From positions 310,001-374,000 of the forward strand of contig NZ_AP018694.1 of assembly GCF_009689585.1 (NCBI RefSeq): a stretch of DNA of 64,000 nucleotides. Direction: 5' to 3'. This DNA comes from Aquipluma nitroreducens. Its GTDB lineage: Bacteria; Bacteroidota; Bacteroidia; Bacteroidales; Prolixibacteraceae. Below are positions 1-64,000 of this stretch, one piece after another; position 1 is the stretch's first letter; every line of letters starts with the position of its first letter. The notes under the pieces were generated by a model that was not told the DNA's origin, made no database searches, and saw only the letters and a list, made by a program, of their open reading frames with translations. The position numbers and the translations under genes are program-made.

Positions 1-971
1 TTCGCAGTCTCTACACCGAAATGATGCCGTTATGCAGCAACATGACCGGTATAGCCAAAGGCATTGCCGGGCTTGGCGCCCTGTTTTATGTGGCTTCACG
101 TGTATGGCAAGCTTTATCCCGTGCTGAACCCATTGATGTGTACCCGATGTTGCGGCCTTTTGCCATCGGACTTTGCATCCTGCTTTTTCCAACGTTTGTT
201 TTGGGGACAATTAATGCAGTGTTGTCGCCAGTGGTAAAAGGAACGCACCAGATGCTGGAATCACAGACGTTCGACATGAACCAATACCGGCAGCAAAAGG
301 ATCAACTCGAATATGAAGCCATGATGCGAAACCCGGAAACTGCTTACTTAGTTTCGAACCAGGAGTTTGACCGTCAGTTGGAAGAATTGGGTTGGTCTCC
401 GAGTGATTTGACCACCATGACCGGAATGTATGTGGAACGGAGTATGTATGATCTGAAAAAGTCTATTCGTGACTGGTTTCGTGAACTGTTGGAATTACTT
501 TTTCAGGCAGCGGCTCTGGTAATTGACACCTTACGGACATTCTTTTTGATCGTTTTGTCTATCCTGGGGCCTATTGCTTTTGCCATTTCGGTATATGACG
601 GGTTCCAGTCAACCATGACACAGTGGATCACACGCTATATCAGCGTGTATCTGTGGCTGCCGGTGTCGGATGTTTTTAGTTCGATACTGGCTAAGATACA
701 GGTTTTGATGCTCCAAAATGACATTACAGAACTTCATAACAACCCTGATTATTCAATTGATGCTTCCAACTCAGTGTATATCATTTTCATGATTATTGGG
801 ATCATCGGATACTTTACCATACCAACTGTTGCCAACTGGATTATTCAGGCCGGGGGAATGGGTAGCTTCGGACGTAATGTCAACTCAACCGCTAGCAAAG
901 GTAGCTCAGTTGTCAGCGGTGCTGCAGGTGCAGCAACCGGAAACATTACTGGCAGATTAATGGGAAAATAA
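1..971 (+). CDS. traJ: Conjugative transposon protein TraJ (5' end outside window)
   Basis: Inner-membrane component of the Bacteroidetes conjugation (type IV-like) machinery. The reading frame is open from base 3 (codons for R-S-L-Y-T-E precede the ATG at 21), so the ATG at 21 is internal and the true start lies upstream of the window. Visible hallmarks are the AEPIDVYP segment followed by hydrophobic helices, a second hydrophobic block near the middle (FLIVLSILGPIAF), and a Gly/Ala/Ser-rich tail, all as in TraJ of CTnDOT-type elements. It is followed 12 bp later by traK in the same direction, the standard order. The family assignment is by recognition of the sequence pattern; the transport role is family knowledge. 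Confidence 0.93.
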   Translation, partial: RSLYTEMMPLCSNMTGIAKGIAGLGALFYVASRVWQALSRAEPIDVYPMLRPFAIGLCILLFPTFVLGTINAVLSPVVKGTHQMLESQTFDMNQYRQQKDQLEYEAMMRNPETAYLVSNQEFDRQLEELGWSPSDLTTMTGMYVERSMYDLKKSIRDWFRELLELLFQAAALVIDTLRTFFLIVLSILGPIAFAISVYDGFQSTMTQWITRYISVYLWLPVSDVFSSILAKIQVLMLQNDITELHNNPDYSIDASNSVYIIFMIIGIIGYFTIPTVANWIIQAGGMGSFGRNVNSTASKGSSVVSGAAGAATGNITGRLMGK

Positions 972-983
972 AAATATCGAAAA

Positions 984-1607
984 ATGGAATTTAAATCATT
1001 AAAAAATATCGAATCTTCATTCCGACAGATACGGTTCTTCGCTATGGTATTTGTCATCCTTTGTGCGATAATTGTATGTTATGCACTCTGGTATTCGTAT
1101 AGTTTTGCTGAAGCGCAGCGGCAGAAAATCTATGTGTTGGACGGTGGCAAATCTTTGCTGCTTGCCCTTTCCCAGGATTTATCCCAAAACCGTCCGGTAG
1201 AAGCGCGTGACCATGTAAAGCGGTTCCATGAACTGTTTTTTACCCTATCTCCAGACAAGGATGCCATCGAGAGCAATATCCAGCGGGCATTGTTCCTGGT
1301 AGATAAAAGTGCTTTTGCCTATTACAAAGACCTGACAGAAAAAGGGTATTACAACCGGATCATCTCAGGGAATATCAACCAGACCATTGCAGTGGACAGC
1401 GTGGTATGCAACTTCGATCATTATCCTTACCAAGTGGCTGCTTACGCCCGGCAAATGATCATACGGGAGAGTAATATCACTGAACGAAGCCTGGTCTCCC
1501 GGTGCATCCTTATTAATTCAGTTCGCTCAGATAACAACCCGCACGGGTTTATCATGGAAAACTTTGAGGTTGTCGAAAACCGGGACCTTCGGATTACTGA
1601 CCGTTAA
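984..1607 (+). CDS. traK: Conjugative transposon protein TraK
   Basis: Envelope protein of the conjugation apparatus, 207 residues, the usual TraK length. It has one N-terminal membrane helix (about residues 19-40) followed by a periplasmic domain. The run YVLDGGKSLLLALSQDLS and the segment GYYNRIISGNINQT are strongly conserved TraK signatures. It sits between traJ (12 bp upstream) and traL (17 bp downstream), as in CTnDOT-family elements, and is probably translated from a common tra mRNA. Confidence 0.94.
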   Translation: MEFKSLKNIESSFRQIRFFAMVFVILCAIIVCYALWYSYSFAEAQRQKIYVLDGGKSLLLALSQDLSQNRPVEARDHVKRFHELFFTLSPDKDAIESNIQRALFLVDKSAFAYYKDLTEKGYYNRIISGNINQTIAVDSVVCNFDHYPYQVAAYARQMIIRESNITERSLVSRCILINSVRSDNNPHGFIMENFEVVENRDLRITDR

Positions 1608-1623
1608 TTCCAAAACCGAATCC

Positions 1624-1914
1624 ATGAAAAAGTTTAAACAACTTGCCAGCGGCCTGATAGAACAGGTTCGTTTCCGTTTGCAGAAAGGGTGCAACAATCT
1701 CTCACCTCAAAAACGAATGATCACGATTTTGTGTTTGTGTTCCACTTTTGGAATTGTCTCATTTTACATGACAGCCAGCTCTTTTTACACCATTTGGAGG
1801 AATGATCAGCAGACAAACAAAATCCATCAGGTAATTAAAGAATCCGGCTCACACCACTTAGAAGTTACTACTGACAGCATTATAAAACCATCAAAACATT
1901 TGGAATATGAATGA
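1624..1914 (+). CDS. traL: Conjugative transposon protein TraL (small membrane protein)
   Basis: A 96-residue protein beginning with MKKFKQLASG. The open frame extends upstream to an ATG at 1564, but that would overlap traK by 44 bp. The ATG at 1624 gives the normal TraL size, so I chose it. One membrane segment lies around residues 35-53 (MITILCLCSTFGIVSFYM). The stop overlaps the traM start by 8 bp (1907-1914), which suggests translational coupling. TraL/DUF3989 proteins are small and poorly conserved, so position between traK and traM carries much of the assignment. Confidence 0.85.
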   Translation: MKKFKQLASGLIEQVRFRLQKGCNNLSPQKRMITILCLCSTFGIVSFYMTASSFYTIWRNDQQTNKIHQVIKESGSHHLEVTTDSIIKPSKHLEYE

Positions 1915-3238
1915 AAATCAAATTACCGAAGAGAAACAGGCACTTTCTTCAGCGCAGAAACAAACGATGAAAAAGTATGCCGTCTTTGCTTTAATGTTTG
2001 TTGTATTTACTGCATGTATATGGCTGATTTTTGCACCATCAGCAGATAAGAAAACAAAAACTGAAGCAAGTCAGGGTTTGAACACCAATCTTCCGGCACC
2101 CAAAGCGCAAACTATTATTGGCGACAAGAAAGCCGCTTATGAGGATGAACAGTTGAAAGAAAAGCGAACCGAAAAAATGCGCTCTTTACAGGATTTTGCA
2201 ACTATCCTGGGAAAAGAAAAGGGTAATCAGGAAAGTGTTTTGTCGCTGACAGACAATAAGCAAAAGACGTTTCAGAAAACAACGTCAAATCACATTACTC
2301 CAAAAACCGGTTCCAGAACCGAATCTTCCATTCAAAAATCAGTAACTGCATATCGAGACATCAACCGGACTTTGGGATCGTTTTACGAAAGCCCCAAAGA
2401 AGACCCGGAAAAAGAACGATTGGCTAAAGAACTGGAAGAACTCAAAGTAAAGCTGGCTGAAAAAGAAAACAGAAAAAGCAATGTGGATGAACAAATGGCG
2501 GTTATGGAAAAATCCTACCAGATGGCAGCTAAATATATTCCGCAGATGCAAGGCCAAACGTCGCTTCAATCAACAGTCGAACAGCCTTCAAAAGCGACAA
2601 CTAAACCCAATATTATGCCGGTTAGCCAGGTTAGTGAGCGCATTGTTTCAAGTCTTCAGCAGGATGCTGGAATTAGCCAAGTTCATGCCGAATCAAAAGT
2701 GCCTATTCAGGAAACTAATAACGGATTTTATACTGTTTCGGATGAAAAGCTCAAATCGGATTTAAAGAATACGATTGCGGCATGTGTCCACAACGATCAG
2801 ACTATTGTTGACGGGCAAAGTGTACGTCTGCGGCTAACAGAACAATTACAGGTCGGGAATTCCATTGTTCCTTCAAATGCCATTATCTCAGGTACTGCCC
2901 GGATTCAAGGAGAACGGATGGGTATTACTGTTAATTCATTGGAATATGATGGGCTGATTTTGCCTGTTGAACTGACTGTTTATGATACCGATGGGCAGCG
3001 AGGAATTTATATTCCGAATACAGGCACAGTTAATGCAGCCAAAGAAATCGTTGCCAATATGGGAACAAGCGCCGGAACAAGCATCAGCCTGACAAGCAAT
3101 GCCAGCCAGCAACTGATTGCCGATCTTGGCCGAAGCGCCATCCAGGGAACTTCTCAATATATGGCCAAAAAGCTACGCGAGGTAAAAGTCAATTTAAAAG
3201 CCGGGTACAAAGTACTCCTGTTGCCCGGGAATAAATAA
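1907..3238 (+). CDS. traM: Conjugative transposon protein TraM
   Basis: 443 residues: a short cytoplasmic N-terminus, one membrane helix (about residues 24-45), a charged coiled-coil-prone region with KELEELKVKLAEKE near residues 170-190, and a C-terminal beta-rich domain from about residue 280 that matches the TraM C-terminal family (key strings RLRLTE, ISGTARI, ANMGTSAG). Family knowledge places it in the periplasm, partnering TraN like a VirB10-type scaffold. It overlaps traL and is followed by traN after 33 bp. Confidence 0.93.
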   Translation: MNENQITEEKQALSSAQKQTMKKYAVFALMFVVFTACIWLIFAPSADKKTKTEASQGLNTNLPAPKAQTIIGDKKAAYEDEQLKEKRTEKMRSLQDFATILGKEKGNQESVLSLTDNKQKTFQKTTSNHITPKTGSRTESSIQKSVTAYRDINRTLGSFYESPKEDPEKERLAKELEELKVKLAEKENRKSNVDEQMAVMEKSYQMAAKYIPQMQGQTSLQSTVEQPSKATTKPNIMPVSQVSERIVSSLQQDAGISQVHAESKVPIQETNNGFYTVSDEKLKSDLKNTIAACVHNDQTIVDGQSVRLRLTEQLQVGNSIVPSNAIISGTARIQGERMGITVNSLEYDGLILPVELTVYDTDGQRGIYIPNTGTVNAAKEIVANMGTSAGTSISLTSNASQQLIADLGRSAIQGTSQYMAKKLREVKVNLKAGYKVLLLPGNK

Positions 3239-3271
3239 ACATTCATCCACAAATCCATAAATTCAAATAAT

Positions 3272-4186
3272 ATGAAACAATTATTGCTGATAGCCGCTTT
3301 TGTGGCAGCTTCAACTTCGATAAAGGCACAAAACAATTTGTCCTCTGAAAATCAAAACAATGTGATCTCAAAAGAAATCTCCAATGACAGGATTATCCCA
3401 CCTTACAATCTGGAAGTGACATTTGATAAAACAGTTCACGTTATATTTCCGACTGCAGTAAAGTATATTGATTTAGGATCAGCTAACCTAATTGCCGGAA
3501 AAGCTGAAGCTGCCGAGAATGTGGTTCGGATTAAAGCAGCAGTTAATGGTTTTGAAAATGAAACCAATTTTTCGGTTATCACCGATGAAGGCAGTTTCTA
3601 CTCGTTCAATGTGAAATATGCCAATGAACCGCAAAAGCTCAATATCGAAATGAAAGACTTTATCCATGATGGGTCAACCGTTAACCGACCCAATAACTCG
3701 ATGGACATTTACCTCTCGGAACTTGCCAATGAATCTCCAAAAGTAGTTAACCTGGCAATGAAATCCATCTATAAAAAGAACAAAAAAGAGATCAAAAACA
3801 TTGAAAGTAAACGGTTTGGTATTCAATTCCTTTTGAAGGGAATTTTTATCCATAATGATATGTTATACTTTCATACAGAGATCAAAAACTTATCTAATGT
3901 TTCGTTTGATGTGAATTTTATCCGGTGGAAAATTGTCGATAAAAAGGTTGCCAAACGAACAGCCATCCAGGAAACGGTAATCGAACCTGTCCGGGCTTCC
4001 CATTTTGTAACTAAAATACAGGGTAGGTCTTCGGAACGGACTGTTTTTGTAATGAACAAGTTTACAATTCCGGATGACAAAAAGTTGGTTGTGGAGCTTT
4101 TTGAAAAGAACGGTGGACGGCATCAGCAGTTTGTTATTGGAAACGACGATATTATCCAAGCTGATGTAATTGCTAAAGTAAAATGA
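3272..4186 (+). CDS. traN: Conjugative transposon protein TraN (DUF4138)
   Basis: 304 residues with an N-terminal signal peptide (MKQLLLIAAFVAASTSIKA) and a beta-rich body. The phrase VIFPTAVKYIDLGSANLIAGK is the characteristic TraN start after the signal. It is predicted to form the outer-membrane-associated ring with TraM. It is the last plus-strand gene: the convergent metallophosphoesterase stops only 22 bp away, and the traO/traP/traQ genes that normally follow are absent. Confidence 0.93.
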   Translation: MKQLLLIAAFVAASTSIKAQNNLSSENQNNVISKEISNDRIIPPYNLEVTFDKTVHVIFPTAVKYIDLGSANLIAGKAEAAENVVRIKAAVNGFENETNFSVITDEGSFYSFNVKYANEPQKLNIEMKDFIHDGSTVNRPNNSMDIYLSELANESPKVVNLAMKSIYKKNKKEIKNIESKRFGIQFLLKGIFIHNDMLYFHTEIKNLSNVSFDVNFIRWKIVDKKVAKRTAIQETVIEPVRASHFVTKIQGRSSERTVFVMNKFTIPDDKKLVVELFEKNGGRHQQFVIGNDDIIQADVIAKVK

Positions 4187-4208
4187 TTGCCTCTTTAGCA
4201 ATTGTCGT

Positions 4209-4973
4209 TTACCTCACCTCTATTGTCTTCTGTGAATCAAATGTGTGGTGTTCATTATGGAAAACATAGCCTAACTGATTACTAACACATTTGGTTCGCC
4301 CGATCACCTTGTTTACATTCCGATGCGAATGCCCGTATATCCAATATTCCACGGGACTGTTTTCGATGTATTGTTCCAATTCAACTGTAAAGGCCCCATT
4401 TATTTTGCTCCCTGCATAATCAGGCGAACTTAATTGAAATGAAGGAACATGATGGGTGACAACAATGATGTGTTCTGCCACACTTTTAGATACTTCTTCC
4501 TGAAGGAAATGAAAACATTTGTCGTGTTCACGATTGAAATCATCCCATGTCAATGTTTCTTCGTTATACAAAATCCGGTGAAAATCACTCACTCCCTGTT
4601 CGGTTAAATACGCTTCCTCCAAGGGGATTTTTGCCCATAAAGTCGAAACAATAAAATCGATATTTTCGATCTGAACAACCGCATTATAATAACATTTCAC
4701 ATTATCTCTTATGGCACAGACCAAACCATGAGGTATTTTGGCTAAATCGTAATACTTGTATAGTTCATGATTCCCTACTCCTACGATTACTTGTTGGTAA
4801 TTATCTGAAGCCCAATTCCAAAACGGATGCTTGCTGTAATTGTCGTCGTTCAAATAACCAATGTCGCCCGCAAGGATCAGTATATCACCTAACGGGTTCA
4901 ATGGATTTTGTTTCAGATAACTGGAATTAGCTGAAAATTCCAAATGTAAGTCCGATGCGTATTGAATCCTCAT
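4209..4973 (-). CDS. Calcineurin-like metallophosphoesterase
   Basis: 254 residues with the complete motif set of the calcineurin-like phosphoesterase fold: D8-x-H10 at the N-terminus, GD at 36-37, GNHE at 67-70, VTHH in the second half and GHSH near residue 215. All residues needed for a dinuclear metal centre are present, so it should hydrolyse a phosphomonoester or phosphodiester; the substrate is unknown. Its start lies 2 bp after the stop of the nucleotidyltransferase gene, so it is almost certainly co-transcribed with the AbiE-like pair. This suggests a role tied to nucleotidylation or RNA ends, but that is inference. It has no signal peptide and should be cytoplasmic. Confidence 0.9.
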   Translation of the reverse strand: MRIQYASDLHLEFSANSSYLKQNPLNPLGDILILAGDIGYLNDDNYSKHPFWNWASDNYQQVIVGVGNHELYKYYDLAKIPHGLVCAIRDNVKCYYNAVVQIENIDFIVSTLWAKIPLEEAYLTEQGVSDFHRILYNEETLTWDDFNREHDKCFHFLQEEVSKSVAEHIIVVTHHVPSFQLSSPDYAGSKINGAFTVELEQYIENSPVEYWIYGHSHRNVNKVIGRTKCVSNQLGYVFHNEHHTFDSQKTIEVR

Positions 4974-4975
4974 GA

Positions 4976-5755
4976 CTATTCTATTGCAAATATTTCTTTC
5001 ATAATGCCGATGAACCCCCGGATATCAGCGTCAGTCCTTTGCAAACTGTCCTGCAAAGACTGATTAGGTAGGGATTGCTCTATCGCGACAATAAAATTTT
5101 CAAGGCACGCTTTAATCGTTGGGGATAGTTCAACAGTTGTAAACGGATCAATGCGCATGGCTAATAATTTGAAAACATCGTCCCGATGCTTTTTGATATC
5201 GCCGCTTCGAACTGCTGGATTGGTTTTCTTTTCTTCTGTTAGGTTCAAAAACGCTATTGCTTTCAAACAAAGAAGCGATAATGGATTAGCTAACCGAATA
5301 CCTTCGCTTACAATACTGTTTTCAATGGTATGATAGTAATACTCTTCATCCAGCAAGATGGCCGAAAGACTTGGGACCTCGTCTCCAATAGGTATCGGGG
5401 TTAAGTAAAATCCATTCGGTTCTGTCAATATATCAGGATACTTTGACAATAATTCTATTTGTACCGGAAAACCCTCCAGTGGATCAATAAACCGGAACAG
5501 TTCTGTTACCGGCTCTTTATCTCCCCGTTTCCGTTGACGGGTTTGGTATTCACCAGCTACAATAAAATCCCAAAAGCGTTGTCCAAAGTCAGGGGTCATC
5601 TTTTCGATTATCAGAATCATGTCGATATCGTCAGTTGCCCGGGGGCGCATCCCTGTGTCACGCAATGCAATATCACAGGCTGTGCCCCCAATAATCACGT
5701 AATGATCTTCAAACCCGGCGAAGTATTCTTTAAATTTCTCTAATCCTTTTACCAT
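4976..5755 (-). CDS. AbiEii-like nucleotidyltransferase, putative toxin
   Basis: 259 residues. The N-terminal GGTA (23-26) followed by TDDID (41-45) is the metal and nucleotide-binding signature of the pol-beta/DUF1814-type nucleotidyltransferases that include the AbiEii toxin. AbiEii-family enzymes transfer nucleotides to RNA targets such as tRNA in type IV toxin-antitoxin systems. The start overlaps the upstream winged-helix gene by 7 bp (5749-5755), the tight coupling typical of antitoxin-toxin pairs. Downstream, the phosphoesterase follows after 2 bp. A housekeeping or resistance nucleotidyltransferase is an alternative, but the partner gene argues for the AbiE reading. Confidence 0.72.
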   Translation of the reverse strand: MVKGLEKFKEYFAGFEDHYVIIGGTACDIALRDTGMRPRATDDIDMILIIEKMTPDFGQRFWDFIVAGEYQTRQRKRGDKEPVTELFRFIDPLEGFPVQIELLSKYPDILTEPNGFYLTPIPIGDEVPSLSAILLDEEYYYHTIENSIVSEGIRLANPLSLLCLKAIAFLNLTEEKKTNPAVRSGDIKKHRDDVFKLLAMRIDPFTTVELSPTIKACLENFIVAIEQSLPNQSLQDSLQRTDADIRGFIGIMKEIFAIE

Positions 5756-6693
5756 TTCATTTCTTCTATCATAATTTCTAACTCTTTTTCAATCCGAGAG
5801 TCCGGATCATCTTTCATCGACAGAAACAACGAGAGCTTATCAACTATTTTGTTGTCTGGATGAGAAGGCATAAAAGTAGGGTAATTCCATACTTCGATTT
5901 TATATATCCCTTCTATTCCGTTGTATTGACCACCCTCAGTGGAAAAGTATTTTTCCCATATAGCCCAGGTTCCGTACTGTTCGGGATTTAGGTGTGTGTA
6001 TTGAGACAATGCATTTACCCCGCTAATACTGAAATTACCTACTGGCATAAAATCACAGTAAACAACTTTTTTAACAGGCGATGACAAATATTTCTGTGAC
6101 TTTTTCCATAATTCCTTTCTGGATTCTTCGAATCGAATGTATTTGGTTCTTGTGTGATCGGTTATTGAATAACACAATTTACAATCTTCAAGGTTTGAAA
6201 CCGCACGTGCCATTGCCACATAATTGTACAGTGTTGTTCGCTCCAATTCTTTGATTGTAAATTCTTTCTTTTCTGATAAAAGATAATACAACAAGATATA
6301 TTGCGCGGCAGGAATCAATTTTGTTGCTTTTTTCACTTTCCTTGCCCGGGTATTTACGATCAAAGATGGTAAGAAGGCGTATTTATCCGAAACTATAAAA
6401 TATACTCCCTGATCTATCAAACGCTCCCGTTCGTAGTAAGCCGGTGAATCCAACAAAACAGCAACAGGCATACCAACAACTGTTTCTATTTGTTGGGTAA
6501 TTCTTTTGTATTGTGAGGGAGTGATGGATTCATCTTTATTCTTTGCCTGAATGACACATAGGTCTTGGTCTTTGAAATTTGCAGTATAATAAAGGAATCG
6601 CAAAATCATATCAGCATTTAGGCCTTTCTGCTTACTTCGTTCTATCGGAACCAATTCCGCAGATACACCAATTATGGATATTATATCATTCAT
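5749..6693 (-). CDS. AbiEi-like winged-helix protein, putative antitoxin and autorepressor
   Basis: 314 residues from the ATG at 6693. The frame extends to a TTG at 6777, but that extension runs through a promoter and a perfect inverted repeat (6715-6752), so I prefer the ATG. A middle segment (IPAAQYILLYYLLSEKKEFTIKELERTT) looks like a MarR-type winged helix. The later string ISGVNALSQYTHL resembles the phrase seen in AbiEi-type antitoxins. The N-terminal part has a nuclease-fold-like QAKNK but no full motif. It overlaps the nucleotidyltransferase by 7 bp. I infer antitoxin plus transcriptional autoregulator. Similarity is by pattern only, so a plain regulator remains possible. Confidence 0.62.
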   Translation of the reverse strand: MNDIISIIGVSAELVPIERSKQKGLNADMILRFLYYTANFKDQDLCVIQAKNKDESITPSQYKRITQQIETVVGMPVAVLLDSPAYYERERLIDQGVYFIVSDKYAFLPSLIVNTRARKVKKATKLIPAAQYILLYYLLSEKKEFTIKELERTTLYNYVAMARAVSNLEDCKLCYSITDHTRTKYIRFEESRKELWKKSQKYLSSPVKKVVYCDFMPVGNFSISGVNALSQYTHLNPEQYGTWAIWEKYFSTEGGQYNGIEGIYKIEVWNYPTFMPSHPDNKIVDKLSLFLSMKDDPDSRIEKELEIMIEEMKW

Positions 6694-6714
6694 TGTGAGT
6701 GTATTTTCAAGATG

Positions 6715-6752
6715 TATTGCACTATTATCACTGCATTGATAATAGTGCAATA
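6715..6752. promoter_or_regulatory. 16-bp perfect inverted repeat, candidate operator of the AbiE-like operon
   Basis: TATTGCACTATTATCA (6715-6730) is followed, after a 6-nt spacer, by its exact reverse complement (6737-6752). It overlaps the predicted -7 box of the minus-strand promoter and lies 22-59 bp upstream of the ATG at 6693. AbiEi antitoxins are known to bind inverted repeats in their own promoters, so this is a good candidate autorepression site. Confidence 0.7.
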
Positions 6753-6778
6753 TTAGAGATAATAGTTCAGTTTTCAAA
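6748..6778 (-). promoter_or_regulatory. Bacteroidetes-type promoter of the AbiE-like operon
   Basis: On the minus strand TTTG (6775-6778) is followed after exactly 19 nt by TAATATTG (6748-6755). This matches the Bacteroidetes sigma-ABfr pattern TTTG-N19-21-TAnnTTTG with one mismatch. Predicted transcription start is near 6741, giving a leader of about 48 nt to the ATG at 6693. Confidence 0.6.
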
Positions 6779-6964
6779 CAGTTTCATTATTTTTTATACT
6801 TCTTCCTCACTACAGACTTTTGAGAAAAGGATCAGACTGTAAAACTGTCTTCAGGTCATATTAAGCAACCATTCATCTGGCTGCCGCGGCATTCTTCTAA
6901 TGATTGTGCAACAGAAGAAACCTATTTCTGTCAGTATGGAGGTAATCTTATTGATTCCATGATT

Positions 6965-7183
6965 CTACTTGTTTGATATTTCTTTTATTGACCTGATTTG
7001 CTTTTCAGGGTGCACTGGGAAATCCCAATCAATATCTTCACCAGGCAGCGAAGAATGAATGTCGCCGCCCATAACCAATCCGCAATGCGTTTGTACAAAT
7101 TCTTCGGCTTGTTGCCCGTTGAGTGCTTTTACCTTGAAAATGCCATTAAAAACAAAGCGTGTTTTTACTTCGAACTCTTTCAT
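6965..7183 (-). CDS. Small conserved-type hypothetical protein of the conjugative element
   Basis: 72 residues, beginning MKEFEVKTRFVFNGIFKV. Soluble, acidic in the middle (PGEDIDWDF), no signal peptide or known domain. The alternation of strand-like and helix-like segments (VKALNGQQAEEFVQTHC) reads like a genuine small folded protein, not a shadow frame. It lies 10 bp downstream of the small membrane protein gene and is probably co-transcribed with it. I do not recognise the family. Confidence 0.6.
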   Translation of the reverse strand: MKEFEVKTRFVFNGIFKVKALNGQQAEEFVQTHCGLVMGGDIHSSLPGEDIDWDFPVHPEKQIRSIKEISNK

Positions 7184-7193
7184 ATTTTTTGTT

Positions 7194-7463
7194 TTATAAG
7201 ATGATTAAACCTAAAATCAACAGCAACAGGATGATGTAAACAATAGTGACCATCAACCTGAACGTCAAACTGACTAATAATCGGATAAGCAAGAAAAATA
7301 CAGTAGCAACAAGGAATATGCCTGCACCGCTATTCACTACAGTCCAAATTAATGCCAGGAGCAATCCAATTAGCATTAGCCATTTTGCGCCAACCCAAGC
7401 TATATGCAGTTTCGAGAAGCGAGTGAGTTTTTCTTTCGTTATATGTTTGCTGTTTTTCATCAT
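7194..7463 (-). CDS. Small membrane protein
   Basis: 89 residues from the ATG at 7463 (MMKNSKHITKEK). The open frame continues far upstream to 7946, but that extension is Arg/Cys/Phe-rich, overlaps a large inverted repeat and does not look like protein, so I rejected it. The protein has a charged amphipathic N-terminus followed by about three hydrophobic segments (about residues 29-45, 48-66 and 68-89) and ends in a run of Leu/Ile. Function unknown. It is followed after 10 bp by the 72-residue gene. Confidence 0.58.
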   Translation of the reverse strand: MMKNSKHITKEKLTRFSKLHIAWVGAKWLMLIGLLLALIWTVVNSGAGIFLVATVFFLLIRLLVSLTFRLMVTIVYIILLLLILGLIIL

Positions 7464-7948
7464 GTTGACTTTTTTTATATGTGTAGTCGGCCGGGGCGGG
7501 GATTTTGTTTCATCGGCAATTAAGGATGCAGGGTTTAGGGTTGTCAGGTTTTTTGCGAACAAATACGCTCGCCCGTAGGGGAAAGAGGAAGATTTTTTGC
7601 AAAACCGAAGGCATGAACCTGACTGCCCGTGAAAACCCGCAAGCACCTTTGCCGCATGACAACAAATGCCGACATTGGCTGCAATACTTGCCAAAGGGAA
7701 GCATGCGAGTGGAAACAGAATGTATAAAAAGCGTGCTTTAACAGCACGCTGGAATCGTTCGCAAGTGTACGGCCAGGGTAAGTACTCTTGCTTTTTGTTT
7801 CTTTCGCCGAGACTTTCTTTGCGGTGAAAGTGACACCCCGAAACTTCACGCCAGGCGACAGCGTGGCGTGAAGTTTCGGTCGGTGGAACGAAAACGCAAA
7901 GAGTGTTGCAGGCGAACATTATAACCGACCTTTCAAAACACACCAACG
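7464..7948. other. Structured non-coding stretch within the conjugative element
   Basis: 485 bp with no convincing gene. It is richer in G+C than its surroundings and full of dyad symmetry: an imperfect 9-bp hairpin (7801-7809 with 7822-7830) and a perfect 16-bp inverted repeat (7838-7853 with 7864-7879). It could hold a non-coding RNA, a long leader, or a processing or transfer site. Its exact role cannot be read from sequence alone. Confidence 0.5.
7838..7879. repeat. 16-bp perfect inverted repeat with 10-nt loop
   Basis: CCGAAACTTCACGCCA (7838-7853) is followed by its exact reverse complement TGGCGTGAAGTTTCGG (7864-7879). The stem is GC-rich and very stable, but neither side carries a T-run, so a simple intrinsic terminator is not the best reading. 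It lies upstream of the small membrane gene and just downstream of the helix-turn-helix gene. Confidence 0.85.
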
Positions 7949-8257
7949 TTACTTTTTACTTTTAGTAACATCACCTTCAAAGTGGTTCCGGATGAATAAA
8001 TGGACATCAGATTCCAGATAATACGTTTTTTGCTCTATCCGTTTAAAAGGGAGCTTTCCGGAACTGCGGTAGCGCTGCAATGTTCGCTTACTTACTTTCA
8101 GCATAAAGCACAAATCCTGGTTGTCCATCAGCAATTCGCCATTTAATTTGTGTCGTGGTTTTTCTTTTTGATTGATGCGGCTTTCCATCATATCAAACCG
8201 ATCCATAATTCGTTCCATCCACGCTTCAAAAAGGTTTTTATCTATAAACATAGTCAT
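7949..8257 (-). CDS. Helix-turn-helix protein of the conjugative element
   Basis: 102 residues. The central segment LMDNQDLCFMLKVSKRTLQRYRSSGKLPF is a MerR/excisionase-type helix-turn-helix of the HTH_17 kind, followed by the wing KTYYLESDVHLFI. Such proteins are common in Bacteroidetes mobile elements, where they act in excision or replication control. The N-terminus is helical (MDRFDMMESRINQKEK). It lies 5 bp downstream of the primase gene and is likely its operon partner. A second, related protein is encoded at 10271-10630. Confidence 0.82.
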   Translation of the reverse strand: MTMFIDKNLFEAWMERIMDRFDMMESRINQKEKPRHKLNGELLMDNQDLCFMLKVSKRTLQRYRSSGKLPFKRIEQKTYYLESDVHLFIRNHFEGDVTKSKK

Positions 8258-8262
8258 GAATT

Positions 8263-10308
8263 TTATATATGTCCGATTATGAAATAACTGGCGTTGGACG
8301 CATCTTTCAGAATAAGTTGATTATCCCGCATGAATTTGATATAGCTCTTCGCGGTACGTTCCTTCACATCTAAATTGGTCTGGATTTGTACACACAAATC
8401 CACATAAGTACAGTATCGTTGTTTGCTGAAAATAGAACGGGCAACACTTACAAGTTCATTTCTCTTTCGTTTTTCCTTTTCTTCCTTTGGTTTCTCCCCA
8501 ATGTAAGTGTGCATTCCGACTTTTTTATCCCAGGCAAACTGGATCAGCGGTACATCCAACGGACTTCCGTCCCGAACCTTCAGGGCTTTAACCACCGATA
8601 CCATTGGATCGTCGTCCCGCTCGATGGATAGAATGGCTGCGGCCTTACGTTGAAGTTCTGATCCCAGGTGTCCGCGTAATTTCAAGCCATTGGGAACAAA
8701 ATGCAATACACCAATAATGCAGGTTTTGTATATTCCTGCCAACCTGTATAGTTCATCGATAACAGCGACACTTTCAGCTTCATCGTTGGCACAACGGACC
8801 AGATCAGCGATCCCATCAATTGCTACCACAGCAATACCACCGAATTGGTAGTAAAACTTATCCATGCTTTGTATTATGGCCTGAAGTCTTTCTTTACGCG
8901 ACATGCTGGTTAGGGAGTAGGCTTTGAAACAGGATGGCATAGAATCCTGCTTGCTACGTTTCAGAATATTGGAAATATTTTTGTATAGCTGAATCTCTGA
9001 TTGTTCGGTATCATAAAGTAAGACAGCTTTGTTTTCTGCATTGGCCAGAATACTTGTTCCCAAAGTATCAATCTTATCTTGTTCCCTGATAACACCAGCA
9101 ATCAGACTACCAACATAATTGCTTTTCCCGGTTCCTTCACCTCCTGTAATACCGAGCAAATTGCCTTGTGTTCCTATGGGAACATCGTTGATCGAGATGA
9201 TCATTTCTGATTTAACGGGGGGATTTCCGAAATCGACTTCACATGGTTTTAAAATAGCCATCGTCTCGCTATATAAGGTGTCTAAAAATTCGAGAAATAA
9301 TTGAACGAAATTTTCACGGGTATTTCCGGCTTTGAAATAATCGGATACATCCTTATCGTCTTTACTGCCCGAAAGCGGTAAAATAAGGCGCTTAACCCCG
9401 AATTCTGATAATTGCTGTTGATGTTTTCTGGAGGAATCCAAACCTGTTTTGTCAACATCATATAACAGAACAATGTGTTTGAACCGGTGAGTCAGCTTCC
9501 GGATAATCGTATCGGGAATCGCAGAAGTCTCGCTATTGAAGCATATGGCATGAAACCCACGGGTTGAGAGCGATAAAACGTCTTTCTCTCCCCCGGTAAT
9601 GAATAATGTGTCCCCTTTAATCGGTAATTGTTCCAATCCAAAACAATAGTTCTCACCAAAATTACCACCATACAAAAATCGGATTTCTGAAAAAGGCCGA
9701 TAGATTTTGACGTAACGTTTTCCCCAATAACCGAATATGGGTTCCAGTTCTGAAGATTTGAAAGAAAAGGGTTTACCATCATTGTTTTCACTTTGGAATT
9801 CCTTCAGGGAAATCACTTTATAGAGTTTCAAAATCTCCGCTGGAATGCCATATTGTTTCCAAAACAAAAGCTCTTTGGAAGAAAAGCTCTGCTGATTAAC
9901 ACTGAAGGGTTTTGTTTTTTTCAGTTCAGCAACTGGGTCCAGTCTCTGACCAAGGTTTGTAACTGGCGAAGTAGGTGTTAAATATGGAATATCGTTTTCA
10001 CTCAAACCCAAATTCAGATCACGATTGATTGTCTGTAAAATCTTGACAAATTCATTTGAATTTTCACAATCCAGGTCTTTAAGTTTACCAACCAAAAAGA
10101 AGCAATCGCCACTAAAATCATCATTACCAAAATCTTTAATCCGATAACATCCATTTTTACGATCAAAGAATACATTGCAGGATGCCTTGTGGTCGTCGTA
10201 AAATGGATTCAGAAAGTTCCGTCCAACCCTCCATTGGCCGGGAATATAATATCTGAAAACATCCAGACCATTATTTGTTCGCCTTAGCAACTCGTCTTTG
10301 CTCAACAT
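8263..10308 (-). CDS. Toprim-RecA type primase/helicase-like protein
   Basis: 681 residues. An N-terminal CHC2-like segment (about 20-80, without a clear zinc Cys set) is followed by a Toprim domain with GGEKD near residue 237 and LYDVDKTG near 283. Next comes a RecA/DnaB-like ATPase with Walker A GGEGTGKS near residue 390 and a Walker B-like VVAIDG near 500. The C-terminus looks like a winged-helix module. The layout matches phage and plasmid primase-helicases, so it probably primes or unwinds element DNA after transfer. Its first 38 bp overlap the 3' end of the upstream helix-turn-helix gene, suggesting coupling. Confidence 0.84.
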   Translation of the reverse strand: MLSKDELLRRTNNGLDVFRYYIPGQWRVGRNFLNPFYDDHKASCNVFFDRKNGCYRIKDFGNDDFSGDCFFLVGKLKDLDCENSNEFVKILQTINRDLNLGLSENDIPYLTPTSPVTNLGQRLDPVAELKKTKPFSVNQQSFSSKELLFWKQYGIPAEILKLYKVISLKEFQSENNDGKPFSFKSSELEPIFGYWGKRYVKIYRPFSEIRFLYGGNFGENYCFGLEQLPIKGDTLFITGGEKDVLSLSTRGFHAICFNSETSAIPDTIIRKLTHRFKHIVLLYDVDKTGLDSSRKHQQQLSEFGVKRLILPLSGSKDDKDVSDYFKAGNTRENFVQLFLEFLDTLYSETMAILKPCEVDFGNPPVKSEMIISINDVPIGTQGNLLGITGGEGTGKSNYVGSLIAGVIREQDKIDTLGTSILANAENKAVLLYDTEQSEIQLYKNISNILKRSKQDSMPSCFKAYSLTSMSRKERLQAIIQSMDKFYYQFGGIAVVAIDGIADLVRCANDEAESVAVIDELYRLAGIYKTCIIGVLHFVPNGLKLRGHLGSELQRKAAAILSIERDDDPMVSVVKALKVRDGSPLDVPLIQFAWDKKVGMHTYIGEKPKEEKEKRKRNELVSVARSIFSKQRYCTYVDLCVQIQTNLDVKERTAKSYIKFMRDNQLILKDASNASYFIIGHI

Positions 10309-10630
10309 ATCGCTGGTGATTGGTGATCAGGTTTTGCATGGCTTCTTCGCTACTTCGGATTCGCCTTTCATTTAGCATCCGTTTGATTTCAGCGATGGTG
10401 TAGTATGTTTTCCCCGCTATGACAGAATAGGTGATAGCGCCTTTGGAGCGCAGCCGTTGTAATGTGCGTTGGCTGATATTCAAAAATGAACAGACCTCAA
10501 AACTATCTATCCACTCCTCTTCAGGATTAATCGCGTTGACAGACTGGTATTCTGCGACAAACTGGGCAATCGTATTGATCTTTGCAACCAGTTCTTTGTA
10601 TGCCTTCGATTCAACTGTTATGACTTCCAT
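10271..10630 (-). CDS. Helix-turn-helix protein, excisionase-like
   Basis: 119 residues. The segment EEWIDSFEVCSFLNISQRTLQRLRSKG contains an HTH_17-type helix-turn-helix, followed by the wing KTYYTIAEIKRML. It is similar in layout to the protein at 7949-8257, so the primase is flanked by two related DNA-binding proteins. It is likely the first gene of the block HTH, primase, HTH. A role in excision or replication control is inferred from family and context. Confidence 0.82.
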   Translation of the reverse strand: MEVITVESKAYKELVAKINTIAQFVAEYQSVNAINPEEEWIDSFEVCSFLNISQRTLQRLRSKGAITYSVIAGKTYYTIAEIKRMLNERRIRSSEEAMQNLITNHQRYVEQRRVAKANK

Positions 10631-10891
10631 AAAAATAACTTACTGATTAGCAGCAAACTTCAGCAAAATAGGGATTGCTGATATGGAAGTCGGTGTGGAT
10701 TTTCTTGAAATTATTTTTATGAGCTTAATTACAACTATTTACAAATCAACTTAAGTAAGAAGAAAGTATGTAGTAGTTGTGGAATACTCGGTATTATGGG
10801 AATATGAAGGTTATAACTTGATTTCATCTGGAATCGACAGTAAAATTGGATGTCAAATTGATTAAATACAGAGTAATACCGAACTCTGTAT

Positions 10892-11725
10892 TTATTGATT
10901 CCTGCCCATACGCCGTAGTAAGGCATTTTTTAGTTTATCGAGAAAAGGAGTAGGGTTCGTGCGAATCTTCATATCACTAAATGCACGTGACAGGTTCTTA
11001 TCGAGTCGAATATTGAAAACGTTCTGAATGTAATCGGATAGTTGCGTGAGTGGCACGTTTCCAAAGGTACTGGCAGTGTCCCAGGAATAGAGTTGCTCCA
11101 TCAGTTCTGTTTTAGTCCCTTTCCATGTTAGTTTAGTTGATGGAAAATAGAAAGAACCAAGTTTTGAGGTACTGTTATCTAGTAATTCCAATTCCTGCAT
11201 CAAGTATGGTAAGAGCATATCATTCGCCAATATTTTTGCAACCTTGAAATCACAGATGGTGCAAAAAACTGGATCAAGTTCGTAATAAAATGTTTCCAAG
11301 TACTGCTCCGTGAACAATTTGCCTCTTAAAAAATACAAGGAATCCAAATGAGTGGATCCTGAACGGTAGTAACGTATAAAATCTAATCGTTTTGTTGTAT
11401 ACCTATTAATTGCATTCAGCTCTTTGTTCAAATATACTTTTTGAGCGTCAACACCTGCCATTGGCCTGTTCATCTCTATGTTATAAATTTTACGGTAATA
11501 AATCAATCGATAACAGAACTTCGGCTTAATATCTTTAAAAAATATAATTTCCTCTTCTTCATCTTTAAAAGTGTAAGCCAAAACGAACACCTTCAATCGA
11601 TTGAATGCCTCTCCGAGAACCTGGGAACCAGCCAATGACCTTTTTAATATGTTCTCCTCAGAAGATTCTATCAGTTCAATTTTTGCATCAACCTCTTTTT
11701 TTAGGTTGGCTATATATTCAATCAT
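10892..11725 (-). CDS. rteC: RteC family regulator of conjugative element excision
   Basis: 277 residues. The C-terminal half, with KLTWKGTKTELMEQLY, LTQLSDYIQNVFNI and TPFLDKLKNALLRRM, is the RteC signature. In CTnDOT, RteC activates the excision operon. The N-terminal half is helical. No RteA/RteB two-component pair is seen here. A gap of about 260 bp separates it from the downstream helix-turn-helix gene, so it may have its own transcript. Its presence, with the tra genes, identifies the region as a CTnDOT-like integrative element. Confidence 0.9.
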   Translation of the reverse strand: MIEYIANLKKEVDAKIELIESSEENILKRSLAGSQVLGEAFNRLKVFVLAYTFKDEEEEIIFFKDIKPKFCYRLIYYRKIYNIEMNRPMAGVDAQKVYLNKELNAINRYTTKRLDFIRYYRSGSTHLDSLYFLRGKLFTEQYLETFYYELDPVFCTICDFKVAKILANDMLLPYLMQELELLDNSTSKLGSFYFPSTKLTWKGTKTELMEQLYSWDTASTFGNVPLTQLSDYIQNVFNIRLDKNLSRAFSDMKIRTNPTPFLDKLKNALLRRMGRNQ

Positions 11726-11805
11726 AGGTTATTTCTATACGTCTTAGTTCTATTTTTACCAATCAATATTTCCTTTACTTTTATTTTGGCGATCATGGTG
11801 AAATT

Positions 11806-12117
11806 TTAATCGAATAAATCATTGCTTTCGCTATTGTCGATTTTCATTAAATTGTCTTTTAGCTTTCGACAATTTTTCAGGAGTATTTTTAGCCATATTG
11901 GATCATTTTCATCAACAGGTAACTGAAGAGTTTCATCTCAAAAAGCTATCATTTCCTTACGGTCAACGAAATATCGGTAATCTTCTGATCGGATTTTTGC
12001 TTCATACTCCATTAGAGAGGAGGCAAAAGCCGTTCGCTTAGAAACCTTCTCTAATACCTCTTTTAATCCGAACAGTCCATTTTCCAAATCCATAATAATT
12101 TTACTAATCGTTTTCAT
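11806..12117 (-). pseudogene. Small gene interrupted by an in-frame TGA
   Basis: Reading from ATG 12117 gives 59 codons (MKTISKIIMDLENG and on to MIAF), a TGA at 11938-11940, then 43 more sense codons in the same frame (DETLQLPVDENDP through SNDLFD) to a TAA at 11806-11808. Both halves have protein-like composition, charged and helical, and together would make a 103-residue protein next to rteC. The simplest reading is a nonsense mutation. There is no visible SECIS-like element to support recoding. The intact family is not recognised. Confidence 0.55.
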
Positions 12118-12906
12118 GGCTTAAAATTAGAACAGTTAATAAATAGACATTTTATGGCCAGTTATAATTTTCATCACACCTATCAAATTCTATAACAGTT
12201 CAGCTTTTACTATTATCCACATTTCTAAATTTAAATTTATATCCTAAATTATAAGGTTGTTGAAAAACCAAAATATAAAGTTTAATCCCGGGGGTATGTT
12301 GATACCCCCGGGAAACCTTCCTCTTCAATTAGTTCGAGGAAGACTGACCACAAACTAAACCTAACCAGCTCATTTATTCATTTATAATCATCACCAATCA
12401 ATGAATTATTTCGATTTTCTCTAATTTGGGAACAGATTAAATGTCGCTCCAAGATTGATCTTTTCATTAAATCATCTAACCCATTTATTCAATCTACTTT
12501 TTCTTTGAATGATAGAGAATCAATCTCTGTCAGGAGGCAATTATCTTTTCTTGTAAAAAATGGGCACTCATAAGCTAAACCATATATAATGTACTTACCA
12601 GTCATAACTGATTTTTAATGTGTTTGTAAAAGTTAAAATTCTCTTAGAAACAGTTTCTTATCTCAACCGTACCCATAGTTTAACTTTCAACGCTCTAGGT
12701 TTATGATCTCTTTATGACCTATAATTTAATTTTAAGTAAAGTGTATTTGTGCGCTTTGTAACTAATGAACAACGTTATCAATAATGAAAGAATTTTGCGA
12801 GAAGAAAAATACAGAATTTCATTTGACGAAATTGATTTTGTCTTTCGTCTCCAACCAGAAATATTCCGGATGATGAAAAGTTAACACTTGCACTAAATTG
12901 TGAACT
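12118..12906. other. Gene-poor stretch, possible end of the mobile element
   Basis: 789 bp, AT-rich, with no convincing gene. It contains a GC-rich palindrome (12287-12312) and a 39-codon plus-strand frame (12765-12884, MNNVINNERILREEKYR start) that is too short to support alone. The genes on its left belong to the conjugative element and those on its right look chromosomal, so an attachment site may lie here, but I could not identify one. Confidence 0.5.
12287..12312. repeat. GC-rich palindrome, 10-bp arms
   Basis: CCCGGGGGTA (12287-12296) and TACCCCCGGG (12303-12312) are exact inverted arms around a 6-nt loop, standing out in an AT-rich stretch. There is no T-run on either side. It could be a protein-binding dyad, a recombination site or a strong hairpin at the edge of the mobile element. 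Confidence 0.75.
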
Positions 12907-13575
12907 TTAAAAACTGGAAATGGTCAGATTATAAATTACATCTACTGGAAGTCCATTAAAAGAATTAATTAGAATATCAGCCTTGCTTAAATCCTGATTG
13001 CCTGAATTTGGATTCATATAGCCAATACATTTCATATTTGCACTTTTTGCAGCAGAAACGCCATTAAATGAATCTTCAATTACAATACATAACTCTGGAG
13101 GGACTTGTAATCTCTCAGATACTTTCAGAAATATTTCGGGACTTGGTTTCCCTTTTTCAACATTTTCTCCACTTATTGTCAAATGGAAATATTTTTTGAG
13201 TTCAAAACAGGAAAGGATATAATCAATTTGTTCGTGTGGTGAAGACGATGCCAGTGCCAATAAAAAATTATTTTTATGTAAATCTGAAATTAATTCTGAA
13301 ACATAGGGAATTGGCTGAATGTGAACTTCCTGTCTCAGGTATTCCATATAAAGCTTTTTTTTAAGTTGAATGACTTCCGGTATTTTGATTGGTAAATCAT
13401 ACTTGCTTCCAAGCCAGGACCACCATGTTTCGTCCGTTGTTCCCATAAATGCATTATGCTCATCCTCGGAGACATTGATTCCTAATAATTGAAACATCTT
13501 TCTCTCACATTTCTGATGAATCGGTTCACTGTCAATAATTACCCCGTCCATATCAAAAATTACACACTTTTTCAT
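12907..13575 (-). CDS. HAD superfamily phosphatase, beta-phosphoglucomutase-like
   Basis: 222 residues with all four HAD motifs: DMDGVIIDSE near residue 8 (nucleophile Asp plus second Asp), LASSSP (motif II Ser/Thr), KGKPSPEIF (motif III Lys) and IEDSFNGVSAA (motif IV Asp). The alpha-helical cap between motifs I and II is that of subclass IA, as in phosphoglycolate phosphatase, sugar-phosphate phosphatases and beta-phosphoglucomutase. The substrate cannot be told. It stands alone, about 200 bp from its neighbour. Confidence 0.88.
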   Translation of the reverse strand: MKKCVIFDMDGVIIDSEPIHQKCERKMFQLLGINVSEDEHNAFMGTTDETWWSWLGSKYDLPIKIPEVIQLKKKLYMEYLRQEVHIQPIPYVSELISDLHKNNFLLALASSSPHEQIDYILSCFELKKYFHLTISGENVEKGKPSPEIFLKVSERLQVPPELCIVIEDSFNGVSAAKSANMKCIGYMNPNSGNQDLSKADILINSFNGLPVDVIYNLTISSF

Positions 13576-13770
13576 TTTAACGGTTTTTGTATATTTTGAT
13601 TCTATGAGTTATTCAAGAAGTATTGATTGCGATATGATGCTATAAGAAGACAATCTTAATCAGCTTCCTGTTATGACTATAAAGCAGAATGGTATGTTGC
13701 AATACAACATGCCTCAAATGTAATATATTGCTTGTTGAAAGTGAATTTCATTCTCATAGTATTAATAGGT

Positions 13771-14937
13771 TTATGTGGAGCCAATCCAAGTCATTTTATG
13801 CCAAATGGTTTCAAGAGGTCCGTGATTAAAACGATTGATCCAACAAGAACTAAAGAAACCCTCCAGCATTGCTAATAAAATACCGATAAATAATGAATAA
13901 GTTGCTCCGGCATATTGATATAAGCCCAATCCAAATCCATAATAAATAAAGGAACCAATTATAGACATCATAATATAGTTCGACAAACTCATGCGACCAA
14001 TAGATGAAAAACTGTTTAATAATTTATAAAAAAAATCAGTTTGAAAAAGCAATACGAAACCAGAAACCATTACCAGCATAAATGCCATATTTGTCCACGA
14101 AGTTTCAATAGTCACTATTGGACTTCGAATAGCTTTGTTACTAATCCAACTATTTAATCCTTCTTTAACAGTAAACAACAGAAGAAATAACATAAAAGAA
14201 ATAATTATAGTTCTGAACCAAAAACGTTTACTTTCAATAGAAGCGACAAATACCGATTTGCGGCCAGCCAACATTCCGAGCATAAATAATGATAAAGTCT
14301 GAAATATCCTCCCGTTTTCCCATGTCCAGTAAAAAACGGCAGTTTTTCCATTAGTCAGATTCCCTATCCATGTTTCTATCAATGAATTGCCTGTAATATA
14401 TTCGCCCATTTTATCAAAATAAAACCATGAAGCCGGATCAACTATTTTGATATCCGGATTTTGAACCGCTAAAATAAAATTAATCCATTCATAAGGCTGA
14501 AACATTAAAACTAGTGCGATCCAAAATACGGCTTTATCATTAAGTCTGGCTACAGGAATCAAAAAGAGTCCGATGACAGCATAATCAGTAAGAATATCTC
14601 CCTGATAAAATGCCGAATTAATAAGGCCAAAAATAAACAACAGGAATAGTCTCCACACAAATCTCGCTCTGAAATCTTTTCCTTTTATTTCTTGGTTATT
14701 TGACTGGATAAAGAATGTTAATCCAAAAAGCAAAGAGAAGATAGCATATGATTTTCCACTAAATAAGAAAAACAGGCTTTTCCATATTCCACTGTCGAAT
14801 GTTCGGATCCAATTTGGCAAATTCGAAGGAAGGTAATATAAATCATAATGTTCAATATTATGCAACAATATAATCGACACGATGGCAAAACCTCGCAAGG
14901 CATCAACTACCTGAAGACGGGGGACGGTTGAACTCAT
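13771..14937 (-). CDS. DUF418 family membrane protein (YeiB-like)
   Basis: 388 residues with about ten hydrophobic segments. It starts with RLQVVDALRGFAIVSIILLHN, the acyltransferase-3/YeiB type opening, and ends with the DUF418 region (SFSSIGRMSLSNYIMMSIIG, then GPLETIWHKMTW). Function in this family is unsettled; some members are thought to be transporters or acyltransferases. Its start lies 42 bp from the end of the APC permease gene, so it is probably the last gene of the DegT operon. Confidence 0.85.
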   Translation of the reverse strand: MSSTVPRLQVVDALRGFAIVSIILLHNIEHYDLYYLPSNLPNWIRTFDSGIWKSLFFLFSGKSYAIFSLLFGLTFFIQSNNQEIKGKDFRARFVWRLFLLFIFGLINSAFYQGDILTDYAVIGLFLIPVARLNDKAVFWIALVLMFQPYEWINFILAVQNPDIKIVDPASWFYFDKMGEYITGNSLIETWIGNLTNGKTAVFYWTWENGRIFQTLSLFMLGMLAGRKSVFVASIESKRFWFRTIIISFMLFLLLFTVKEGLNSWISNKAIRSPIVTIETSWTNMAFMLVMVSGFVLLFQTDFFYKLLNSFSSIGRMSLSNYIMMSIIGSFIYYGFGLGLYQYAGATYSLFIGILLAMLEGFFSSCWINRFNHGPLETIWHKMTWIGST

Positions 14938-14979
14938 AATTTCATAGTTAAAAATTTATGTAAAACTTAATTCTGGATT

Positions 14980-16371
14980 TCAAGCCTGCGTGAAATCCAT
15001 CATCACCGTTGCCTTTCGAAAACCTTTGGTTCTTATGGTTAGGTAAATAGTCCCAATCAGCATCCACCCCCCACCAATTAGGAAGGTATTTAAAGGAAGG
15101 TTCAGCCAAATGATCAGGCAGATCACAAACCCGATAGCCGGAGGAAGGAAGTCCTGAAAAAAGCCTTTTGCTGTCTTGACGTCTGCCTTGAAATAATATT
15201 CACGCATGGAGGCAATATTTACTCCCATAAAAGCGAAGAAAGCGCCAAAATTTATCAGTCGCGCGCATTCTTCATAATTGAGCAGCAAGGCGCCAAACAA
15301 GGCCAATCCACCTACAAAAAGAACATTATAACTGGGTACGGCTGTTTTCTTTCCCAAATGGCCAAATATCTTTTTAGGGATCACGTTGTCCCGACCCATC
15401 CCGTAAAGCAACCGGCCTGCACCCAATTGTCCCGTTATGCCCGAACCCACGCTTCCCACCAACAGGATTGCCGACAGTAATCCATCCAATAAAGGCCCGC
15501 CAGCCCTGTGGGCCACCGACATTATTGCCGTATCCAATGCGTTATTACGAGCAGCATCATCAGTCAGTCCATTGGTGAATGAAGTCCAATCGGGCCATGA
15601 AATTTGGGCCAGGTAAACCTGCGCTCCACTCCATATTCCCGTGATCAGGCAAGTCATTACTGCCGCGATCAACACATTACGTCTTGGATTTTTTACTTCT
15701 TCGGAAAGGGTCGTCAATCCGTCAAAACCAATATAAGTTAAAGCTGCCAAAGCCGTCGCCGGACCAATGGCACCAAATGAGAAGGTTTCAGGATTATAAA
15801 AGGGACGCGAGGAAAACAATCCACCTAAGCCTTCTTTTAAAAAAACAAAACGAATAGCGGCAGCCATGAAATAGAAAACGACCACGCTCATAACAATCAT
15901 CAAAATCCAGTTTGCCCTGGCTGCCACTATGATCCCCCTCAGGTTCAAAGCCGTAAACCCAATAACAAAAAAGAATATCCAGAAATAATATGGAATAAAA
16001 GGCATCAGGTGATTGGCCGTTATACTGGTGAAAATAACGCAGAGGATCGGGATAAACATATAATCCATAAACATTGACCAGCCAGCGATAAAACCCAGGT
16101 AAGGATTAATGCTTCTTCCAACATAGGTGTAGGCCGAACCTGCTGCCGGGTAACGGTTTGCCATTCTTCCGTAACTGATTGCTGTAAAAATCATGGCCAC
16201 CATAGCCACAAGAATTGTGGTCACCGCGTGCCCTTTTGAAATATTGTTGGCATGGCCAAACAAGGGCAAAGCCGCAACCGGCTGGATCAGGATAATTCCG
16301 TAAATAACCAGGTCGCTTAGCGATAGGACTCGTTTGAGTTTTACTTCGGAGTTTGAGTTTGCAGCAGTCAT
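14980..16371 (-). CDS. APC superfamily permease
   Basis: 463 residues, about twelve membrane helices. The N-terminal VLSLSDLVIYGIILIQPVAALPLFG and the segment YTYVGRSINPYLGFIAGWSMFMDY are typical of amino acid-polyamine-organocation transporters, as is TALAALTYIGFDGLTTLSEEVKNPRRN. The substrate is likely an amino acid or amine. It is 22 bp downstream of the Gfo/Idh/MocA gene in the same operon, which suggests uptake of a nitrogen-containing compound processed by its neighbours. That link is inference. Confidence 0.88.
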   Translation of the reverse strand: MTAANSNSEVKLKRVLSLSDLVIYGIILIQPVAALPLFGHANNISKGHAVTTILVAMVAMIFTAISYGRMANRYPAAGSAYTYVGRSINPYLGFIAGWSMFMDYMFIPILCVIFTSITANHLMPFIPYYFWIFFFVIGFTALNLRGIIVAARANWILMIVMSVVVFYFMAAAIRFVFLKEGLGGLFSSRPFYNPETFSFGAIGPATALAALTYIGFDGLTTLSEEVKNPRRNVLIAAVMTCLITGIWSGAQVYLAQISWPDWTSFTNGLTDDAARNNALDTAIMSVAHRAGGPLLDGLLSAILLVGSVGSGITGQLGAGRLLYGMGRDNVIPKKIFGHLGKKTAVPSYNVLFVGGLALFGALLLNYEECARLINFGAFFAFMGVNIASMREYYFKADVKTAKGFFQDFLPPAIGFVICLIIWLNLPLNTFLIGGGWMLIGTIYLTIRTKGFRKATVMMDFTQA

Positions 16372-16393
16372 TTTAGTTCTTTTAGATTAAATA

Positions 16394-17536
16394 CTACTTC
16401 ACTTCCGCCCAACTTCGATTTTCGACTGACCGCTCAACAGCTTCAAGTACTTCCTGGCTTTTTACGCCATCTTCAAAGCTCGGACTAAACGGAGTATTGT
16501 CCACAATTGAGCGAATAAATTCTGCTACTTCAATCACAAATGAATCAGCGTAGCCAATGCCATGTCCCTGGGGCCACCATCCGCCATTGTACGGGTGAAC
16601 ATCATGTGTGGCATTAATTTTTCTGAACCCGGCTTCCTGTGGCCCTTGTGTGTTATCGTAGAACATCAGGTAATTCTGATCTTCAAAATTCCAGAAAATC
16701 GAACCTTTTTCACCGTTGATTTCAATCGTGTTGTAATTTTTACGGCCGGTAGCCAAACGGGTCGATTCAAAGCACCCGGTAGCTCCGCCTTCGAAATTAA
16801 CCAAAAATTGGGCTACATCGTCAACGGTCACCATTCCTTTGGGCCCATTGGGATTATTGCCATCCACCGGGCGTTCCTTGATCAGTGTTTGCAGGTTGCC
16901 ACTCACTTCCTTAAAATTCAAACCTGTTATAAAACGGGTTGCATCAACTGAATGGGCGCTCAGGTCGCCTAAAGGCCCTGAGCCTGCGATCTTTTTATCG
17001 AAACGCCAGACCATGGCAAAATTTGGGTTCGTGATCCAGTCTTGCGCATAGCGAACAAATACATGGTAAATGCGTCCGATGCGGCCTTCCTGAACCAATT
17101 GCCTTGCCAACGCCAGTGACGGTGTGAAACGGTATGAATAGCCACAACAATGTTTGACACCTGCTCGTTTTACGGCATCCAACATTTCCCGGGCATCTGC
17201 AAGGTTATTGGCCAGGGGTTTTTCACAAAGCACGTGCTTCCCGTTTTTTGCGGCTTCAAGAGCAATTTCTTTATGCAGAAAATTGGGTGTGGCAATGCTG
17301 ATTAAATCAATGTCATCACGGGTAACAACTTTGCGCCAGTCGGTTTCAATTTCTTCCCAACCAAATTTATCGGCAAATATCTGTAAATTTTCGGGTGAGT
17401 CTTTAGCGCACAGGCATTTCATAACAATCTTGGCCGGGGTTCCTGCCCACATTTCCGCATTTTTAAATGCATTGGAGTGCGCTATTCCCATAAACTGGTG
17501 GCCGATTAAGGCAACGCGTATTTCTCTTTTTAACAT
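16394..17536 (-). CDS. Gfo/Idh/MocA family oxidoreductase
   Basis: 380 residues. An N-terminal Rossmann domain contains IGHQFMGIAHSNAFK and the conserved HVLCEKPLANN, whose Lys is the Gfo/Idh/MocA catalytic-site lysine. The C-terminal alpha/beta domain includes GDLSAHSVDATRFITG and carries an aspartate-histidine pair. Such enzymes oxidise or reduce sugars and inositols with NAD(P), often at C3. It lies between the aminotransferase gene (gap 173 bp) and the permease. With the DegT enzyme it could interconvert a keto-sugar and an amino-sugar. Confidence 0.9.
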   Translation of the reverse strand: MLKREIRVALIGHQFMGIAHSNAFKNAEMWAGTPAKIVMKCLCAKDSPENLQIFADKFGWEEIETDWRKVVTRDDIDLISIATPNFLHKEIALEAAKNGKHVLCEKPLANNLADAREMLDAVKRAGVKHCCGYSYRFTPSLALARQLVQEGRIGRIYHVFVRYAQDWITNPNFAMVWRFDKKIAGSGPLGDLSAHSVDATRFITGLNFKEVSGNLQTLIKERPVDGNNPNGPKGMVTVDDVAQFLVNFEGGATGCFESTRLATGRKNYNTIEINGEKGSIFWNFEDQNYLMFYDNTQGPQEAGFRKINATHDVHPYNGGWWPQGHGIGYADSFVIEVAEFIRSIVDNTPFSPSFEDGVKSQEVLEAVERSVENRSWAEVK

Positions 17537-17709
17537 TTCTTCCTGGTTTAATTTATTAAGTAGGCTATTTTTTCAAAGATGTTCCATTTGCGTCAATTTG
17601 CGCACGATAGCCTTTTAAAATTAATTTCAACGGAAGATAAGGTGGCATTTAACAGCCATCTATCCCCCGATGAACCTTTTTTCAATATTAACCCAAATCT
17701 ACATTACCT

Positions 17710-18894
17710 CTACTTGCAAACTTCTGTGAATTGTTTAGCCGCGGCCTCAATTTCAGCATCAGTTGAGTTGATGTTGATTCCCCAGCCTGCTCCAAGGCCA
17801 CCGTCAACAACCCCAATACTAATATTCATGGAACGGCTTAAAATATCATCGGTTTTTGGGTACGAACCTTTTGTATGAGGCTGTCCAACTTCTTTCAGAT
17901 GCCCCAAAACATGTTCCATATTTGCATATACGTGCCATCCGCTCTGATCGATGGTTTTGGAACCCAATGCTTTTGACACTTTCACGGCCAGTTCCCGTGT
18001 ATCAAAAACTATGGTACAAAGGGTTGCCGCATCCCCTTCCGGATCGTTTAGCACGCGGAATTTGAACCCTTCAGCCCCGGAAATCAGGCTTTTCAGTTTG
18101 TTCTTTTTCTCTCGCAACACGGCAACAATCTGGTCAAGTTTCCTCAACTGAGCCAAACCGGCAGCGCCTGTAATTTCATTCATTCGAAAATTTAAACCAA
18201 GCACACTACGGGCGCCTACTTCAACCCCGAAACGGTTGGGTTTGTGCCCCTGGTCATGAACGCCAAATGCTGTTTCGTAAAGTTTTTGGTCATTGGTAAC
18301 CACCAACCCGCCGTCACCACTGTTGATTGTCTTGAAAACATTCAGCGAGAAAGCCCCTATGTCACCGATTGTACCCACTTTTCTTCCTTTGTATGAAGCG
18401 CCTGTGGCTTGGCAACTGTCCTCAAGAACCTTCAGGTTATGTTTGCGGGCAATCTCCATAATTCTGTCCATATTACATGGGTTCCCGAGCATGTGAACCG
18501 GAATAATGGCTTTTGTCCGTGGAGTAATCCTGTGTTCAATGTCCTCAGGATCCATTGAAAGACTTTCATCAATTTCAGTTAAAACAGGTACCAGACCTGC
18601 GAAAATACATGTGGAATAGGTTGCAACAAATGTATAAGCCGGAACGATTACTTCGTCGCCTGGTTTCAGATCTAATGCAATTAGCGAAACAAGCAGCGAA
18701 GAAGTTCCCGATGATGTTGCCAAAGCGTGGTTTGCCCCGCAGTAGCTGGCAAATTCACTTTCCAACGTTGAAACTTTGTGCAAAAATTTAGGATCGTTTT
18801 CACTTCCGTAGCGGAAAAGGTAACCACTTTCCATGACTTCCATTACTGCATCTTTTTCTTCTTCTCCATACCAATAAGCTCCCGGACCTGGCAT
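17710..18894 (-). CDS. DegT/DnrJ/EryC1/StrS family sugar aminotransferase
   Basis: 394 residues, PLP-dependent fold type I. Visible are the conserved TSSGTSSLLVSL phosphate-binding region, VPAYTFVAT, the PLP-stacking EDSCQATGA and the Schiff-base lysine in SLNVFKTINSGDGG. The family usually adds an amino group to keto-sugars, but reversal is possible. A strong ribosome-binding sequence (AAGGGAGG) precedes the ATG at 18894. The promoter region carries the 38-bp box shared with both GH3 genes (19025-19062). It is the first gene of the DegT, Gfo/Idh, APC, DUF418 unit. Confidence 0.9.
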   Translation of the reverse strand: MPGPGAYWYGEEEKDAVMEVMESGYLFRYGSENDPKFLHKVSTLESEFASYCGANHALATSSGTSSLLVSLIALDLKPGDEVIVPAYTFVATYSTCIFAGLVPVLTEIDESLSMDPEDIEHRITPRTKAIIPVHMLGNPCNMDRIMEIARKHNLKVLEDSCQATGASYKGRKVGTIGDIGAFSLNVFKTINSGDGGLVVTNDQKLYETAFGVHDQGHKPNRFGVEVGARSVLGLNFRMNEITGAAGLAQLRKLDQIVAVLREKKNKLKSLISGAEGFKFRVLNDPEGDAATLCTIVFDTRELAVKVSKALGSKTIDQSGWHVYANMEHVLGHLKEVGQPHTKGSYPKTDDILSRSMNISIGVVDGGLGAGWGININSTDAEIEAAAKQFTEVCK

Positions 18895-18996
18895 AATAAC
18901 CTCCCTTTTTAAAATTTATATTATTTCTGATTTCAATACAATTTCAATTGATGGTAATTCATAAAAACCGACAATTAAGCTATTAATTTTATGATA

Positions 18997-19063
18997 CAAT
19001 GATAAGCGTTAAGCCAAAGGCGGACAATGTCTGGAAACGCAAATGACATATCCAAATAGGCAA
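18997..19063 (-). promoter_or_regulatory. Conserved 38-bp box A plus promoter of the DegT operon
   Basis: The box at 19025-19062 matches box B (28660-28697) at 30 of 38 positions. An extended alignment of 19004-19063 with box C (62031-62090) is gap-free at 48 of 60. The core reads GCAAATGACATAT on the plus strand. On the minus strand the edge TTG (19025-19027) is followed after 20 nt by TATCATTG (18997-19004), fitting the Bacteroidetes -33/-7 spacing with one mismatch. The predicted start of transcription is near 18990, leaving a leader of about 95 nt. Likely an activator site for the divergent AraC-type protein. Confidence 0.7.
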
Positions 19064-19081
19064 TTAGATAAGATATATTTA

Positions 19082-19089
19082 TATTTTTG
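19082..19089 (+). promoter_or_regulatory. -7 box of the PocR-AraC regulator gene
   Basis: TATTTTTG matches TAnnTTTG exactly. No clear -33 TTG lies at the expected spacing, so an activator may be needed. The conserved box A ends 20 bp upstream, so the regulator could control its own gene. Predicted start near 19096 would favour the ATG at 19135 over that at 19105. Confidence 0.45.
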
Positions 19090-19134
19090 TAATGGCTAAT
19101 AGCGATGCAATGTTGTATATATAAAAAATGGATC

Positions 19135-19992
19135 ATGGAAGTATATAAGGAAGAATTATCAATTGAAGTCGCTGAAATAAAGATGATGATGGATTTGCTT
19201 TCAAACCTGTTTTCAATTAGGGCATCTCTTATTTATGCCATCAACGAAGAACAATATACCAATGAAATTGCAGGCAATAATGGCGACTATCAAGATTTTT
19301 GTAAGCTAATCCAGTTAGAACTAAAACACAAATGTATTGCCTGCGACCGTGATAAATTTAAGGAGGCAAATAAAAAGAAAGAGCCACTGCTATACCGGTG
19401 TTACAATGGATTATACGAAATGTACCTCCCGCTGCTCATCGACAACTATTTGATCGGATATCTACATTTCGGCCAGGTAAGAGCAGAAAAGGATTTTAAA
19501 GTAATTGCTGATGAGTGTTCCCTCCATGAACATTCCCGGATTGCGGATATCGAAAAAAGTTACAATTCCATGATCTTTATTGAAAAGGAGAAACTTATAT
19601 TGATTTCAGCGCTTTTCCAGCAATTTGCCGATATAATCCTCAAAAACAAACTCGTTGAACTTAAGAAGGCAAAGCCTGAATATTACCTCAGAAAATATGT
19701 GGAAGAAAACCTGGACAAACCTATTGATGTAAATTCGGCCGCTGAATTTATCGGGATGAGCATATCATTTGTTACGCACAAATTTAAAGAGATTTATGGT
19801 ATATCTTTTCATGAATACCTAAGTCGTGCCCGAATTGACCGTTCGAAAAAACTCTTACAAAAAAATTCCATTTCAGAGACATTCCTAAAATGCGGGTTTA
19901 ACAACCGCTACCACTTCAGCAAAGTATTTAAAAAAATTGAAGGGGTTACTCCACATGAATTCCAACTTTCATCCAATTTTACAGGCCAGTAA
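19135..19992 (+). CDS. PocR-domain AraC family transcriptional regulator
   Basis: 285 residues from the ATG at 19135 (MEVYKEELSIEV); an upstream ATG at 19105 would add ten atypical residues. The N-terminal half resembles the PocR sensory domain (CKLIQLELKHKCIACDRDKFKEA with a Cys pair, then LYEMYLPLLIDNYLIGYLHFGQV). The C-terminal 95 residues are the two AraC helix-turn-helix units (DVNSAAEFIGMSISFVTHKFK and ETFLKCGFNNRYHFSKVFKK). PocR domains bind small ligands, typically polyols or hydrocarbon derivatives. It is the only carbohydrate-type regulator in the window and lies next to box A. Confidence 0.9.
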   Translation: MEVYKEELSIEVAEIKMMMDLLSNLFSIRASLIYAINEEQYTNEIAGNNGDYQDFCKLIQLELKHKCIACDRDKFKEANKKKEPLLYRCYNGLYEMYLPLLIDNYLIGYLHFGQVRAEKDFKVIADECSLHEHSRIADIEKSYNSMIFIEKEKLILISALFQQFADIILKNKLVELKKAKPEYYLRKYVEENLDKPIDVNSAAEFIGMSISFVTHKFKEIYGISFHEYLSRARIDRSKKLLQKNSISETFLKCGFNNRYHFSKVFKKIEGVTPHEFQLSSNFTGQ

Positions 19993-20001
19993 AAATCAAT
20001 C

Positions 20002-20098
20002 AAAATGAATATCCGGTTGTATGCCCAATCGTTGTCCCGGAAGCCTGCCTGCGGCGGGCAGGCTTTCAGAGCCAGGTATTCAAAAGGATATTCATTTT
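20002..20098. repeat. 97-bp MITE-like element or complex bidirectional terminator
   Basis: Terminal 13-bp perfect inverted repeats (AAAATGAATATCC at 20002-20014 and its reverse complement at 20086-20098) enclose a GC-rich hairpin (AAGCCTGCC at 20041-20049 with GGCAGGCTT at 20057-20065). The element is flanked on both sides by AATC (19998-20001 and 20099-20102), as expected for a target duplication. It lies between two convergent genes, and its right end reaches the stop codon of the CBM9-like gene, so it may also terminate both transcripts. Confidence 0.55.
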
Positions 20099-20897
20099 AA
20101 TCAAAATAAATTTGACCAAAATATTCAGGGCGATGGTAGTCAGGAGTTTTTGTGTGTACCGGATTCCAGGAAAGATAATGTGGAGGGGAAGTTTTATCGC
20201 CGCATTTATAAAAATTTGCAGTGGCTTTCACCCCATCCAGCTTTTTTATATCGCTGTAAACAAAACACGAAACTGGAATGATAACCAAGAGTTTCCAATT
20301 ATACGACCCCGTCCTTTCTTCAAATGGTTGGTTTCCCAACGAAGGATCAACCCGAACTGCATCAAGTATTTTGGGATCAATATTTTTTCTATTATTCCGG
20401 TCCGGCCCATATGCCACATGTTTGGTGCCAATACAATTGATCTCAAAATTGTAGTAATTCACGTGATCAAGCGACAAAAAAAACTCTACACAACTATCCT
20501 CATGGACACTCCCATTTGTTCGAGCCACTACGCCCCTGATCGATTTTTCAGAAACGTAATATTCCAACCAAATTTCGGTACCTGTATGGCCAATTCGAAA
20601 CCCTACCTTTGGCCGGTAATTGAAAACATCCCAGTTTAATACATCCACAGTATGCTCCTGAGTTTGTGCCTCGAGAAGAAAACGAGCCTCTTTCAATGAG
20701 GTGTTTTTACCAGTGTCAATCTTTTTTACAACAAGTTTCTTTCCATCATCCTGTGCTTCTATTGCTTTCATACAATTATTGGCTCTATTTCTAACTGGGT
20801 CCGTCCTTATTTCGCTGTACAGATTTTGCCCAATGGACAAACTTAAAACCAAGGCTGCAAATAGGATGGGCAATCTCAGCTTATTAATTTTTCCCAT
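20097..20897 (-). CDS. Exported CBM9-like domain protein
   Basis: 266 residues with an N-terminal signal peptide or anchor (LRLPILFAALVLSLSIG). The body from about residue 75 is the carbohydrate-binding family 9-like (DOMON-type) fold: FNYRPKVGFRIGHTGTEIWLEYYVSE, EDSCVEFFLSL, YYNFEINCIG and the ending RPEYFGQIYFD. Such proteins are common in Bacteroidetes glycan loci but the ligand is usually unknown. Its last codon touches the 97-bp repeat. It lies about 90 bp beyond the deaminase gene. Confidence 0.8.
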   Translation of the reverse strand: MGKINKLRLPILFAALVLSLSIGQNLYSEIRTDPVRNRANNCMKAIEAQDDGKKLVVKKIDTGKNTSLKEARFLLEAQTQEHTVDVLNWDVFNYRPKVGFRIGHTGTEIWLEYYVSEKSIRGVVARTNGSVHEDSCVEFFLSLDHVNYYNFEINCIGTKHVAYGPDRNNRKNIDPKILDAVRVDPSLGNQPFEERTGSYNWKLLVIIPVSCFVYSDIKKLDGVKATANFYKCGDKTSPPHYLSWNPVHTKTPDYHRPEYFGQIYFD

Positions 20898-20990
20898 ACG
20901 ATTGGTTTTTCAATTTAATAGCGTGTAACTTACTTATCACTGTTTACTTTCATGCCAATCACCAAAGTGGCACAAAACACCATAAAACAA

Positions 20991-21731
20991 TCACGACATT
21001 CTTTCCCGGATTTCCGAAGCAGCAGGTAAATCAAGAAACAAGAAAGCTTGTGGGTGGTTACGCATGATACTTGCCGGAGTTGCCGGTGAAATTTCGCCGT
21101 AAATGGTATTGAATACTGCCTTTGCCTTACGGGCATCGGGAACGCTGCAAATGATGGCGCCCGATTTCATGATCTGTTTGATCGACATGCTGATAGCTTG
21201 TTGGGGAACATCGTCGATAGTCGGGAACCAGCCTTCGCCCATTTGCTGGCGGCGACAATCTTCGTCCAGATTGACAACAAGGTAAGCCTTGTCGGTTTCA
21301 AAATCGGCAGGCGGATCGTTAAACGCTAAGTGGCTGTTTTCGCCAATACCCACAAAAGCCACATCAATCGGGTGTTTTCCGATCAGCTCGCCCAGGCGGG
21401 CACATTCTTCATACGGATTGACACTGCCATTCACGTAAATAAATTCTTTCGGGGAAACAATATCCACGAACCGTTCTTTCAGATATTTGCGGAACGATGC
21501 AGGGTGCGTTTCAGGTATCCCGATGTATTCATCCAGATGAAAGCCGGTCACCACTGACCAGTCAATATCTTCTTTGACCAGTTCGCCGAGCATCTCGAAC
21601 TGGGATGCCCCCGTGGCGACAATGATATTTGCTTCGCCTCTTTCAAGGATAGCTTTCCTGATTAATTCAGCGCCCCGTTGGGCTGCTTTTTGACCAAGTT
21701 CCTGCTTGGTTTCTGAAATTACTATTTCCAT
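20991..21731 (-). CDS. nagB: NagB-like glucosamine-6-phosphate deaminase family protein, variant active site
   Basis: 246 residues of the NagB/6-phosphogluconolactonase fold. FHLDEY (64-69) carries the conserved catalytic Asp67. The GIG-x-D-G-H-x-A-F-N-E loop of classical NagB reads [12 protein letters not shown] here: Asp becomes Asn132, His134 is kept and the Glu becomes Asp139. It may be a deaminase with altered rate or a related isomerase acting on another amino-sugar phosphate. The gene ends 93 bp before the CBM9 gene starts and begins 14 bp after nagA ends, so it is translated from the nagA mRNA. Symbol is by context. Confidence 0.75.
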
Positions 21732-21745
21732 AATTTGATAGTTGG

Positions 21746-22942
21746 TTATTGATTATTTGAATATACTTCCTCACCTGCCAATAATGTTTTCTGAATCACA
21801 ATCCTGCCGTCCTCAATGGTGAACAGGATCAGGTCGGCGCGTTTGCCTTGTTTTATTTCTCCAATATCCTTCAACCCAACCAACCTTGCCGGATTGACAG
21901 TTGCCATCTGAATGGCATTCTCCAGGCTACAACCCGTAAATTTCATCATGTTCGAAACGCAGGACACCAGAGGGCTTGCGGCTCCGGCCAGCACATTTTC
22001 TGCCGGGAATTTGACCACGTCTGGCGTCAAAACAACGACCCTTTCCACACGGGTGTATTCGCCGGGCGGAAGGCCGGCAAGATCCAAAGCGTCCGACACC
22101 AGGATGGTTTTATCCAGTCCCTTCATTTTATAAAAGCACTGCACTTCTTCTTTGTTCAGGTGAAACCCGTCGGCAATAATGGATATGGCAATCCTGTCGT
22201 CGGCCAATTGCGGCCAGATCGGGTTATTGTGCCTGTCAATCATATTGGCACATCCGTTTCCAAGGTGGGTCGCCATTGATGCCCCGGATTCGGCAGCCTG
22301 TTGAATGTCTTTGGTCGAACCGTTGTGGTGCCCCAAAGCCACCACCACTCCAATTTCGGCGCATTTTTCAATAAACGCAATGGCCCCATTCACTTCCGGA
22401 GCCATGGTTATCAGTTTGATGCGGCCACGGGCAGCTTTTTGCAGTTCCGCAAACTCGTCCCAATCGGGTTGCCGGATATACTTTTCCAGGTGTGCGCCCC
22501 GGTACCCCTGAACAGGCGAAATGTAAGGTCCCTCCAGGTGGAAGCCAGGCATTGACTTTCCGGTTTCCTGATCATCAAAGATTACCGAAAGCAGCGAAAA
22601 ACTCTTTTTCAGACTTGCCTGTGAATTCGTAATTACTGTAGGAAGAAAAGTGGTAACCCCAACCCTCCACAGCGCTTTTGTTGCCTTCCGAAGGTCGTCG
22701 ATGGTTATTTCCTGATCAGAGAAATCGATGCCTAAAAAGCCATTGATCTGGATATCAACCAACCCAGGCGCAATATATTGACCTTTTGCATCGATCCCGG
22801 TTGCTCCTGCTACCTCAAGGTCACCTTCAGCAACCGTTTCAATATTACCTTCACGTATAATAACCGTGGCATTTTTAATAATACCTGACGGAACTACAAC
22901 CCGACCGTTATATATCTTCAACAAGCTATTATCCGAACCCAT
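21746..22942 (-). CDS. nagA: N-acetylglucosamine-6-phosphate deacetylase
   Basis: 398 residues, amidohydrolase fold. [16 protein letters not shown] opens the barrel; FHLEGPYIS holds the metal-binding Glu; ALGHHNGS and ATHLGNGC hold the two metal-binding histidines; VSDALDLAG holds the catalytic Asp. All key residues are present, so the enzyme should remove acetyl from GlcNAc-6-phosphate or a close relative. It lies 14 bp before the NagB-like gene and 21 bp after the MFS permease, forming an amino-sugar catabolic set. Confidence 0.92.
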
Positions 22943-22963
22943 AATTTTCTTAAGTTTTACGTT

Positions 22964-24304
22964 TTATGCCAATACTGTTTCTTTCAACGACCAGCGCTTG
23001 ATTCGATAGCCGTACCAGGCGTAATAAATCAGGTAAATATAACATGGCAAGAGCACCCAGTATGCAGCACGGGGATTGTAAAGGTCAGCAAAATACCCGT
23101 AGATAAGCGGTACTATAGCGCTTCCGCTTAATCCCATAACCAGGATCGATCCCCCCATTTTTGTAAACCGCCCCAATCCGTTGAGCGCCAAAGGCCAGAT
23201 CGTAGAATACATCAATGAATTGGAAAGGCCTAAAATCACCAAAACCCATATTGATAGGTCTGTAGTATGGTCAAGGAAATTTACCTGCCCGTGTGCGACG
23301 AAAAACAACAGGGTTAGCACTGCGGCCGATGTAGTACAGATACGCAGTACACGGAGATGGTTAATAAATTTTGGAATGAGCACAATGCCCGATAAAAACC
23401 CAAACATCGTGATGCCCAAGATATACGACGGGAAGACTTTTGCTTCCAATAATGGTAAACCCAACGATTGGGCATAACCAATGATGGTGTTGATCCCGAC
23501 AACCTGCGATCCTACATGGAGAAATATGGCCACTCCTCCCAATATAAGATGCGGAAATTGAACAATGCTGGTCTTACTTGAATTTGCACCAGCAACAGCA
23601 GGATTTTCAGTATTGGTATCTATTTCAGGCAGGATGGAATACCTGATCATCAGGCCTAGTCCGAAAAGGATAACTGCCATAACCGAATAAGGAACAATCA
23701 CTCGTCGAACCAACTCATCCAGGGCAGCATTTCTTGTTACTTCGTCCATGAGTGGCAACTGTTTGAATAGCTCGGTGTCGGTCGGACGGAGGATTGCAGC
23801 AGCCAATAATAACGGGGCAATGATTCCCGCAGATTTATTACATACGCCCATGATACTCATCCGCTGTGCAGCCCTTTCTTTCGAGCCGATCATGGTGATG
23901 TAAGTGTTGCCTGCTGGCTGCAATATAGACAGGCCTGTTCCAATGGAGAAGAGACCCAAAAGGAATATCCAATAAGTACGGGTCAGCGCGGCAGGCACAA
24001 AAATCAGGGCGCCAAGGGCCATGATCCAGAAACCGATCATGATCCCCTTTTTAAAACCAACTTTCTCCAACAAGTGTGCTGCTGGTATGGACATGACAAA
24101 ATAGGCGATGTAAAAAGCAAAGGCGACCAATAACGACAGGGCATTATTCAGTTCGCACGAAATTTTAAAATACGGTATCAATATCGCGTTGATCCAGGTT
24201 GTAAACCCGAAAATAAAAAACAATAAGGCAATGATTATTATGGATATAACTGTATCGCGTGTGGACAATGAACCGGCATGTACTACTTCTATCTTTTTTC
24301 TCAT
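22964..24304 (-). CDS. FHS-type MFS sugar permease
   Basis: 446 residues, twelve membrane helices. The N-terminal FFIFGFTTWINAILIPYFKISCELN and the first-loop motif AHLLEKVGFKKGIM are typical of the fucose-galactose-hexose (FucP/GluP) family seen in Bacteroidetes glycan loci. The likely substrate is GlcNAc or a related amino-sugar, as the next two genes are nagA and nagB; this is inference. Gap to nagA is 21 bp, and the beta-helix gene ends 78 bp upstream. Confidence 0.9.
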   Translation of the reverse strand: MRKKIEVVHAGSLSTRDTVISIIIIALLFFIFGFTTWINAILIPYFKISCELNNALSLLVAFAFYIAYFVMSIPAAHLLEKVGFKKGIMIGFWIMALGALIFVPAALTRTYWIFLLGLFSIGTGLSILQPAGNTYITMIGSKERAAQRMSIMGVCNKSAGIIAPLLLAAAILRPTDTELFKQLPLMDEVTRNAALDELVRRVIVPYSVMAVILFGLGLMIRYSILPEIDTNTENPAVAGANSSKTSIVQFPHLILGGVAIFLHVGSQVVGINTIIGYAQSLGLPLLEAKVFPSYILGITMFGFLSGIVLIPKFINHLRVLRICTTSAAVLTLLFFVAHGQVNFLDHTTDLSIWVLVILGLSNSLMYSTIWPLALNGLGRFTKMGGSILVMGLSGSAIVPLIYGYFADLYNPRAAYWVLLPCYIYLIYYAWYGYRIKRWSLKETVLA

Positions 24305-24382
24305 GATCCTAAGAAACTGTTTAAATGTCTATTGAACCCTCTTCGGTAATCCAATTTTTATTGACCACCGCTCTTGAGTTCA

Positions 24383-26101
24383 TTATTTAGCGGAACGGTT
24401 GATATTTTCAGTCGTTTTTCCATCAATAAGCAAGTCCGTTTCACAATTTTTAATCGTGTTGTTCCAGAACCAGACGTCACTGCAATTCTTCAGACTGACA
24501 CAAATCGATTCATTTTCGAATAGGTTGTCATGGATACGGATATCACGCATTAGACCCGACAGGACTTCAGAAGGCTTCCCTAATTTATCCGGATTGGTCC
24601 AACTGGCAATACTGATTGCCATATCCATCCTTTGTCCGGCAAAACGCATTTCTAGATGGTTGTCCCTAAACGTGCAATTCCTTATTTCAACATGCTGTGG
24701 ATTGGTAGACTCGAGCCAATAGCCCCAGCTCCATTCTCCGCCTATGTGGATTCCTGCAACGTTATTTTCAAACAAACTATTCTCGATCAATGTGTTGGAT
24801 GATTTCAGTAATACGCCGAACCTGCCTGTACTCCGATAAACAGAGTTTGTGATGTGGAATGAATCCGGCAGCCATTCCTGCGGTTCTACCGGGGTTTTTT
24901 CATGGACCCACTCCGGAACCGGATCAGCAAAGGTTATCAGCATATCCCTGTCATCAGGGACACAATCTACAACCCTCGAGCGCCAGGCTGGATGGAACTG
25001 ATCATCGAGCAAAACCACTTCCTTGCCGGACGTCAAAATGGTCCTGCCAGCATGAACTAGTAGTTGCTTGTCAGATTTCTTTTGTGCCACCGCAAGCCAG
25101 TCCCCATGTATGTTTTGCCCATCGTCTCCCAAGCATCCTTCGATATGTATCCCATCCATCAGCACTTTTCCAGAAGCACAATGGATTTTGAACCCATCGC
25201 GACATACAGTGGCTATCCGGTTTCCTTCAGGTTTAATACTTACCTTACGGTAGGTAATATTGTGGCAAAAGTTGTTGGTAATAGGAAACCCATGTCCATT
25301 CAAAACATGTACATTTTCCAATAAAAGGCCATTGATGCCCCTGAAACTAAGTATCGACCCGGTATAATTTCCCTGGAACCAGAAGACCCCATCGCCCACC
25401 TGGCACGACTGTGCCAGCGCTTTAAAGTTCATCGTCATATTCCTGCTATTTTTGTTCCCCGAAACGTACCATTGAGGGAGATTGGAATCCCAGGTTAGAC
25501 GAACAATCTTCGCTTTACGTGCTTCAAAATCATACAGCCCCATGATATAAGCTTTTTGTCCATCGACAACCGGATGACCTTGAAGCACTTCGATAGTGAC
25601 GGCGTCTCCATTTATTGAAATAACTTTGCCAGCCGAATAATAATAAGGCGCCAGGTCAACGGCAATATTACGCATGGTAAGATTGGAACCACGTTCAACA
25701 GATAGCATCGCTGGCTGTCCTTCCTTAAGGTCGTTGTCCTTCACCCAGAATGTCGCCGGGTTACCCTGACCATCAACTTCACCGGTTAATTCCAAATCGG
25801 AAACATCGTGCAATGAAATATAGCAGGTGCTTTTCCCTCTTTCTGAATCTTCCCAGCCGGAGAGCCCTTTGAACTCATAAACACCGGCATCAAAACGTAC
25901 TGAATGTATGCCTTTCGTCTTTGCATGTTCAATAGCAGCCATGATCGATTTTGAGTCATCTTTGCCGTCTCCGGGCACCGCACCGAATTCTGCCACGCGA
26001 ACTTCAACAGGAGCAATTGAAGATGAACTCATAAAAAAAACAACAAGAAAAATACTTATCAGGGGTAAATTTCCAAATAGTTTTTTGTAGTTGGTTTTCA
26101 T
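24383..26101 (-). CDS. Right-handed beta-helix protein, GH110-like or pectate-lyase-like
   Basis: 572 residues with a signal peptide (ISIFLVVFFMSSSSIAPVE). The start VRVAEFGAVPGDGKDDSKSIMAAIEHA is the standard beginning of pectin-lyase-fold beta-helices. From about residue 250 come parallel beta-helix repeats (VKVLMDGIHIEGCLGDDGQNIHG, then RYTSNTLIENSLFENN-like turns). The DDGQNIHG stretch resembles the paired-Asp site of GH110 alpha-galactosidases. A GH110-like activity is therefore possible, but other beta-helix families fit. It lies 36 bp downstream of GH3 number 1 in the same direction. Confidence 0.7.
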   Translation of the reverse strand: MKTNYKKLFGNLPLISIFLVVFFMSSSSIAPVEVRVAEFGAVPGDGKDDSKSIMAAIEHAKTKGIHSVRFDAGVYEFKGLSGWEDSERGKSTCYISLHDVSDLELTGEVDGQGNPATFWVKDNDLKEGQPAMLSVERGSNLTMRNIAVDLAPYYYSAGKVISINGDAVTIEVLQGHPVVDGQKAYIMGLYDFEARKAKIVRLTWDSNLPQWYVSGNKNSRNMTMNFKALAQSCQVGDGVFWFQGNYTGSILSFRGINGLLLENVHVLNGHGFPITNNFCHNITYRKVSIKPEGNRIATVCRDGFKIHCASGKVLMDGIHIEGCLGDDGQNIHGDWLAVAQKKSDKQLLVHAGRTILTSGKEVVLLDDQFHPAWRSRVVDCVPDDRDMLITFADPVPEWVHEKTPVEPQEWLPDSFHITNSVYRSTGRFGVLLKSSNTLIENSLFENNVAGIHIGGEWSWGYWLESTNPQHVEIRNCTFRDNHLEMRFAGQRMDMAISIASWTNPDKLGKPSEVLSGLMRDIRIHDNLFENESICVSLKNCSDVWFWNNTIKNCETDLLIDGKTTENINRSAK

Positions 26102-26137
26102 CGTTTTAAAAGTTTTATATAAGGTTAAATAGCTATT

Positions 26138-28597
26138 TTATTCCTTCACTTCAAATTCTCCTTTCAGCCGAATATCTTCTGACGAGCTTCCCACCATCAC
26201 GCGGAAAGTTCCCGGCTCTACTACCCAGTGCATATCCCCGTTAAGAAGTGCCAGGTCTTTGGGAAGAAGCCTGAAAGTTACCGTTTGTTTTTCTCCCGGT
26301 TCAAGTTTTAGTTTTTTGAAACGTTTAAGTTCTTTGATGGGTGTGGTAACACTGCTTAAAACATCACTGGTGTATAGTTGTACGACCTCTTCCCCACTGC
26401 GGGTACCGGTATTTTTTACGTCGAGGGCTATTTCTGTTTCCCCTCCTGAGAGTAATTGCTGCGGTTGAATTTTAAGGTTACTGTATTCAAATGTTGTGTA
26501 GCTCAGCCCGTACCCGAATTCGTACAGGGGGAGCGCCGACATGTCCTTGTATTGTTCCCATTTGCTTTTGGAATGGTTGTAATATACCGGTAGCTGACCG
26601 GAATGGCGCGGCACCGAAACGGGGAGCCGCCCACTGGGATTATAATCGCCAAAAAGCACTTCTGCAATTGCATTGCCGCCCTGCTCTCCGCACATCCAGG
26701 CTTCTACTATGGCCGGAGAATTTTCGGCAGCCCATCGAACTGATAAAGGCCTGCCATTTATTAGCACAAGAATGGTGGGCGTTCCCGTGGCATGTACGGC
26801 TTCGAGCAGGTTTTCCTGTAGGCCGGTCAAATCCAGGCTGGCCATGTCTCTGCCTTCTCCATTGGTTTCATTTCCGGATTCCCCGACTACCACAATGGCA
26901 ATATCGGCGCTTTTCGCGGCTTTCACGGCTTTGTCGATCTCGTTTAATTTGTCGCCCATAATATCGCAGCCTTTTACATAGGTAATTTTTGTTCCGGGAG
27001 AAACTTTATTCCTGATACCTTCCAGAGGTGTAACAATGTGCTGTGGTATAACCTGCGGGATATAATCGCCCAACTGGTTCATGGGGGCATCTGCGTTCGG
27101 GCCGATCACAGCAATGGAACCCATATTTTTTTTCAGTGGCAAAATGCTCTTATTGTTTTTTAGCAGTACAATCCCTTCTCTGGCGGCTTGCAGTGCAAGG
27201 TCAATGTGTTCTTTGCTGTGGACAATTTTTGTGGCAAAAGCGGGGTCGACATACGGGTTTTCGAACAAGCCCAGTTTGAATTTCAGTTTCAGGATATGCC
27301 GTACTGCGTTATCTATGGCGCTCATTGGGACTTCGCCTTCCTCAACACTTTTAACAAGAGCGCCCATGTAAGCTTCTTCAAGCGAAATACCCACATCAAC
27401 ACCAGCCATTACGGCTATCTGGCCCGCCTTTTTCTGCGTTTTCGCCATGTATTCGCCCCGTATGGTGCTTATGCCGTCACCTTCGCTTAATACTACTCCC
27501 TCAAAACCCATTTCTTCACGAAGCACTTTTTTTAGCAGGAATTCAGAACCATGCGTTACCACATCGTCAACCGCAGGGTATTGGGCCATTACTGAAAGGG
27601 CCCCGCCTTCTTTTATGGCGGTAACCCAAGGGGGCAAGAACACCTGTCGTAGTTTTCTCTCGGAGATTTCCATGGCTCCTCTTTCAAGCCCGCTGGCTGG
27701 TTCGCTTTGCCCGGGATATGCTGTAAATACGGTTACGGCTTTATCATTTTTGGAAATATCGTATCCTTGTATTGCTTCTACAATATTCCTGGCAATTTCA
27801 GAGCACATGTAAGGATCTTCTGAATATCCTTCCTGGTTCCGGCCCATTCTCGGGTCTCTGTTTGGTTCAATTACCAGCGTGGAAAGCATATGGGCGCCAG
27901 TGCCCCTTCCTTCTTTGGCCACTACACTGTAAATATTTTTTACCATTTCCATGTTCCAGGTACTGGCAATGGCCAGGCCTTCGGGGAAAACAGTGCCTCC
28001 CGCGCACATAAAGCCGTGTGTCCCTTCCTCGGTGTTCAGCAGTGGGATTCCCAAACGGGTTTCTTCTACGGCTATTTTTTGGAGTTCGTTAAAAAATTCG
28101 GCTTGTTTTTGTGTGCCTTCATAAACAATCCTGTCAGCAATGGTAAAAAAGCCACCTATCGGTCCTATTTCATCGTTGTGGTTTCCACGGGCAAGTTTTC
28201 TGCACCCTTCCATTTGTTTGGCCCGCTCTTCAGGCGTAAACAGCCTGAAAATGCATTCCATACCTACTTCTACGCCCCACCCAATGCCCTTTTTATATCC
28301 GCAGGGCATGTTCATCTGCCCAACTTTTTCTTTCAGCGTCATGCGCGAAAGCAAGTCGTCTACCCTTTGTTCGATTGGTAGATTAGGGTTCTTGTATAAA
28401 GCAACATTGTCATCCGTGTGCGCAAAATGATTGTATTCCTGATTATTTACTTTTCCATTATTCCTTTCGGTAGATTCCTGAGCGGGTTTAGGCATTTTGA
28501 AAATGAAACTTGACAAAGTTGACCCTATGCCTGTAATACATAGCATCAACAGGAACACCTTCAAGTAATCTATTTTTGTTGATCGCTTATTTATCAT
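26138..28597 (-). CDS. GH3 family beta-glycosidase, copy 1
   Basis: 819 residues: an N-terminal anchor or signal (YLKVFLLMLCITGIGS), a GH3 (beta/alpha) barrel (about 65-430), a GH3 C-terminal alpha/beta domain (about 440-660) and a fibronectin type III-like domain at the end. The recognition segments EEGTHG, EPNRDPRMGRNQEGYSEDP and KLGLFENPYVDP are present. At the predicted nucleophile position the usual Ser-Asp-Trp is Ser-Glu-Gly (Glu372), while Asp374 follows two residues on. Substrate is unknown. The promoter carries box B (28660-28697). Confidence 0.9.
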   Translation of the reverse strand: MINKRSTKIDYLKVFLLMLCITGIGSTLSSFIFKMPKPAQESTERNNGKVNNQEYNHFAHTDDNVALYKNPNLPIEQRVDDLLSRMTLKEKVGQMNMPCGYKKGIGWGVEVGMECIFRLFTPEERAKQMEGCRKLARGNHNDEIGPIGGFFTIADRIVYEGTQKQAEFFNELQKIAVEETRLGIPLLNTEEGTHGFMCAGGTVFPEGLAIASTWNMEMVKNIYSVVAKEGRGTGAHMLSTLVIEPNRDPRMGRNQEGYSEDPYMCSEIARNIVEAIQGYDISKNDKAVTVFTAYPGQSEPASGLERGAMEISERKLRQVFLPPWVTAIKEGGALSVMAQYPAVDDVVTHGSEFLLKKVLREEMGFEGVVLSEGDGISTIRGEYMAKTQKKAGQIAVMAGVDVGISLEEAYMGALVKSVEEGEVPMSAIDNAVRHILKLKFKLGLFENPYVDPAFATKIVHSKEHIDLALQAAREGIVLLKNNKSILPLKKNMGSIAVIGPNADAPMNQLGDYIPQVIPQHIVTPLEGIRNKVSPGTKITYVKGCDIMGDKLNEIDKAVKAAKSADIAIVVVGESGNETNGEGRDMASLDLTGLQENLLEAVHATGTPTILVLINGRPLSVRWAAENSPAIVEAWMCGEQGGNAIAEVLFGDYNPSGRLPVSVPRHSGQLPVYYNHSKSKWEQYKDMSALPLYEFGYGLSYTTFEYSNLKIQPQQLLSGGETEIALDVKNTGTRSGEEVVQLYTSDVLSSVTTPIKELKRFKKLKLEPGEKQTVTFRLLPKDLALLNGDMHWVVEPGTFRVMVGSSSEDIRLKGEFEVKE

Positions 28598-28631
28598 TTT
28601 TCTAAGATTTTTCTAAGGTTTTTTAAATGTA

Positions 28632-28697
28632 CAATATTAAAAGGAGGTGATGTGCCCGTCAATGTCTGAAAGCGCAAAAGGCATGTCTAAATGAGCA
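28632..28697 (-). promoter_or_regulatory. Conserved 38-bp box B plus promoter of GH3 copy 1
   Basis: The box at 28660-28697 matches box A at 30 of 38 positions and box C similarly. On the minus strand TTG (28660-28662) at its edge is followed after 20 nt by TAATATTG (28632-28639), the same spacing as at box A. Predicted transcription start near 28625 gives a leader of about 28 nt. Confidence 0.7.
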
Positions 28698-28751
28698 GTC
28701 AAATTGCCAATTCACTGCATCGGTCAACCAAATATTGATTAACACTATAAA

Positions 28752-30512
28752 TTACTTTTCTAATAATACGTTTATTTCTTTGGGGGCCTGGTAAGATGTT
28801 TTTACTTGGCCATCGTCCATTCGTTGATGGGAAACAGATAATATCCCATATGGAGTTGGAAATGTTCCTCTTACCCATTTCAAATCCCCTAAATTCGGTT
28901 TAATCCGGATTGTTTTACAGCCTGGTTCCAACACCTCAATTCCCAACACATATTGTGATAGCCAACTGGTGGGCCCTGATGCCCAACCGTGGCATAAGCT
29001 ATGTCGGAATCCTTTATAGCAATAATCCCCAAAATCTCCGTGAATGTCGGCTTTTCCTTCAGGAACCAGTTCATCGATCCGTCCGGCATTTTTCATCCAA
29101 TCAATATTAAAATCTTCCCAGAATGTAGTAGCCCCGAGGTCGAGCATTCCTCCCCAATATTCCCGGATATTATCCAAAGCGCCCTGATAATCACCGTCCA
29201 ATGCCCGTGCTTTCAGCATATAATACCCATAGAAGGTTGACATATTATGTACCCCGTTCTTCGACAAGAGTTCCGAGTTTGATTTTTCAGGAGATACGAG
29301 TCCCGAAAGCGCAAGCAAGGCCGCCGCTTGCTTTGATCCGGCCATGTTTGGTATATGCTTGCGGAGCTTTTCAAGCGACGATTGACAAAGCTCAGTTGTT
29401 TCAGTATCACCCAAAAAACGGCACAGATCCAATCCATTTTGAAAAGCCATTACCATCAGCGACTGCAAACCGGCATGAATGGCGGCTTGGTTTACGCTTG
29501 ATGGCCAATCAAGAAACCGCAAGCCATCGAGCATCTCTTTTCCGTCCGAATCTATTTTAGTTGACAACTGATGTAACAAAGCTGCCAGATACTTTTGTTG
29601 CTCCTTAAGATATTTTAAATCACCCTGGTAATAAAACCAGTCATGCTGGATGAGTATCCACCATATTGAGTATGAGCTAATGGTATTCATCCAGTCAGGA
29701 AGCGGGGTCTGGTCCCGGATCAAATCAAGACTTTTAGGCACAACTTCATTGAACCCAAATACTGAATTAATTGTCATTACTTCAGGGTGCATATCTCCAA
29801 TCCAGACTAAACGATCACGCTTGATGCCGTCCCACAAATAGTCCTGCATGTTTAAATGAACGGTATAAGCCCCTGTCATCCATATACTATTTAATCGTTC
29901 ATCGCTGGAGATGAATGATCCGAGGTAAGGTATGTCCAGGTATGAAAAGGAGGCGCTGATTTCTTTTATCTCAATGCTTTTGTCCGGGTCGATCAAATCG
30001 ATCCGAACAAAGCGAAATCCCGTGTTCCCAACCTCAATACCTCCCAGCCAGGGCATAGAAATAACAAAATCGCGCATAGCATGGTCGTTCGTCGCATTAT
30101 TTTGGCCTATATCACTCATTGCCTCGCTTACCGATTCACCAAAACGAATACGCACCCTTCCCATTTGTTTATCATTTCCAATCGATGTAATTATCGAAAG
30201 CCCTCCGTGAATCTCTCTGCCAAAGTCAAGTAAAATACCAGGATACGAATCCCCGTGACTAACCAATTTGAGGTATTCCCCTTTGATTAATTCAGGTTGG
30301 CCATTACCGGGATTTAAAATGGCATTGGCATTTTTTACTTGATTACCTGACTTATCTGAAGTCCACACAATCCTTTGGGGCGAAAGATATTTCCTCACGA
30401 TTTTGGTCGATCGGGTCTTAAGGAGCGAATCGTCCTTAAAAAACGCTGGTAACTGCGCATTTACCTCGAAGGCGAGCATTGATAAAAGGATAAAAACTAT
30501 ACATTTATTCAT
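28752..30512 (-). CDS. GH78-type alpha-L-rhamnosidase, short form
   Basis: 586 residues with a signal peptide (VFILLSMLAFEVNA). It has the beta-sandwich segment GILLDFGREIHGGLSII and the (alpha/alpha)6 toroid beginning near residue 200, with DGIKRDRLVWIGDMHPE matching the GH78 active-site loop, and the end GPTSWLSQYVLGIEVLEPG plus a C-terminal beta domain. Relative to classical GH78 it lacks some N-terminal domains. The likely role is removal of alpha-L-rhamnose; specificity is inferred. Its 3' end lies 155 bp from GH3 copy 1, with box B in between. Confidence 0.82.
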   Translation of the reverse strand: MNKCIVFILLSMLAFEVNAQLPAFFKDDSLLKTRSTKIVRKYLSPQRIVWTSDKSGNQVKNANAILNPGNGQPELIKGEYLKLVSHGDSYPGILLDFGREIHGGLSIITSIGNDKQMGRVRIRFGESVSEAMSDIGQNNATNDHAMRDFVISMPWLGGIEVGNTGFRFVRIDLIDPDKSIEIKEISASFSYLDIPYLGSFISSDERLNSIWMTGAYTVHLNMQDYLWDGIKRDRLVWIGDMHPEVMTINSVFGFNEVVPKSLDLIRDQTPLPDWMNTISSYSIWWILIQHDWFYYQGDLKYLKEQQKYLAALLHQLSTKIDSDGKEMLDGLRFLDWPSSVNQAAIHAGLQSLMVMAFQNGLDLCRFLGDTETTELCQSSLEKLRKHIPNMAGSKQAAALLALSGLVSPEKSNSELLSKNGVHNMSTFYGYYMLKARALDGDYQGALDNIREYWGGMLDLGATTFWEDFNIDWMKNAGRIDELVPEGKADIHGDFGDYCYKGFRHSLCHGWASGPTSWLSQYVLGIEVLEPGCKTIRIKPNLGDLKWVRGTFPTPYGILSVSHQRMDDGQVKTSYQAPKEINVLLEK

Positions 30513-30604
30513 AAGTTTTATTTTTTAAGTTATAAAAAAGCGGGCAATTATTAAATTTGAGTTATGCCCAATCGTTTAAAACTCCACTGTAAAATCAGAT
30601 TTTG

Positions 30605-33034
30605 CTATTCATTTTCTAAAGTAATCATTTCCTTTCCAGCTAAAAGAAATGCTCCGGAGGCATATACATGCCATTGATACTCAAAAAAAGGATAAGGAGA
30701 ACCTGCCACTTGCTGTACGTATCCAAGCCGGCCATTCTGATTAACATTGCGACAAAGAGCAGACCATGCCTTTTCAACATTTACCTGGTATTTTTTCCCT
30801 AATAACCCGTTATTGATCCCCCACGCAAGGGCATAGGTAATCAACGCGCTACTGCTGGATTCCCCAATATTTAAATATTCTGGGTCCAACAGGCTCACCC
30901 TCCACAGCCCATCATCTCCCTGAAGCCTGATTAATTTTTCAGCCATTTCCCTGTATTGCTGTTCAAATGCCTTTCTATTTCGATAATCCCCGGGCATCAA
31001 CGATAAAACCCGTGCTAAACCAGCAACGACCCATCCATTTCCTCTTGCCCAAAATATTTTTCTGTTATTTGCAGATCTCTCCTCAAAATACCGGTCGTCC
31101 CGATAGTACAGGGAATCGTCTTTTGAATATAAATAGTCAGAAGTTTTCCACCACTGAGCATCCAAATATTCTAAATATTTTATTTCACCGGTCACTTTCC
31201 ACATGTGGGCAAATGAAGGGGGCGCCATAAAAAGGGCATCACACCATGACCACCACTTAAAACGGTCTCGGTTTTTATCAAAACGAACATCGGTTTTTTC
31301 TTGCGAGGCAACTTCCAGGTTATAGTCAACTACCTTTTTTGCATGATCAATCCTGATTGGACTTTTGTCCAATTGATACAGCCACGCCCATGAATCAATA
31401 ATTAGTAACTGATCGGCATGAAGATATTCATCCATAGTATGCCACCTCTTTGACTGGCCAATATTGATCAGTTCGTCTTTATACTTGTCGTCATGGTTTA
31501 CTTCATACAAAGCTCTTAACCCGACATAAAAGGTACCATAATGCCAATCGATATTCTTCAGGTCATAGATAGGATTAGCCAATTGCCAATCGGCCACACG
31601 TCTCATAATACTGGCAACAGAGCCTTTTTTCAAAGTACTCTTCACCAGTGGAGAAACCAGGTTCATCTTGATCGATGAGTGAAACCTGTCTTTAAAATTA
31701 TCCGGAAGGTTTTCCGGCTCTTGTTTACCTTTACTGCCTCCGTAATTGGTGTTCTGCATCCACAATACTTGCAATGGATTCCCATCTTTTGCATTCAGGA
31801 CCGGGCACGGCCTAATGTTATCTTTGGTGGATCCATTGGTGATCTTTGCAATTTCCCAGGATGCTCCTAAGTCTGGGGTCGACCACTTGTCAATTTCAAA
31901 AATACTGTCACGTTTTACCGAAAAATAGACGGTGTTTGGAGATTCATGGTCGATACTGATTCCTCCGGAATAATATTTACACGGATGGAATGAACCTTCA
32001 TCCACAGGGGGCAGAAATCCTTGGGTAATTAATAAATTAGATTTTGCCCATATTTTACCATTCCACCGCGCATAGGAATAAACGTGAGTCGAATCATTGG
32101 GGAAATTCATATACGCAATTACCGGGCTTCCATGGTCATCTTGTGCAATATCACAACCTTCTACGGCAATTTCGTTATTTTTTATCGCATCGTAAACGAT
32201 GTCCAGCTTATCCGGATTGATCGGCAGTTTTTTAACTTGTTGCCCGTGGATTGTAAAGAAATGGCCACCTTGATAATACAAGTAATTCATGAAATTACGC
32301 CCTTTATTATTGGGCGATTCGTGGGTAAAAAGAAGATGGACTTTATCCTTGCCATTTGAGTGTAATTTCAGATCGGTTTTCCAGTTTTCGCTTTTTCCCC
32401 CATAATCAAAAAACCATTGGAATCCTGACCAGGTCTCCCCATCATCGTCAGAATACGAATAACCCGACTTTCCGATTGTTCCACTGATAAAAACGTAAAT
32501 TCTTCCATTCTCCTGAGGCAGCATGACCGGGATAATTGAAATATAGTGATCTTTCTTCTGATCGGCGCTATCCATTTTATCCCCCGGTACACGAATTACT
32601 TTTAAATCCGACCATTCGCTTATCTCTTCGTGGCTGTTTGCCCTGATCATGGAAATGGCTGTTCCTCCAGGTTGAGAAAAAAAGACGATTAGCCTCCCAT
32701 GCTTATCAAAAGTTAAAGCAGGCGCATAACGATCATTTATTTGTAAGCTGTCATGTAAAGTTTTCGATTGTATATCTCCGGTTTTATGATCATAACAGGC
32801 AACATGTATGTCTCCATAATTATCAATCCATCCGCTATATGTCCGTTGATGGTTACCTTCATAATGAATTGCCCGTGGACTGGAATCCATGTTCCACATG
32901 CCGTTGAAAGTAAACGACAGGTAAGATTCAGAATCATTGCCCCCAGGTGTCAAAAATATTTGTTTGGACAAAGGCTGGGAAAAGGCAACCTGAATCATCG
33001 ACAGGTAAAATACGATTAAATTGATTCGTTTCAT
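30605..33034 (-). CDS. BNR_4 seven-bladed propeller fused to GH105 unsaturated-uronyl hydrolase
   Basis: 809 residues with signal peptide. Residues about 20-465 form a BNR_4-type propeller (YSGWIDNYGDIHVACYDH, DRYAPALTFDKHGRLIVFFS, SDDDGETWSG). This is the fold of PL24/PL25 ulvan lyases and of the GH145-type rhamnose-glucuronate enzyme. From about 465 comes a GH105 toroid (WWSWCDALFMAPPSFAHM, WARGNGWVVAGLARVL). GH105 removes 4,5-unsaturated uronic acid left by lyases, so the fusion couples backbone cleavage with end trimming. Which propeller activity applies cannot be decided here. It lies between the two rhamnosidase genes. Confidence 0.85.
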   Translation of the reverse strand: MKRINLIVFYLSMIQVAFSQPLSKQIFLTPGGNDSESYLSFTFNGMWNMDSSPRAIHYEGNHQRTYSGWIDNYGDIHVACYDHKTGDIQSKTLHDSLQINDRYAPALTFDKHGRLIVFFSQPGGTAISMIRANSHEEISEWSDLKVIRVPGDKMDSADQKKDHYISIIPVMLPQENGRIYVFISGTIGKSGYSYSDDDGETWSGFQWFFDYGGKSENWKTDLKLHSNGKDKVHLLFTHESPNNKGRNFMNYLYYQGGHFFTIHGQQVKKLPINPDKLDIVYDAIKNNEIAVEGCDIAQDDHGSPVIAYMNFPNDSTHVYSYARWNGKIWAKSNLLITQGFLPPVDEGSFHPCKYYSGGISIDHESPNTVYFSVKRDSIFEIDKWSTPDLGASWEIAKITNGSTKDNIRPCPVLNAKDGNPLQVLWMQNTNYGGSKGKQEPENLPDNFKDRFHSSIKMNLVSPLVKSTLKKGSVASIMRRVADWQLANPIYDLKNIDWHYGTFYVGLRALYEVNHDDKYKDELINIGQSKRWHTMDEYLHADQLLIIDSWAWLYQLDKSPIRIDHAKKVVDYNLEVASQEKTDVRFDKNRDRFKWWSWCDALFMAPPSFAHMWKVTGEIKYLEYLDAQWWKTSDYLYSKDDSLYYRDDRYFEERSANNRKIFWARGNGWVVAGLARVLSLMPGDYRNRKAFEQQYREMAEKLIRLQGDDGLWRVSLLDPEYLNIGESSSSALITYALAWGINNGLLGKKYQVNVEKAWSALCRNVNQNGRLGYVQQVAGSPYPFFEYQWHVYASGAFLLAGKEMITLENE

Positions 33035-33070
33035 GGTTATTGTTTTGTGAGCTTGAATACCGAATATTTT

Positions 33071-35461
33071 CTACTCTATTTTGATATTGGTTGTGTTTAT
33101 AAGGTCTATTTTCTGGTTGTTCCAAATGAACGTTCCTTTCAGGTTTTGAGGCAGTTCTATTGAACCTTTCAGGCCATTGTCCCCTGTTCTTTCCAGATGA
33201 AAATATATGGCGCCCAGCGGATGGGGCATTTGGCCGTTAATCCATTTTAAACTGCCCAACGCAGGCTCAATAACTACTTCTTTGAAACCAGGTTTCGACG
33301 GGCGGATACCGGCGACCAGAGCCAGGAATTCGTAATTGGGACTGGCGCTCCAGGCATGGCAATCGGATCTCGTTGGATCGGGCCGTTCAGCAAACGTGGT
33401 CAGTCCTTCTTTCAGCATATCCTTCCATAAATCGAGTGTTTGAAGGTACGTGCCGCCCATGCCGGCTTTTTGCAGGGCCCGGGTAAGGTAGAACCGGAAA
33501 TACATCGTTGCTTTGATCAAATGATCGTCTTTTTGAATACGTTCCAGCATTTCCTTTTGTTCGCCCGATGGGATGGCATCGGTAAGAGCGCCAAATATCT
33601 GGGCATGCATGGAATATTCTGTTTGGTCGGGAGTGTCGGCAATATACCCGTTGTGCTGGTTTTTACACTTTCCCGTAACCGCGTTTACCAGCGAATTGGC
33701 AATTGAGCGGTAATATCCGCCGTTCATCTTATAATTGTCGAGAAGCTCGGCAGCATGCCTGGCCGAATAAGCAAGATGAAGGGTTAAAATGGAAGATTGC
33801 CCCTCTGCCCCGCCTTTGGGGACGCCTCCCACACCTTTTTCAATATTCCATTCCCATTCGTCGGGCCAATCCACAAAATTCCAATAGGGAACCTTTCCCA
33901 GTAAACCTGTTTTTGGATCGATGTGATCAATAAACCAATCCAAGATACTTTTCACGCCGTTCAGTTTGCTTCTTACAAAAACAGAGTCGTCGCGTAACAT
34001 CCAATAGTCGTGTACCATATCGACCCAAAACAGCGAATAAGGAGGGATAACCTGTGGTACCGCGGCCGGGTACCGGCTCATGGTAAGCCCTTCGCTGAAA
34101 CGCGAGTCACCGAACATCTGGATGGCTTGCCTGGCTAACCGGTCATCACCTGAAACATAAAGAGAGATTAATGCCTGGATACGGGTATCGCCAACATATT
34201 GAAGCTGCTCGTAATAAGGGCAATCGAAATAGGTTTCGTTGGCGCAAAGACGGGCGGTTTGCCAGCCTGTATCCCAAATGCCGTCGAGTGTTTTGTCGTC
34301 CGATTCAAATACGGCTTTTTTTTCCAGCGGGTAGGCCGTGAATACGCTTCGGACATCGTTGATTTTTAAGGTCTGGCCGGCTGTTTTTATTTCAACCTGA
34401 ACGTATCGCCAGGTACGGAACCACAGTGTTTTAAACATTCGGTTGTCGCCGCCGTCGGGCATAAAATAATCGGAATAACCAATCACATGCTTTCCTTCGA
34501 TCTCGTTCCGGTTCCCTTTTTTATAATTGTTATCGAACATGGCTTCGGCATAGGTAAATTTGATTTCGCTCCCTTTGCCTCCTGATGTGATCATTTCGGG
34601 GTAGGCTGTTGTTAAAATGCCCTGGTCGATAAGAAACTGGACTTTCTGGTTGGGTTTTATTTCAAGAGGCTGGGTTCCTTTCAAAAAATTTGCCGGGACA
34701 TTCAACCCTTCACTTCTGCGTATCGATGAAAACCGCTGGGGTTTCATTTCCATGAAGGGTATTTCGCGTGGCGCCAGGCCCCAGTTAATGCTGGTACCAG
34801 CTACCCTGGGTTGCCCTAAGGTTATTTCTGCCGACTGTTCCCATGTTTTATCGTCGAATGACAATTCATTCCAGCCCCAGAGGTATTTTTCGCCGTTGAT
34901 GCGAACACAGGGCCCCACAACGATGTATTGTTTGTCGGGTGTTTTACCACTTTCGGGAGTGTATGCCCAATCGCGTATAACTTTCCAGCTTTTATTTGTA
35001 TTGATTATGTTTTCGGCTTCGGAATTGCCCTGGAGGATGAACCCTGTTTGTATTGAAAATTGGGCCGCCGGTTTAAATTGGGCATAATTCCATACTTCGG
35101 CAGCAATAACGTTTTTACCGGGTACCAAGTAGGGGGCAATATCAACTGTTTCGAAACGCCAGTGAAGCAGGTCTCCCCTGCTTGGGCCGAGGCATACAAA
35201 TTGTCCGTTAACGTACAATTTATAACGGTTGTCGGCCGAAACATGAACAATAAACTGCCCGGGCTTTTTATCGAGCATAATTGTTTTCCTGAAATGATAA
35301 ACCCCATAGGTAACCGGCGATTCGGTGGGATGGTTAATCCAGTAAGCGGCCCAGCGCCCGGTTAATAGTTCAGGGTTAATCCTATTGGTGGTTGCTTTTT
35401 GTGAAAAACCCGGTAAGGCCAACAAGAAAGAAAACAAAGCAAAAAGGGTTTTAGTATTCAT
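33071..35461 (-). CDS. GH78-type alpha-L-rhamnosidase, long form
   Basis: 796 residues with signal peptide (LFALFSFLLALPGFS). An N-terminal jelly-roll with IMLDKKPGQFIVHVSADNRYKLYVNGQFV and the (alpha/alpha)6 barrel with CPYYEQLQYVGDTRIQ are clear GH78 features, as is the C-terminal domain starting GFKEVVIEPALGSLKWINGQ. All key parts of the family are present and length is normal. It should release alpha-L-rhamnose, or act on a related linkage. It lies 17 bp before the DUF4380 gene in the mRNA order and 36 bp after the fusion gene. Confidence 0.87.
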   Translation of the reverse strand: MNTKTLFALFSFLLALPGFSQKATTNRINPELLTGRWAAYWINHPTESPVTYGVYHFRKTIMLDKKPGQFIVHVSADNRYKLYVNGQFVCLGPSRGDLLHWRFETVDIAPYLVPGKNVIAAEVWNYAQFKPAAQFSIQTGFILQGNSEAENIINTNKSWKVIRDWAYTPESGKTPDKQYIVVGPCVRINGEKYLWGWNELSFDDKTWEQSAEITLGQPRVAGTSINWGLAPREIPFMEMKPQRFSSIRRSEGLNVPANFLKGTQPLEIKPNQKVQFLIDQGILTTAYPEMITSGGKGSEIKFTYAEAMFDNNYKKGNRNEIEGKHVIGYSDYFMPDGGDNRMFKTLWFRTWRYVQVEIKTAGQTLKINDVRSVFTAYPLEKKAVFESDDKTLDGIWDTGWQTARLCANETYFDCPYYEQLQYVGDTRIQALISLYVSGDDRLARQAIQMFGDSRFSEGLTMSRYPAAVPQVIPPYSLFWVDMVHDYWMLRDDSVFVRSKLNGVKSILDWFIDHIDPKTGLLGKVPYWNFVDWPDEWEWNIEKGVGGVPKGGAEGQSSILTLHLAYSARHAAELLDNYKMNGGYYRSIANSLVNAVTGKCKNQHNGYIADTPDQTEYSMHAQIFGALTDAIPSGEQKEMLERIQKDDHLIKATMYFRFYLTRALQKAGMGGTYLQTLDLWKDMLKEGLTTFAERPDPTRSDCHAWSASPNYEFLALVAGIRPSKPGFKEVVIEPALGSLKWINGQMPHPLGAIYFHLERTGDNGLKGSIELPQNLKGTFIWNNQKIDLINTTNIKIE

Positions 35462-35478
35462 GGGTGTAGTTTTAGCTT

Positions 35479-36396
35479 CTATTTTTTCGGAGACAGGACC
35501 GATTTCACAAATGGCAATACGTTCTTATCGATCGATTCTTCAGTGTTTTGGACAAGCGCCTTGCCGAGATACCAGTGTTCGGTGTGTTCAACCATGCCTC
35601 CTGGGGGTATTTTCACAAACGGGCCTACTGTTTCTATTTCAACAAAACCACCATTCATGTAAAGCTCGTTATTGCAATTATAGTCGGCATATGCTGCATT
35701 TTCGTCATACCCGAATGTTTTAACAAACAGGTCTCCATGGAGGCAATATGCAGCCCAGCCTTGCTTGTTCAGTATCCCTATTTTTTGTTCCGATTTGATA
35801 GCAGGGTCGAAATTCATCCGTATGTATTTTTCGCCCCATACCCACCGTGGATCGCTCATTTGGGTGTAGTACCACAGAACAAGGGGCCTGGATGGCAAAA
35901 GGTAGTGTTCGGGATCGATATATGGTTCCTGCGGCAGGATTGCGGCGCCTCCACCGGCAAGCGCTGTAATTGGCCAGGGTGACAGTTCAATATCCCAGAT
36001 ATTTTTATTGGTGATGCGATGCAATACTTTAACCTGGTTATAGGAAGGGTCTAATGTAATTTCCATTTCTTTAACCACGCCGGTTAAAGGGTCTTTTGCC
36101 TGCGAAAGGGTTAATGTTTCCCCGTTCCATAAATGTTCAACCTTCCCATTGTCGGGGGCATACGATCGCGGCATTACTTCAGGGGCAAGCCATAGCCTGT
36201 GCCCCCCGTATATGCGCCATTGGTCCCCCCCGGTTTTCCCTTTATCTCCGGGCGAGACATGAAACAGGTTCTGCCCGCCTTTATACCCGAAACTAATAAC
36301 ACGGGGGCCGACATCGGTTGTAACGATTAGTTCCACATTGCCATTGCTCACTTTTAAACAATTTGCCCAACCTTCAAAATTTATTTTCTCAAACAT
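35479..36396 (-). CDS. DUF4380 domain protein, mutarotase-like fold
   Basis: 305 residues without signal peptide. ELIVTTDVGPRVISFGYKGGQNLF, GGHRLWLAPE and LSPWPITALAGGG are the DUF4380 hallmarks; the family has the galactose-mutarotase super-sandwich fold. No catalytic residue can be assigned with certainty. It may act on an oligosaccharide or sugar end in the cytoplasm. It sits between the M24 peptidase (gap 23 bp) and the long rhamnosidase. Confidence 0.82.
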   Translation of the reverse strand: MFEKINFEGWANCLKVSNGNVELIVTTDVGPRVISFGYKGGQNLFHVSPGDKGKTGGDQWRIYGGHRLWLAPEVMPRSYAPDNGKVEHLWNGETLTLSQAKDPLTGVVKEMEITLDPSYNQVKVLHRITNKNIWDIELSPWPITALAGGGAAILPQEPYIDPEHYLLPSRPLVLWYYTQMSDPRWVWGEKYIRMNFDPAIKSEQKIGILNKQGWAAYCLHGDLFVKTFGYDENAAYADYNCNNELYMNGGFVEIETVGPFVKIPPGGMVEHTEHWYLGKALVQNTEESIDKNVLPFVKSVLSPKK

Positions 36397-36419
36397 GATT
36401 TACAATTTATTAAGGTCGC

Positions 36420-37532
36420 TTAAAAACAATGCTGAAATTGAGTAAGTACCTCGCAACCCGTTTCGGTAACAAGCACCATATGCTCAAGCCGGATTCCAAA
36501 ACCCTTTTCATAAATTGCTGGTTCAAGCGCGATAACCATATTAGGCTCCACTACCGTATTGTTATACCGGACAATCCTTGGTTCTTCATGGTACAATGTC
36601 CCAACGCCATGGCCACCATGATGTGGAAAATTACCCGCATGTTTTCGCATGAGGTCGTCAATTTCCGAAGCTTTAATACCTGGGCGTACAGCGCTTATCG
36701 CATGATTAAGCGCTTGTTTCACCGATTCAAACGTTTTCATTTGCCCCGAAGTAGGCTTACCGATCACTTTAGTATTGCACGAATCGCCCCAATATCCGTT
36801 AAAACAAGGAGTTAGGTCACTAAGGATTAAGTCGCCTTCCTGTATCGTTTTATTTGTTGGGATCCCTCCGCCTGAAGCGGTACGGGCGCCACTTACCAGG
36901 TCGACCATTATCGGGATCCTTGTGCCAACCGATGCCTCAATTTCTAAACGTACCAGGCTAAAAAGCTCAAGTTCGGTCATCCCTGCCTGGGCATATTTTA
37001 TAACTGCCGATTGCCCAATGTCGCTTAATGCTGTTGCTTTCCGGATATTTTTTATTTCATCAGCGTCCTTAACGGCTTTTATGCGAGAAACCTCTCCGGT
37101 AATGTTGACGAATTCCATTTCGGAATATTTTGCCTTCAGCGAATTGGCTATAACGTAAGGAAATGTATTTTGCTCTATTCCAATCCGGGCTTTTGACATC
37201 CCAATTTGTTTCAGCATTTCATGCAACTGAATCAAAAAATGATTGGTAAAATCCAGCGGCTCTTCATACACATAGCTGGCGTATTTTCTCACCGAAACCT
37301 CTATTCCAGGCACAGGCGCCGTTAATGATTCATTATCAGCAATGACTATGCCCATAAATTGATCAGGGACGACGACCAATGCAGCAGGCAGTAGCTGAAA
37401 TGGAGAAGGCCCCGTCTCAAAATTGTAATAATATCCGCTAAAGCACTTTAACGACGAAGCCGAGGTGAAAATAAAAACATCAATATTTTCACGTTCGCCA
37501 ACACTTTTTAATCTTTCTATTCTTTGAACCAT
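36420..37532 (-). CDS. M24 family metallopeptidase-like protein
   Basis: 370 residues with the two-domain Xaa-Pro dipeptidase/creatinase layout. The C-terminal pita-bread domain has the metal-ligand series LSDLTPCFNGYWGDSCNT (two Asp), PHHGGHGVG (His), LEPAIY (Glu) and RLEHMV (Glu). N-terminal creatinase-type domain about 1-130. In a sugar-acid operon the substrate could be an N-acyl or peptide-like compound, not a peptide; this is inference. It overlaps no neighbour: 23 bp to DUF4380 and 11 bp to the PTE-type hydrolase. Confidence 0.85.
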   Translation of the reverse strand: MVQRIERLKSVGERENIDVFIFTSASSLKCFSGYYYNFETGPSPFQLLPAALVVVPDQFMGIVIADNESLTAPVPGIEVSVRKYASYVYEEPLDFTNHFLIQLHEMLKQIGMSKARIGIEQNTFPYVIANSLKAKYSEMEFVNITGEVSRIKAVKDADEIKNIRKATALSDIGQSAVIKYAQAGMTELELFSLVRLEIEASVGTRIPIMVDLVSGARTASGGGIPTNKTIQEGDLILSDLTPCFNGYWGDSCNTKVIGKPTSGQMKTFESVKQALNHAISAVRPGIKASEIDDLMRKHAGNFPHHGGHGVGTLYHEEPRIVRYNNTVVEPNMVIALEPAIYEKGFGIRLEHMVLVTETGCEVLTQFQHCF

Positions 37533-37543
37533 TGGAAATAATA

Positions 37544-38644
37544 TTACAAACTGTCATTTGAAAAAAAATTCCGGGGATTATCGACGAGGAAGGTATTCAC
37601 CTCTTTCATACTGAAGCCGGCCTTTAACAACATAGGCACAACATCTGTCATCATGTAGGCAAAGGTTCGGTTTGATGCATTAGGGTCAAAATTAGGTTCG
37701 CCCCCACCTTCAAATATCTTCCTCCCTTTCTCCCAATGCCAATTGCTATCAACAGAAACAATAATTCTATTCGCATAACCGGCATCACAAAGTGACCGAA
37801 GAAAAGCAACAAGTTCATCCCAGGGAGTATAATAATTCTGCCCAAATGTGTCAACCTCCAGGTAACCACCTGCTTTCACGATATCAAGCAATTCTCCGGG
37901 CTTCCCTTTGCGGCCAACATCAACATGTGATAAAAGAATCTGACGGGGATTTGCCCCAGTTTTCACCAGTAAATCAAATTGTTCAGGTGCGTTACCGGTG
38001 TGCGTTGCAATAGGCGTACCCGTTGCTTTGTTTACACGGGCTGCGGAACGGAAGGCTTTTTTCTCCCAATCGGTCAGGGTCCTTCCATCCTCGGCAACCT
38101 TTATGATCCCTGCTTTTAATTTAGTACCATCAATACCTACTTTTACATCTTTTAAGAGCAGTTCTTCCATTTGCCTTTCGTCGTCCATATCTGCCATCCA
38201 TTGCGGACTTTTCGATTGCCTATAGAAACCAGTAGATGCAATAATATTAACAGGCGTCCTATTTGCAATCTGCTCGTAAAGCTCCATGGGCCTGAAAGGG
38301 GTAAGGTCTACAACAGTATCAATTCCTACCCTTGCTGCATCGTTCAGAACTGAAACGGCAAAGTCAATGGTCTCTGGTAGTAAATCTTCACGGATAGGCT
38401 CGTAACCAACATTTTCCGCCATTGTTCCGGCAAACCAAAGAATGTGCTCGTGCATCAGAGTTGTTCCCAACTTATCAGAGGCAACTTCTCCTTTTAAAGT
38501 CGGGACCATTTTGTATTTCTTCCTTGCTGAACTTGCACCCAAACTATTTGTGGCCGGAAAGGTTGCCAATGCTACCGAAGCAAAAGACAAAGCGCCTTTT
38601 GTGAGAAAAGAACGCCGGTTACTTAAATTTTTAAACGATCCCAT
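37544..38644 (-). CDS. Tat-exported PTE-family metal-dependent hydrolase, likely lactonase
   Basis: 366 residues. The N-terminus NRRSFLTKGALSFASVALATF is a Tat-type signal with twin arginine. The body has phosphotriesterase-family metal residues: MHEH near residue 65, KAGIIK (bridging Lys), THT and SHVD histidines, and SVDSN Asp. PTE-family homologues include lactonases for sugar lactones and phosphotriesterases. Its position in an aldonate-type gene set favours lactone hydrolysis, and its Tat signal would place that step in the periplasm. It lies 11 bp from the M24 gene and 21 bp from the dehydratase. Confidence 0.82.
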   Translation of the reverse strand: MGSFKNLSNRRSFLTKGALSFASVALATFPATNSLGASSARKKYKMVPTLKGEVASDKLGTTLMHEHILWFAGTMAENVGYEPIREDLLPETIDFAVSVLNDAARVGIDTVVDLTPFRPMELYEQIANRTPVNIIASTGFYRQSKSPQWMADMDDERQMEELLLKDVKVGIDGTKLKAGIIKVAEDGRTLTDWEKKAFRSAARVNKATGTPIATHTGNAPEQFDLLVKTGANPRQILLSHVDVGRKGKPGELLDIVKAGGYLEVDTFGQNYYTPWDELVAFLRSLCDAGYANRIIVSVDSNWHWEKGRKIFEGGGEPNFDPNASNRTFAYMMTDVVPMLLKAGFSMKEVNTFLVDNPRNFFSNDSL

Positions 38645-38665
38645 AGGTCTGGTTTCAGATGATTA

Positions 38666-39787
38666 CTACAAAATACTTACTCCATATTTGCGAATCACTT
38701 CCGGATTAAGCTCAATGCCTAATCCCGGAGCTGTTGGAACATCAACAAAACCATCTTTTTGAACAAATGGTTTTGCCAAAAGCTCTTTCCGGATGCCCGA
38801 TTCGGTAACCGAGAATTCAAGAAATGGCGCATGCTGTACCGACGCGATCAGATGAATGGACGCTGCGACAAGAACCCCTGTTTTAAACGCGTGGGGAATG
38901 CAAAGAATGTTGGCGTCAGCCGCGATGGTTGCTATTTTTTTTGCTTCTGTCAACCCGCCACAGCGCGACATATCGGGCTGGACCACATCGATACCAGTTT
39001 CTTCTATCAAGCGTTTAAATGCCAACCGTCCGCTTTCTTCTTCCCCGGTAGCAATGCGAACCGGTGATTGTTCGGTCAATCTACGGAACCCGTTCAGGTC
39101 TTCGGCCGGAAGCGCTTCTTCCAACCAGTAAATATTGGATTGCTCCATGGCTTTGGCAGCATAAATAGCTTCGCGCAACCGGTAGCGTTTTCCTATGTCG
39201 ATCATGATTTCCATATCGTCGCCCGCAGCTTTACGAGCGGTTTTTACCAGTTCCACATCGTACCTGACATCGTAACCCAATGGCCCCCAACCTAATTTTA
39301 TGGCCGTAAAACCTTCGGCCCGGTGTTTCTCGACCAAGGCTTTAACCCCATCGTGTTTATCGGGCATTAATGCGCTGGCATACGGACGGACTTTGGTACA
39401 ATAGCTCCCGCCCAGCAGTTTATGAACCGGCTTCCCGGTTGCTTTTCCCATAATGTCCCAAATAGCCATATCGATGCCGCTCATCACGTGCATCACGGGG
39501 CCGCTGCGTCCGTAGTAATAAGTTTTGGCCCACATGTCGTTCCATATTTGCTCGTAGTCAAACGGATCGGCCCCAACAACAACTTCCCTTAATCCATAGC
39601 ATGTTCCATGTGACATGTACGCATCAACAATCGCTTTTCCAACAATTGGGGCAGTGTCAACTTCACCGTAACCAATTATTCCCTCGTCGGTTTCCACCAC
39701 AATGAGTAAATCGTCCTGGGTGCCATCGGCTGCCGACGAAATCTCCGGCAGTTTAAGCATGATGGCTTTTACATTAGTAATTTTCAT
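38666..39787 (-). CDS. Mandelate racemase/muconate lactonizing family enzyme, likely sugar-acid dehydratase
   Basis: 373 residues, enolase superfamily. Metal ligands are visible as IDIG (Asp), WLEEAL (Glu) and TGEEE (Glu); the catalytic Asp-His dyad appears as QPDMSRCGG and IPHAFKTG; the second-strand Lys appears in TAIKLGWGPLG. These are MR-subgroup features. In such operons the enzyme dehydrates an acid sugar such as rhamnonate, galactonate or fuconate to a 2-keto-3-deoxy acid. It lies between the Tat hydrolase and the DMT transporter. Confidence 0.87.
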   Translation of the reverse strand: MKITNVKAIMLKLPEISSAADGTQDDLLIVVETDEGIIGYGEVDTAPIVGKAIVDAYMSHGTCYGLREVVVGADPFDYEQIWNDMWAKTYYYGRSGPVMHVMSGIDMAIWDIMGKATGKPVHKLLGGSYCTKVRPYASALMPDKHDGVKALVEKHRAEGFTAIKLGWGPLGYDVRYDVELVKTARKAAGDDMEIMIDIGKRYRLREAIYAAKAMEQSNIYWLEEALPAEDLNGFRRLTEQSPVRIATGEEESGRLAFKRLIEETGIDVVQPDMSRCGGLTEAKKIATIAADANILCIPHAFKTGVLVAASIHLIASVQHAPFLEFSVTESGIRKELLAKPFVQKDGFVDVPTAPGLGIELNPEVIRKYGVSIL

Positions 39788-39808
39788 CTTTCTTAGTTGT
39801 ATTAATTT

Positions 39809-40768
39809 TTATTCGTGTTTCTTTGAAAATAATTTTTTAAAAAATAACAACAGGTCATTTTCGTAAACGGTTACCATCAAGGTACTGACAAAAATTATGC
39901 TTCCTCCAACGACCATTAACAGGGATATTTTTTCGTTAAGCAAAACAATTCCCATTAATCCGATAAAAAAGGGAAACAGGTAGCTGCCTAAAATTGCCTG
40001 AGTTACATCCATCCGTTTTAGAACATAGAAGAACAGCAAGGCAGGTATCCCGTATACAAAGACACTTAGTTCGAGTATTCCATATACGGCAATATTTCCC
40101 AATTGAATAAACTCTTTGAAATGAAACGGTTCGACCCATATTAATAATGGGATACTGGCAATACTTCCGATAATGGAACTATAAACCAGAATTTCCAGTT
40201 CTGTAAATTTTTTGTCCACCAGCAATTTGCAATAGGTATTATAGAAAGCACAACAGAGGCAGGCGAATAAAAAAATCATATTTCCCAGAAAATATTGCCC
40301 ATGAAAAAGATCTGCTCCTTTAATATCAGAAACAGAGGTCATTAACACGCCCAATAGAGCCAGAATAAAACTTGCAATACGAACAAAATTTAATTTTTCG
40401 TTGAGCATAAAGGAGGCCATAATTGCTACCAGTACCGGAATTGTTAAGGTGATGATACCGGCATTAGCGGCAATAGTTTTCTGCGATCCCAGTGTATAGG
40501 CATATTGCATAATAAAAATGCCCACCGTTCCTGATAAAATAAAATATTTGATATCGTTCCATTTCCACCGGAATTTTACACCCCGCTTTTTATTTTCCAT
40601 CCAAAGGATTGGAAGGAAAATGAGTGTACTTAAAACCAGGGGCACAAATGCAACTGTAATCGGGCCTAATCGGTCGCCAATAAGCCGTATAACCGGAACC
40701 TGGGTTCCCCACAGAAAGTTGATGATAACCAATAAACCCCAATCCAGTGTTTTTTGTGATTTTATCAT
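39809..40768 (-). CDS. DMT superfamily (EamA) transporter 1
   Basis: 319 residues with about ten membrane helices in two EamA repeats (LLVIINFLWGTQVPVIRLIGD, then later FLLPIILWMEN and AILGSYLFPFFIGLMGIVLLNEK). It is likely an exporter or importer of a small metabolite. It is flanked by the dehydratase (21 bp) and the SDR (43 bp), so it may move a sugar acid or lactone in this pathway. This is inference. Confidence 0.85.
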   Translation of the reverse strand: MIKSQKTLDWGLLVIINFLWGTQVPVIRLIGDRLGPITVAFVPLVLSTLIFLPILWMENKKRGVKFRWKWNDIKYFILSGTVGIFIMQYAYTLGSQKTIAANAGIITLTIPVLVAIMASFMLNEKLNFVRIASFILALLGVLMTSVSDIKGADLFHGQYFLGNMIFLFACLCCAFYNTYCKLLVDKKFTELEILVYSSIIGSIASIPLLIWVEPFHFKEFIQLGNIAVYGILELSVFVYGIPALLFFYVLKRMDVTQAILGSYLFPFFIGLMGIVLLNEKISLLMVVGGSIIFVSTLMVTVYENDLLLFFKKLFSKKHE

Positions 40769-40811
40769 ATCTTGTTTTTAATAAATAACATAGTAAACAA
40801 CTATAAAACAC

Positions 40812-41582
40812 CTATTGGGGAGGTAATCCTGAGCCAAAACCTCCGTCAACAACAACAGAGGAACCTGTAATAAACGATGCATCATCGGAACTTAAAAATA
40901 CCGCAACACGAGCAACTTCCTCCGATTTACCAATACGCCACAGGGCGTGTAGTTTCCCTGCCTCAAGGCGGGCTTTTTCAGGATCGGGCTGAACCTGAAA
41001 ATATCCTTCAGCCAATCCTGCATCGATATAACCCGGACAAATGGCATTGACCCTGACCCCTTCGTGCCCGTGGTCGATGGCCATTGCTTTTGTCAGGCCA
41101 ACAATAGCTGCTTTTGTAGCGCAATAGCCGGCACACATGGGCTCAACGAAAAAACTGTTCACCGATGACATGTTGACAATGCTCCCTTTGGTTTCGCGCA
41201 AATAAGGAAGAAAATATTTTGAGGTAAGGAATACGCCCCCGACGTTTATTGACATTTGGAGACTCCACTCTTCGAAAGTAGTGTCCTCAACTGTTTTGTT
41301 AATCTGAATGGCAGCATTGTTCACCAATGCATCAATTTTCGAATATGTTTTTAATGTAAAGTCAACTAACTGCTTAACCGATTCAGGGTTCGAAACATCT
41401 GTTTTAAAAGCAATTGCCGTTCTTTTAATTTCTTCTATTTGTTTTACGGTTTCTTCAGCGCCCTGTATGTTCAGGTCGGCGACTACAACTTTTGCCCCTG
41501 CTTTGGCAAACTCCAGAGCGCAGGCACGGCCAATACCTGATCCGGAGCCTGTTACAACTACTACACGATTTTCTAGTTTCAT
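40812..41582 (-). CDS. SDR family oxidoreductase
   Basis: 256 residues, classical short-chain dehydrogenase: TGSGSGIGRACALEF (nucleotide-binding), NNAAIQ, a Ser-Tyr-Lys triad with YCATK, and CPGYIDAG. It could be a sugar dehydrogenase making the lactone, or an oxidase of a 2-keto-3-deoxy acid. Its start lies 12 bp after the RraA-like gene stop, so both are translated from one mRNA. Confidence 0.9.
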   Translation of the reverse strand: MKLENRVVVVTGSGSGIGRACALEFAKAGAKVVVADLNIQGAEETVKQIEEIKRTAIAFKTDVSNPESVKQLVDFTLKTYSKIDALVNNAAIQINKTVEDTTFEEWSLQMSINVGGVFLTSKYFLPYLRETKGSIVNMSSVNSFFVEPMCAGYCATKAAIVGLTKAMAIDHGHEGVRVNAICPGYIDAGLAEGYFQVQPDPEKARLEAGKLHALWRIGKSEEVARVAVFLSSDDASFITGSSVVVDGGFGSGLPPQ

Positions 41583-41594
41583 TGGATTATCCTT

Positions 41595-42275
41595 TTACAA
41601 TGCTTTATATTTTTCATAGACTTCTCGAAGCGATTTCCCGCTCAACAGTTCTTTTCGCGACAAATTTTCGTTGTGAACCTTTTCATTTGCCTTTACAAAT
41701 ACGTCACGTTCAGCCTCTTTCGGGACAACTACAATGCCGTCGAAATCAGCGTAAACGATATCGCCGGAATTAACGAGCACTTCGCCACAACGAACCGGAA
41801 CATCATAGGCCATTACGATGGCGCGCCCCTTTGAGTCCAGGGGCCGGATACCAGTATAGTACACAGGAAACCCCATTTTCATAATTTTAATGCAATCACG
41901 TATTTGGCTATCGCAAACACAACCGGTAACGCCATTTCGTTTGGCAATAGTACTCATCAATTCGCCCCAGGGAGCATTGGTGCCGCCATAATCGGTAGAA
42001 TGAACTGCAACATCGCCGGCTTTCAATGAATCCATTGCTTCTATTTCAAGCCCATATGGGTTTTCTTCTACTACATGATCGGTTTCCATCCAGCGAAAAG
42101 TACGGGCACGGCCAATAAAACCACAATTCTCCGGATCAGGGAGAAGAGGGCGCAGCCTCTGGTGCATAGCCTGGTTTCTGTAACCAAGCTCATCAAGAAT
42201 ATCGCATACTGCGGCCACGTATAGATTCTTCCTGATAAAATCGAACAAATCGGAATCTTTTTGTAATGTTGACAT
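41595..42275 (-). CDS. RraA-family aldolase-like protein
   Basis: 226 residues of the RraA/HMG aldolase fold, with GCVCDSQIRDCIKI (the G-x-x-x-D-x-x-R-D motif: Arg and Asp of the class II pyruvate aldolases) and DFDGIVVVP. These are the residues used by 4-hydroxy-4-methyl-2-oxoglutarate/4-carboxy-4-hydroxy-2-oxoadipate aldolases. A pyruvate aldolase that splits a 2-keto-3-deoxy acid is plausible here. It is the first gene of the sugar-acid set, 92 bp downstream of the deacetylase-like gene. Confidence 0.87.
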   Translation of the reverse strand: MSTLQKDSDLFDFIRKNLYVAAVCDILDELGYRNQAMHQRLRPLLPDPENCGFIGRARTFRWMETDHVVEENPYGLEIEAMDSLKAGDVAVHSTDYGGTNAPWGELMSTIAKRNGVTGCVCDSQIRDCIKIMKMGFPVYYTGIRPLDSKGRAIVMAYDVPVRCGEVLVNSGDIVYADFDGIVVVPKEAERDVFVKANEKVHNENLSRKELLSGKSLREVYEKYKAL

Positions 42276-42367
42276 AAACTTATTTTATTATTTTATCTAA
42301 TTTTTGAGCGTTTCGAACAAATTTCAACCAGATTATTTGATAAAAACCCGGTCGTCACAATTCAAGA

Positions 42368-44224
42368 CTAATTATAATTTACGGACACCGTATAGACTTT
42401 GCCCGGATTGACCGTAACCATGGCATATTCGGACCCTTTGATCATTCTTTTTTCAAATTTCGGGCTAAATCCGTCAATGGTTATGCTCTTTATTTTTAAA
42501 CCGCCATGAATTAACGGAAGCATAAACGTTAATCCATGCGAATTCTTTAAGCCTGATGAAAGCTTAAAGTTCAACTGATTCTTTGTCCAGTTGAAGTCTG
42601 TGAAGCTGGCCTCATCTTTCATCTTGAGAAAATCGAGTAACTCTAATGCCGTCCAAACAGGAATGTTATTGTCTTTGGCATAGGCTAGCATCTTCATTAA
42701 AGGCTCTTTGGAAAAATAATATTCATTGTTGTGCGATTTAATGCTGACAATGGAATAAACTTCGTTATTCAGGCTCCTGTCAACCAAACCTTTAAAGCAG
42801 TTAAAAAAGCCTTCAGGGTCTTTTCTCTCCATATACTGCTGATCGTACACTGAATTAAAGCGCTGGTAAACATTCACGATTTTCCCTTCAGGATCACCGT
42901 ATTTCATCACCAATCCACTTCCGTTATAATTTCCCTGATTTATTCCCGGGGAACCAAGGAAATGCCTGCCCTGGTTAGAATTCATATCATAATGGGCATA
43001 GTTCGCATCCATTTCGATACCATGCTTTTCTTCAAGTTTTGCCTGGGCTGCAAAATCCGGTGTTCCGTCGGCCTCACGTCCAACCCAAACAAACCAGTGG
43101 TTGACATTCGTCCGTATGGGCAATCCGAATTTTGTGGCAATCTGGGTTTTAATGTCGCCAAGAATGCTGTCCATGCGGTTCCATGTCGGGTTTGCAGCCT
43201 CTTCCGTATCATTGGGGTGTGCTGCAATTTCGTACCCTTTAGCTGTCCATTTATCCACCCATTCTTTCGAAACCTTGTCCACATCTTTAATGTAAATGGT
43301 CATTTTGGCGCCCATCGAATCGACATCCCTGAACTGAGGTTCGAAATCGCTTTCATTGTTATCCTCCCCGTCATTGTCCAGTACCGCAAGGCATTTTAAC
43401 GAATCGGGTAAATACCAGAAGCGTGGTAATGGCTTAGCGCCTGAACTTAAATATTCGATACAATGAGCAAAAAGGTTCATATGCTCATCGGCCTGGTTGA
43501 TCGTATTTTTACTCGTATCAACCCAGCCATCGGTAAATAGATCCATTCCTCTTAAACCTGGGATTCCATCTTTTTCGACACCGGCAAATAACGGATTACC
43601 CTGGCGGGTGTACACAATACTTTTAGGGAGGTTATAAGTGAACGCAATTGCGTGTCCACGACCATAACGATTGATAACAACTGCAGGCCATTTTCTGGGG
43701 GGATACGATTTATCAAACAAGTCGGCAATCTTTTGCGCCCCGGCAAGTTTATAATTATCAGCTATTCCATGAAATTGCAATGTTTCGGTTAAAATTCCCT
43801 TCCCAATATCGGATTTATCATCAACCGAAATGTATCCTTCGCTTGTCGTACTTTTTTGATCAGCCAATCCGAATAAGTCGCATACTTTATTATCAGGACG
43901 AAAGGCTATCAGATTACCTCCATTTTTAACATATCCGATAAGCGTTTCCAATTGGTATTTCGACAATTTAGCCTCAGCCAAAATCACGATATCAAATCCC
44001 GATATATAGTCTAATGTAACTTTGGAATCCGAGAGTTTTTCCATAACGAATTCGTTAAAACCATCGGCCTTTAATATTTCTCCGGCATATTCCCCAAAAT
44101 CTTGATCGGAAGTTAAAACTAGAATCGGAAAATCTTGATGTATCCCTGCATAAGTTATTCCTGAAAAGCAAATAGAAATTGCTATCAAAACAGAAATTAT
44201 TACCTTCATTTTCATAATATACAT
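42368..44224 (-). CDS. Exported two-part protein: GATase-like N-domain plus polysaccharide-deacetylase-like domain
   Basis: 618 residues with signal peptide (VIISVLIAISICFSGITYAG). Residues about 25-220 resemble a class I glutamine amidotransferase-like (ThuA/DUF4350 type) fold: PILVLTSDQDFGEYA, VILAEAKLSKYQLETLIGYVKNGGNLIAF. Residues about 270-480 resemble the NodB/polysaccharide deacetylase fold (CLAVLDNDGEDNN, IAAHPNDTEE, NVNHWFVW), with Asp and His in suitable places but not a textbook motif. A C-terminal beta domain follows. Substrate unknown. It is the first gene downstream of the GH30-PHP fusion. Confidence 0.65.
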   Translation of the reverse strand: MYIMKMKVIISVLIAISICFSGITYAGIHQDFPILVLTSDQDFGEYAGEILKADGFNEFVMEKLSDSKVTLDYISGFDIVILAEAKLSKYQLETLIGYVKNGGNLIAFRPDNKVCDLFGLADQKSTTSEGYISVDDKSDIGKGILTETLQFHGIADNYKLAGAQKIADLFDKSYPPRKWPAVVINRYGRGHAIAFTYNLPKSIVYTRQGNPLFAGVEKDGIPGLRGMDLFTDGWVDTSKNTINQADEHMNLFAHCIEYLSSGAKPLPRFWYLPDSLKCLAVLDNDGEDNNESDFEPQFRDVDSMGAKMTIYIKDVDKVSKEWVDKWTAKGYEIAAHPNDTEEAANPTWNRMDSILGDIKTQIATKFGLPIRTNVNHWFVWVGREADGTPDFAAQAKLEEKHGIEMDANYAHYDMNSNQGRHFLGSPGINQGNYNGSGLVMKYGDPEGKIVNVYQRFNSVYDQQYMERKDPEGFFNCFKGLVDRSLNNEVYSIVSIKSHNNEYYFSKEPLMKMLAYAKDNNIPVWTALELLDFLKMKDEASFTDFNWTKNQLNFKLSSGLKNSHGLTFMLPLIHGGLKIKSITIDGFSPKFEKRMIKGSEYAMVTVNPGKVYTVSVNYN

Positions 44225-44361
44225 AAATCAAATAATTGAAATGTTGTTAAGTTTTTTCTCTTCCTCCGAAAATTAAGAAAAGGCAATTTCAGTACCTCCA
44301 ATATTAGGTTGCAAGTATTTTCCATTCGATTTAAACAAACCCTGAGTGCGCATTTTAAAAT

Positions 44362-47115
44362 CTAGTTGTTTTGCGATCTTGCTTCTTCCGCTATTTTCAA
44401 ATAAATGCTTTTCGCTTTCTTATATCTGCCCTGAACAATATTTAAATCGTGTGTGAAATATTTATTCCAATCGTTTCCCGGCGAAGTCTTTTCAATCAGG
44501 TTATCAATCCATTTCACAAAATATTGTGCATCTTCGGAACTGGCTCTTACTGGCTTATTATTAACTGTTACATATACCGGTGCGGTGTGGGTTTGATGGC
44601 CATTCTCATCAATACGACGGGCACACAACCAACCACTCTGAGCGAAAACCTGATTTACTTTTAATATAACAGGGGTTTCAGGTTGGGCAGTTCCTTCCTG
44701 TTTGGCAACCACTTTCCCATTGAAAACCAATTCCAGCGTTCCAGTTAAAGGTTTTACTGATGTCCATTTTACTTCTACCGAAACTGTTCCTTTATTTTTC
44801 ATTTTTATTTCATCACCTGGTTGGTACTTTCCGTTTACCTTCATGTCAATGAATTCGAGATGACCATTTCGGGAAACTACAGTTCTACCATCTCTGATTG
44901 CTTCTATCCATTTGCGATAAGTTAAGGCTCCATCTACCCGTGAATAAGTTAAAAGTGTGCCAAATGGTTCGGATAAATTACATGGGTAATCGGTTCCGGC
45001 ACAAAGTCCTAACCGTATACCGCAATTAAGTAATTTATAATAAGCATTAATAGTAGCATCAGCGCTATAATTACCATTATTGTGAGATTGCGTACCATAC
45101 ACATCCTCTGAAAAGAAATCGAGCATTCCTAATGCTGCTTCAACCGGATACTCAATTGGAATGCAGCAATTTAAATAATTCTGAATTTGATCATTCAAAT
45201 ATTCAGTATGGCAAAAACCAACAATTCCATTATGCTTTCTGCCATATTCCAGAATTTTGTATGGCGATTCGTCCCATATTTGGTGGGCTTCGGTTAATCC
45301 AAGCAAAACTACGTGACCACCAAGTGCCTTATATTCAAAAGTAGTGCCTGCCGGATCCCAGTGCCATTCGGCATCGTAATGTATTATCCTTCCAGAACAT
45401 GACAGAGGCGAATCCTTTCCGTTAACTTTTGGCAAGTCGATTTCACTTGGTTTAACTTCAGCATCACCCATATCCGCCAATACCGAAATTACTGCAAGAT
45501 CATTAACCTCCATCATTTCTTTAAGCTTATTCTCAGGAAGTATTTCGCTGACAGCACCACCGCAATCACGATGAACATGCATATCGCCAGCATACCAGTT
45601 CGATGGTTCTGGATGAGCTCCAGATGAACCAATCTCCTCGCAATCACCAAAACCAGTTAAGGTAAAAACACAATTGGGAGGAAGACTTGTCTTTATTCTA
45701 TCATCATTCAGAATTATATCCGCACTTTTATAGAAATTCATATCAGGTGTCGTATAGGTCAGTTTTAATCTGTCGATTGCCGGCAGATTCGTTATTATTC
45801 CATTAATGGTAATATTCCTTTTACCAGAATTGCGACCAACAATTACCAATTGACCGTTTGGATTGAGAAAGGAACGGACAACCACGCTGCTATCGCTGAC
45901 CATCGAGCTAATCCGTGTAGCACCGGGTTTTATGAATTTGTAGACTTGGGCGAATTCATAGAACTGTTTTCTTGGCATCCAACTTTTTGTTGAGGGAATA
46001 TATTCGATCATTGGTTTGCCATCATCAGGTTGCCAAAAAACCCAGTCATTAGGCGGCGTACTACCCGAACCATTTCGCCTGGCGTGCTGGTAAACACAGT
46101 CAAACCCGTCCCAAAAGATATAAGCGTGTGCATTGTCGCCGAGTTGACCCAACATGTTTCCAATGCCAGCCATTTCGGTTACCCAGAATGATTTGTTTGG
46201 ATTTACGGGGTTGCCGACAATTTTATTATAATTTCCGGCATTGTTCCCGTAGTCGTGAACACCCCAATGATCCAGCTTACTCATGATATAGGGATCTTTT
46301 ACCATTTCGCCCAGACATAATGCAAATAAATGATCGCCTGCAGCGTCCGGGGATACGAAACGGATGTCGCTCATGCCTATTGCGTCAAGCTTTTTACCGA
46401 GTTTCTTAATTATTCGGGCAAACTGTACCGCGTCCGGAATATTCGGGCCTTCAACAAATCCATCCGGATGATCAATGCTTTTTCCTGAAGATACCTGCTC
46501 TGTTTCGTTCATAGGCGAAACCAGCGAAAACTTAATTTTAGCCGTGTGCCGTGCGTAATATAGTAACGCGGCAATAGACTCAACGAATTCATCTTCCATC
46601 ACCGGATTTATTGAATAATCAGTTCCACCCATCCAGCTTTTTTGTTTATCTGGCACTGCAAGAGGCTCTGCTGCAGGCGGGACACCCATCAAACTGATAA
46701 TTAAACCGTTTGTGATACCCTTCTGATTAAGATAACGCAAAGTTTTCCATACGCCTTGAAATCTTTCATTCGAGAATACTTTGTTGTAATAGGCCCAGTT
46801 AAAATTGTTTGGATTGTTATCATCGTTGACTACTTCCCAGTCCATCTCTTCGATTACGGCCCGAAAAATGGTCGCACCGAGTGAATCGACGAGCATGTCA
46901 ATTGCAGACTGCACCAGTTTTGTATCGCCATATTCGCCGTTATACCACCATGCGGTGTTGATGTTCACGCCAAAACCATCCATTTTTTGAAACTGTTTTG
47001 AGCCATCGATTTGAAGCAAAACAACAGATTTTTGGCCAACAACCGTTAAAGGAACAAGGCATAAGAACAGTACGGCTATTCTTAGGGCCAGACGATTCGA
47101 TTTTTCTTTTTGCAT
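44362..47115 (-). CDS. GH30 glycosidase fused to a CehA/McbA-type PHP metallohydrolase
   Basis: 917 residues with signal peptide (RIAVLFLCLVPLTVVG). The first half (about 30-490) is GH30-like: FQKMDGFGVNINTAWWYN opens the barrel, SPMNETEQ contains the acid/base Glu and FWVTEMAG the nucleophile Glu. From about 505 a PHP/CehA-McbA-type domain begins: YAGDMHVHRDCGG (H-x-H), DLAVISVLADMG, VGFCHTEYL and CAGTDYPC. A C-terminal beta domain closes the protein. Each part keeps its likely metal or catalytic residues. The combination suggests glycosidase plus phosphoester or ester cleavage on one exported chain. Confidence 0.82.
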   Translation of the reverse strand: MQKEKSNRLALRIAVLFLCLVPLTVVGQKSVVLLQIDGSKQFQKMDGFGVNINTAWWYNGEYGDTKLVQSAIDMLVDSLGATIFRAVIEEMDWEVVNDDNNPNNFNWAYYNKVFSNERFQGVWKTLRYLNQKGITNGLIISLMGVPPAAEPLAVPDKQKSWMGGTDYSINPVMEDEFVESIAALLYYARHTAKIKFSLVSPMNETEQVSSGKSIDHPDGFVEGPNIPDAVQFARIIKKLGKKLDAIGMSDIRFVSPDAAGDHLFALCLGEMVKDPYIMSKLDHWGVHDYGNNAGNYNKIVGNPVNPNKSFWVTEMAGIGNMLGQLGDNAHAYIFWDGFDCVYQHARRNGSGSTPPNDWVFWQPDDGKPMIEYIPSTKSWMPRKQFYEFAQVYKFIKPGATRISSMVSDSSVVVRSFLNPNGQLVIVGRNSGKRNITINGIITNLPAIDRLKLTYTTPDMNFYKSADIILNDDRIKTSLPPNCVFTLTGFGDCEEIGSSGAHPEPSNWYAGDMHVHRDCGGAVSEILPENKLKEMMEVNDLAVISVLADMGDAEVKPSEIDLPKVNGKDSPLSCSGRIIHYDAEWHWDPAGTTFEYKALGGHVVLLGLTEAHQIWDESPYKILEYGRKHNGIVGFCHTEYLNDQIQNYLNCCIPIEYPVEAALGMLDFFSEDVYGTQSHNNGNYSADATINAYYKLLNCGIRLGLCAGTDYPCNLSEPFGTLLTYSRVDGALTYRKWIEAIRDGRTVVSRNGHLEFIDMKVNGKYQPGDEIKMKNKGTVSVEVKWTSVKPLTGTLELVFNGKVVAKQEGTAQPETPVILKVNQVFAQSGWLCARRIDENGHQTHTAPVYVTVNNKPVRASSEDAQYFVKWIDNLIEKTSPGNDWNKYFTHDLNIVQGRYKKAKSIYLKIAEEARSQNN

Positions 47116-47166
47116 AATAGTTGAATTAAACGCAGTTAGCCGAAGTTATTTTATCCTGATATCAGA

Positions 47167-48786
47167 TTATTTTGAGACTAAAACCTTCCCGGCGTCTTTT
47201 TGCCAGATTGTTAATGCGTAGTCTCCCTGCCCGAGGTCCTTCAGCTTAAAAGAACCGGGTTTTAATTCCTGACTGGCAGATATCGCGCTACCGTTTACAG
47301 TTATCTGCGAGGGTTTAAAGGCCAATCTCAGGTATACAATTTCATTCCGATCTAAGGCGAAATATTTTACCTGGTTTTCAGTATACTGAATATCTTTCAG
47401 TATGCCTTCTGAGTAAAGGATATGATTTTCGTGAGGAGGCGCCCACTCAGGAATACCGGCAAATACCTGATAAAACATTCGGGGGCATTCGCCATAACAA
47501 TCAGACCACCAGGTCGAAATATTCTTGCTAACAGGACTTTCAAAAGCCATACCTACCGAGTCATTACAATAGGTGACCCAGCTTAATGAGCGGTAAGCTT
47601 TTTCCTTGAATGATTCGTCTCCTGAGACCGCGTACCATCGGGCACAGACCGCAGCGTACCTCGCCGTTTGATAATCCATTTTAAACATAAAGGAATCTTG
47701 TTCGCCTACAATATTGGCTCCCCACATCGTTGAAGGTTCTCCGGGCTCCGATCTGAAAATGAAGTTATCTTCTGCCCATTTAATCAGTTTAGGGATGTCT
47801 GATTTCCATTCGGGGTCGAATTCAGGAAAGTCGAACATACACAACGTGGTATTATTGGCACTCAGGTTGCTTTTATAGGTATTGCTTTTTATGTCCGAAT
47901 CCGAATGCCCATCGGTCCAATACCCTGTCTTCATTGGGTATTCGAGGATAAAGTTTTTTACCTTGTCGCGGACATCCCTGTATTTATCTACATTACCAAT
48001 ACCAGCTTTTACTAAATTATCAAATAACAGGTAACACCCCGTCCAGTTTGCGCCATATTCTGCTATAGCCTCTCCGGTAGTCATCAATACACGGTAGGGC
48101 CATACCGATTTTTCAGCGTTTCCTTCTTTTGCATGGGCGGCCAAAACATCGGCAACGTTTATAGCAGCTGTTAAATATTTTTTATCGCCTGAATAAAGGT
48201 ACATCCTGTAATAAGTCAATCCCATTTCGCCTGCATGGTCAACCTGTATTTCGTGTAGCTGGAAGCGTTTTGCACTTGTAAATCCCTGAAAGATTGTGTC
48301 CCCGGCATTGGTGGTAGTATATGGGAAATTTGACCAGGCAAAAGAAGCGGGACTTGTACCGTGACTAAGGTAATAGTCGGCCATATTCTTGATAATCACC
48401 ATCACACTGGTATCGCCCGTATAAGCGTAATAAAGACGGGCATTTTCGAACCAGTTGGGTATTTTTTCCGCCACGTCGTTCATCCATGTATCATAATCCT
48501 GCACCTTATTGTTTTTGAAGCCGCAATAAAAATAATATTGCGGGTAATTCGACCGCGGAGTAGGTCCTGGACTGTTAGGTACTTTGGTCTTTATGTAATC
48601 CCAGCGCAGGTGAAGAAAATGGTCGAAAGCTTTTTCGCGTGGTGTGAACCAGGGAACTATTTTGTTCTCTTTGTCTAATGCCACTTTGTGAGTACAGAAA
48701 TATTCAATGTCCTTTACTTTGTTTTGGCAACCAGGCAAGGAGATTCCAAATAGTATCGATGCAAATAAAATTTGTTTTTGAATCAT
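47167..48786 (-). CDS. Lipoprotein with alpha/alpha-toroid-like body, function unknown
   Basis: 539 residues with a lipobox (LPGC) at the N-terminus. The body has repeated helical pairs such as TYYRMYLYSGDKKYLTAAINVADVLAAHA and RYAAVCARWYAVSGDESFKEKAYRSLSW, the pattern of an (alpha/alpha) toroid used by polysaccharide lyases and unsaturated-uronyl hydrolases. A C-terminal beta domain (from about 460) has LRLAFKPSQITVNG. No family-specific catalytic motif can be named. A lyase or glycosidase on the cell surface is plausible from context. Confidence 0.6.
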   Translation of the reverse strand: MIQKQILFASILFGISLPGCQNKVKDIEYFCTHKVALDKENKIVPWFTPREKAFDHFLHLRWDYIKTKVPNSPGPTPRSNYPQYYFYCGFKNNKVQDYDTWMNDVAEKIPNWFENARLYYAYTGDTSVMVIIKNMADYYLSHGTSPASFAWSNFPYTTTNAGDTIFQGFTSAKRFQLHEIQVDHAGEMGLTYYRMYLYSGDKKYLTAAINVADVLAAHAKEGNAEKSVWPYRVLMTTGEAIAEYGANWTGCYLLFDNLVKAGIGNVDKYRDVRDKVKNFILEYPMKTGYWTDGHSDSDIKSNTYKSNLSANNTTLCMFDFPEFDPEWKSDIPKLIKWAEDNFIFRSEPGEPSTMWGANIVGEQDSFMFKMDYQTARYAAVCARWYAVSGDESFKEKAYRSLSWVTYCNDSVGMAFESPVSKNISTWWSDCYGECPRMFYQVFAGIPEWAPPHENHILYSEGILKDIQYTENQVKYFALDRNEIVYLRLAFKPSQITVNGSAISASQELKPGSFKLKDLGQGDYALTIWQKDAGKVLVSK

Positions 48787-48831
48787 TTCCGATTTACTTA
48801 TTAAATTAATACTCTTTTAAAAACTAAAAAT

Positions 48832-48951
48832 ATTCGTGAAGGAGAGACAACTTCTCCCTCACAACATTCTACTCTATAATCTGTTATTCCAACATTAGCT
48901 GTGCTTGCCGTCCACGACAGGTCTATTGTTTATCCGTAACGGCAGCAGCAG
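48832..48951 (-). pseudogene. Frameshifted FN3-domain remnant
   Basis: Downstream of the beta-helix protein stop (48952), reading in other frames gives LTAAAVTDK then IDLSWTASTANVGITDYRVE, a canonical Bacteroidetes FN3 start. It directly continues the beta-helix tail DKAPPGNLTN. Two single-base deletions, at about 48951 and within the AAACAATAG stretch, would restore one frame. The domain then breaks off after about 45 residues. So the neighbouring gene once had a C-terminal FN3 extension. Confidence 0.75.
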
Positions 48952-50478
48952 TTAGTTTGTGAGGTTGCCCGGTGGGGCTTTATCAGAGGAAGGGGTTGAA
49001 ACACTACTGGCTTCGTAAGCCCCGATGTCCCATGCAATACCCTCAGCGCGGATGACACCGTCTTTGTCGGTTGTGAAGTAGGCGCCCAAGTCAATGCCTT
49101 TATCACGGGCAACAGTGTCACCTGAGGTCAAATGAAAATCATTGGTCAATTCATTCGGAACATAGCTCATAAATTTTGGAGCGCTCGTAATAGCCGAAGG
49201 CTCATTGCTATCCTTCCACTGTGGAATTGTATAACTCTGTCCCCTGAAGAATATGTAAGGCAATCCGCTAGTCCCGTAATAAATGTTATTGCTGAATGTC
49301 CAAGACGCTTCCGTCCAGCCGGTACTCTCCTCGATGTGTACCACCGGAAATGAAGCGCTGGTCCCCATGTTATAAAATATATTGTTTTTGATTTCATTGC
49401 CCGATCCGGTTGGATTTGCAGCATAACCCATGATACGAATTGGTAAATACTTATCACTGTTATCGACGAAGGTATTGTTTAGTATTTTTAGATTATCTAT
49501 TGATAGTATTTTCCCGGGACCTGCATAAAGACGGATATATTCAGGATAACCGTCAATTTGATCCACAATCCTAAAGATGTTATTGTATATCCATACATTG
49601 TTATAAGCATGGTCAAACCATACGCCTAGCTGGATCGCAGCATCAGCAACATTACGAAATTCATTGTTATATACTTTTAAAAAATTAGATCCTCCCGCCT
49701 GTAAAAAGTCAGGGTGTTCAGGTGTGAGCAGGCTGGTAGTGGCCTTTTCTGCTGTGATAATATTGTTATAAACCGAGAGGCCCGAACTGGTTTGAATGCC
49801 ATCAGGGCCATAACCGTTTCCCTGGCCGGATAAGATAGAAATATAATTATCGTGGATTTTATTTTGATCAAACTGCGGGGCGCCGCCTGATAACCGGATT
49901 GCCGCCCATTCATGGGTGCCGCCGTTGACATTGGAGAGCGAACAATGATGAATTTCATTTAGAACGCCATTGATGTTTATGCCCATCCCTACCTTATCAA
50001 AATCAATATTGTTTATCATATGCCCGTTTGTTCCATTTGTTATGCCTATATCGGCGCCGGTAAATAGGATGTGGTTTTGGTTATCATAATTACCATCTAC
50101 TGTAATATCAGATTTTTGGTTCAAATCAATGCCTGCTCCACTAAAAGTAACTACACCATTATGGTCCTTATTCTGGCCCGCTTTTATTACTATTGGAGAA
50201 GAAGAGGATCCAGATGTTCCAACCTTCAAAGTCTCCGAATATGTTTTTGAGGGGCTTCCCCCGCTAATAAATAGGGTATCCCCGGCCTTAACGCCGCTTA
50301 CACCCCAAACTACACTTCCGAAGCCTGTCCATGCATTCTGCCACGAGGTTCCGTCATTGGTGCCGACAGCATCTCCATCAACGTACCAGTTGGATGCTGA
50401 AACTGGTGGTAGCACAACTGCAAAAAAAGCGATCAGGATTAAAAATACATGGCCATAGAGATTTGTAATTTTTGTCAT
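48952..50478 (-). CDS. Exported beta-helix repeat protein, C-terminally truncated
   Basis: 508 residues with signal peptide (VFLILIAFFAVVLPPVSA). It starts after the signal with ASNWYVDGDAVGTNDGTSWQNAWTGF, then has PbH1-type repeats (LHHCSLSNVNGG, VYNNIITAEKA, IYNNIFRIVDQ, LNNTFVDN) typical of right-handed beta-helix pectate/alginate-lyase-like proteins. The end, DIGAYEASSVSTPSSDKAPPGNLTN, runs into a broken FN3 domain, so the last residues are linker. It may bind or cleave polysaccharide; catalysis cannot be assigned. Confidence 0.8.
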   Translation of the reverse strand: MTKITNLYGHVFLILIAFFAVVLPPVSASNWYVDGDAVGTNDGTSWQNAWTGFGSVVWGVSGVKAGDTLFISGGSPSKTYSETLKVGTSGSSSSPIVIKAGQNKDHNGVVTFSGAGIDLNQKSDITVDGNYDNQNHILFTGADIGITNGTNGHMINNIDFDKVGMGININGVLNEIHHCSLSNVNGGTHEWAAIRLSGGAPQFDQNKIHDNYISILSGQGNGYGPDGIQTSSGLSVYNNIITAEKATTSLLTPEHPDFLQAGGSNFLKVYNNEFRNVADAAIQLGVWFDHAYNNVWIYNNIFRIVDQIDGYPEYIRLYAGPGKILSIDNLKILNNTFVDNSDKYLPIRIMGYAANPTGSGNEIKNNIFYNMGTSASFPVVHIEESTGWTEASWTFSNNIYYGTSGLPYIFFRGQSYTIPQWKDSNEPSAITSAPKFMSYVPNELTNDFHLTSGDTVARDKGIDLGAYFTTDKDGVIRAEGIAWDIGAYEASSVSTPSSDKAPPGNLTN

Positions 50479-50484
50479 GTCTCT

Positions 50485-51420
50485 CTAGTTTAAAAGTTTA
50501 AAATCTAAAGGACGAATTGGAATGACCTTTTTGTCGGACAAGAGAAACCAGGACCCGATAACTGCCAAACCAATACCTGCAAATTCAACCATTGAAAGCT
50601 TTTCTTTCAAAAGCGATAATGCCAAACCAATGGTGAACAATTGTTGAAGCGTAGCAACAACAGGACTTACCTGAGACGCCTTTCCTCCGGCCCGATAGGC
50701 AGCATAAACGAATAAAACGCCTAACCCGTCGACCAATCCTGCCAATGATCCAACCCAAAAAGTTTGCGTTGAAAACTTAAATTCAACCAATCCCGATAGG
50801 ATAAAACCAACCGATATTAAAACCGATGAAGCGATGAAGCTTAAGTAAGACCATTCAGTTGGAATAAAATTGGCCGTTAATTTTTGTGTAGCGCTAAATA
50901 ATCCAAACAGAAAAAGAGCTAAGAAGGCAAACAATACCCAAATTTCCGGTTTCATATGCTGAAAAAACAAGCCGGGGCCGGTGAACAGTTGAGATTGACC
51001 CGACAGTATTATGATTGCAGGTACCACAATCAATATTCCAATGCCATTTATAAGACGGATCTTTTCCTTAAAAATCAGGAGTGCGATCAGGATAGTGACC
51101 AACGAATAAAGATTTGTAAATGGAATAACTACTGATGCTTGTCCTCCCATTTTAAAAGATTGATAAACAGATATGTTTCCAATTACCGCCAATAGGCCAG
51201 TACTGGTTCCCCAAACAATTCCCTTCAGGTTTACATCTTTCTTTTTACATCTGTAAATCACGAATGGTAAAGAGAACAACATGCCTGCAGTAAATAAAAT
51301 TTGATAGGTATAGGGGTTCACTTCACCTGAAACATACTTGGTCAATGTTCCCCACACAGACCAGCTAAGCGCTGCAAGAGTTGTATAAACAAGCCATATT
51401 CTTTCTCTCAAAACATTCAT
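50485..51420 (-). CDS. DMT superfamily (EamA) transporter 2
   Basis: 311 residues with about ten membrane helices in two EamA repeats (STSWSVWGTLTKYVSGE-like start, QSFKMGGQASVVIPFTNLYSLV, and FVYAAYRAGGKASQVSPVVATLQQLF in the second). It belongs to a different subgroup from the transporter at 39809-40768. It lies 6 bp from the beta-helix gene and 52 bp from the CBM9-like gene. Substrate unknown. Confidence 0.85.
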   Translation of the reverse strand: MNVLRERIWLVYTTLAALSWSVWGTLTKYVSGEVNPYTYQILFTAGMLFSLPFVIYRCKKKDVNLKGIVWGTSTGLLAVIGNISVYQSFKMGGQASVVIPFTNLYSLVTILIALLIFKEKIRLINGIGILIVVPAIIILSGQSQLFTGPGLFFQHMKPEIWVLFAFLALFLFGLFSATQKLTANFIPTEWSYLSFIASSVLISVGFILSGLVEFKFSTQTFWVGSLAGLVDGLGVLFVYAAYRAGGKASQVSPVVATLQQLFTIGLALSLLKEKLSMVEFAGIGLAVIGSWFLLSDKKVIPIRPLDFKLLN

Positions 51421-51472
51421 TCTTTTGAATTTTAACCTTTACCAAGTTGTAGCGCGACGAACAGCGATCATC

Positions 51473-52297
51473 TTAAACTCCCGGTGTATTTTTATTTGAA
51501 AACAAAATAGGCGTATACAATTCAGGCTTATGGTTGTCGTTATCTCCAATTTTGTCCCAAGACATGGCGTTTTGTATTACACCGTTTCCGTTCAGATGTT
51601 TACCAAAACGGCCGAAGAATATTTTCCATATATCATCCTGCTGAGGTGGCAAATTACGATCTTTAGCCAAGTGTTTCATCCCACTCCACGGGAATGCGAT
51701 TTCTACGGTCCAACCTTTGTCAATATCCGTGTTATCGTTAATCGTTCCCTGGACTTGAACAGCTGAGCGAAGTCCTGCTATATCCCAGTCGGTATAGGCC
51801 CATCTCAGCCCCCTTGGGTGATTTCCCCGCCAGAATGTCGGAGCATCACGGTCGTGGTTACCACCAAAAGTGAAAGCATCTCTTGAATGGACGTCGAATT
51901 CTTTGGCATCAAACTTTTTAAAAGCGTCTTGCCAGATAAAAAACACCTCATAAACTGTGTTAAGTGCATTAATCTCAAATTCGTAGTAGCAATCGCCGCC
52001 ATCAATGAACACCTCAACATCGTTTTCCTGAAAAATAATATCATCGCGCTGAGTCAATTTTGCTTCGACAAATGGTTCTTCAACCCAGAAGGCGATATAG
52101 AGAGCTTCATCGTCCCAGAGTACTGCTGCGCGCGTATCGAAATAACCCGGATAACCGTTAATCATATCGACAAAGCGAGGCGATTTACGTGCTTTTTGCC
52201 AGACCGGTTTGGTTAAATCGCCGTCAATAGTGATTGGCGAAGGGGCTCGATAACAGGTGTAAGGCGATTCACTGTAAGAAGACTTTCCGTTTTTCAT
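51473..52297 (-). CDS. CBM9-like domain protein, cytoplasmic or unanchored
   Basis: 274 residues from the ATG at 52297. The open frame starts at a TTG at 52303, which adds only two residues, so I chose ATG. It has no signal peptide. The body is the carbohydrate-binding family 9-like fold: PITIDGDLTKPVWQKA, AVLWDDEALYIAFWVEEP, ENDVEVFIDGG and YYEFEINALNTVYEVFF. Unlike the secreted paralogue at 20097, this copy should stay inside unless an unusual export is used. Confidence 0.82.
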   Translation of the reverse strand: MKNGKSSYSESPYTCYRAPSPITIDGDLTKPVWQKARKSPRFVDMINGYPGYFDTRAAVLWDDEALYIAFWVEEPFVEAKLTQRDDIIFQENDVEVFIDGGDCYYEFEINALNTVYEVFFIWQDAFKKFDAKEFDVHSRDAFTFGGNHDRDAPTFWRGNHPRGLRWAYTDWDIAGLRSAVQVQGTINDNTDIDKGWTVEIAFPWSGMKHLAKDRNLPPQQDDIWKIFFGRFGKHLNGNGVIQNAMSWDKIGDNDNHKPELYTPILFSNKNTPGV

Positions 52298-52353
52298 GTA
52301 CAATAATTTTAGATGTATATATAGACTTTACTAACTATCAAGTACCTATTTAA

Positions 52354-53601
52354 TTACTTTTCAGGCTCATATATCCAGATAAATGAATGTCTAAGGTTTT
52401 CAGCAATCAGAATCCGACCTTTCCTGTCAGCACAGATTATACTGCATTGTGCGGTATTATCAGGCCAGCCAAGGCAATCTATGGATCCGGTTACAGGGTC
52501 GTAACAAAGTATCCAAGAATTGTCTTCATCCCTCCCGCCCAGCAGGTAAAGTTTTCCGTCGCCACCATAAGCAAGCGATTTAAGGTTCCAATACTGAAAG
52601 GCTTTTCCTTTGTTTATTACTGTGGAAGTTGAAGGATGGAATTTGAAAAGGAACCCGTCGTTGATTGTACCGCACCAGAAACCCCCGTCGCGTGCCCGTA
52701 TAGCCGAAGCTATGCCGTTTTCATAGAGCGGGTCGGAATCCATTCCTTGTTGTGTGGGAATTTTAGCGCCTGTAAAAACCGGCTTTTCGTCACCGTAATT
52801 AAGCCTGTATATAAGTCCCCCGGAATGAACTGAATAGGAGGATATACCTCCTTTCATAAGTTCCTGTTTTGTCATTCCTACTTCTTTATGGTAATACGCT
52901 GAAAAATACAGGGTACCGGCATCGTCAAGCATAAGAATCTTGGGAATTCCTCTCCACGAAACCCTGCCAAGGTCTTTAACCCGCCATGGTTTCATAACTT
53001 CTCCAATGTCTTTTGTTGTCCTTGTATTCATATCGTAAGAGAATAAATGGCCGGAAGGATAGGTTACACCATAGATTTTTTCGCGTACCGAATCGACAAC
53101 AATACAGTTTATTCCCTGCCCCGCGGCTATTATGCCGAAGTCTTCGCTTTTTTTTGTTACCGGGTCGAATGAAAAGAGATGTCCTCCTTCATAGGATTTG
53201 GTAGAGTCGTCCAGTACATCGTTATAGGTTGATGTACATCCGAAAAGGACATTTCCTCGGCCAACACAAAGATCATTGACCGATGTTTGCCCGCGAAACT
53301 TTGATGTTACATTCAGCACATGTTCCACCTTTTCGCCGTCGGTCCTGAAAAGATGACAGTTCTGGGCTCCCCAGGTGGCTTTTGTGCTTCCATAAACCCA
53401 GCCGTCATTCATCAGTATCATATCTGTTACAGCGCTTTCGCCTCCTAGCACCGGGCCCTGCGGACCATTCGAAATAAGAATATGTTTTGTTACTGTACCC
53501 TTGGTTATCGCACCTTCTCTTTGCCCAAACGAGCTTACAACATTGCCTGAGACCAATAAGAAAATAATGTATCCGGTAAGTAATATTTTATTGTTTTTCA
53601 T
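52354..53601 (-). CDS. Exported beta-propeller protein, function unknown
   Basis: 415 residues with signal peptide (LLTGYIIFLLVSGNVVSSFG). Repeated units such as HLFRTDGEKVEHVLNV, HLFSFDPVTKKSEDFG, HLFSYDMNTRTTKDIGE and KLYLLGGRDEDNSWILCYDPVTG show a WD40/Kelch-like propeller. No catalytic residues are evident; it may sense or bind carbohydrate or act as a lyase scaffold. It is followed by the CBM9-like gene and preceded 33 bp away by a second propeller gene. Confidence 0.72.
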   Translation of the reverse strand: MKNNKILLTGYIIFLLVSGNVVSSFGQREGAITKGTVTKHILISNGPQGPVLGGESAVTDMILMNDGWVYGSTKATWGAQNCHLFRTDGEKVEHVLNVTSKFRGQTSVNDLCVGRGNVLFGCTSTYNDVLDDSTKSYEGGHLFSFDPVTKKSEDFGIIAAGQGINCIVVDSVREKIYGVTYPSGHLFSYDMNTRTTKDIGEVMKPWRVKDLGRVSWRGIPKILMLDDAGTLYFSAYYHKEVGMTKQELMKGGISSYSVHSGGLIYRLNYGDEKPVFTGAKIPTQQGMDSDPLYENGIASAIRARDGGFWCGTINDGFLFKFHPSTSTVINKGKAFQYWNLKSLAYGGDGKLYLLGGRDEDNSWILCYDPVTGSIDCLGWPDNTAQCSIICADRKGRILIAENLRHSFIWIYEPEK

Positions 53602-53634
53602 TTGTTTTCCCTTTAGGATTTATGATTTTTCAGT

Positions 53635-54978
53635 TTATTTTGCAGTTCCTGTAGGGCATTTTAATGACCCAAGATTTTCAGGCGGATTATACTTAATAAG
53701 ATATGGCCGAGTAGCGGGTTTCCCTTTGGAATTTTTCTCAATTTTATCGCCGGAGTAATAATTGCCAAAACAACTAAAATATACCGTATGGTTTTTTGTA
53801 GTAAGCGCTCCGAAACATCCCTCCACTCCTTCCAGTTGCCCCGCCCAATAATATTTTTTTGACTTTAGGTCGAGGATTGTAAGTATTTCAAGAGCACTCT
53901 CGATCACTTTGCCGCCATGGTTACCGGCAATAAAATATAGCCTTCCCCACTCTTCATCAAGCGCTATATTGGGGGTATAGTGTCCCTGCCCCGGCATACC
54001 TATTACATGCCCGAAAGTTTCTAATTTATTGGTATGGGGTTCAAAACTCCATACATAACCGTCGTTGGAGATACAGTAAATAATGTTTTGCGATGATACA
54101 ACCGAAGCGCGAAAATCCATTGATTCCCCCGGTAGCTTTACGTCGATATCGGTAAATATCTCTTTGTCGGGGTCAAATTTTGTCAGCCCCCCAATGTCAT
54201 TTGCGAAATAGCAGAACCCGTCCTTATCCATTATCATTTCACGTACCCTATCGACCACACGGCCCATGCGGGCAACGGATTCATAACGGTTAAGCTCCAT
54301 TGTGGCGAGGTTTAACCTCCAGAATTTTGCACGGTCTACTGTAATGCCATTCAGTACGTTTCTTTTCTCATCGTAATACAAACCTACAATAGCGCCATAG
54401 GGACATGGGATGCCAAGGTATTCGGTTTTTTTGGTTTGAGGGTCGTATTTTATGATAGCGCCACCGGCATAGCTCTTTGGATAATAGGCCCGTGTATATT
54501 CGTGCATGTACGACATGCCCTGGTATCCGGCAAAATATAGCATACCCCTGGAATCTGCAGCAATATTACCGTGTATTTTTCCGTACCCGGGGGTTTCTGC
54601 ATTGGAATATATTACGCTTGCTTTGTCTAACTCCAGTTCAAAGGCAACTTTATCCTGTACAGGATCATAGGAACATATGGATGTATTCCCGAAGCCCCAC
54701 GGCCTTTTATACCGGTCGTCCCAGGTAAAGTCGCCGATTGCTTCATCGGTTCCCCAGTGATCGGCGCCGCAAAACCAGATTTTGCCATCGGGCGTTTCGG
54801 TAATTTTATTCCAATTTGAATTCAGTGTCGACTTATCGTTATATACCAAACCTTCTGCAACATACATTTTTAAGCGTATCTTCTGTAATTTCTTGGTGTC
54901 TATTGGCTGACCTATCGCTTCTGTATAAATTATGAAAAGGCTCAAAAAAAGTAATATATAGTTCTTTCTTGATCTCAT
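53635..54978 (-). CDS. Exported beta-propeller protein, second copy type
   Basis: 447 residues with signal peptide (ILLFLSLFIIYTEAIG). Propeller repeats include KIWFCGADHWGTDEAIG, GGAIIKYDPQTKKTEYLG, GLTKFDPDKEIFTDI and HVIGMPGQGHYTPNIALDEEWGRLYFIAGN. The layout is like that of the protein at 52354-53601, and the pair may have arisen by duplication. Function unknown; the domains resemble SMP-30/YncE-like propellers. It is 33 bp from its neighbour. Confidence 0.72.
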   Translation of the reverse strand: MRSRKNYILLFLSLFIIYTEAIGQPIDTKKLQKIRLKMYVAEGLVYNDKSTLNSNWNKITETPDGKIWFCGADHWGTDEAIGDFTWDDRYKRPWGFGNTSICSYDPVQDKVAFELELDKASVIYSNAETPGYGKIHGNIAADSRGMLYFAGYQGMSYMHEYTRAYYPKSYAGGAIIKYDPQTKKTEYLGIPCPYGAIVGLYYDEKRNVLNGITVDRAKFWRLNLATMELNRYESVARMGRVVDRVREMIMDKDGFCYFANDIGGLTKFDPDKEIFTDIDVKLPGESMDFRASVVSSQNIIYCISNDGYVWSFEPHTNKLETFGHVIGMPGQGHYTPNIALDEEWGRLYFIAGNHGGKVIESALEILTILDLKSKKYYWAGQLEGVEGCFGALTTKNHTVYFSCFGNYYSGDKIEKNSKGKPATRPYLIKYNPPENLGSLKCPTGTAK

Positions 54979-55066
54979 GTTATTTTATCTCCTTTTGTTT
55001 ACGTTAAATTAAATATTAGAATTAGTATTCGTTGTTTTACTGTTGCTGTACAGAAAACAATTCCAA

Positions 55067-55717
55067 TTAATCCCTTATGCATCGAACTGACAAGCCATTT
55101 CGTTTATAATAGTTGGTTCTGTATACGTACCAGGGAACTTTATCGATGCAGCGGTACCACGCCAGGGTCGAGTCGTACTGAGTAGATGTCCACCAGAAGC
55201 CTATTTTGCCTATGCGGCTAAATTTTCCGTTCAGGTCGCGGCACCCGCTGGGCAATCCTGAAAAATTGCTCTCGTTGGTTCCATTTCCGTCGTCAAGCCA
55301 TCCGCTGTTGCTTTTCATCTTAGTTCCGGCTGCATCTTCCCCGCCAAGAAAGTCGGTAGTTTCTCTCCACTCGGCGTCGCTGGATACATGCCATCCTTCG
55401 GGAGCCAAACCGCGGGGATCGGTTACTGCATACCAGTTATATAATTTTCCGTATTTATCGCCGTTTTCAGCTTTATTTTCATAATAGCAAAAGGCAGGTA
55501 CGCCTTCCTGTCCTGCTTTTATCCACTCTTCGTCCGTTTTGGCTTCAGGTATAGGGTCGCCATTGCGAAAAGTGTTTACATTGAGGTTTTCTGCCATCCA
55601 TTCTGAGTTTGCGATTTTGATGGTCTCATCGTTATTTTTGTCAATACATCTGAAACCATAGAAAAATATCGTAAAACACGCGAACGTTGCTATGAAAATT
55701 TTGATTTTTATTTGCAT
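55067..55717 (-). CDS. FISUMP-domain protein
   Basis: 216 residues with an N-terminal membrane segment (KIFIATFACFTIFFYGFRC, lipobox-like FRC). The domain from about residue 35 shows the Fibrobacter major-paralogue pattern: WMAENLNVNTFRNGDPIPEA, YGKLYNWYAVTDPRGLAPEGWHVSSDAEW and FSGLPSGCRDLNGKF. These surface proteins are typical of Bacteroidota and Fibrobacteres; the function is unknown. It lies 48 bp upstream of the alpha/beta-hydrolase stop in the same direction. Confidence 0.87.
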   Translation of the reverse strand: MQIKIKIFIATFACFTIFFYGFRCIDKNNDETIKIANSEWMAENLNVNTFRNGDPIPEAKTDEEWIKAGQEGVPAFCYYENKAENGDKYGKLYNWYAVTDPRGLAPEGWHVSSDAEWRETTDFLGGEDAAGTKMKSNSGWLDDGNGTNESNFSGLPSGCRDLNGKFSRIGKIGFWWTSTQYDSTLAWYRCIDKVPWYVYRTNYYKRNGLSVRCIRD

Positions 55718-55764
55718 ACCATATCTATTTTAAGTAAAAAATATATTTGTTGGCATTTCGCATT

Positions 55765-57480
55765 CTATTCTGCTGTAACCTTGAAATATGTCGTTTTCTC
55801 ATGTGCCAGGTGTGTTCCAGCAGTGTCTTTTACCTTTGTTGTAATAGCAATGCTGTACTGTTCATCTTTATTCAGGACGTGAGATGGAGTGAAACAGTAT
55901 CTTGTACCGCCATGCGATGCTTTCCAATCCCCTTCCACCATTTTGTTGCTTTTCGTTTTCTTAATTACAATGCCTTTGCCACTGAAAATACTTTCGCTGT
56001 CAATAACAGGAGCCAGGTCTATTACAATTTTCGCATCGGGAGATACATTTTCCATGCTATCACACGGTGAGACAAGCAAAACAGCAGGCGGAATCTTATC
56101 TTCAACTTTTAAGTACCTGTCAAAAAAATCATGCACTAACTGATACCTATCTACTCCAAGTTTTTTGTCATACCCATGAGCCACAATGTGTCCCAGTCCT
56201 TCCATAAACAAGTTAATGTAATTATCGTCATATTCTTCAAGTCGTTTGACAAATGCAGGGTGGGCTTTTTTACTAATCATATCTTGTTCATTTTCTCCGC
56301 AAGCAACAATTGTTGGAGCATAGTCCTTGGTAATGTATTGTGTTTCAAAAAGCCCCATCCCCATTGATTGATATCCAACAGCTATATCTGAAGGATATCC
56401 TTCCCATGGTTGGGGTTCAGGCGAACCTTCTGGATAGCCTTTAAATGGTTTGATCTCTTTTCCTCCTTCATGGTGTGGGTCAGAAAGTCTGGTAACGGCA
56501 TATTCCCCTTTTGAATTACCAAGCATACCAATGTGTTTTGTATCCAATGAGTACATGTCAGAATATTTGTTCAAGTAACGCATCGCTGCAGTATAGCAAG
56601 CAAATCCGTCCCATTCATCAAGCGAGAATTTCAGATAATGAAAAAAGTGGACAACACAGGGATTATAACAGTGTCCCATAATAACATAAGCATATCCACG
56701 CGTTGTGAATCCTGCAAAATGAGGTAGATAGCCAATTGGCTCGCCATTTGGGTTTCTTGCTGCTTGCCATGCAGAATAAACAACAGTGGGGATTTTTTTC
56801 TTTGCTTGCGATGGATAAACAATATCCATTTTTACAGTAAAATCAAAAGGTTTTCCAAACCTGTCAACCATGTCTTTTGGAAACTTTGCAGGTTTTAAGC
56901 CGGGAAGCTTAGGTACAATATCTTCGTTATATGATTTCAGTATATAATCCAATGTTCCGTAAGCTCCATATTTTTGAATATCCCAATAAACTAAGTTAGT
57001 GTCAACACGATATCCTTCAGGGAGAAAAAAGCACCTAAATTCCTTTGCAATAAGATTAAGGCCAGTAAGTAACGATTCTGTCTTATAGCCATATATAGCC
57101 CTAAATATTTGAAATAGATCTTTATCAAAGTTTGGTGAGATGGCTAGTTTATCGTTCCCGAAATCAATCGTAATTACGATAAAGTTTTTACTTAAATAAT
57201 CACTAAGAATGGAAAGATCTGATTCTTGGCCAATTCTTTCCCATGCTATGTTTTTCATATAAATAATTACTTCATCACCTTCAGAACCGATCTTACCTCC
57301 CCCAAAATATATGTTTACCGGTACATCCTTATTAAGTGTTGTGAATTTCCAAGTGGTTGCTTTTTTTAAATATTGATTCAAATCCGGAGGGTCTCCAGCA
57401 AACATTTGACAAACTGCATTTGTCATTATATACGCAGCAATGGCAGCAACTCTCAAAAACTTTTTCATATTGTTTTTCAT
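55765..57480 (-). CDS. Exported alpha/beta-hydrolase with C-terminal Ig-like domain
   Basis: 571 residues with signal peptide (FLRVAAIAAYIMTNAVCQMFAG). The hydrolase core has a GNSKG nucleophile elbow in IGMLGNSKGEYAVT and a terminal His in EGLGHIVAHGY. From about 465 a Big_5-like domain follows (VSPCDSMENVSPDAKIVIDLAP, GGTRYCFTPSHVLNKDEQYSI). Esterase or peptidase activity on the polysaccharide is possible, but no family-specific motif beyond the fold can be named. A decayed gene lies upstream (57523-57837). Confidence 0.7.
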   Translation of the reverse strand: MKNNMKKFLRVAAIAAYIMTNAVCQMFAGDPPDLNQYLKKATTWKFTTLNKDVPVNIYFGGGKIGSEGDEVIIYMKNIAWERIGQESDLSILSDYLSKNFIVITIDFGNDKLAISPNFDKDLFQIFRAIYGYKTESLLTGLNLIAKEFRCFFLPEGYRVDTNLVYWDIQKYGAYGTLDYILKSYNEDIVPKLPGLKPAKFPKDMVDRFGKPFDFTVKMDIVYPSQAKKKIPTVVYSAWQAARNPNGEPIGYLPHFAGFTTRGYAYVIMGHCYNPCVVHFFHYLKFSLDEWDGFACYTAAMRYLNKYSDMYSLDTKHIGMLGNSKGEYAVTRLSDPHHEGGKEIKPFKGYPEGSPEPQPWEGYPSDIAVGYQSMGMGLFETQYITKDYAPTIVACGENEQDMISKKAHPAFVKRLEEYDDNYINLFMEGLGHIVAHGYDKKLGVDRYQLVHDFFDRYLKVEDKIPPAVLLVSPCDSMENVSPDAKIVIDLAPVIDSESIFSGKGIVIKKTKSNKMVEGDWKASHGGTRYCFTPSHVLNKDEQYSIAITTKVKDTAGTHLAHEKTTYFKVTAE

Positions 57481-57522
57481 TATCTATTTAAAATTTTCTT
57501 ATACATTCGTCTATTTCAAAAG

Positions 57523-57837
57523 CTACAATTCGTTCATTGTCTCCGTTGGATTTTTGATCATTATTTTATTCAGTACAATTTTTTCATTGGTTGATCCAAT
57601 GGAATATCCCCAGAAGACATAATTGTTGATTGACGTGACTTCTACTTCTTTCCGGTATGCACCATCGGTTAAAAGAACCCGTTCTTACTACCATTGTAAT
57701 TGGTAGCCATAAATATGTAAGCATATAGCGATTGGTTCGCATTTGTACCTCTATCTGATCAAATACTTCTCTGGAAACCCATAATGATATTATATTTATC
57801 AGCCTAATTACCGAAACAAAAACCAGTTGATAATCAA
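57523..57837 (-). pseudogene. Decayed C-terminal gene fragment
   Basis: In one frame (57523-57678) 51 sense codons give VLLTDGAYRKEVEVTSINNY and VFWGYSIGSTNEKIVLNK and more, ending at TAG 57523-57525. Just upstream another frame gives SDRGTNANQSLYAYIFMATNY and NGSKNGFF, stopping at TAA near 57672. Further upstream the same frame has ADKYNIIMGFQRSI between TAG and TGA codons. Protein-like segments in changing frames with internal stops fit a decaying gene whose 5' part is gone. The family is unknown. Confidence 0.5.
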
Positions 57838-58098
57838 TATTATATGCTATGACACATGTCAATTCAACACCAAAATATTATCAGTAAGACACCTTTGACA
57901 ATTATTCAGTACATCAATCTGTGTATTATCAATAGCCGAATCAACTAACAAAACACATAATTTAATTTACATAACCAATAAAGTGTCAATAATAAACTTA
58001 TATTCTTTCTCCTCAATTCCATTCTACTTAATAAATCCCAATAGTGACGTTAAATTCCTACATGTTCAATTTTCCAAAGCATAGAATACCATAGTGCT
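57838..58098. other. Intergenic sequence without a recognised feature
   Basis: About 260 bp of AT-rich sequence between the decayed fragment and the DUF4832 gene. I see no gene, no clear hairpin-plus-T-run and no copy of the 38-bp box. It may still be part of the lost gene. Confidence 0.4.
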
Positions 58099-59583
58099 TT
58101 ACTTAATAATTACTTCCCCAAGCTTATACCACCCTTGATTAGTTTCCCTTTCTTTTTTAATGGCAAGCTGAATGCTTTTATTATGATAGCCATACTCATC
58201 ACGCATACCAATTAGTAAATCGTATTTACCTTCCGCAATATTTTTGTTCAAGTTAATTATGTATTGTTCTGCAATTATTTCATGTGGTTGCCAATTTCTG
58301 TTATCCGATTCCTTTAGCTGCTGAACAAATTCATTTTTAGTGTTCTTGTTAACTAGCTTGATGAAAAGTTGATATCTGTAATAGGCTGGAGATACTCCGT
58401 GATTTTCCCAAGTTATCCTGATATAATTGTGGTTTGAACAAGTCCGAAATGTATCAGGCATCAGGGCAAATTTTGGGAAATACCAGTAACCACAAAGATT
58501 AGCAAGACGAGATGCATATTGATAACTATTTTTAAGCCATTCACGCGGATAATAGTGGAACCCTATTATTGTCGCATGTGTTTCAATCACTGCTTTTTCG
58601 AAACCAGAACCATCACCCCACATTCCGTTTTTTAAAGCGGCCCCGTAATGATCAGACTCTAAAATTACCGGTATATCTTTATAAACTTTACTGTATAATT
58701 CCGGTGTACGAATACAAGAAGGACCGAATCCCAATTTTTTATACAATAATACATTACCGCTATCATCGCGGAATCCGAGCCTGTTTTCAAGGGCGTAACG
58801 GTATATCTCATAATCTGAACCATCATCTGTTTCACGTTGCCCAATAAAATCATCACTGAGAATCAAGACTGATTTTTTATAGCAACGTTTGTACATATCA
58901 ATATGCTTTTTTACTATATCTACAGGAACATCTTTCCTTCCTGAATATGCTGTATGTCCTTCGCCCCAATCACCAATACTTCCAATGTCAATGTATTCTA
59001 CCCATGGCTTCCCATCATAACGAGCAGCAAAAGCTTTTTGAAAATCTTCAAGCTTCTTTAGGAAAATTGGATCACCATAATCAGGTGCCCAAGCTTTTAT
59101 ATTAAGGTCCGGATGCTCAATAAACTTTCCTTTGGCGCCTGCTTTTTTTACCCATTCTGGTGTAGCATAAACAATTTCTGTTTCCTTGCAAGTAATCCGA
59201 AATGAGATGGGATGTCCCCATGTAATCCATCGGTTTATTATGGTGTCAATAACAGCCCAATTATAAACACCTTCTTCGGGTTCAAGATAACTCCACGCAA
59301 GCCTTAAATATATGTCGTTGAGTCCTGGAAAATCTGGAAGTGAATCATCAACCGCCATTCGGTTGCCATATTCTTTTATACCGTTGTCATAGTAATGTAG
59401 ACACCAGCCTTTATGGGGATTATTACAAACCTTAGTGCTATCCCAGTACCGTTCAAGATTAAAAAAAACTCTGTTTTTGTACGTTCCTCTTCCATCCTCT
59501 GGATTGGTCCCAATAGTCTGCGACCATGAAGTGTAGTTGAGCAGAATCAAGCAGATAACAAACAAACTATACGCTTTCTTCAT
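58099..59583 (-). CDS. DUF4832 family protein, GH-like (TIM-barrel) exported protein
   Basis: 494 residues with signal peptide (YSLFVICLILLNYTSWS). The first part has LRLAWSYLEPEEGVYNW and WEYIDIGSIGDWGEGHTAYSG-like segments: a family of barrel proteins resembling GH42/GH35 glycosidases, with a Glu in the LEPEEG and GEGH strings. The C-terminal beta domain is the DUF4832 type (IRITWENHGVSPAYYRY, GKYDLLIGMRDEYGY). A glycosidase or binding role is plausible; activity is unproven. It lies 36 bp after GH3 copy 2 in the mRNA. Confidence 0.75.
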   Translation of the reverse strand: MKKAYSLFVICLILLNYTSWSQTIGTNPEDGRGTYKNRVFFNLERYWDSTKVCNNPHKGWCLHYYDNGIKEYGNRMAVDDSLPDFPGLNDIYLRLAWSYLEPEEGVYNWAVIDTIINRWITWGHPISFRITCKETEIVYATPEWVKKAGAKGKFIEHPDLNIKAWAPDYGDPIFLKKLEDFQKAFAARYDGKPWVEYIDIGSIGDWGEGHTAYSGRKDVPVDIVKKHIDMYKRCYKKSVLILSDDFIGQRETDDGSDYEIYRYALENRLGFRDDSGNVLLYKKLGFGPSCIRTPELYSKVYKDIPVILESDHYGAALKNGMWGDGSGFEKAVIETHATIIGFHYYPREWLKNSYQYASRLANLCGYWYFPKFALMPDTFRTCSNHNYIRITWENHGVSPAYYRYQLFIKLVNKNTKNEFVQQLKESDNRNWQPHEIIAEQYIINLNKNIAEGKYDLLIGMRDEYGYHNKSIQLAIKKERETNQGWYKLGEVIIK

Positions 59584-59619
59584 TCTTTTTTTTTCATTTA
59601 TTAGTAAATTAGGAGAATA

Positions 59620-61983
59620 TTATTCTTTCACTTCAAATACACCTTTAACTCTGATGTCCTCAGATGAACTTCCGACCATCACTTTAAATTGACCTGGCTC
59701 AACCACAAAATTCATGTTACGATCAAATAGAGATAAATCTTCTGGTGTAAGCTTCAACTTTACAGTTTTGGTTTCTCCCGGTTCAAGTGTAATCCTTTCA
59801 TAACCCTTCAATTCCTTTATCGGCTTGGAAGTACTGCTAATGAGATCATTTATATATAGTTGTACCACTTCGTCGCCTCTACGTTCGCCTATATTTGTTA
59901 TGTCAACTGAAATTTCGGGTTCATCTCCAGTATGTATTTCTTTGGGCATCTGAAGGTTACTATACTCGAATTTAGTATAACTTAACCCGTACCCGAATTC
60001 ATATAACGGTGTTCCTGGCATGTCGATATATTTCGTATGAGCCTTTGTCGCAGAGTAATTGTAGTAGAACGGGAATTGGCCTACATGACGCGGAAAAGTA
60101 ACTGGGAGTTTCCCTCCCGGATTATAATCACCAAAGAGTATATCTGCAATGGCATTTCCTCCCTGTTCCCCACACATCCAGCCTTCAACGATTGCTGGAA
60201 TATGTTCCGACGTCCAGCGTATTGACAATGCTCTCCCATTAATTAAAACTACAACTACAGGTGTCCCCGTTGAGTAGACTGCTTTCAGAAGGTCTTCCTG
60301 CATGCCCGTCAAATCAAGGTTGGCAACGTCTCTACCTTCTCCATTAGTTGTGTATCCACCTTCTCCGATTACTACAACAGCAACGTCAGCACTCCTTGCT
60401 ACAGATTTGGCCTTTTCAATCTCATTAAGTTTATCACCTATTACATTGCAGCCTTTCACGTAGGAAACCCTTGTTTCTGAAGAAATCTTGTTTTTAATAC
60501 CCTCTAAAACAGTAACAACATCTTGCGGTATATTATGGGGAAAATAATCACCCAATTGTTCGACCGGTGCATCTGCATCGGGGCCAATAACTGCAATAGA
60601 TTTGATATCTTTTCTAAGAGGCAATATATTTTTGTCATTTTTTAACAATACAATACTCTCTCTCGATGCCTGTAAAGCCAGCTTACGGTTCTCATCGCTG
60701 TGAACTGTTTTTACAGCATGTTCAACATCAACATAGGGATTTTCGAACAACCCCATCTGAAATTTTAACCTCAATATTCTAGATACGGCCCTGTCTACCA
60801 ACTGTATGGGTATTTTCCCTTCCTTAACGTTTTCAATCAGCCCATCCATATACGCATCTTCAAATGAAATCCCCACATCAACTCCAGCTTTAATTGCTAA
60901 AATCCCTCCCTCTTTTTGTGTTGCTGCATGCCTTTCTTCTATGATTGTCCCAAGACCACCTCCTTCGCTGACAACAATACCCTTAAACCCCAATTCTTCA
61001 CGAAGTACTTTGGTAAGAATCTTTTCAGAACTATGAACGGCCTCTCCATCAATGGCTGGATAAGTCGCCATAACACCTAATGCTCCATACTTCTTTATTC
61101 CTGCTTTAAATGAAGGTAAAAATACTTCTCTGAACTTTCGGTCAGAAATCTCCATTGCCCCTCGTTCCAATCCGCTTATAGGTTGGCTCTGACCAGGATA
61201 ATGACAAAGAAATGAAATCAGCTTATCAGGTGCTGAAATATCGTATCCCTGGATGGCCTCAACAATGCTCCCAGCAATTTGGGAACACATATAGGGGTCT
61301 TCACTGTACGCTTCTTCATTCCTGCCCATTCTCGGATCCCTGTTTGGTTCAATTACCAAGGTACATAACCCATGAACCCCAATCGATTTGCCCTCTTTTG
61401 CTGCAACAGTATAAATCCTTTTTACCATATCCTTATTCCAGGTGGCACCAATTGCCAATCCTTCAGGAAATATTGTTCCCCCGGGGCACATCAACCCATG
61501 AGTTCCTTCTTCTATCTGCAGTAAAGGAATACCCAACCTGGTCTTTTCAATAGCAATCTTTTGCAACTCGTTCATCACTTCGGCCTGACGTCTAGTCCCT
61601 TCATAAATAAGTCTGTCAGAAAGTGTAAAGAACCCTCCCCCAGGGCCAAAAACATTATTGTGTGTACCCGCAGCCCATTTCCGGCATCCGTCCAGTTGTT
61701 TGTCCCTCACTTCACGGGTCGCTTCCATGTCCCATAAAGGCGGGGTTTTACCGTGAAGCCCCCACCCAAGTTCGGTGTGGTAGGCACAGGGGATGTTTAG
61801 CTGGCCTACCTTTTCTTCCAACGTCATGCGGGATATCAGGTCGTCAACACGCTGTTCTATCGGAAGCTCCGGGGTTTTGTATGGGGGCGCTGTAATCCTT
61901 GAAGATTGTGCCGAACCAGTAAAAACATTCAAACACTGGGTGGTAGCGATTAAAATCGATAGTATTGTCCTGATTTTTTTCAT
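59620..61983 (-). CDS. GH3 family beta-glycosidase, copy 2
   Basis: 787 residues with signal peptide. Same domain order as the GH3 at 26138-28597: barrel (about 40-400), C-terminal alpha/beta domain (about 410-630) and FN3-like end. EEGTHG, EPNRDPRMGRNEEAYSEDP and QMGLFENPYVDV are present. At the nucleophile position the sequence is VSEGGG (Glu340), again Glu in place of the usual Asp, and here no Asp follows two residues on. The two GH3 genes are clear paralogues. The promoter carries box C (62052-62089). Confidence 0.9.
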   Translation of the reverse strand: MKKIRTILSILIATTQCLNVFTGSAQSSRITAPPYKTPELPIEQRVDDLISRMTLEEKVGQLNIPCAYHTELGWGLHGKTPPLWDMEATREVRDKQLDGCRKWAAGTHNNVFGPGGGFFTLSDRLIYEGTRRQAEVMNELQKIAIEKTRLGIPLLQIEEGTHGLMCPGGTIFPEGLAIGATWNKDMVKRIYTVAAKEGKSIGVHGLCTLVIEPNRDPRMGRNEEAYSEDPYMCSQIAGSIVEAIQGYDISAPDKLISFLCHYPGQSQPISGLERGAMEISDRKFREVFLPSFKAGIKKYGALGVMATYPAIDGEAVHSSEKILTKVLREELGFKGIVVSEGGGLGTIIEERHAATQKEGGILAIKAGVDVGISFEDAYMDGLIENVKEGKIPIQLVDRAVSRILRLKFQMGLFENPYVDVEHAVKTVHSDENRKLALQASRESIVLLKNDKNILPLRKDIKSIAVIGPDADAPVEQLGDYFPHNIPQDVVTVLEGIKNKISSETRVSYVKGCNVIGDKLNEIEKAKSVARSADVAVVVIGEGGYTTNGEGRDVANLDLTGMQEDLLKAVYSTGTPVVVVLINGRALSIRWTSEHIPAIVEGWMCGEQGGNAIADILFGDYNPGGKLPVTFPRHVGQFPFYYNYSATKAHTKYIDMPGTPLYEFGYGLSYTKFEYSNLQMPKEIHTGDEPEISVDITNIGERRGDEVVQLYINDLISSTSKPIKELKGYERITLEPGETKTVKLKLTPEDLSLFDRNMNFVVEPGQFKVMVGSSSEDIRVKGVFEVKE

Positions 61984-62023
61984 CTTGGTTTAATTATGAT
62001 TTGTTATAACTTTTTCTTTCAGT

Positions 62024-62090
62024 CGATTCTAAGCGTTAAACCAAAGAAAAGCAATATCCGGAAAAGCAAATGACATATACAAACAAGCAA
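62024..62090 (-). promoter_or_regulatory. Conserved 38-bp box C plus weak promoter of GH3 copy 2
   Basis: The extended match with box A (62031-62090 against 19004-19063) has 48 of 60 identical positions without gaps. On the minus strand TTG (62052-62054) is followed after 20 nt by TAGAATCG (62024-62031), a weak -7 box with two mismatches. Predicted transcription start near 62017, leader of about 34 nt. A weak core promoter with a strong upstream box suggests dependence on an activator. Confidence 0.65.
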
Positions 62091-62242
62091 AATTATTGGT
62101 ATGCTTATTTTAGAGACTGATTGGTAAGGTCATTACCATACTTTGTTCGAAGAAATCTACTCCTTGAGAAAAAGAAAGTGTTTAAGTCATTCTTATACCA
62201 AAAGTGTCTGATTTTGGTATAAAGATTATTGATATTTAAATA

Positions 62243-62277
62243 AAAGGAGTTGTTCAATTCTTGGACAACTCCTTTTA
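62243..62277 (-). terminator. Probable rho-independent terminator after susD
   Basis: AAAAGGAGTTGT (62243-62254) pairs exactly with ACAACTCCTTTT (62266-62277); the 12-bp stem is closed by a few weaker pairs around a short loop. It lies 19 bp downstream of the susD stop (62296). Reading on the minus strand the stem ends CTCCTTTTATTT, an acceptable T-run. It separates the susCD unit from the GH3/box C unit. Confidence 0.75.
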
Positions 62278-62295
62278 GTCATCAAACTTATATTG

Positions 62296-63969
62296 CTACC
62301 ATCCTGGATTTTGCTGTAAATCAGGATTTATTAAAATTTCCTTTGTTGGCAAAGGACGCAGGTAATGTTTGTTAGGATCAAAGGATCTTTCGGCAGCACT
62401 CTCCGCAACGATAAACCCATTTTGATCGGTTTTACCTTGCCAACTAGCATCTGCATAAGGGTTTCTGTTTGCACCTTCTATAATTACTGGATCGGTCCAG
62501 TTTGAACCAACAATCTTTATTCCCTTTATCGACTGAGGTAACTCTATTTCCGCAGTTTTCCATCTCCTCAGGTCATCGTATCTGTAACCTTCCAATGCCA
62601 ATTCTATGGTTCGCTCTCTCCTTATTTCCCCCCTCATATCCAAGCCATTAGAAGAAACAAAAGCATTTTTCAACGAAGGCATGTTTACTCTCTGGCGAAC
62701 GATATTAATTGATTTATTAAGATCGTCGTCACTAATACTTCCATTTCTCTCAAATGTAGCTTCAGCATATGTAAGAAGTACCTCTGCATACCTAATAAGG
62801 CGAAAGTCAAAACTACACCTGTCATCTTGCAATTCATTGGCATATTTATCTTCCGTTAAAAACTTGTAAGTGGTATAACCAGTATTGGCATTACGTTGTG
62901 GATAAAAAGGCCAACTTGCCACTGGATCAACATACCAAGTTCGAGGTGCGTAAGCACCTGGAATCAACATGGTCATTGTCATACGAGGATCTCGGTTCTG
63001 ATATTCTGAAGTATTTGCACTATATCCTTCAAATAACGGTGACTGTGTAATTGGAAGCCCGTCCGCACACAAGTACATATCGGCAAGCTTTTTTGTTGGC
63101 AATAATGAGCCAATTCCCACAATATAAGTATATTCTGTTCCAGAAATATCCCTTTGATGACGGCGATCTAAAATACATTCCTGAGAGTCATCACCTTCAT
63201 CAATAAATAAGTACCTATAACTTTGATTGCCTTTACTATTGAACAGGGCATATTGAGAGCTGCTCATAACTGATTGTGATGCCTGGATAGCAATATCAAG
63301 ATACCCGTTCGCATCAACGTTGTTACGAAACTTGCCCCAAGTCCCTTCAAACAATGCAACCCTCGCTTTTAAAGAATTTGCTGCACCCTTAGTCACTCTA
63401 CCAATATCTCCTGAAGGCAATGATTTTTGTTCAGGTAAGTCGACCGCAGCATCTGTTAAATCTTTTAAGATTAAATCAACAGTTTCTTGACGGCTCGCGC
63501 GCGGGGCGTATAACGTTGTGCTATTTATATCCAACACTTCAGTAATAAGCGGAACGCCTCCATATTGCCTGAATAATAACCAATAGTTATAAGCTCTAAA
63601 AAATCTAGCTTCGGCTGCGAACTGCTTTACATCTCCTGCAATGGGTGATTCTCCCACTTTTTTAAGAATATTATTACAACGACGGATATAGATATACGGG
63701 GTATTCCATTCCCCAGCAGTTTCACTTGTTTGATAGGTACCATTACTAACAGAATTTGGTACAGAATATGCGATATCCGATTGTGTATCCCTTGTATCAA
63801 AATCTTCAAGCGACCCATATAAGTTATTAGCAGCCAGTTTAAAATCGGAAGCCGTTTTCCAAAATGTGCCATCAGAGATAGTATCTTTGGGGAATAAATC
63901 TAGACCCTCTTTGCACCCTGAAAACAGAAGGATTACAAAAATAGCGATTTGAACATATTTTTTATTCAT
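62296..63969 (-). CDS. susD-like: RagB/SusD family outer-membrane nutrient-binding lipoprotein
   Basis: 557 residues with signal peptide and lipobox (FSGC at about 18). The SusD fold is seen in LDLFPKDTISDGTFWKTASDF, IRRCNNILKKVGESP, AEARFFRAYNYWLLFRQYGGVPLITEV and ERTIELALEGYRYDDLRRWKTAEIELP. It binds oligosaccharide at the cell surface and hands it to a SusC TonB-dependent transporter. SusC normally precedes SusD, so its gene should lie just beyond 64 kb. A strong terminator follows. Confidence 0.94.
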   Translation of the reverse strand: MNKKYVQIAIFVILLFSGCKEGLDLFPKDTISDGTFWKTASDFKLAANNLYGSLEDFDTRDTQSDIAYSVPNSVSNGTYQTSETAGEWNTPYIYIRRCNNILKKVGESPIAGDVKQFAAEARFFRAYNYWLLFRQYGGVPLITEVLDINSTTLYAPRASRQETVDLILKDLTDAAVDLPEQKSLPSGDIGRVTKGAANSLKARVALFEGTWGKFRNNVDANGYLDIAIQASQSVMSSSQYALFNSKGNQSYRYLFIDEGDDSQECILDRRHQRDISGTEYTYIVGIGSLLPTKKLADMYLCADGLPITQSPLFEGYSANTSEYQNRDPRMTMTMLIPGAYAPRTWYVDPVASWPFYPQRNANTGYTTYKFLTEDKYANELQDDRCSFDFRLIRYAEVLLTYAEATFERNGSISDDDLNKSINIVRQRVNMPSLKNAFVSSNGLDMRGEIRRERTIELALEGYRYDDLRRWKTAEIELPQSIKGIKIVGSNWTDPVIIEGANRNPYADASWQGKTDQNGFIVAESAAERSFDPNKHYLRPLPTKEILINPDLQQNPGW

Positions 63970-64000
63970 GATAGTTTTAAATTAAGTTTTAAAATTTTAT

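Follow-up and report, generated by a model that had tools for sequence, protein, structure and literature searches.

A 21-bp direct-repeat box conserved beside PocR-AraC genes as the predicted operator of a DegT/GH3-centred regulon in Bacteroidota

Three 38-bp boxes lie in the same orientation in the 64,000-nt stretch of the Aquipluma nitroreducens chromosome analysed here (contig NZ_AP018694.1, positions 310,001 to 374,000; "the window"). All are intergenic by the list of open reading frames, and behind each lies a minus-strand gene that encodes either a sugar aminotransferase of the DegT type or a GH3 protein. Given a PocR-AraC regulator gene immediately beside the first box, the question is whether the boxes are its operator, as a first-pass annotation had predicted in joining amino-sugar and GH3 genes into one regulon. 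That regulon interpretation is supported by our analysis: judged from sequence, the boxes are very likely the operator of the neighboring PocR-AraC activator, which would overlap -33 and control a glycan regulon centred on DegT and GH3. The features concerned, in window positions, are as follows.

12907-17536, minus strand: genes after DegT in a putative operon (GFO/IDH/MocA dehydrogenase, amino-acid-type permease, DUF418, HAD hydrolase)
17710-18894, minus strand: DegT/DnrJ/EryC1/StrS sugar aminotransferase, first gene behind box A
18997-19004, minus strand: -7 octamer TATCATTG, 20 nt from box A
19025-19062, minus strand: box A, predicted operator 5' of the DegT gene set (half-sites: distal 19046-19062, promoter-proximal 19025-19041)
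19105-19992, plus strand: PocR-AraC regulator, 295 aa, divergent from DegT
20097-26101, minus strand: genes after GH3 copy 1 in a putative operon (beta-helix, MFS, NagA-type deacetylase, GlcN6P-deaminase-like, CBM9)
26138-28597, minus strand: GH3 copy 1, first gene behind box B
28632-28639, minus strand: -7 octamer TAATATTG, 20 nt from box B
28660-28697, minus strand: box B, predicted operator 5' of GH3 copy 1
59620-61983, minus strand: GH3 copy 2, first gene behind box C
62024-62031, minus strand: -7 octamer TAGAATCG, 20 nt from box C
62052-62089, minus strand: box C, predicted operator 5' of GH3 copy 2

The boxes stand where the first-pass annotation had placed them, and its identity counts were recovered: A and B agree at 30 of 38 positions, as it had claimed, and its figure of 48 of 60 for A and C is in line with a 61-bp alignment of the two at 80% identity. 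Over the 38 bp, A and C agree at 32 positions and B and C at 26; the best match to box A in 40 Markov-simulated windows reached 22-25 of 38, and B against C alone barely exceeds the simulated maximum of 25. When the window was scanned with a degenerate pattern of the conserved bases, built from boxes A-C themselves and allowing up to three mismatches, three matches (A, B and C) were obtained against 0.02 expected. Across the complete 5.7-Mb genome, a 25-bp core pattern with up to three mismatches returned only A, B and C (0 matches for a backward-pattern control), and a nine-box profile, whose training set includes these three, returned them at E 2.1e-7, 2.6e-6 and 2.2e-5, with box C scoring lowest and the next of its 7 matches at E 0.13. 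The box is thus not found at random in the genome; the box models gave no convincing further site in these 5.7 Mb, and the probability of three random sites falling within the span of A-C is 1.6e-4.

Boxes A and C also have 14 of 20 spacer bases in common, so that one of their promoters may be a copy of the other, and this likeness, with their 32 of 38 box bases, could be taken to mean that the box simply arose when a promoter was duplicated in this genome and has no regulatory function. Such an origin is hardly credible for the box as a whole: B has the box and a different spacer, and the box is kept across genera before different genes with unrelated spacers (mean pairwise identity of 31% in the spacer versus 67% in the box, over 14 sites), a cross-species footprint that already contradicts it. 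Nor do the boxes reflect a recent duplication of the GH3 promoter, since B and C are the least alike pair and each GH3 protein is clearly closer to relatives elsewhere than to the other copy. Across sites, then, a conserved box is followed by an unconserved spacer and a conserved -7; three pairs have 14 of 20 spacer bases in common, namely A and C, two sites in the family genome G071, and those of the family genomes G097 and G047.

Read on the strand of the genes, the box consists of two 17-bp half-sites, roughly TGCnTnTTyaGAYATtG, arranged head to tail every 21 bp, a direct repeat absent from the first-pass annotation; towards DegT, box A reads TGCCTATTTGGATATGTcatt and then TGCGTTTCCAGACATTG. 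When 7 boxes were compared with themselves at shifts of 8-26, identity was 58% at 21 bp and no other shift exceeded 36%; between the halves of the 12 gap-free boxes, agreement is 57%, as against 29% with permuted columns (p = 3e-4, a value that applies to the 21-bp shift as one chosen among 19 shifts). The boxes of loci L010 and L011, described below, are 1 bp shorter. Palindromic structure was rejected, pairing being at most 36% at every centre. Within each half, information peaks at two motifs set about one helical turn apart, TGC and GAYAT; a dimer of the AraC type, in which each monomer has two HTH motifs, would read such a pattern. The box thus has the form of an AraC-family operator, with two direct-repeat half-sites about 21 bp apart; E. 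coli AraC at I1-I2 of araBAD is a comparable case of repeat spacing.

The promoter-proximal half-site ends in TTG. Promoters of the primary sigma factor in Bacteroidota have the consensus TTTG at -33 and TAnnTTTG at -7, and the first-pass annotation was correct in seeing, at A, B and C, a TTG supplied by the box edge and a -7 octamer 20 nt on, that of box C being the weakest of the three (4 of 5 scored bases). The same constant geometry holds beyond these three. Scored on TA...TTG, at least 4 of 5 bases are present at offset 20 in 12 of 13 sites (9 of the 10 that lie outside the window), against a -7 background of 2.3% over 1,807 other positions; at offsets 8 to 35 other than 20, at most 3 of the 13 sites have a -7. 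For these and the spacer counts, L011 was excluded as a near-duplicate of L010; box G71b was ended one base later than its match to profile model R1 (gap-free 38 columns), and it is this shift that gives it a spacing of 20 nt. The sole failure is a spirochaete site with TATACT at offset 20, which we read as a sigma-70-like -10. A Bacteroidota-type -7 lies exactly 20 nt on at 13 of 15 sites when the 13 scored sites are joined by G047, picked among weak matches with its -7 in view, and by a further genome of the order, G455; the G047 octamer is TAATATTG, perfect and 20 nt from the box, and that of G455 is TTAATTTA, with 3 of 5 bases. As a control, 36 weak box-model matches were scored, 29 of them inside open frames of at least 150 aa, and 2 reach 4 of 5 -7 bases at 20 nt, namely that of G047 and a match in the spirochaete. 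All six boxes outside the training of R1 (four in G071, one each in G097 and G047) have TAnnATTG exactly 20 nt on. Most of the sites therefore have a -7 at a fixed distance from a -33 TTG, as in a Bacteroidota primary-sigma promoter.

From this geometry a mechanism can be proposed. A ligand would bind the cytoplasmic PocR domain of the regulator, and the two AraC-type DNA-binding domains of the dimer would occupy the two head-to-tail half-sites, which at 21 bp, or two helical turns, would lie on one face of the DNA. The terminal TTG of the promoter-proximal half-site would serve as the -33 element, touched by the proximal subunit in the manner of class II activation; with TTG as -33 and TAnnATTG as -7 after 20 nt, the ligand-bound regulator would recruit RNA polymerase, and would switch on the DegT-MocA-permease set and the two GH3-led sets of this genome. 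Operator binding and transcription activation, as expected of the AraC family, are what we infer from the conserved geometry. A half-site overlapping -33 is also in a position to occlude polymerase, and PocR-AraC could instead be a repressor that blocks polymerase there until released by ligand. We think this unlikely. Repressor sites usually tolerate movement, whereas the 20-nt spacing is fixed at 13 of 15 sites, as class II activation needs. Returning to activation, the position of box A between DegT and the regulator gene means that the protein may also feed back on its own gene; TAnnTTTG-like octamers were seen by eye on the regulator side, at a distance from the box of 10 nt in L006, 19 nt in the window and 27 nt in L007, so that autoregulation is no more than a guess.

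The regulator itself has a PocR sensory domain at residues 20-181 (PF10114, 77.7 bits against a cut-off of 23.9) and a C-terminal AraC-type double HTH at 213-287 (HTH_18 at 62.5 bits and HTH_AraC at 54.8 bits, both above cut-off), and it matches AraC and MarA chains in the PDB. Pfam at E <= 1e-4 gave only PocR and AraC-type HTH models, with none of the sensor, histidine kinase or receiver domains of a hybrid two-component system (HTCS). Its open reading frame starts at 19105, and several relatives begin at the residue equal to 19135 here. The HTH residues SxS..TH and NRYHF are invariant in 8 aligned proteins.

A contig search with the regulator yielded 8 loci: seven with nearly full-length relatives (39-73% identity) and L013, matched over the HTH only at 23% identity and excluded from the seven. 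The box lies 5' of the regulator gene in the window as well as in six of the seven, which answers the call of the first-pass annotation for a scan of relatives: it recurs in other genera. Boxes were found by profile in L006 (Bacteroidales), L007 (Prolixibacteraceae) and L009 (Cyclobacteriaceae). Those of L010 (Flammeovirgaceae), L011 (Cytophagales) and L012 (the spirochaete, with a 39%-identical protein) were recognised by eye in upstream DNA before entering model R1; the gap-free profile had missed L010 and L011, which are near-duplicates with almost the same DNA at the box, and had scored L012 low. At the seventh locus, L008 (genome G528), which has a 72%-identical regulator, no good box was found by any of the models (best E 0.30, 0.22 and 0.04). 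There the PocR-AraC gene is flanked by two pieces of GH3, one N-terminal and the other reversed (L008:8360-11169), an arrangement that is either a real inversion or a chimeric metagenome contig. Two further observations were made in passing. Near a contig end of G146, a genome with the longer relative as well, a second fragment (G146:C23:76348-76677, L052) is 72% identical to the HTH part of the regulator; and in the spirochaete a weak second box-like match (G532:C15:57403-57431, L046) has 4 of 5 -7 bases 20 nt on.

The box might, however, be the operator of a different AraC-type regulator, with PocR-AraC merely adjoining it. A second AraC-family gene with an AraC_binding domain lies about 57 kb away, beside a sugar transporter and near an integrase (G000:C1:385570-386445, L113:11570-12445; G000 is the genome of the window), an HTCS elsewhere would be another candidate, HTCS motifs in Bacteroides having the same 21-bp layout, and G097 and G455 have boxes with no PocR-AraC detected. 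Against this, in a comparison confined to PocR-AraC, 6 of 7 other loci, from two phyla, retain the box 5' of a relative of this protein, and we consider a different regulator very unlikely. The neighboring PocR-AraC protein thus remains our preferred regulator for the gene sets below.

The order DegT-MocA-permease recurs in L006 and L007, with HAD as well in L007. The L006 box leads DegT-MocA-permease-GH3-ceramidase-like, and those of L009, G097 and G047 each lead DegT-GH3. DegT and GH3 are the recurrent core of the regulon, although two DegT types occur among the box-led sets, with 34-35% identity between types, and the divergent neighbor of the spirochaete regulator is an Fn3 protein, not DegT. 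G071 has one box at a DegT set and four boxes on another contig:

G071 box (a): leads a protein without assignment, a ceramidase-like protein and DUF6786
G071 box (b): leads a GH78 rhamnosidase and a PFL-like enzyme
G071 box (c): leads, on the same strand, TIM-barrel, beta-helix, unassigned, MocA, amidohydrolase and GH3 genes
G071 box (d), contig C30:307434-307471 (L057:11434-11471): leads an ECF sigma factor, FecR, a SusC-like receptor and SusD

The GH3 protein behind box (c) is 79% identical to GH3 copy 2 of the window; immediately 5' of the relative of GH3 copy 1 in G071 there is no box. The first-pass annotation had proposed that hits before susC or other glycan operons would favor its reading, and in G071 the box does stand 5' of an ECF-sigma/FecR/susC/susD locus and of glycan genes. 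Its place before an ECF sigma factor suggests a two-tier control cascade. GH78, GH106, GH88 and NagA-type genes nearby suggest that the substrate may be a glycan containing rhamnose and amino sugar. A weak sixth match in G071 (C30:301116) was dropped, having no -7 at 20 nt.

We then compared the distribution of regulator and box. Among the 140 genomes of the family, the regulator was found at E <= 1e-40 in G000, G047 and G071 and the box at E <= 0.01 in G000, G071 and G097; model R1 found the four boxes in G071 and the one in G097 having been trained without them. The box of G047 is weak (E 0.26 with R1, 0.10 with R2). Its contig ends inside a GH3 and the regulator contig begins in the later part of a GH3, so that box set and regulator probably form one operon. 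G097, whose assembly is 85% complete, has the box and no regulator at E <= 1e-40. Among 393 sampled genomes of the order, 2 have the regulator at E <= 1e-30 and 11 have box matches at E <= 0.01; the 2 regulator genomes score at least 27 bits and the other nine 17-22 bits, and no box above 22 bits was found outside the 2. Since the model was trained with the boxes of those 2, which match by construction, the informative part is the 391 others without strong boxes. Among 395 sampled genomes of the phylum, the regulator was found only in its own genome; it is rare.

The matches in the nine other genomes of the order were treated as chance; except in G455, they lie in open frames (139 aa in G237, at least 278 aa in the others), and none has a -7 at 20 nt (that of G521 was scored at its R2 coordinates). 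The G455 match (G455:C241:14473-14510, L059) is a moderate one, before an enolase-superfamily gene and two MocA-type genes, at E 0.001 with R1 and 9.6e-7 with R3, better than the spirochaete site; no regulator was found in G455 at E <= 1e-30, and the box is due either to chance or to a related regulator.

The surroundings of the cluster bear on how it came to be here. To its left are genes for a coupling protein, relaxase, TraG, TraJ, TraM, DUF4138 (TraN-like) and RteC:

Window 21-11725, and chromosome G000:C1:299577-309296: conjugation genes, left of the regulon
Chromosome G000:C1:386512-387888: tyrosine integrase with arm-binding domain, right of the regulon

Since conjugation genes and integrase enclose them, regulon and regulator are probably cargo of a conjugative element, which we take to be CTnDOT-like. 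This reading fits the absence of the regulator, at E <= 1e-40, from the other sampled genomes of the genus. The ends of the element were not found; a search for att sites gave one 17-bp repeat, possibly a chance one, at chromosome positions 281966 and 389072, and the window and the flanks examined yielded no tRNA gene.

How far the system is new depends on what is compared. AraC-type HTCS motifs of Bacteroides are reported to be direct repeats of two conserved sites at an average distance of 21 bp (PMC3878776), and the present system shares with the HTCS an AraC-type DNA-binding domain, a direct repeat of about 21 bp and glycan utilisation genes in Bacteroidota; the likeness of the motifs is one of layout. 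Unlike an HTCS, the regulator is a PocR-AraC protein of 295 aa, and the domain search gave no sensor-kinase or receiver domain in it. Salmonella PocR, the 1,2-propanediol activator, is likewise of the AraC family, and gave the PocR sensory domain its name. Of its two boxes at Pcob, one measures 20 bp and the other 48 bp, with 52 bp between them, and the second lies 9 bp from -35 (PMC11264322); this layout differs from the two 17-bp half-sites every 21 bp seen here. The regulator scores 94.2 bits against the 500-bit cut-off of the NCBIfam PocR equivalog NF047788, well below it. In E. coli, I1 and I2 of araBAD adjoin the polymerase site (PMC8151288); AraC offers a parallel in its two half-sites beside the polymerase site and in ligand-dependent activation, predicted here, and differs in sensory domain and sequence. 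The first-pass annotation had held that no such operator was described. This stands for the motif, the regulator and the regulon, and only for these, because the direct-repeat layout is already published for AraC-type HTCS regulators; among the papers listed by our searches of the open-licence literature, none concerned a Bacteroidota PocR regulon.

Taken further, and held only tentatively, the locus may be a self-contained glycan regulon on a CTnDOT-like conjugative element, in which a PocR one-component sensor would replace an HTCS with the same operator grammar and in some hosts command an ECF-sigma/FecR/SusCD locus as a two-tier switch. The conserved core, a DegT sugar aminotransferase and a GH3 hydrolase, would then mark a catabolic pathway, so far uncharacterised, for a glycoside that contains amino sugar. 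What the analysis adds on PocR-type regulators in Bacteroidota is a predicted operator at sequence level, together with the protein likely to act on it and a regulon followed across species. The motif should help to find other genes of the regulon, and hence its substrate, and the recurring pairing of DegT and GH3 under the same box points to a directly testable pathway.
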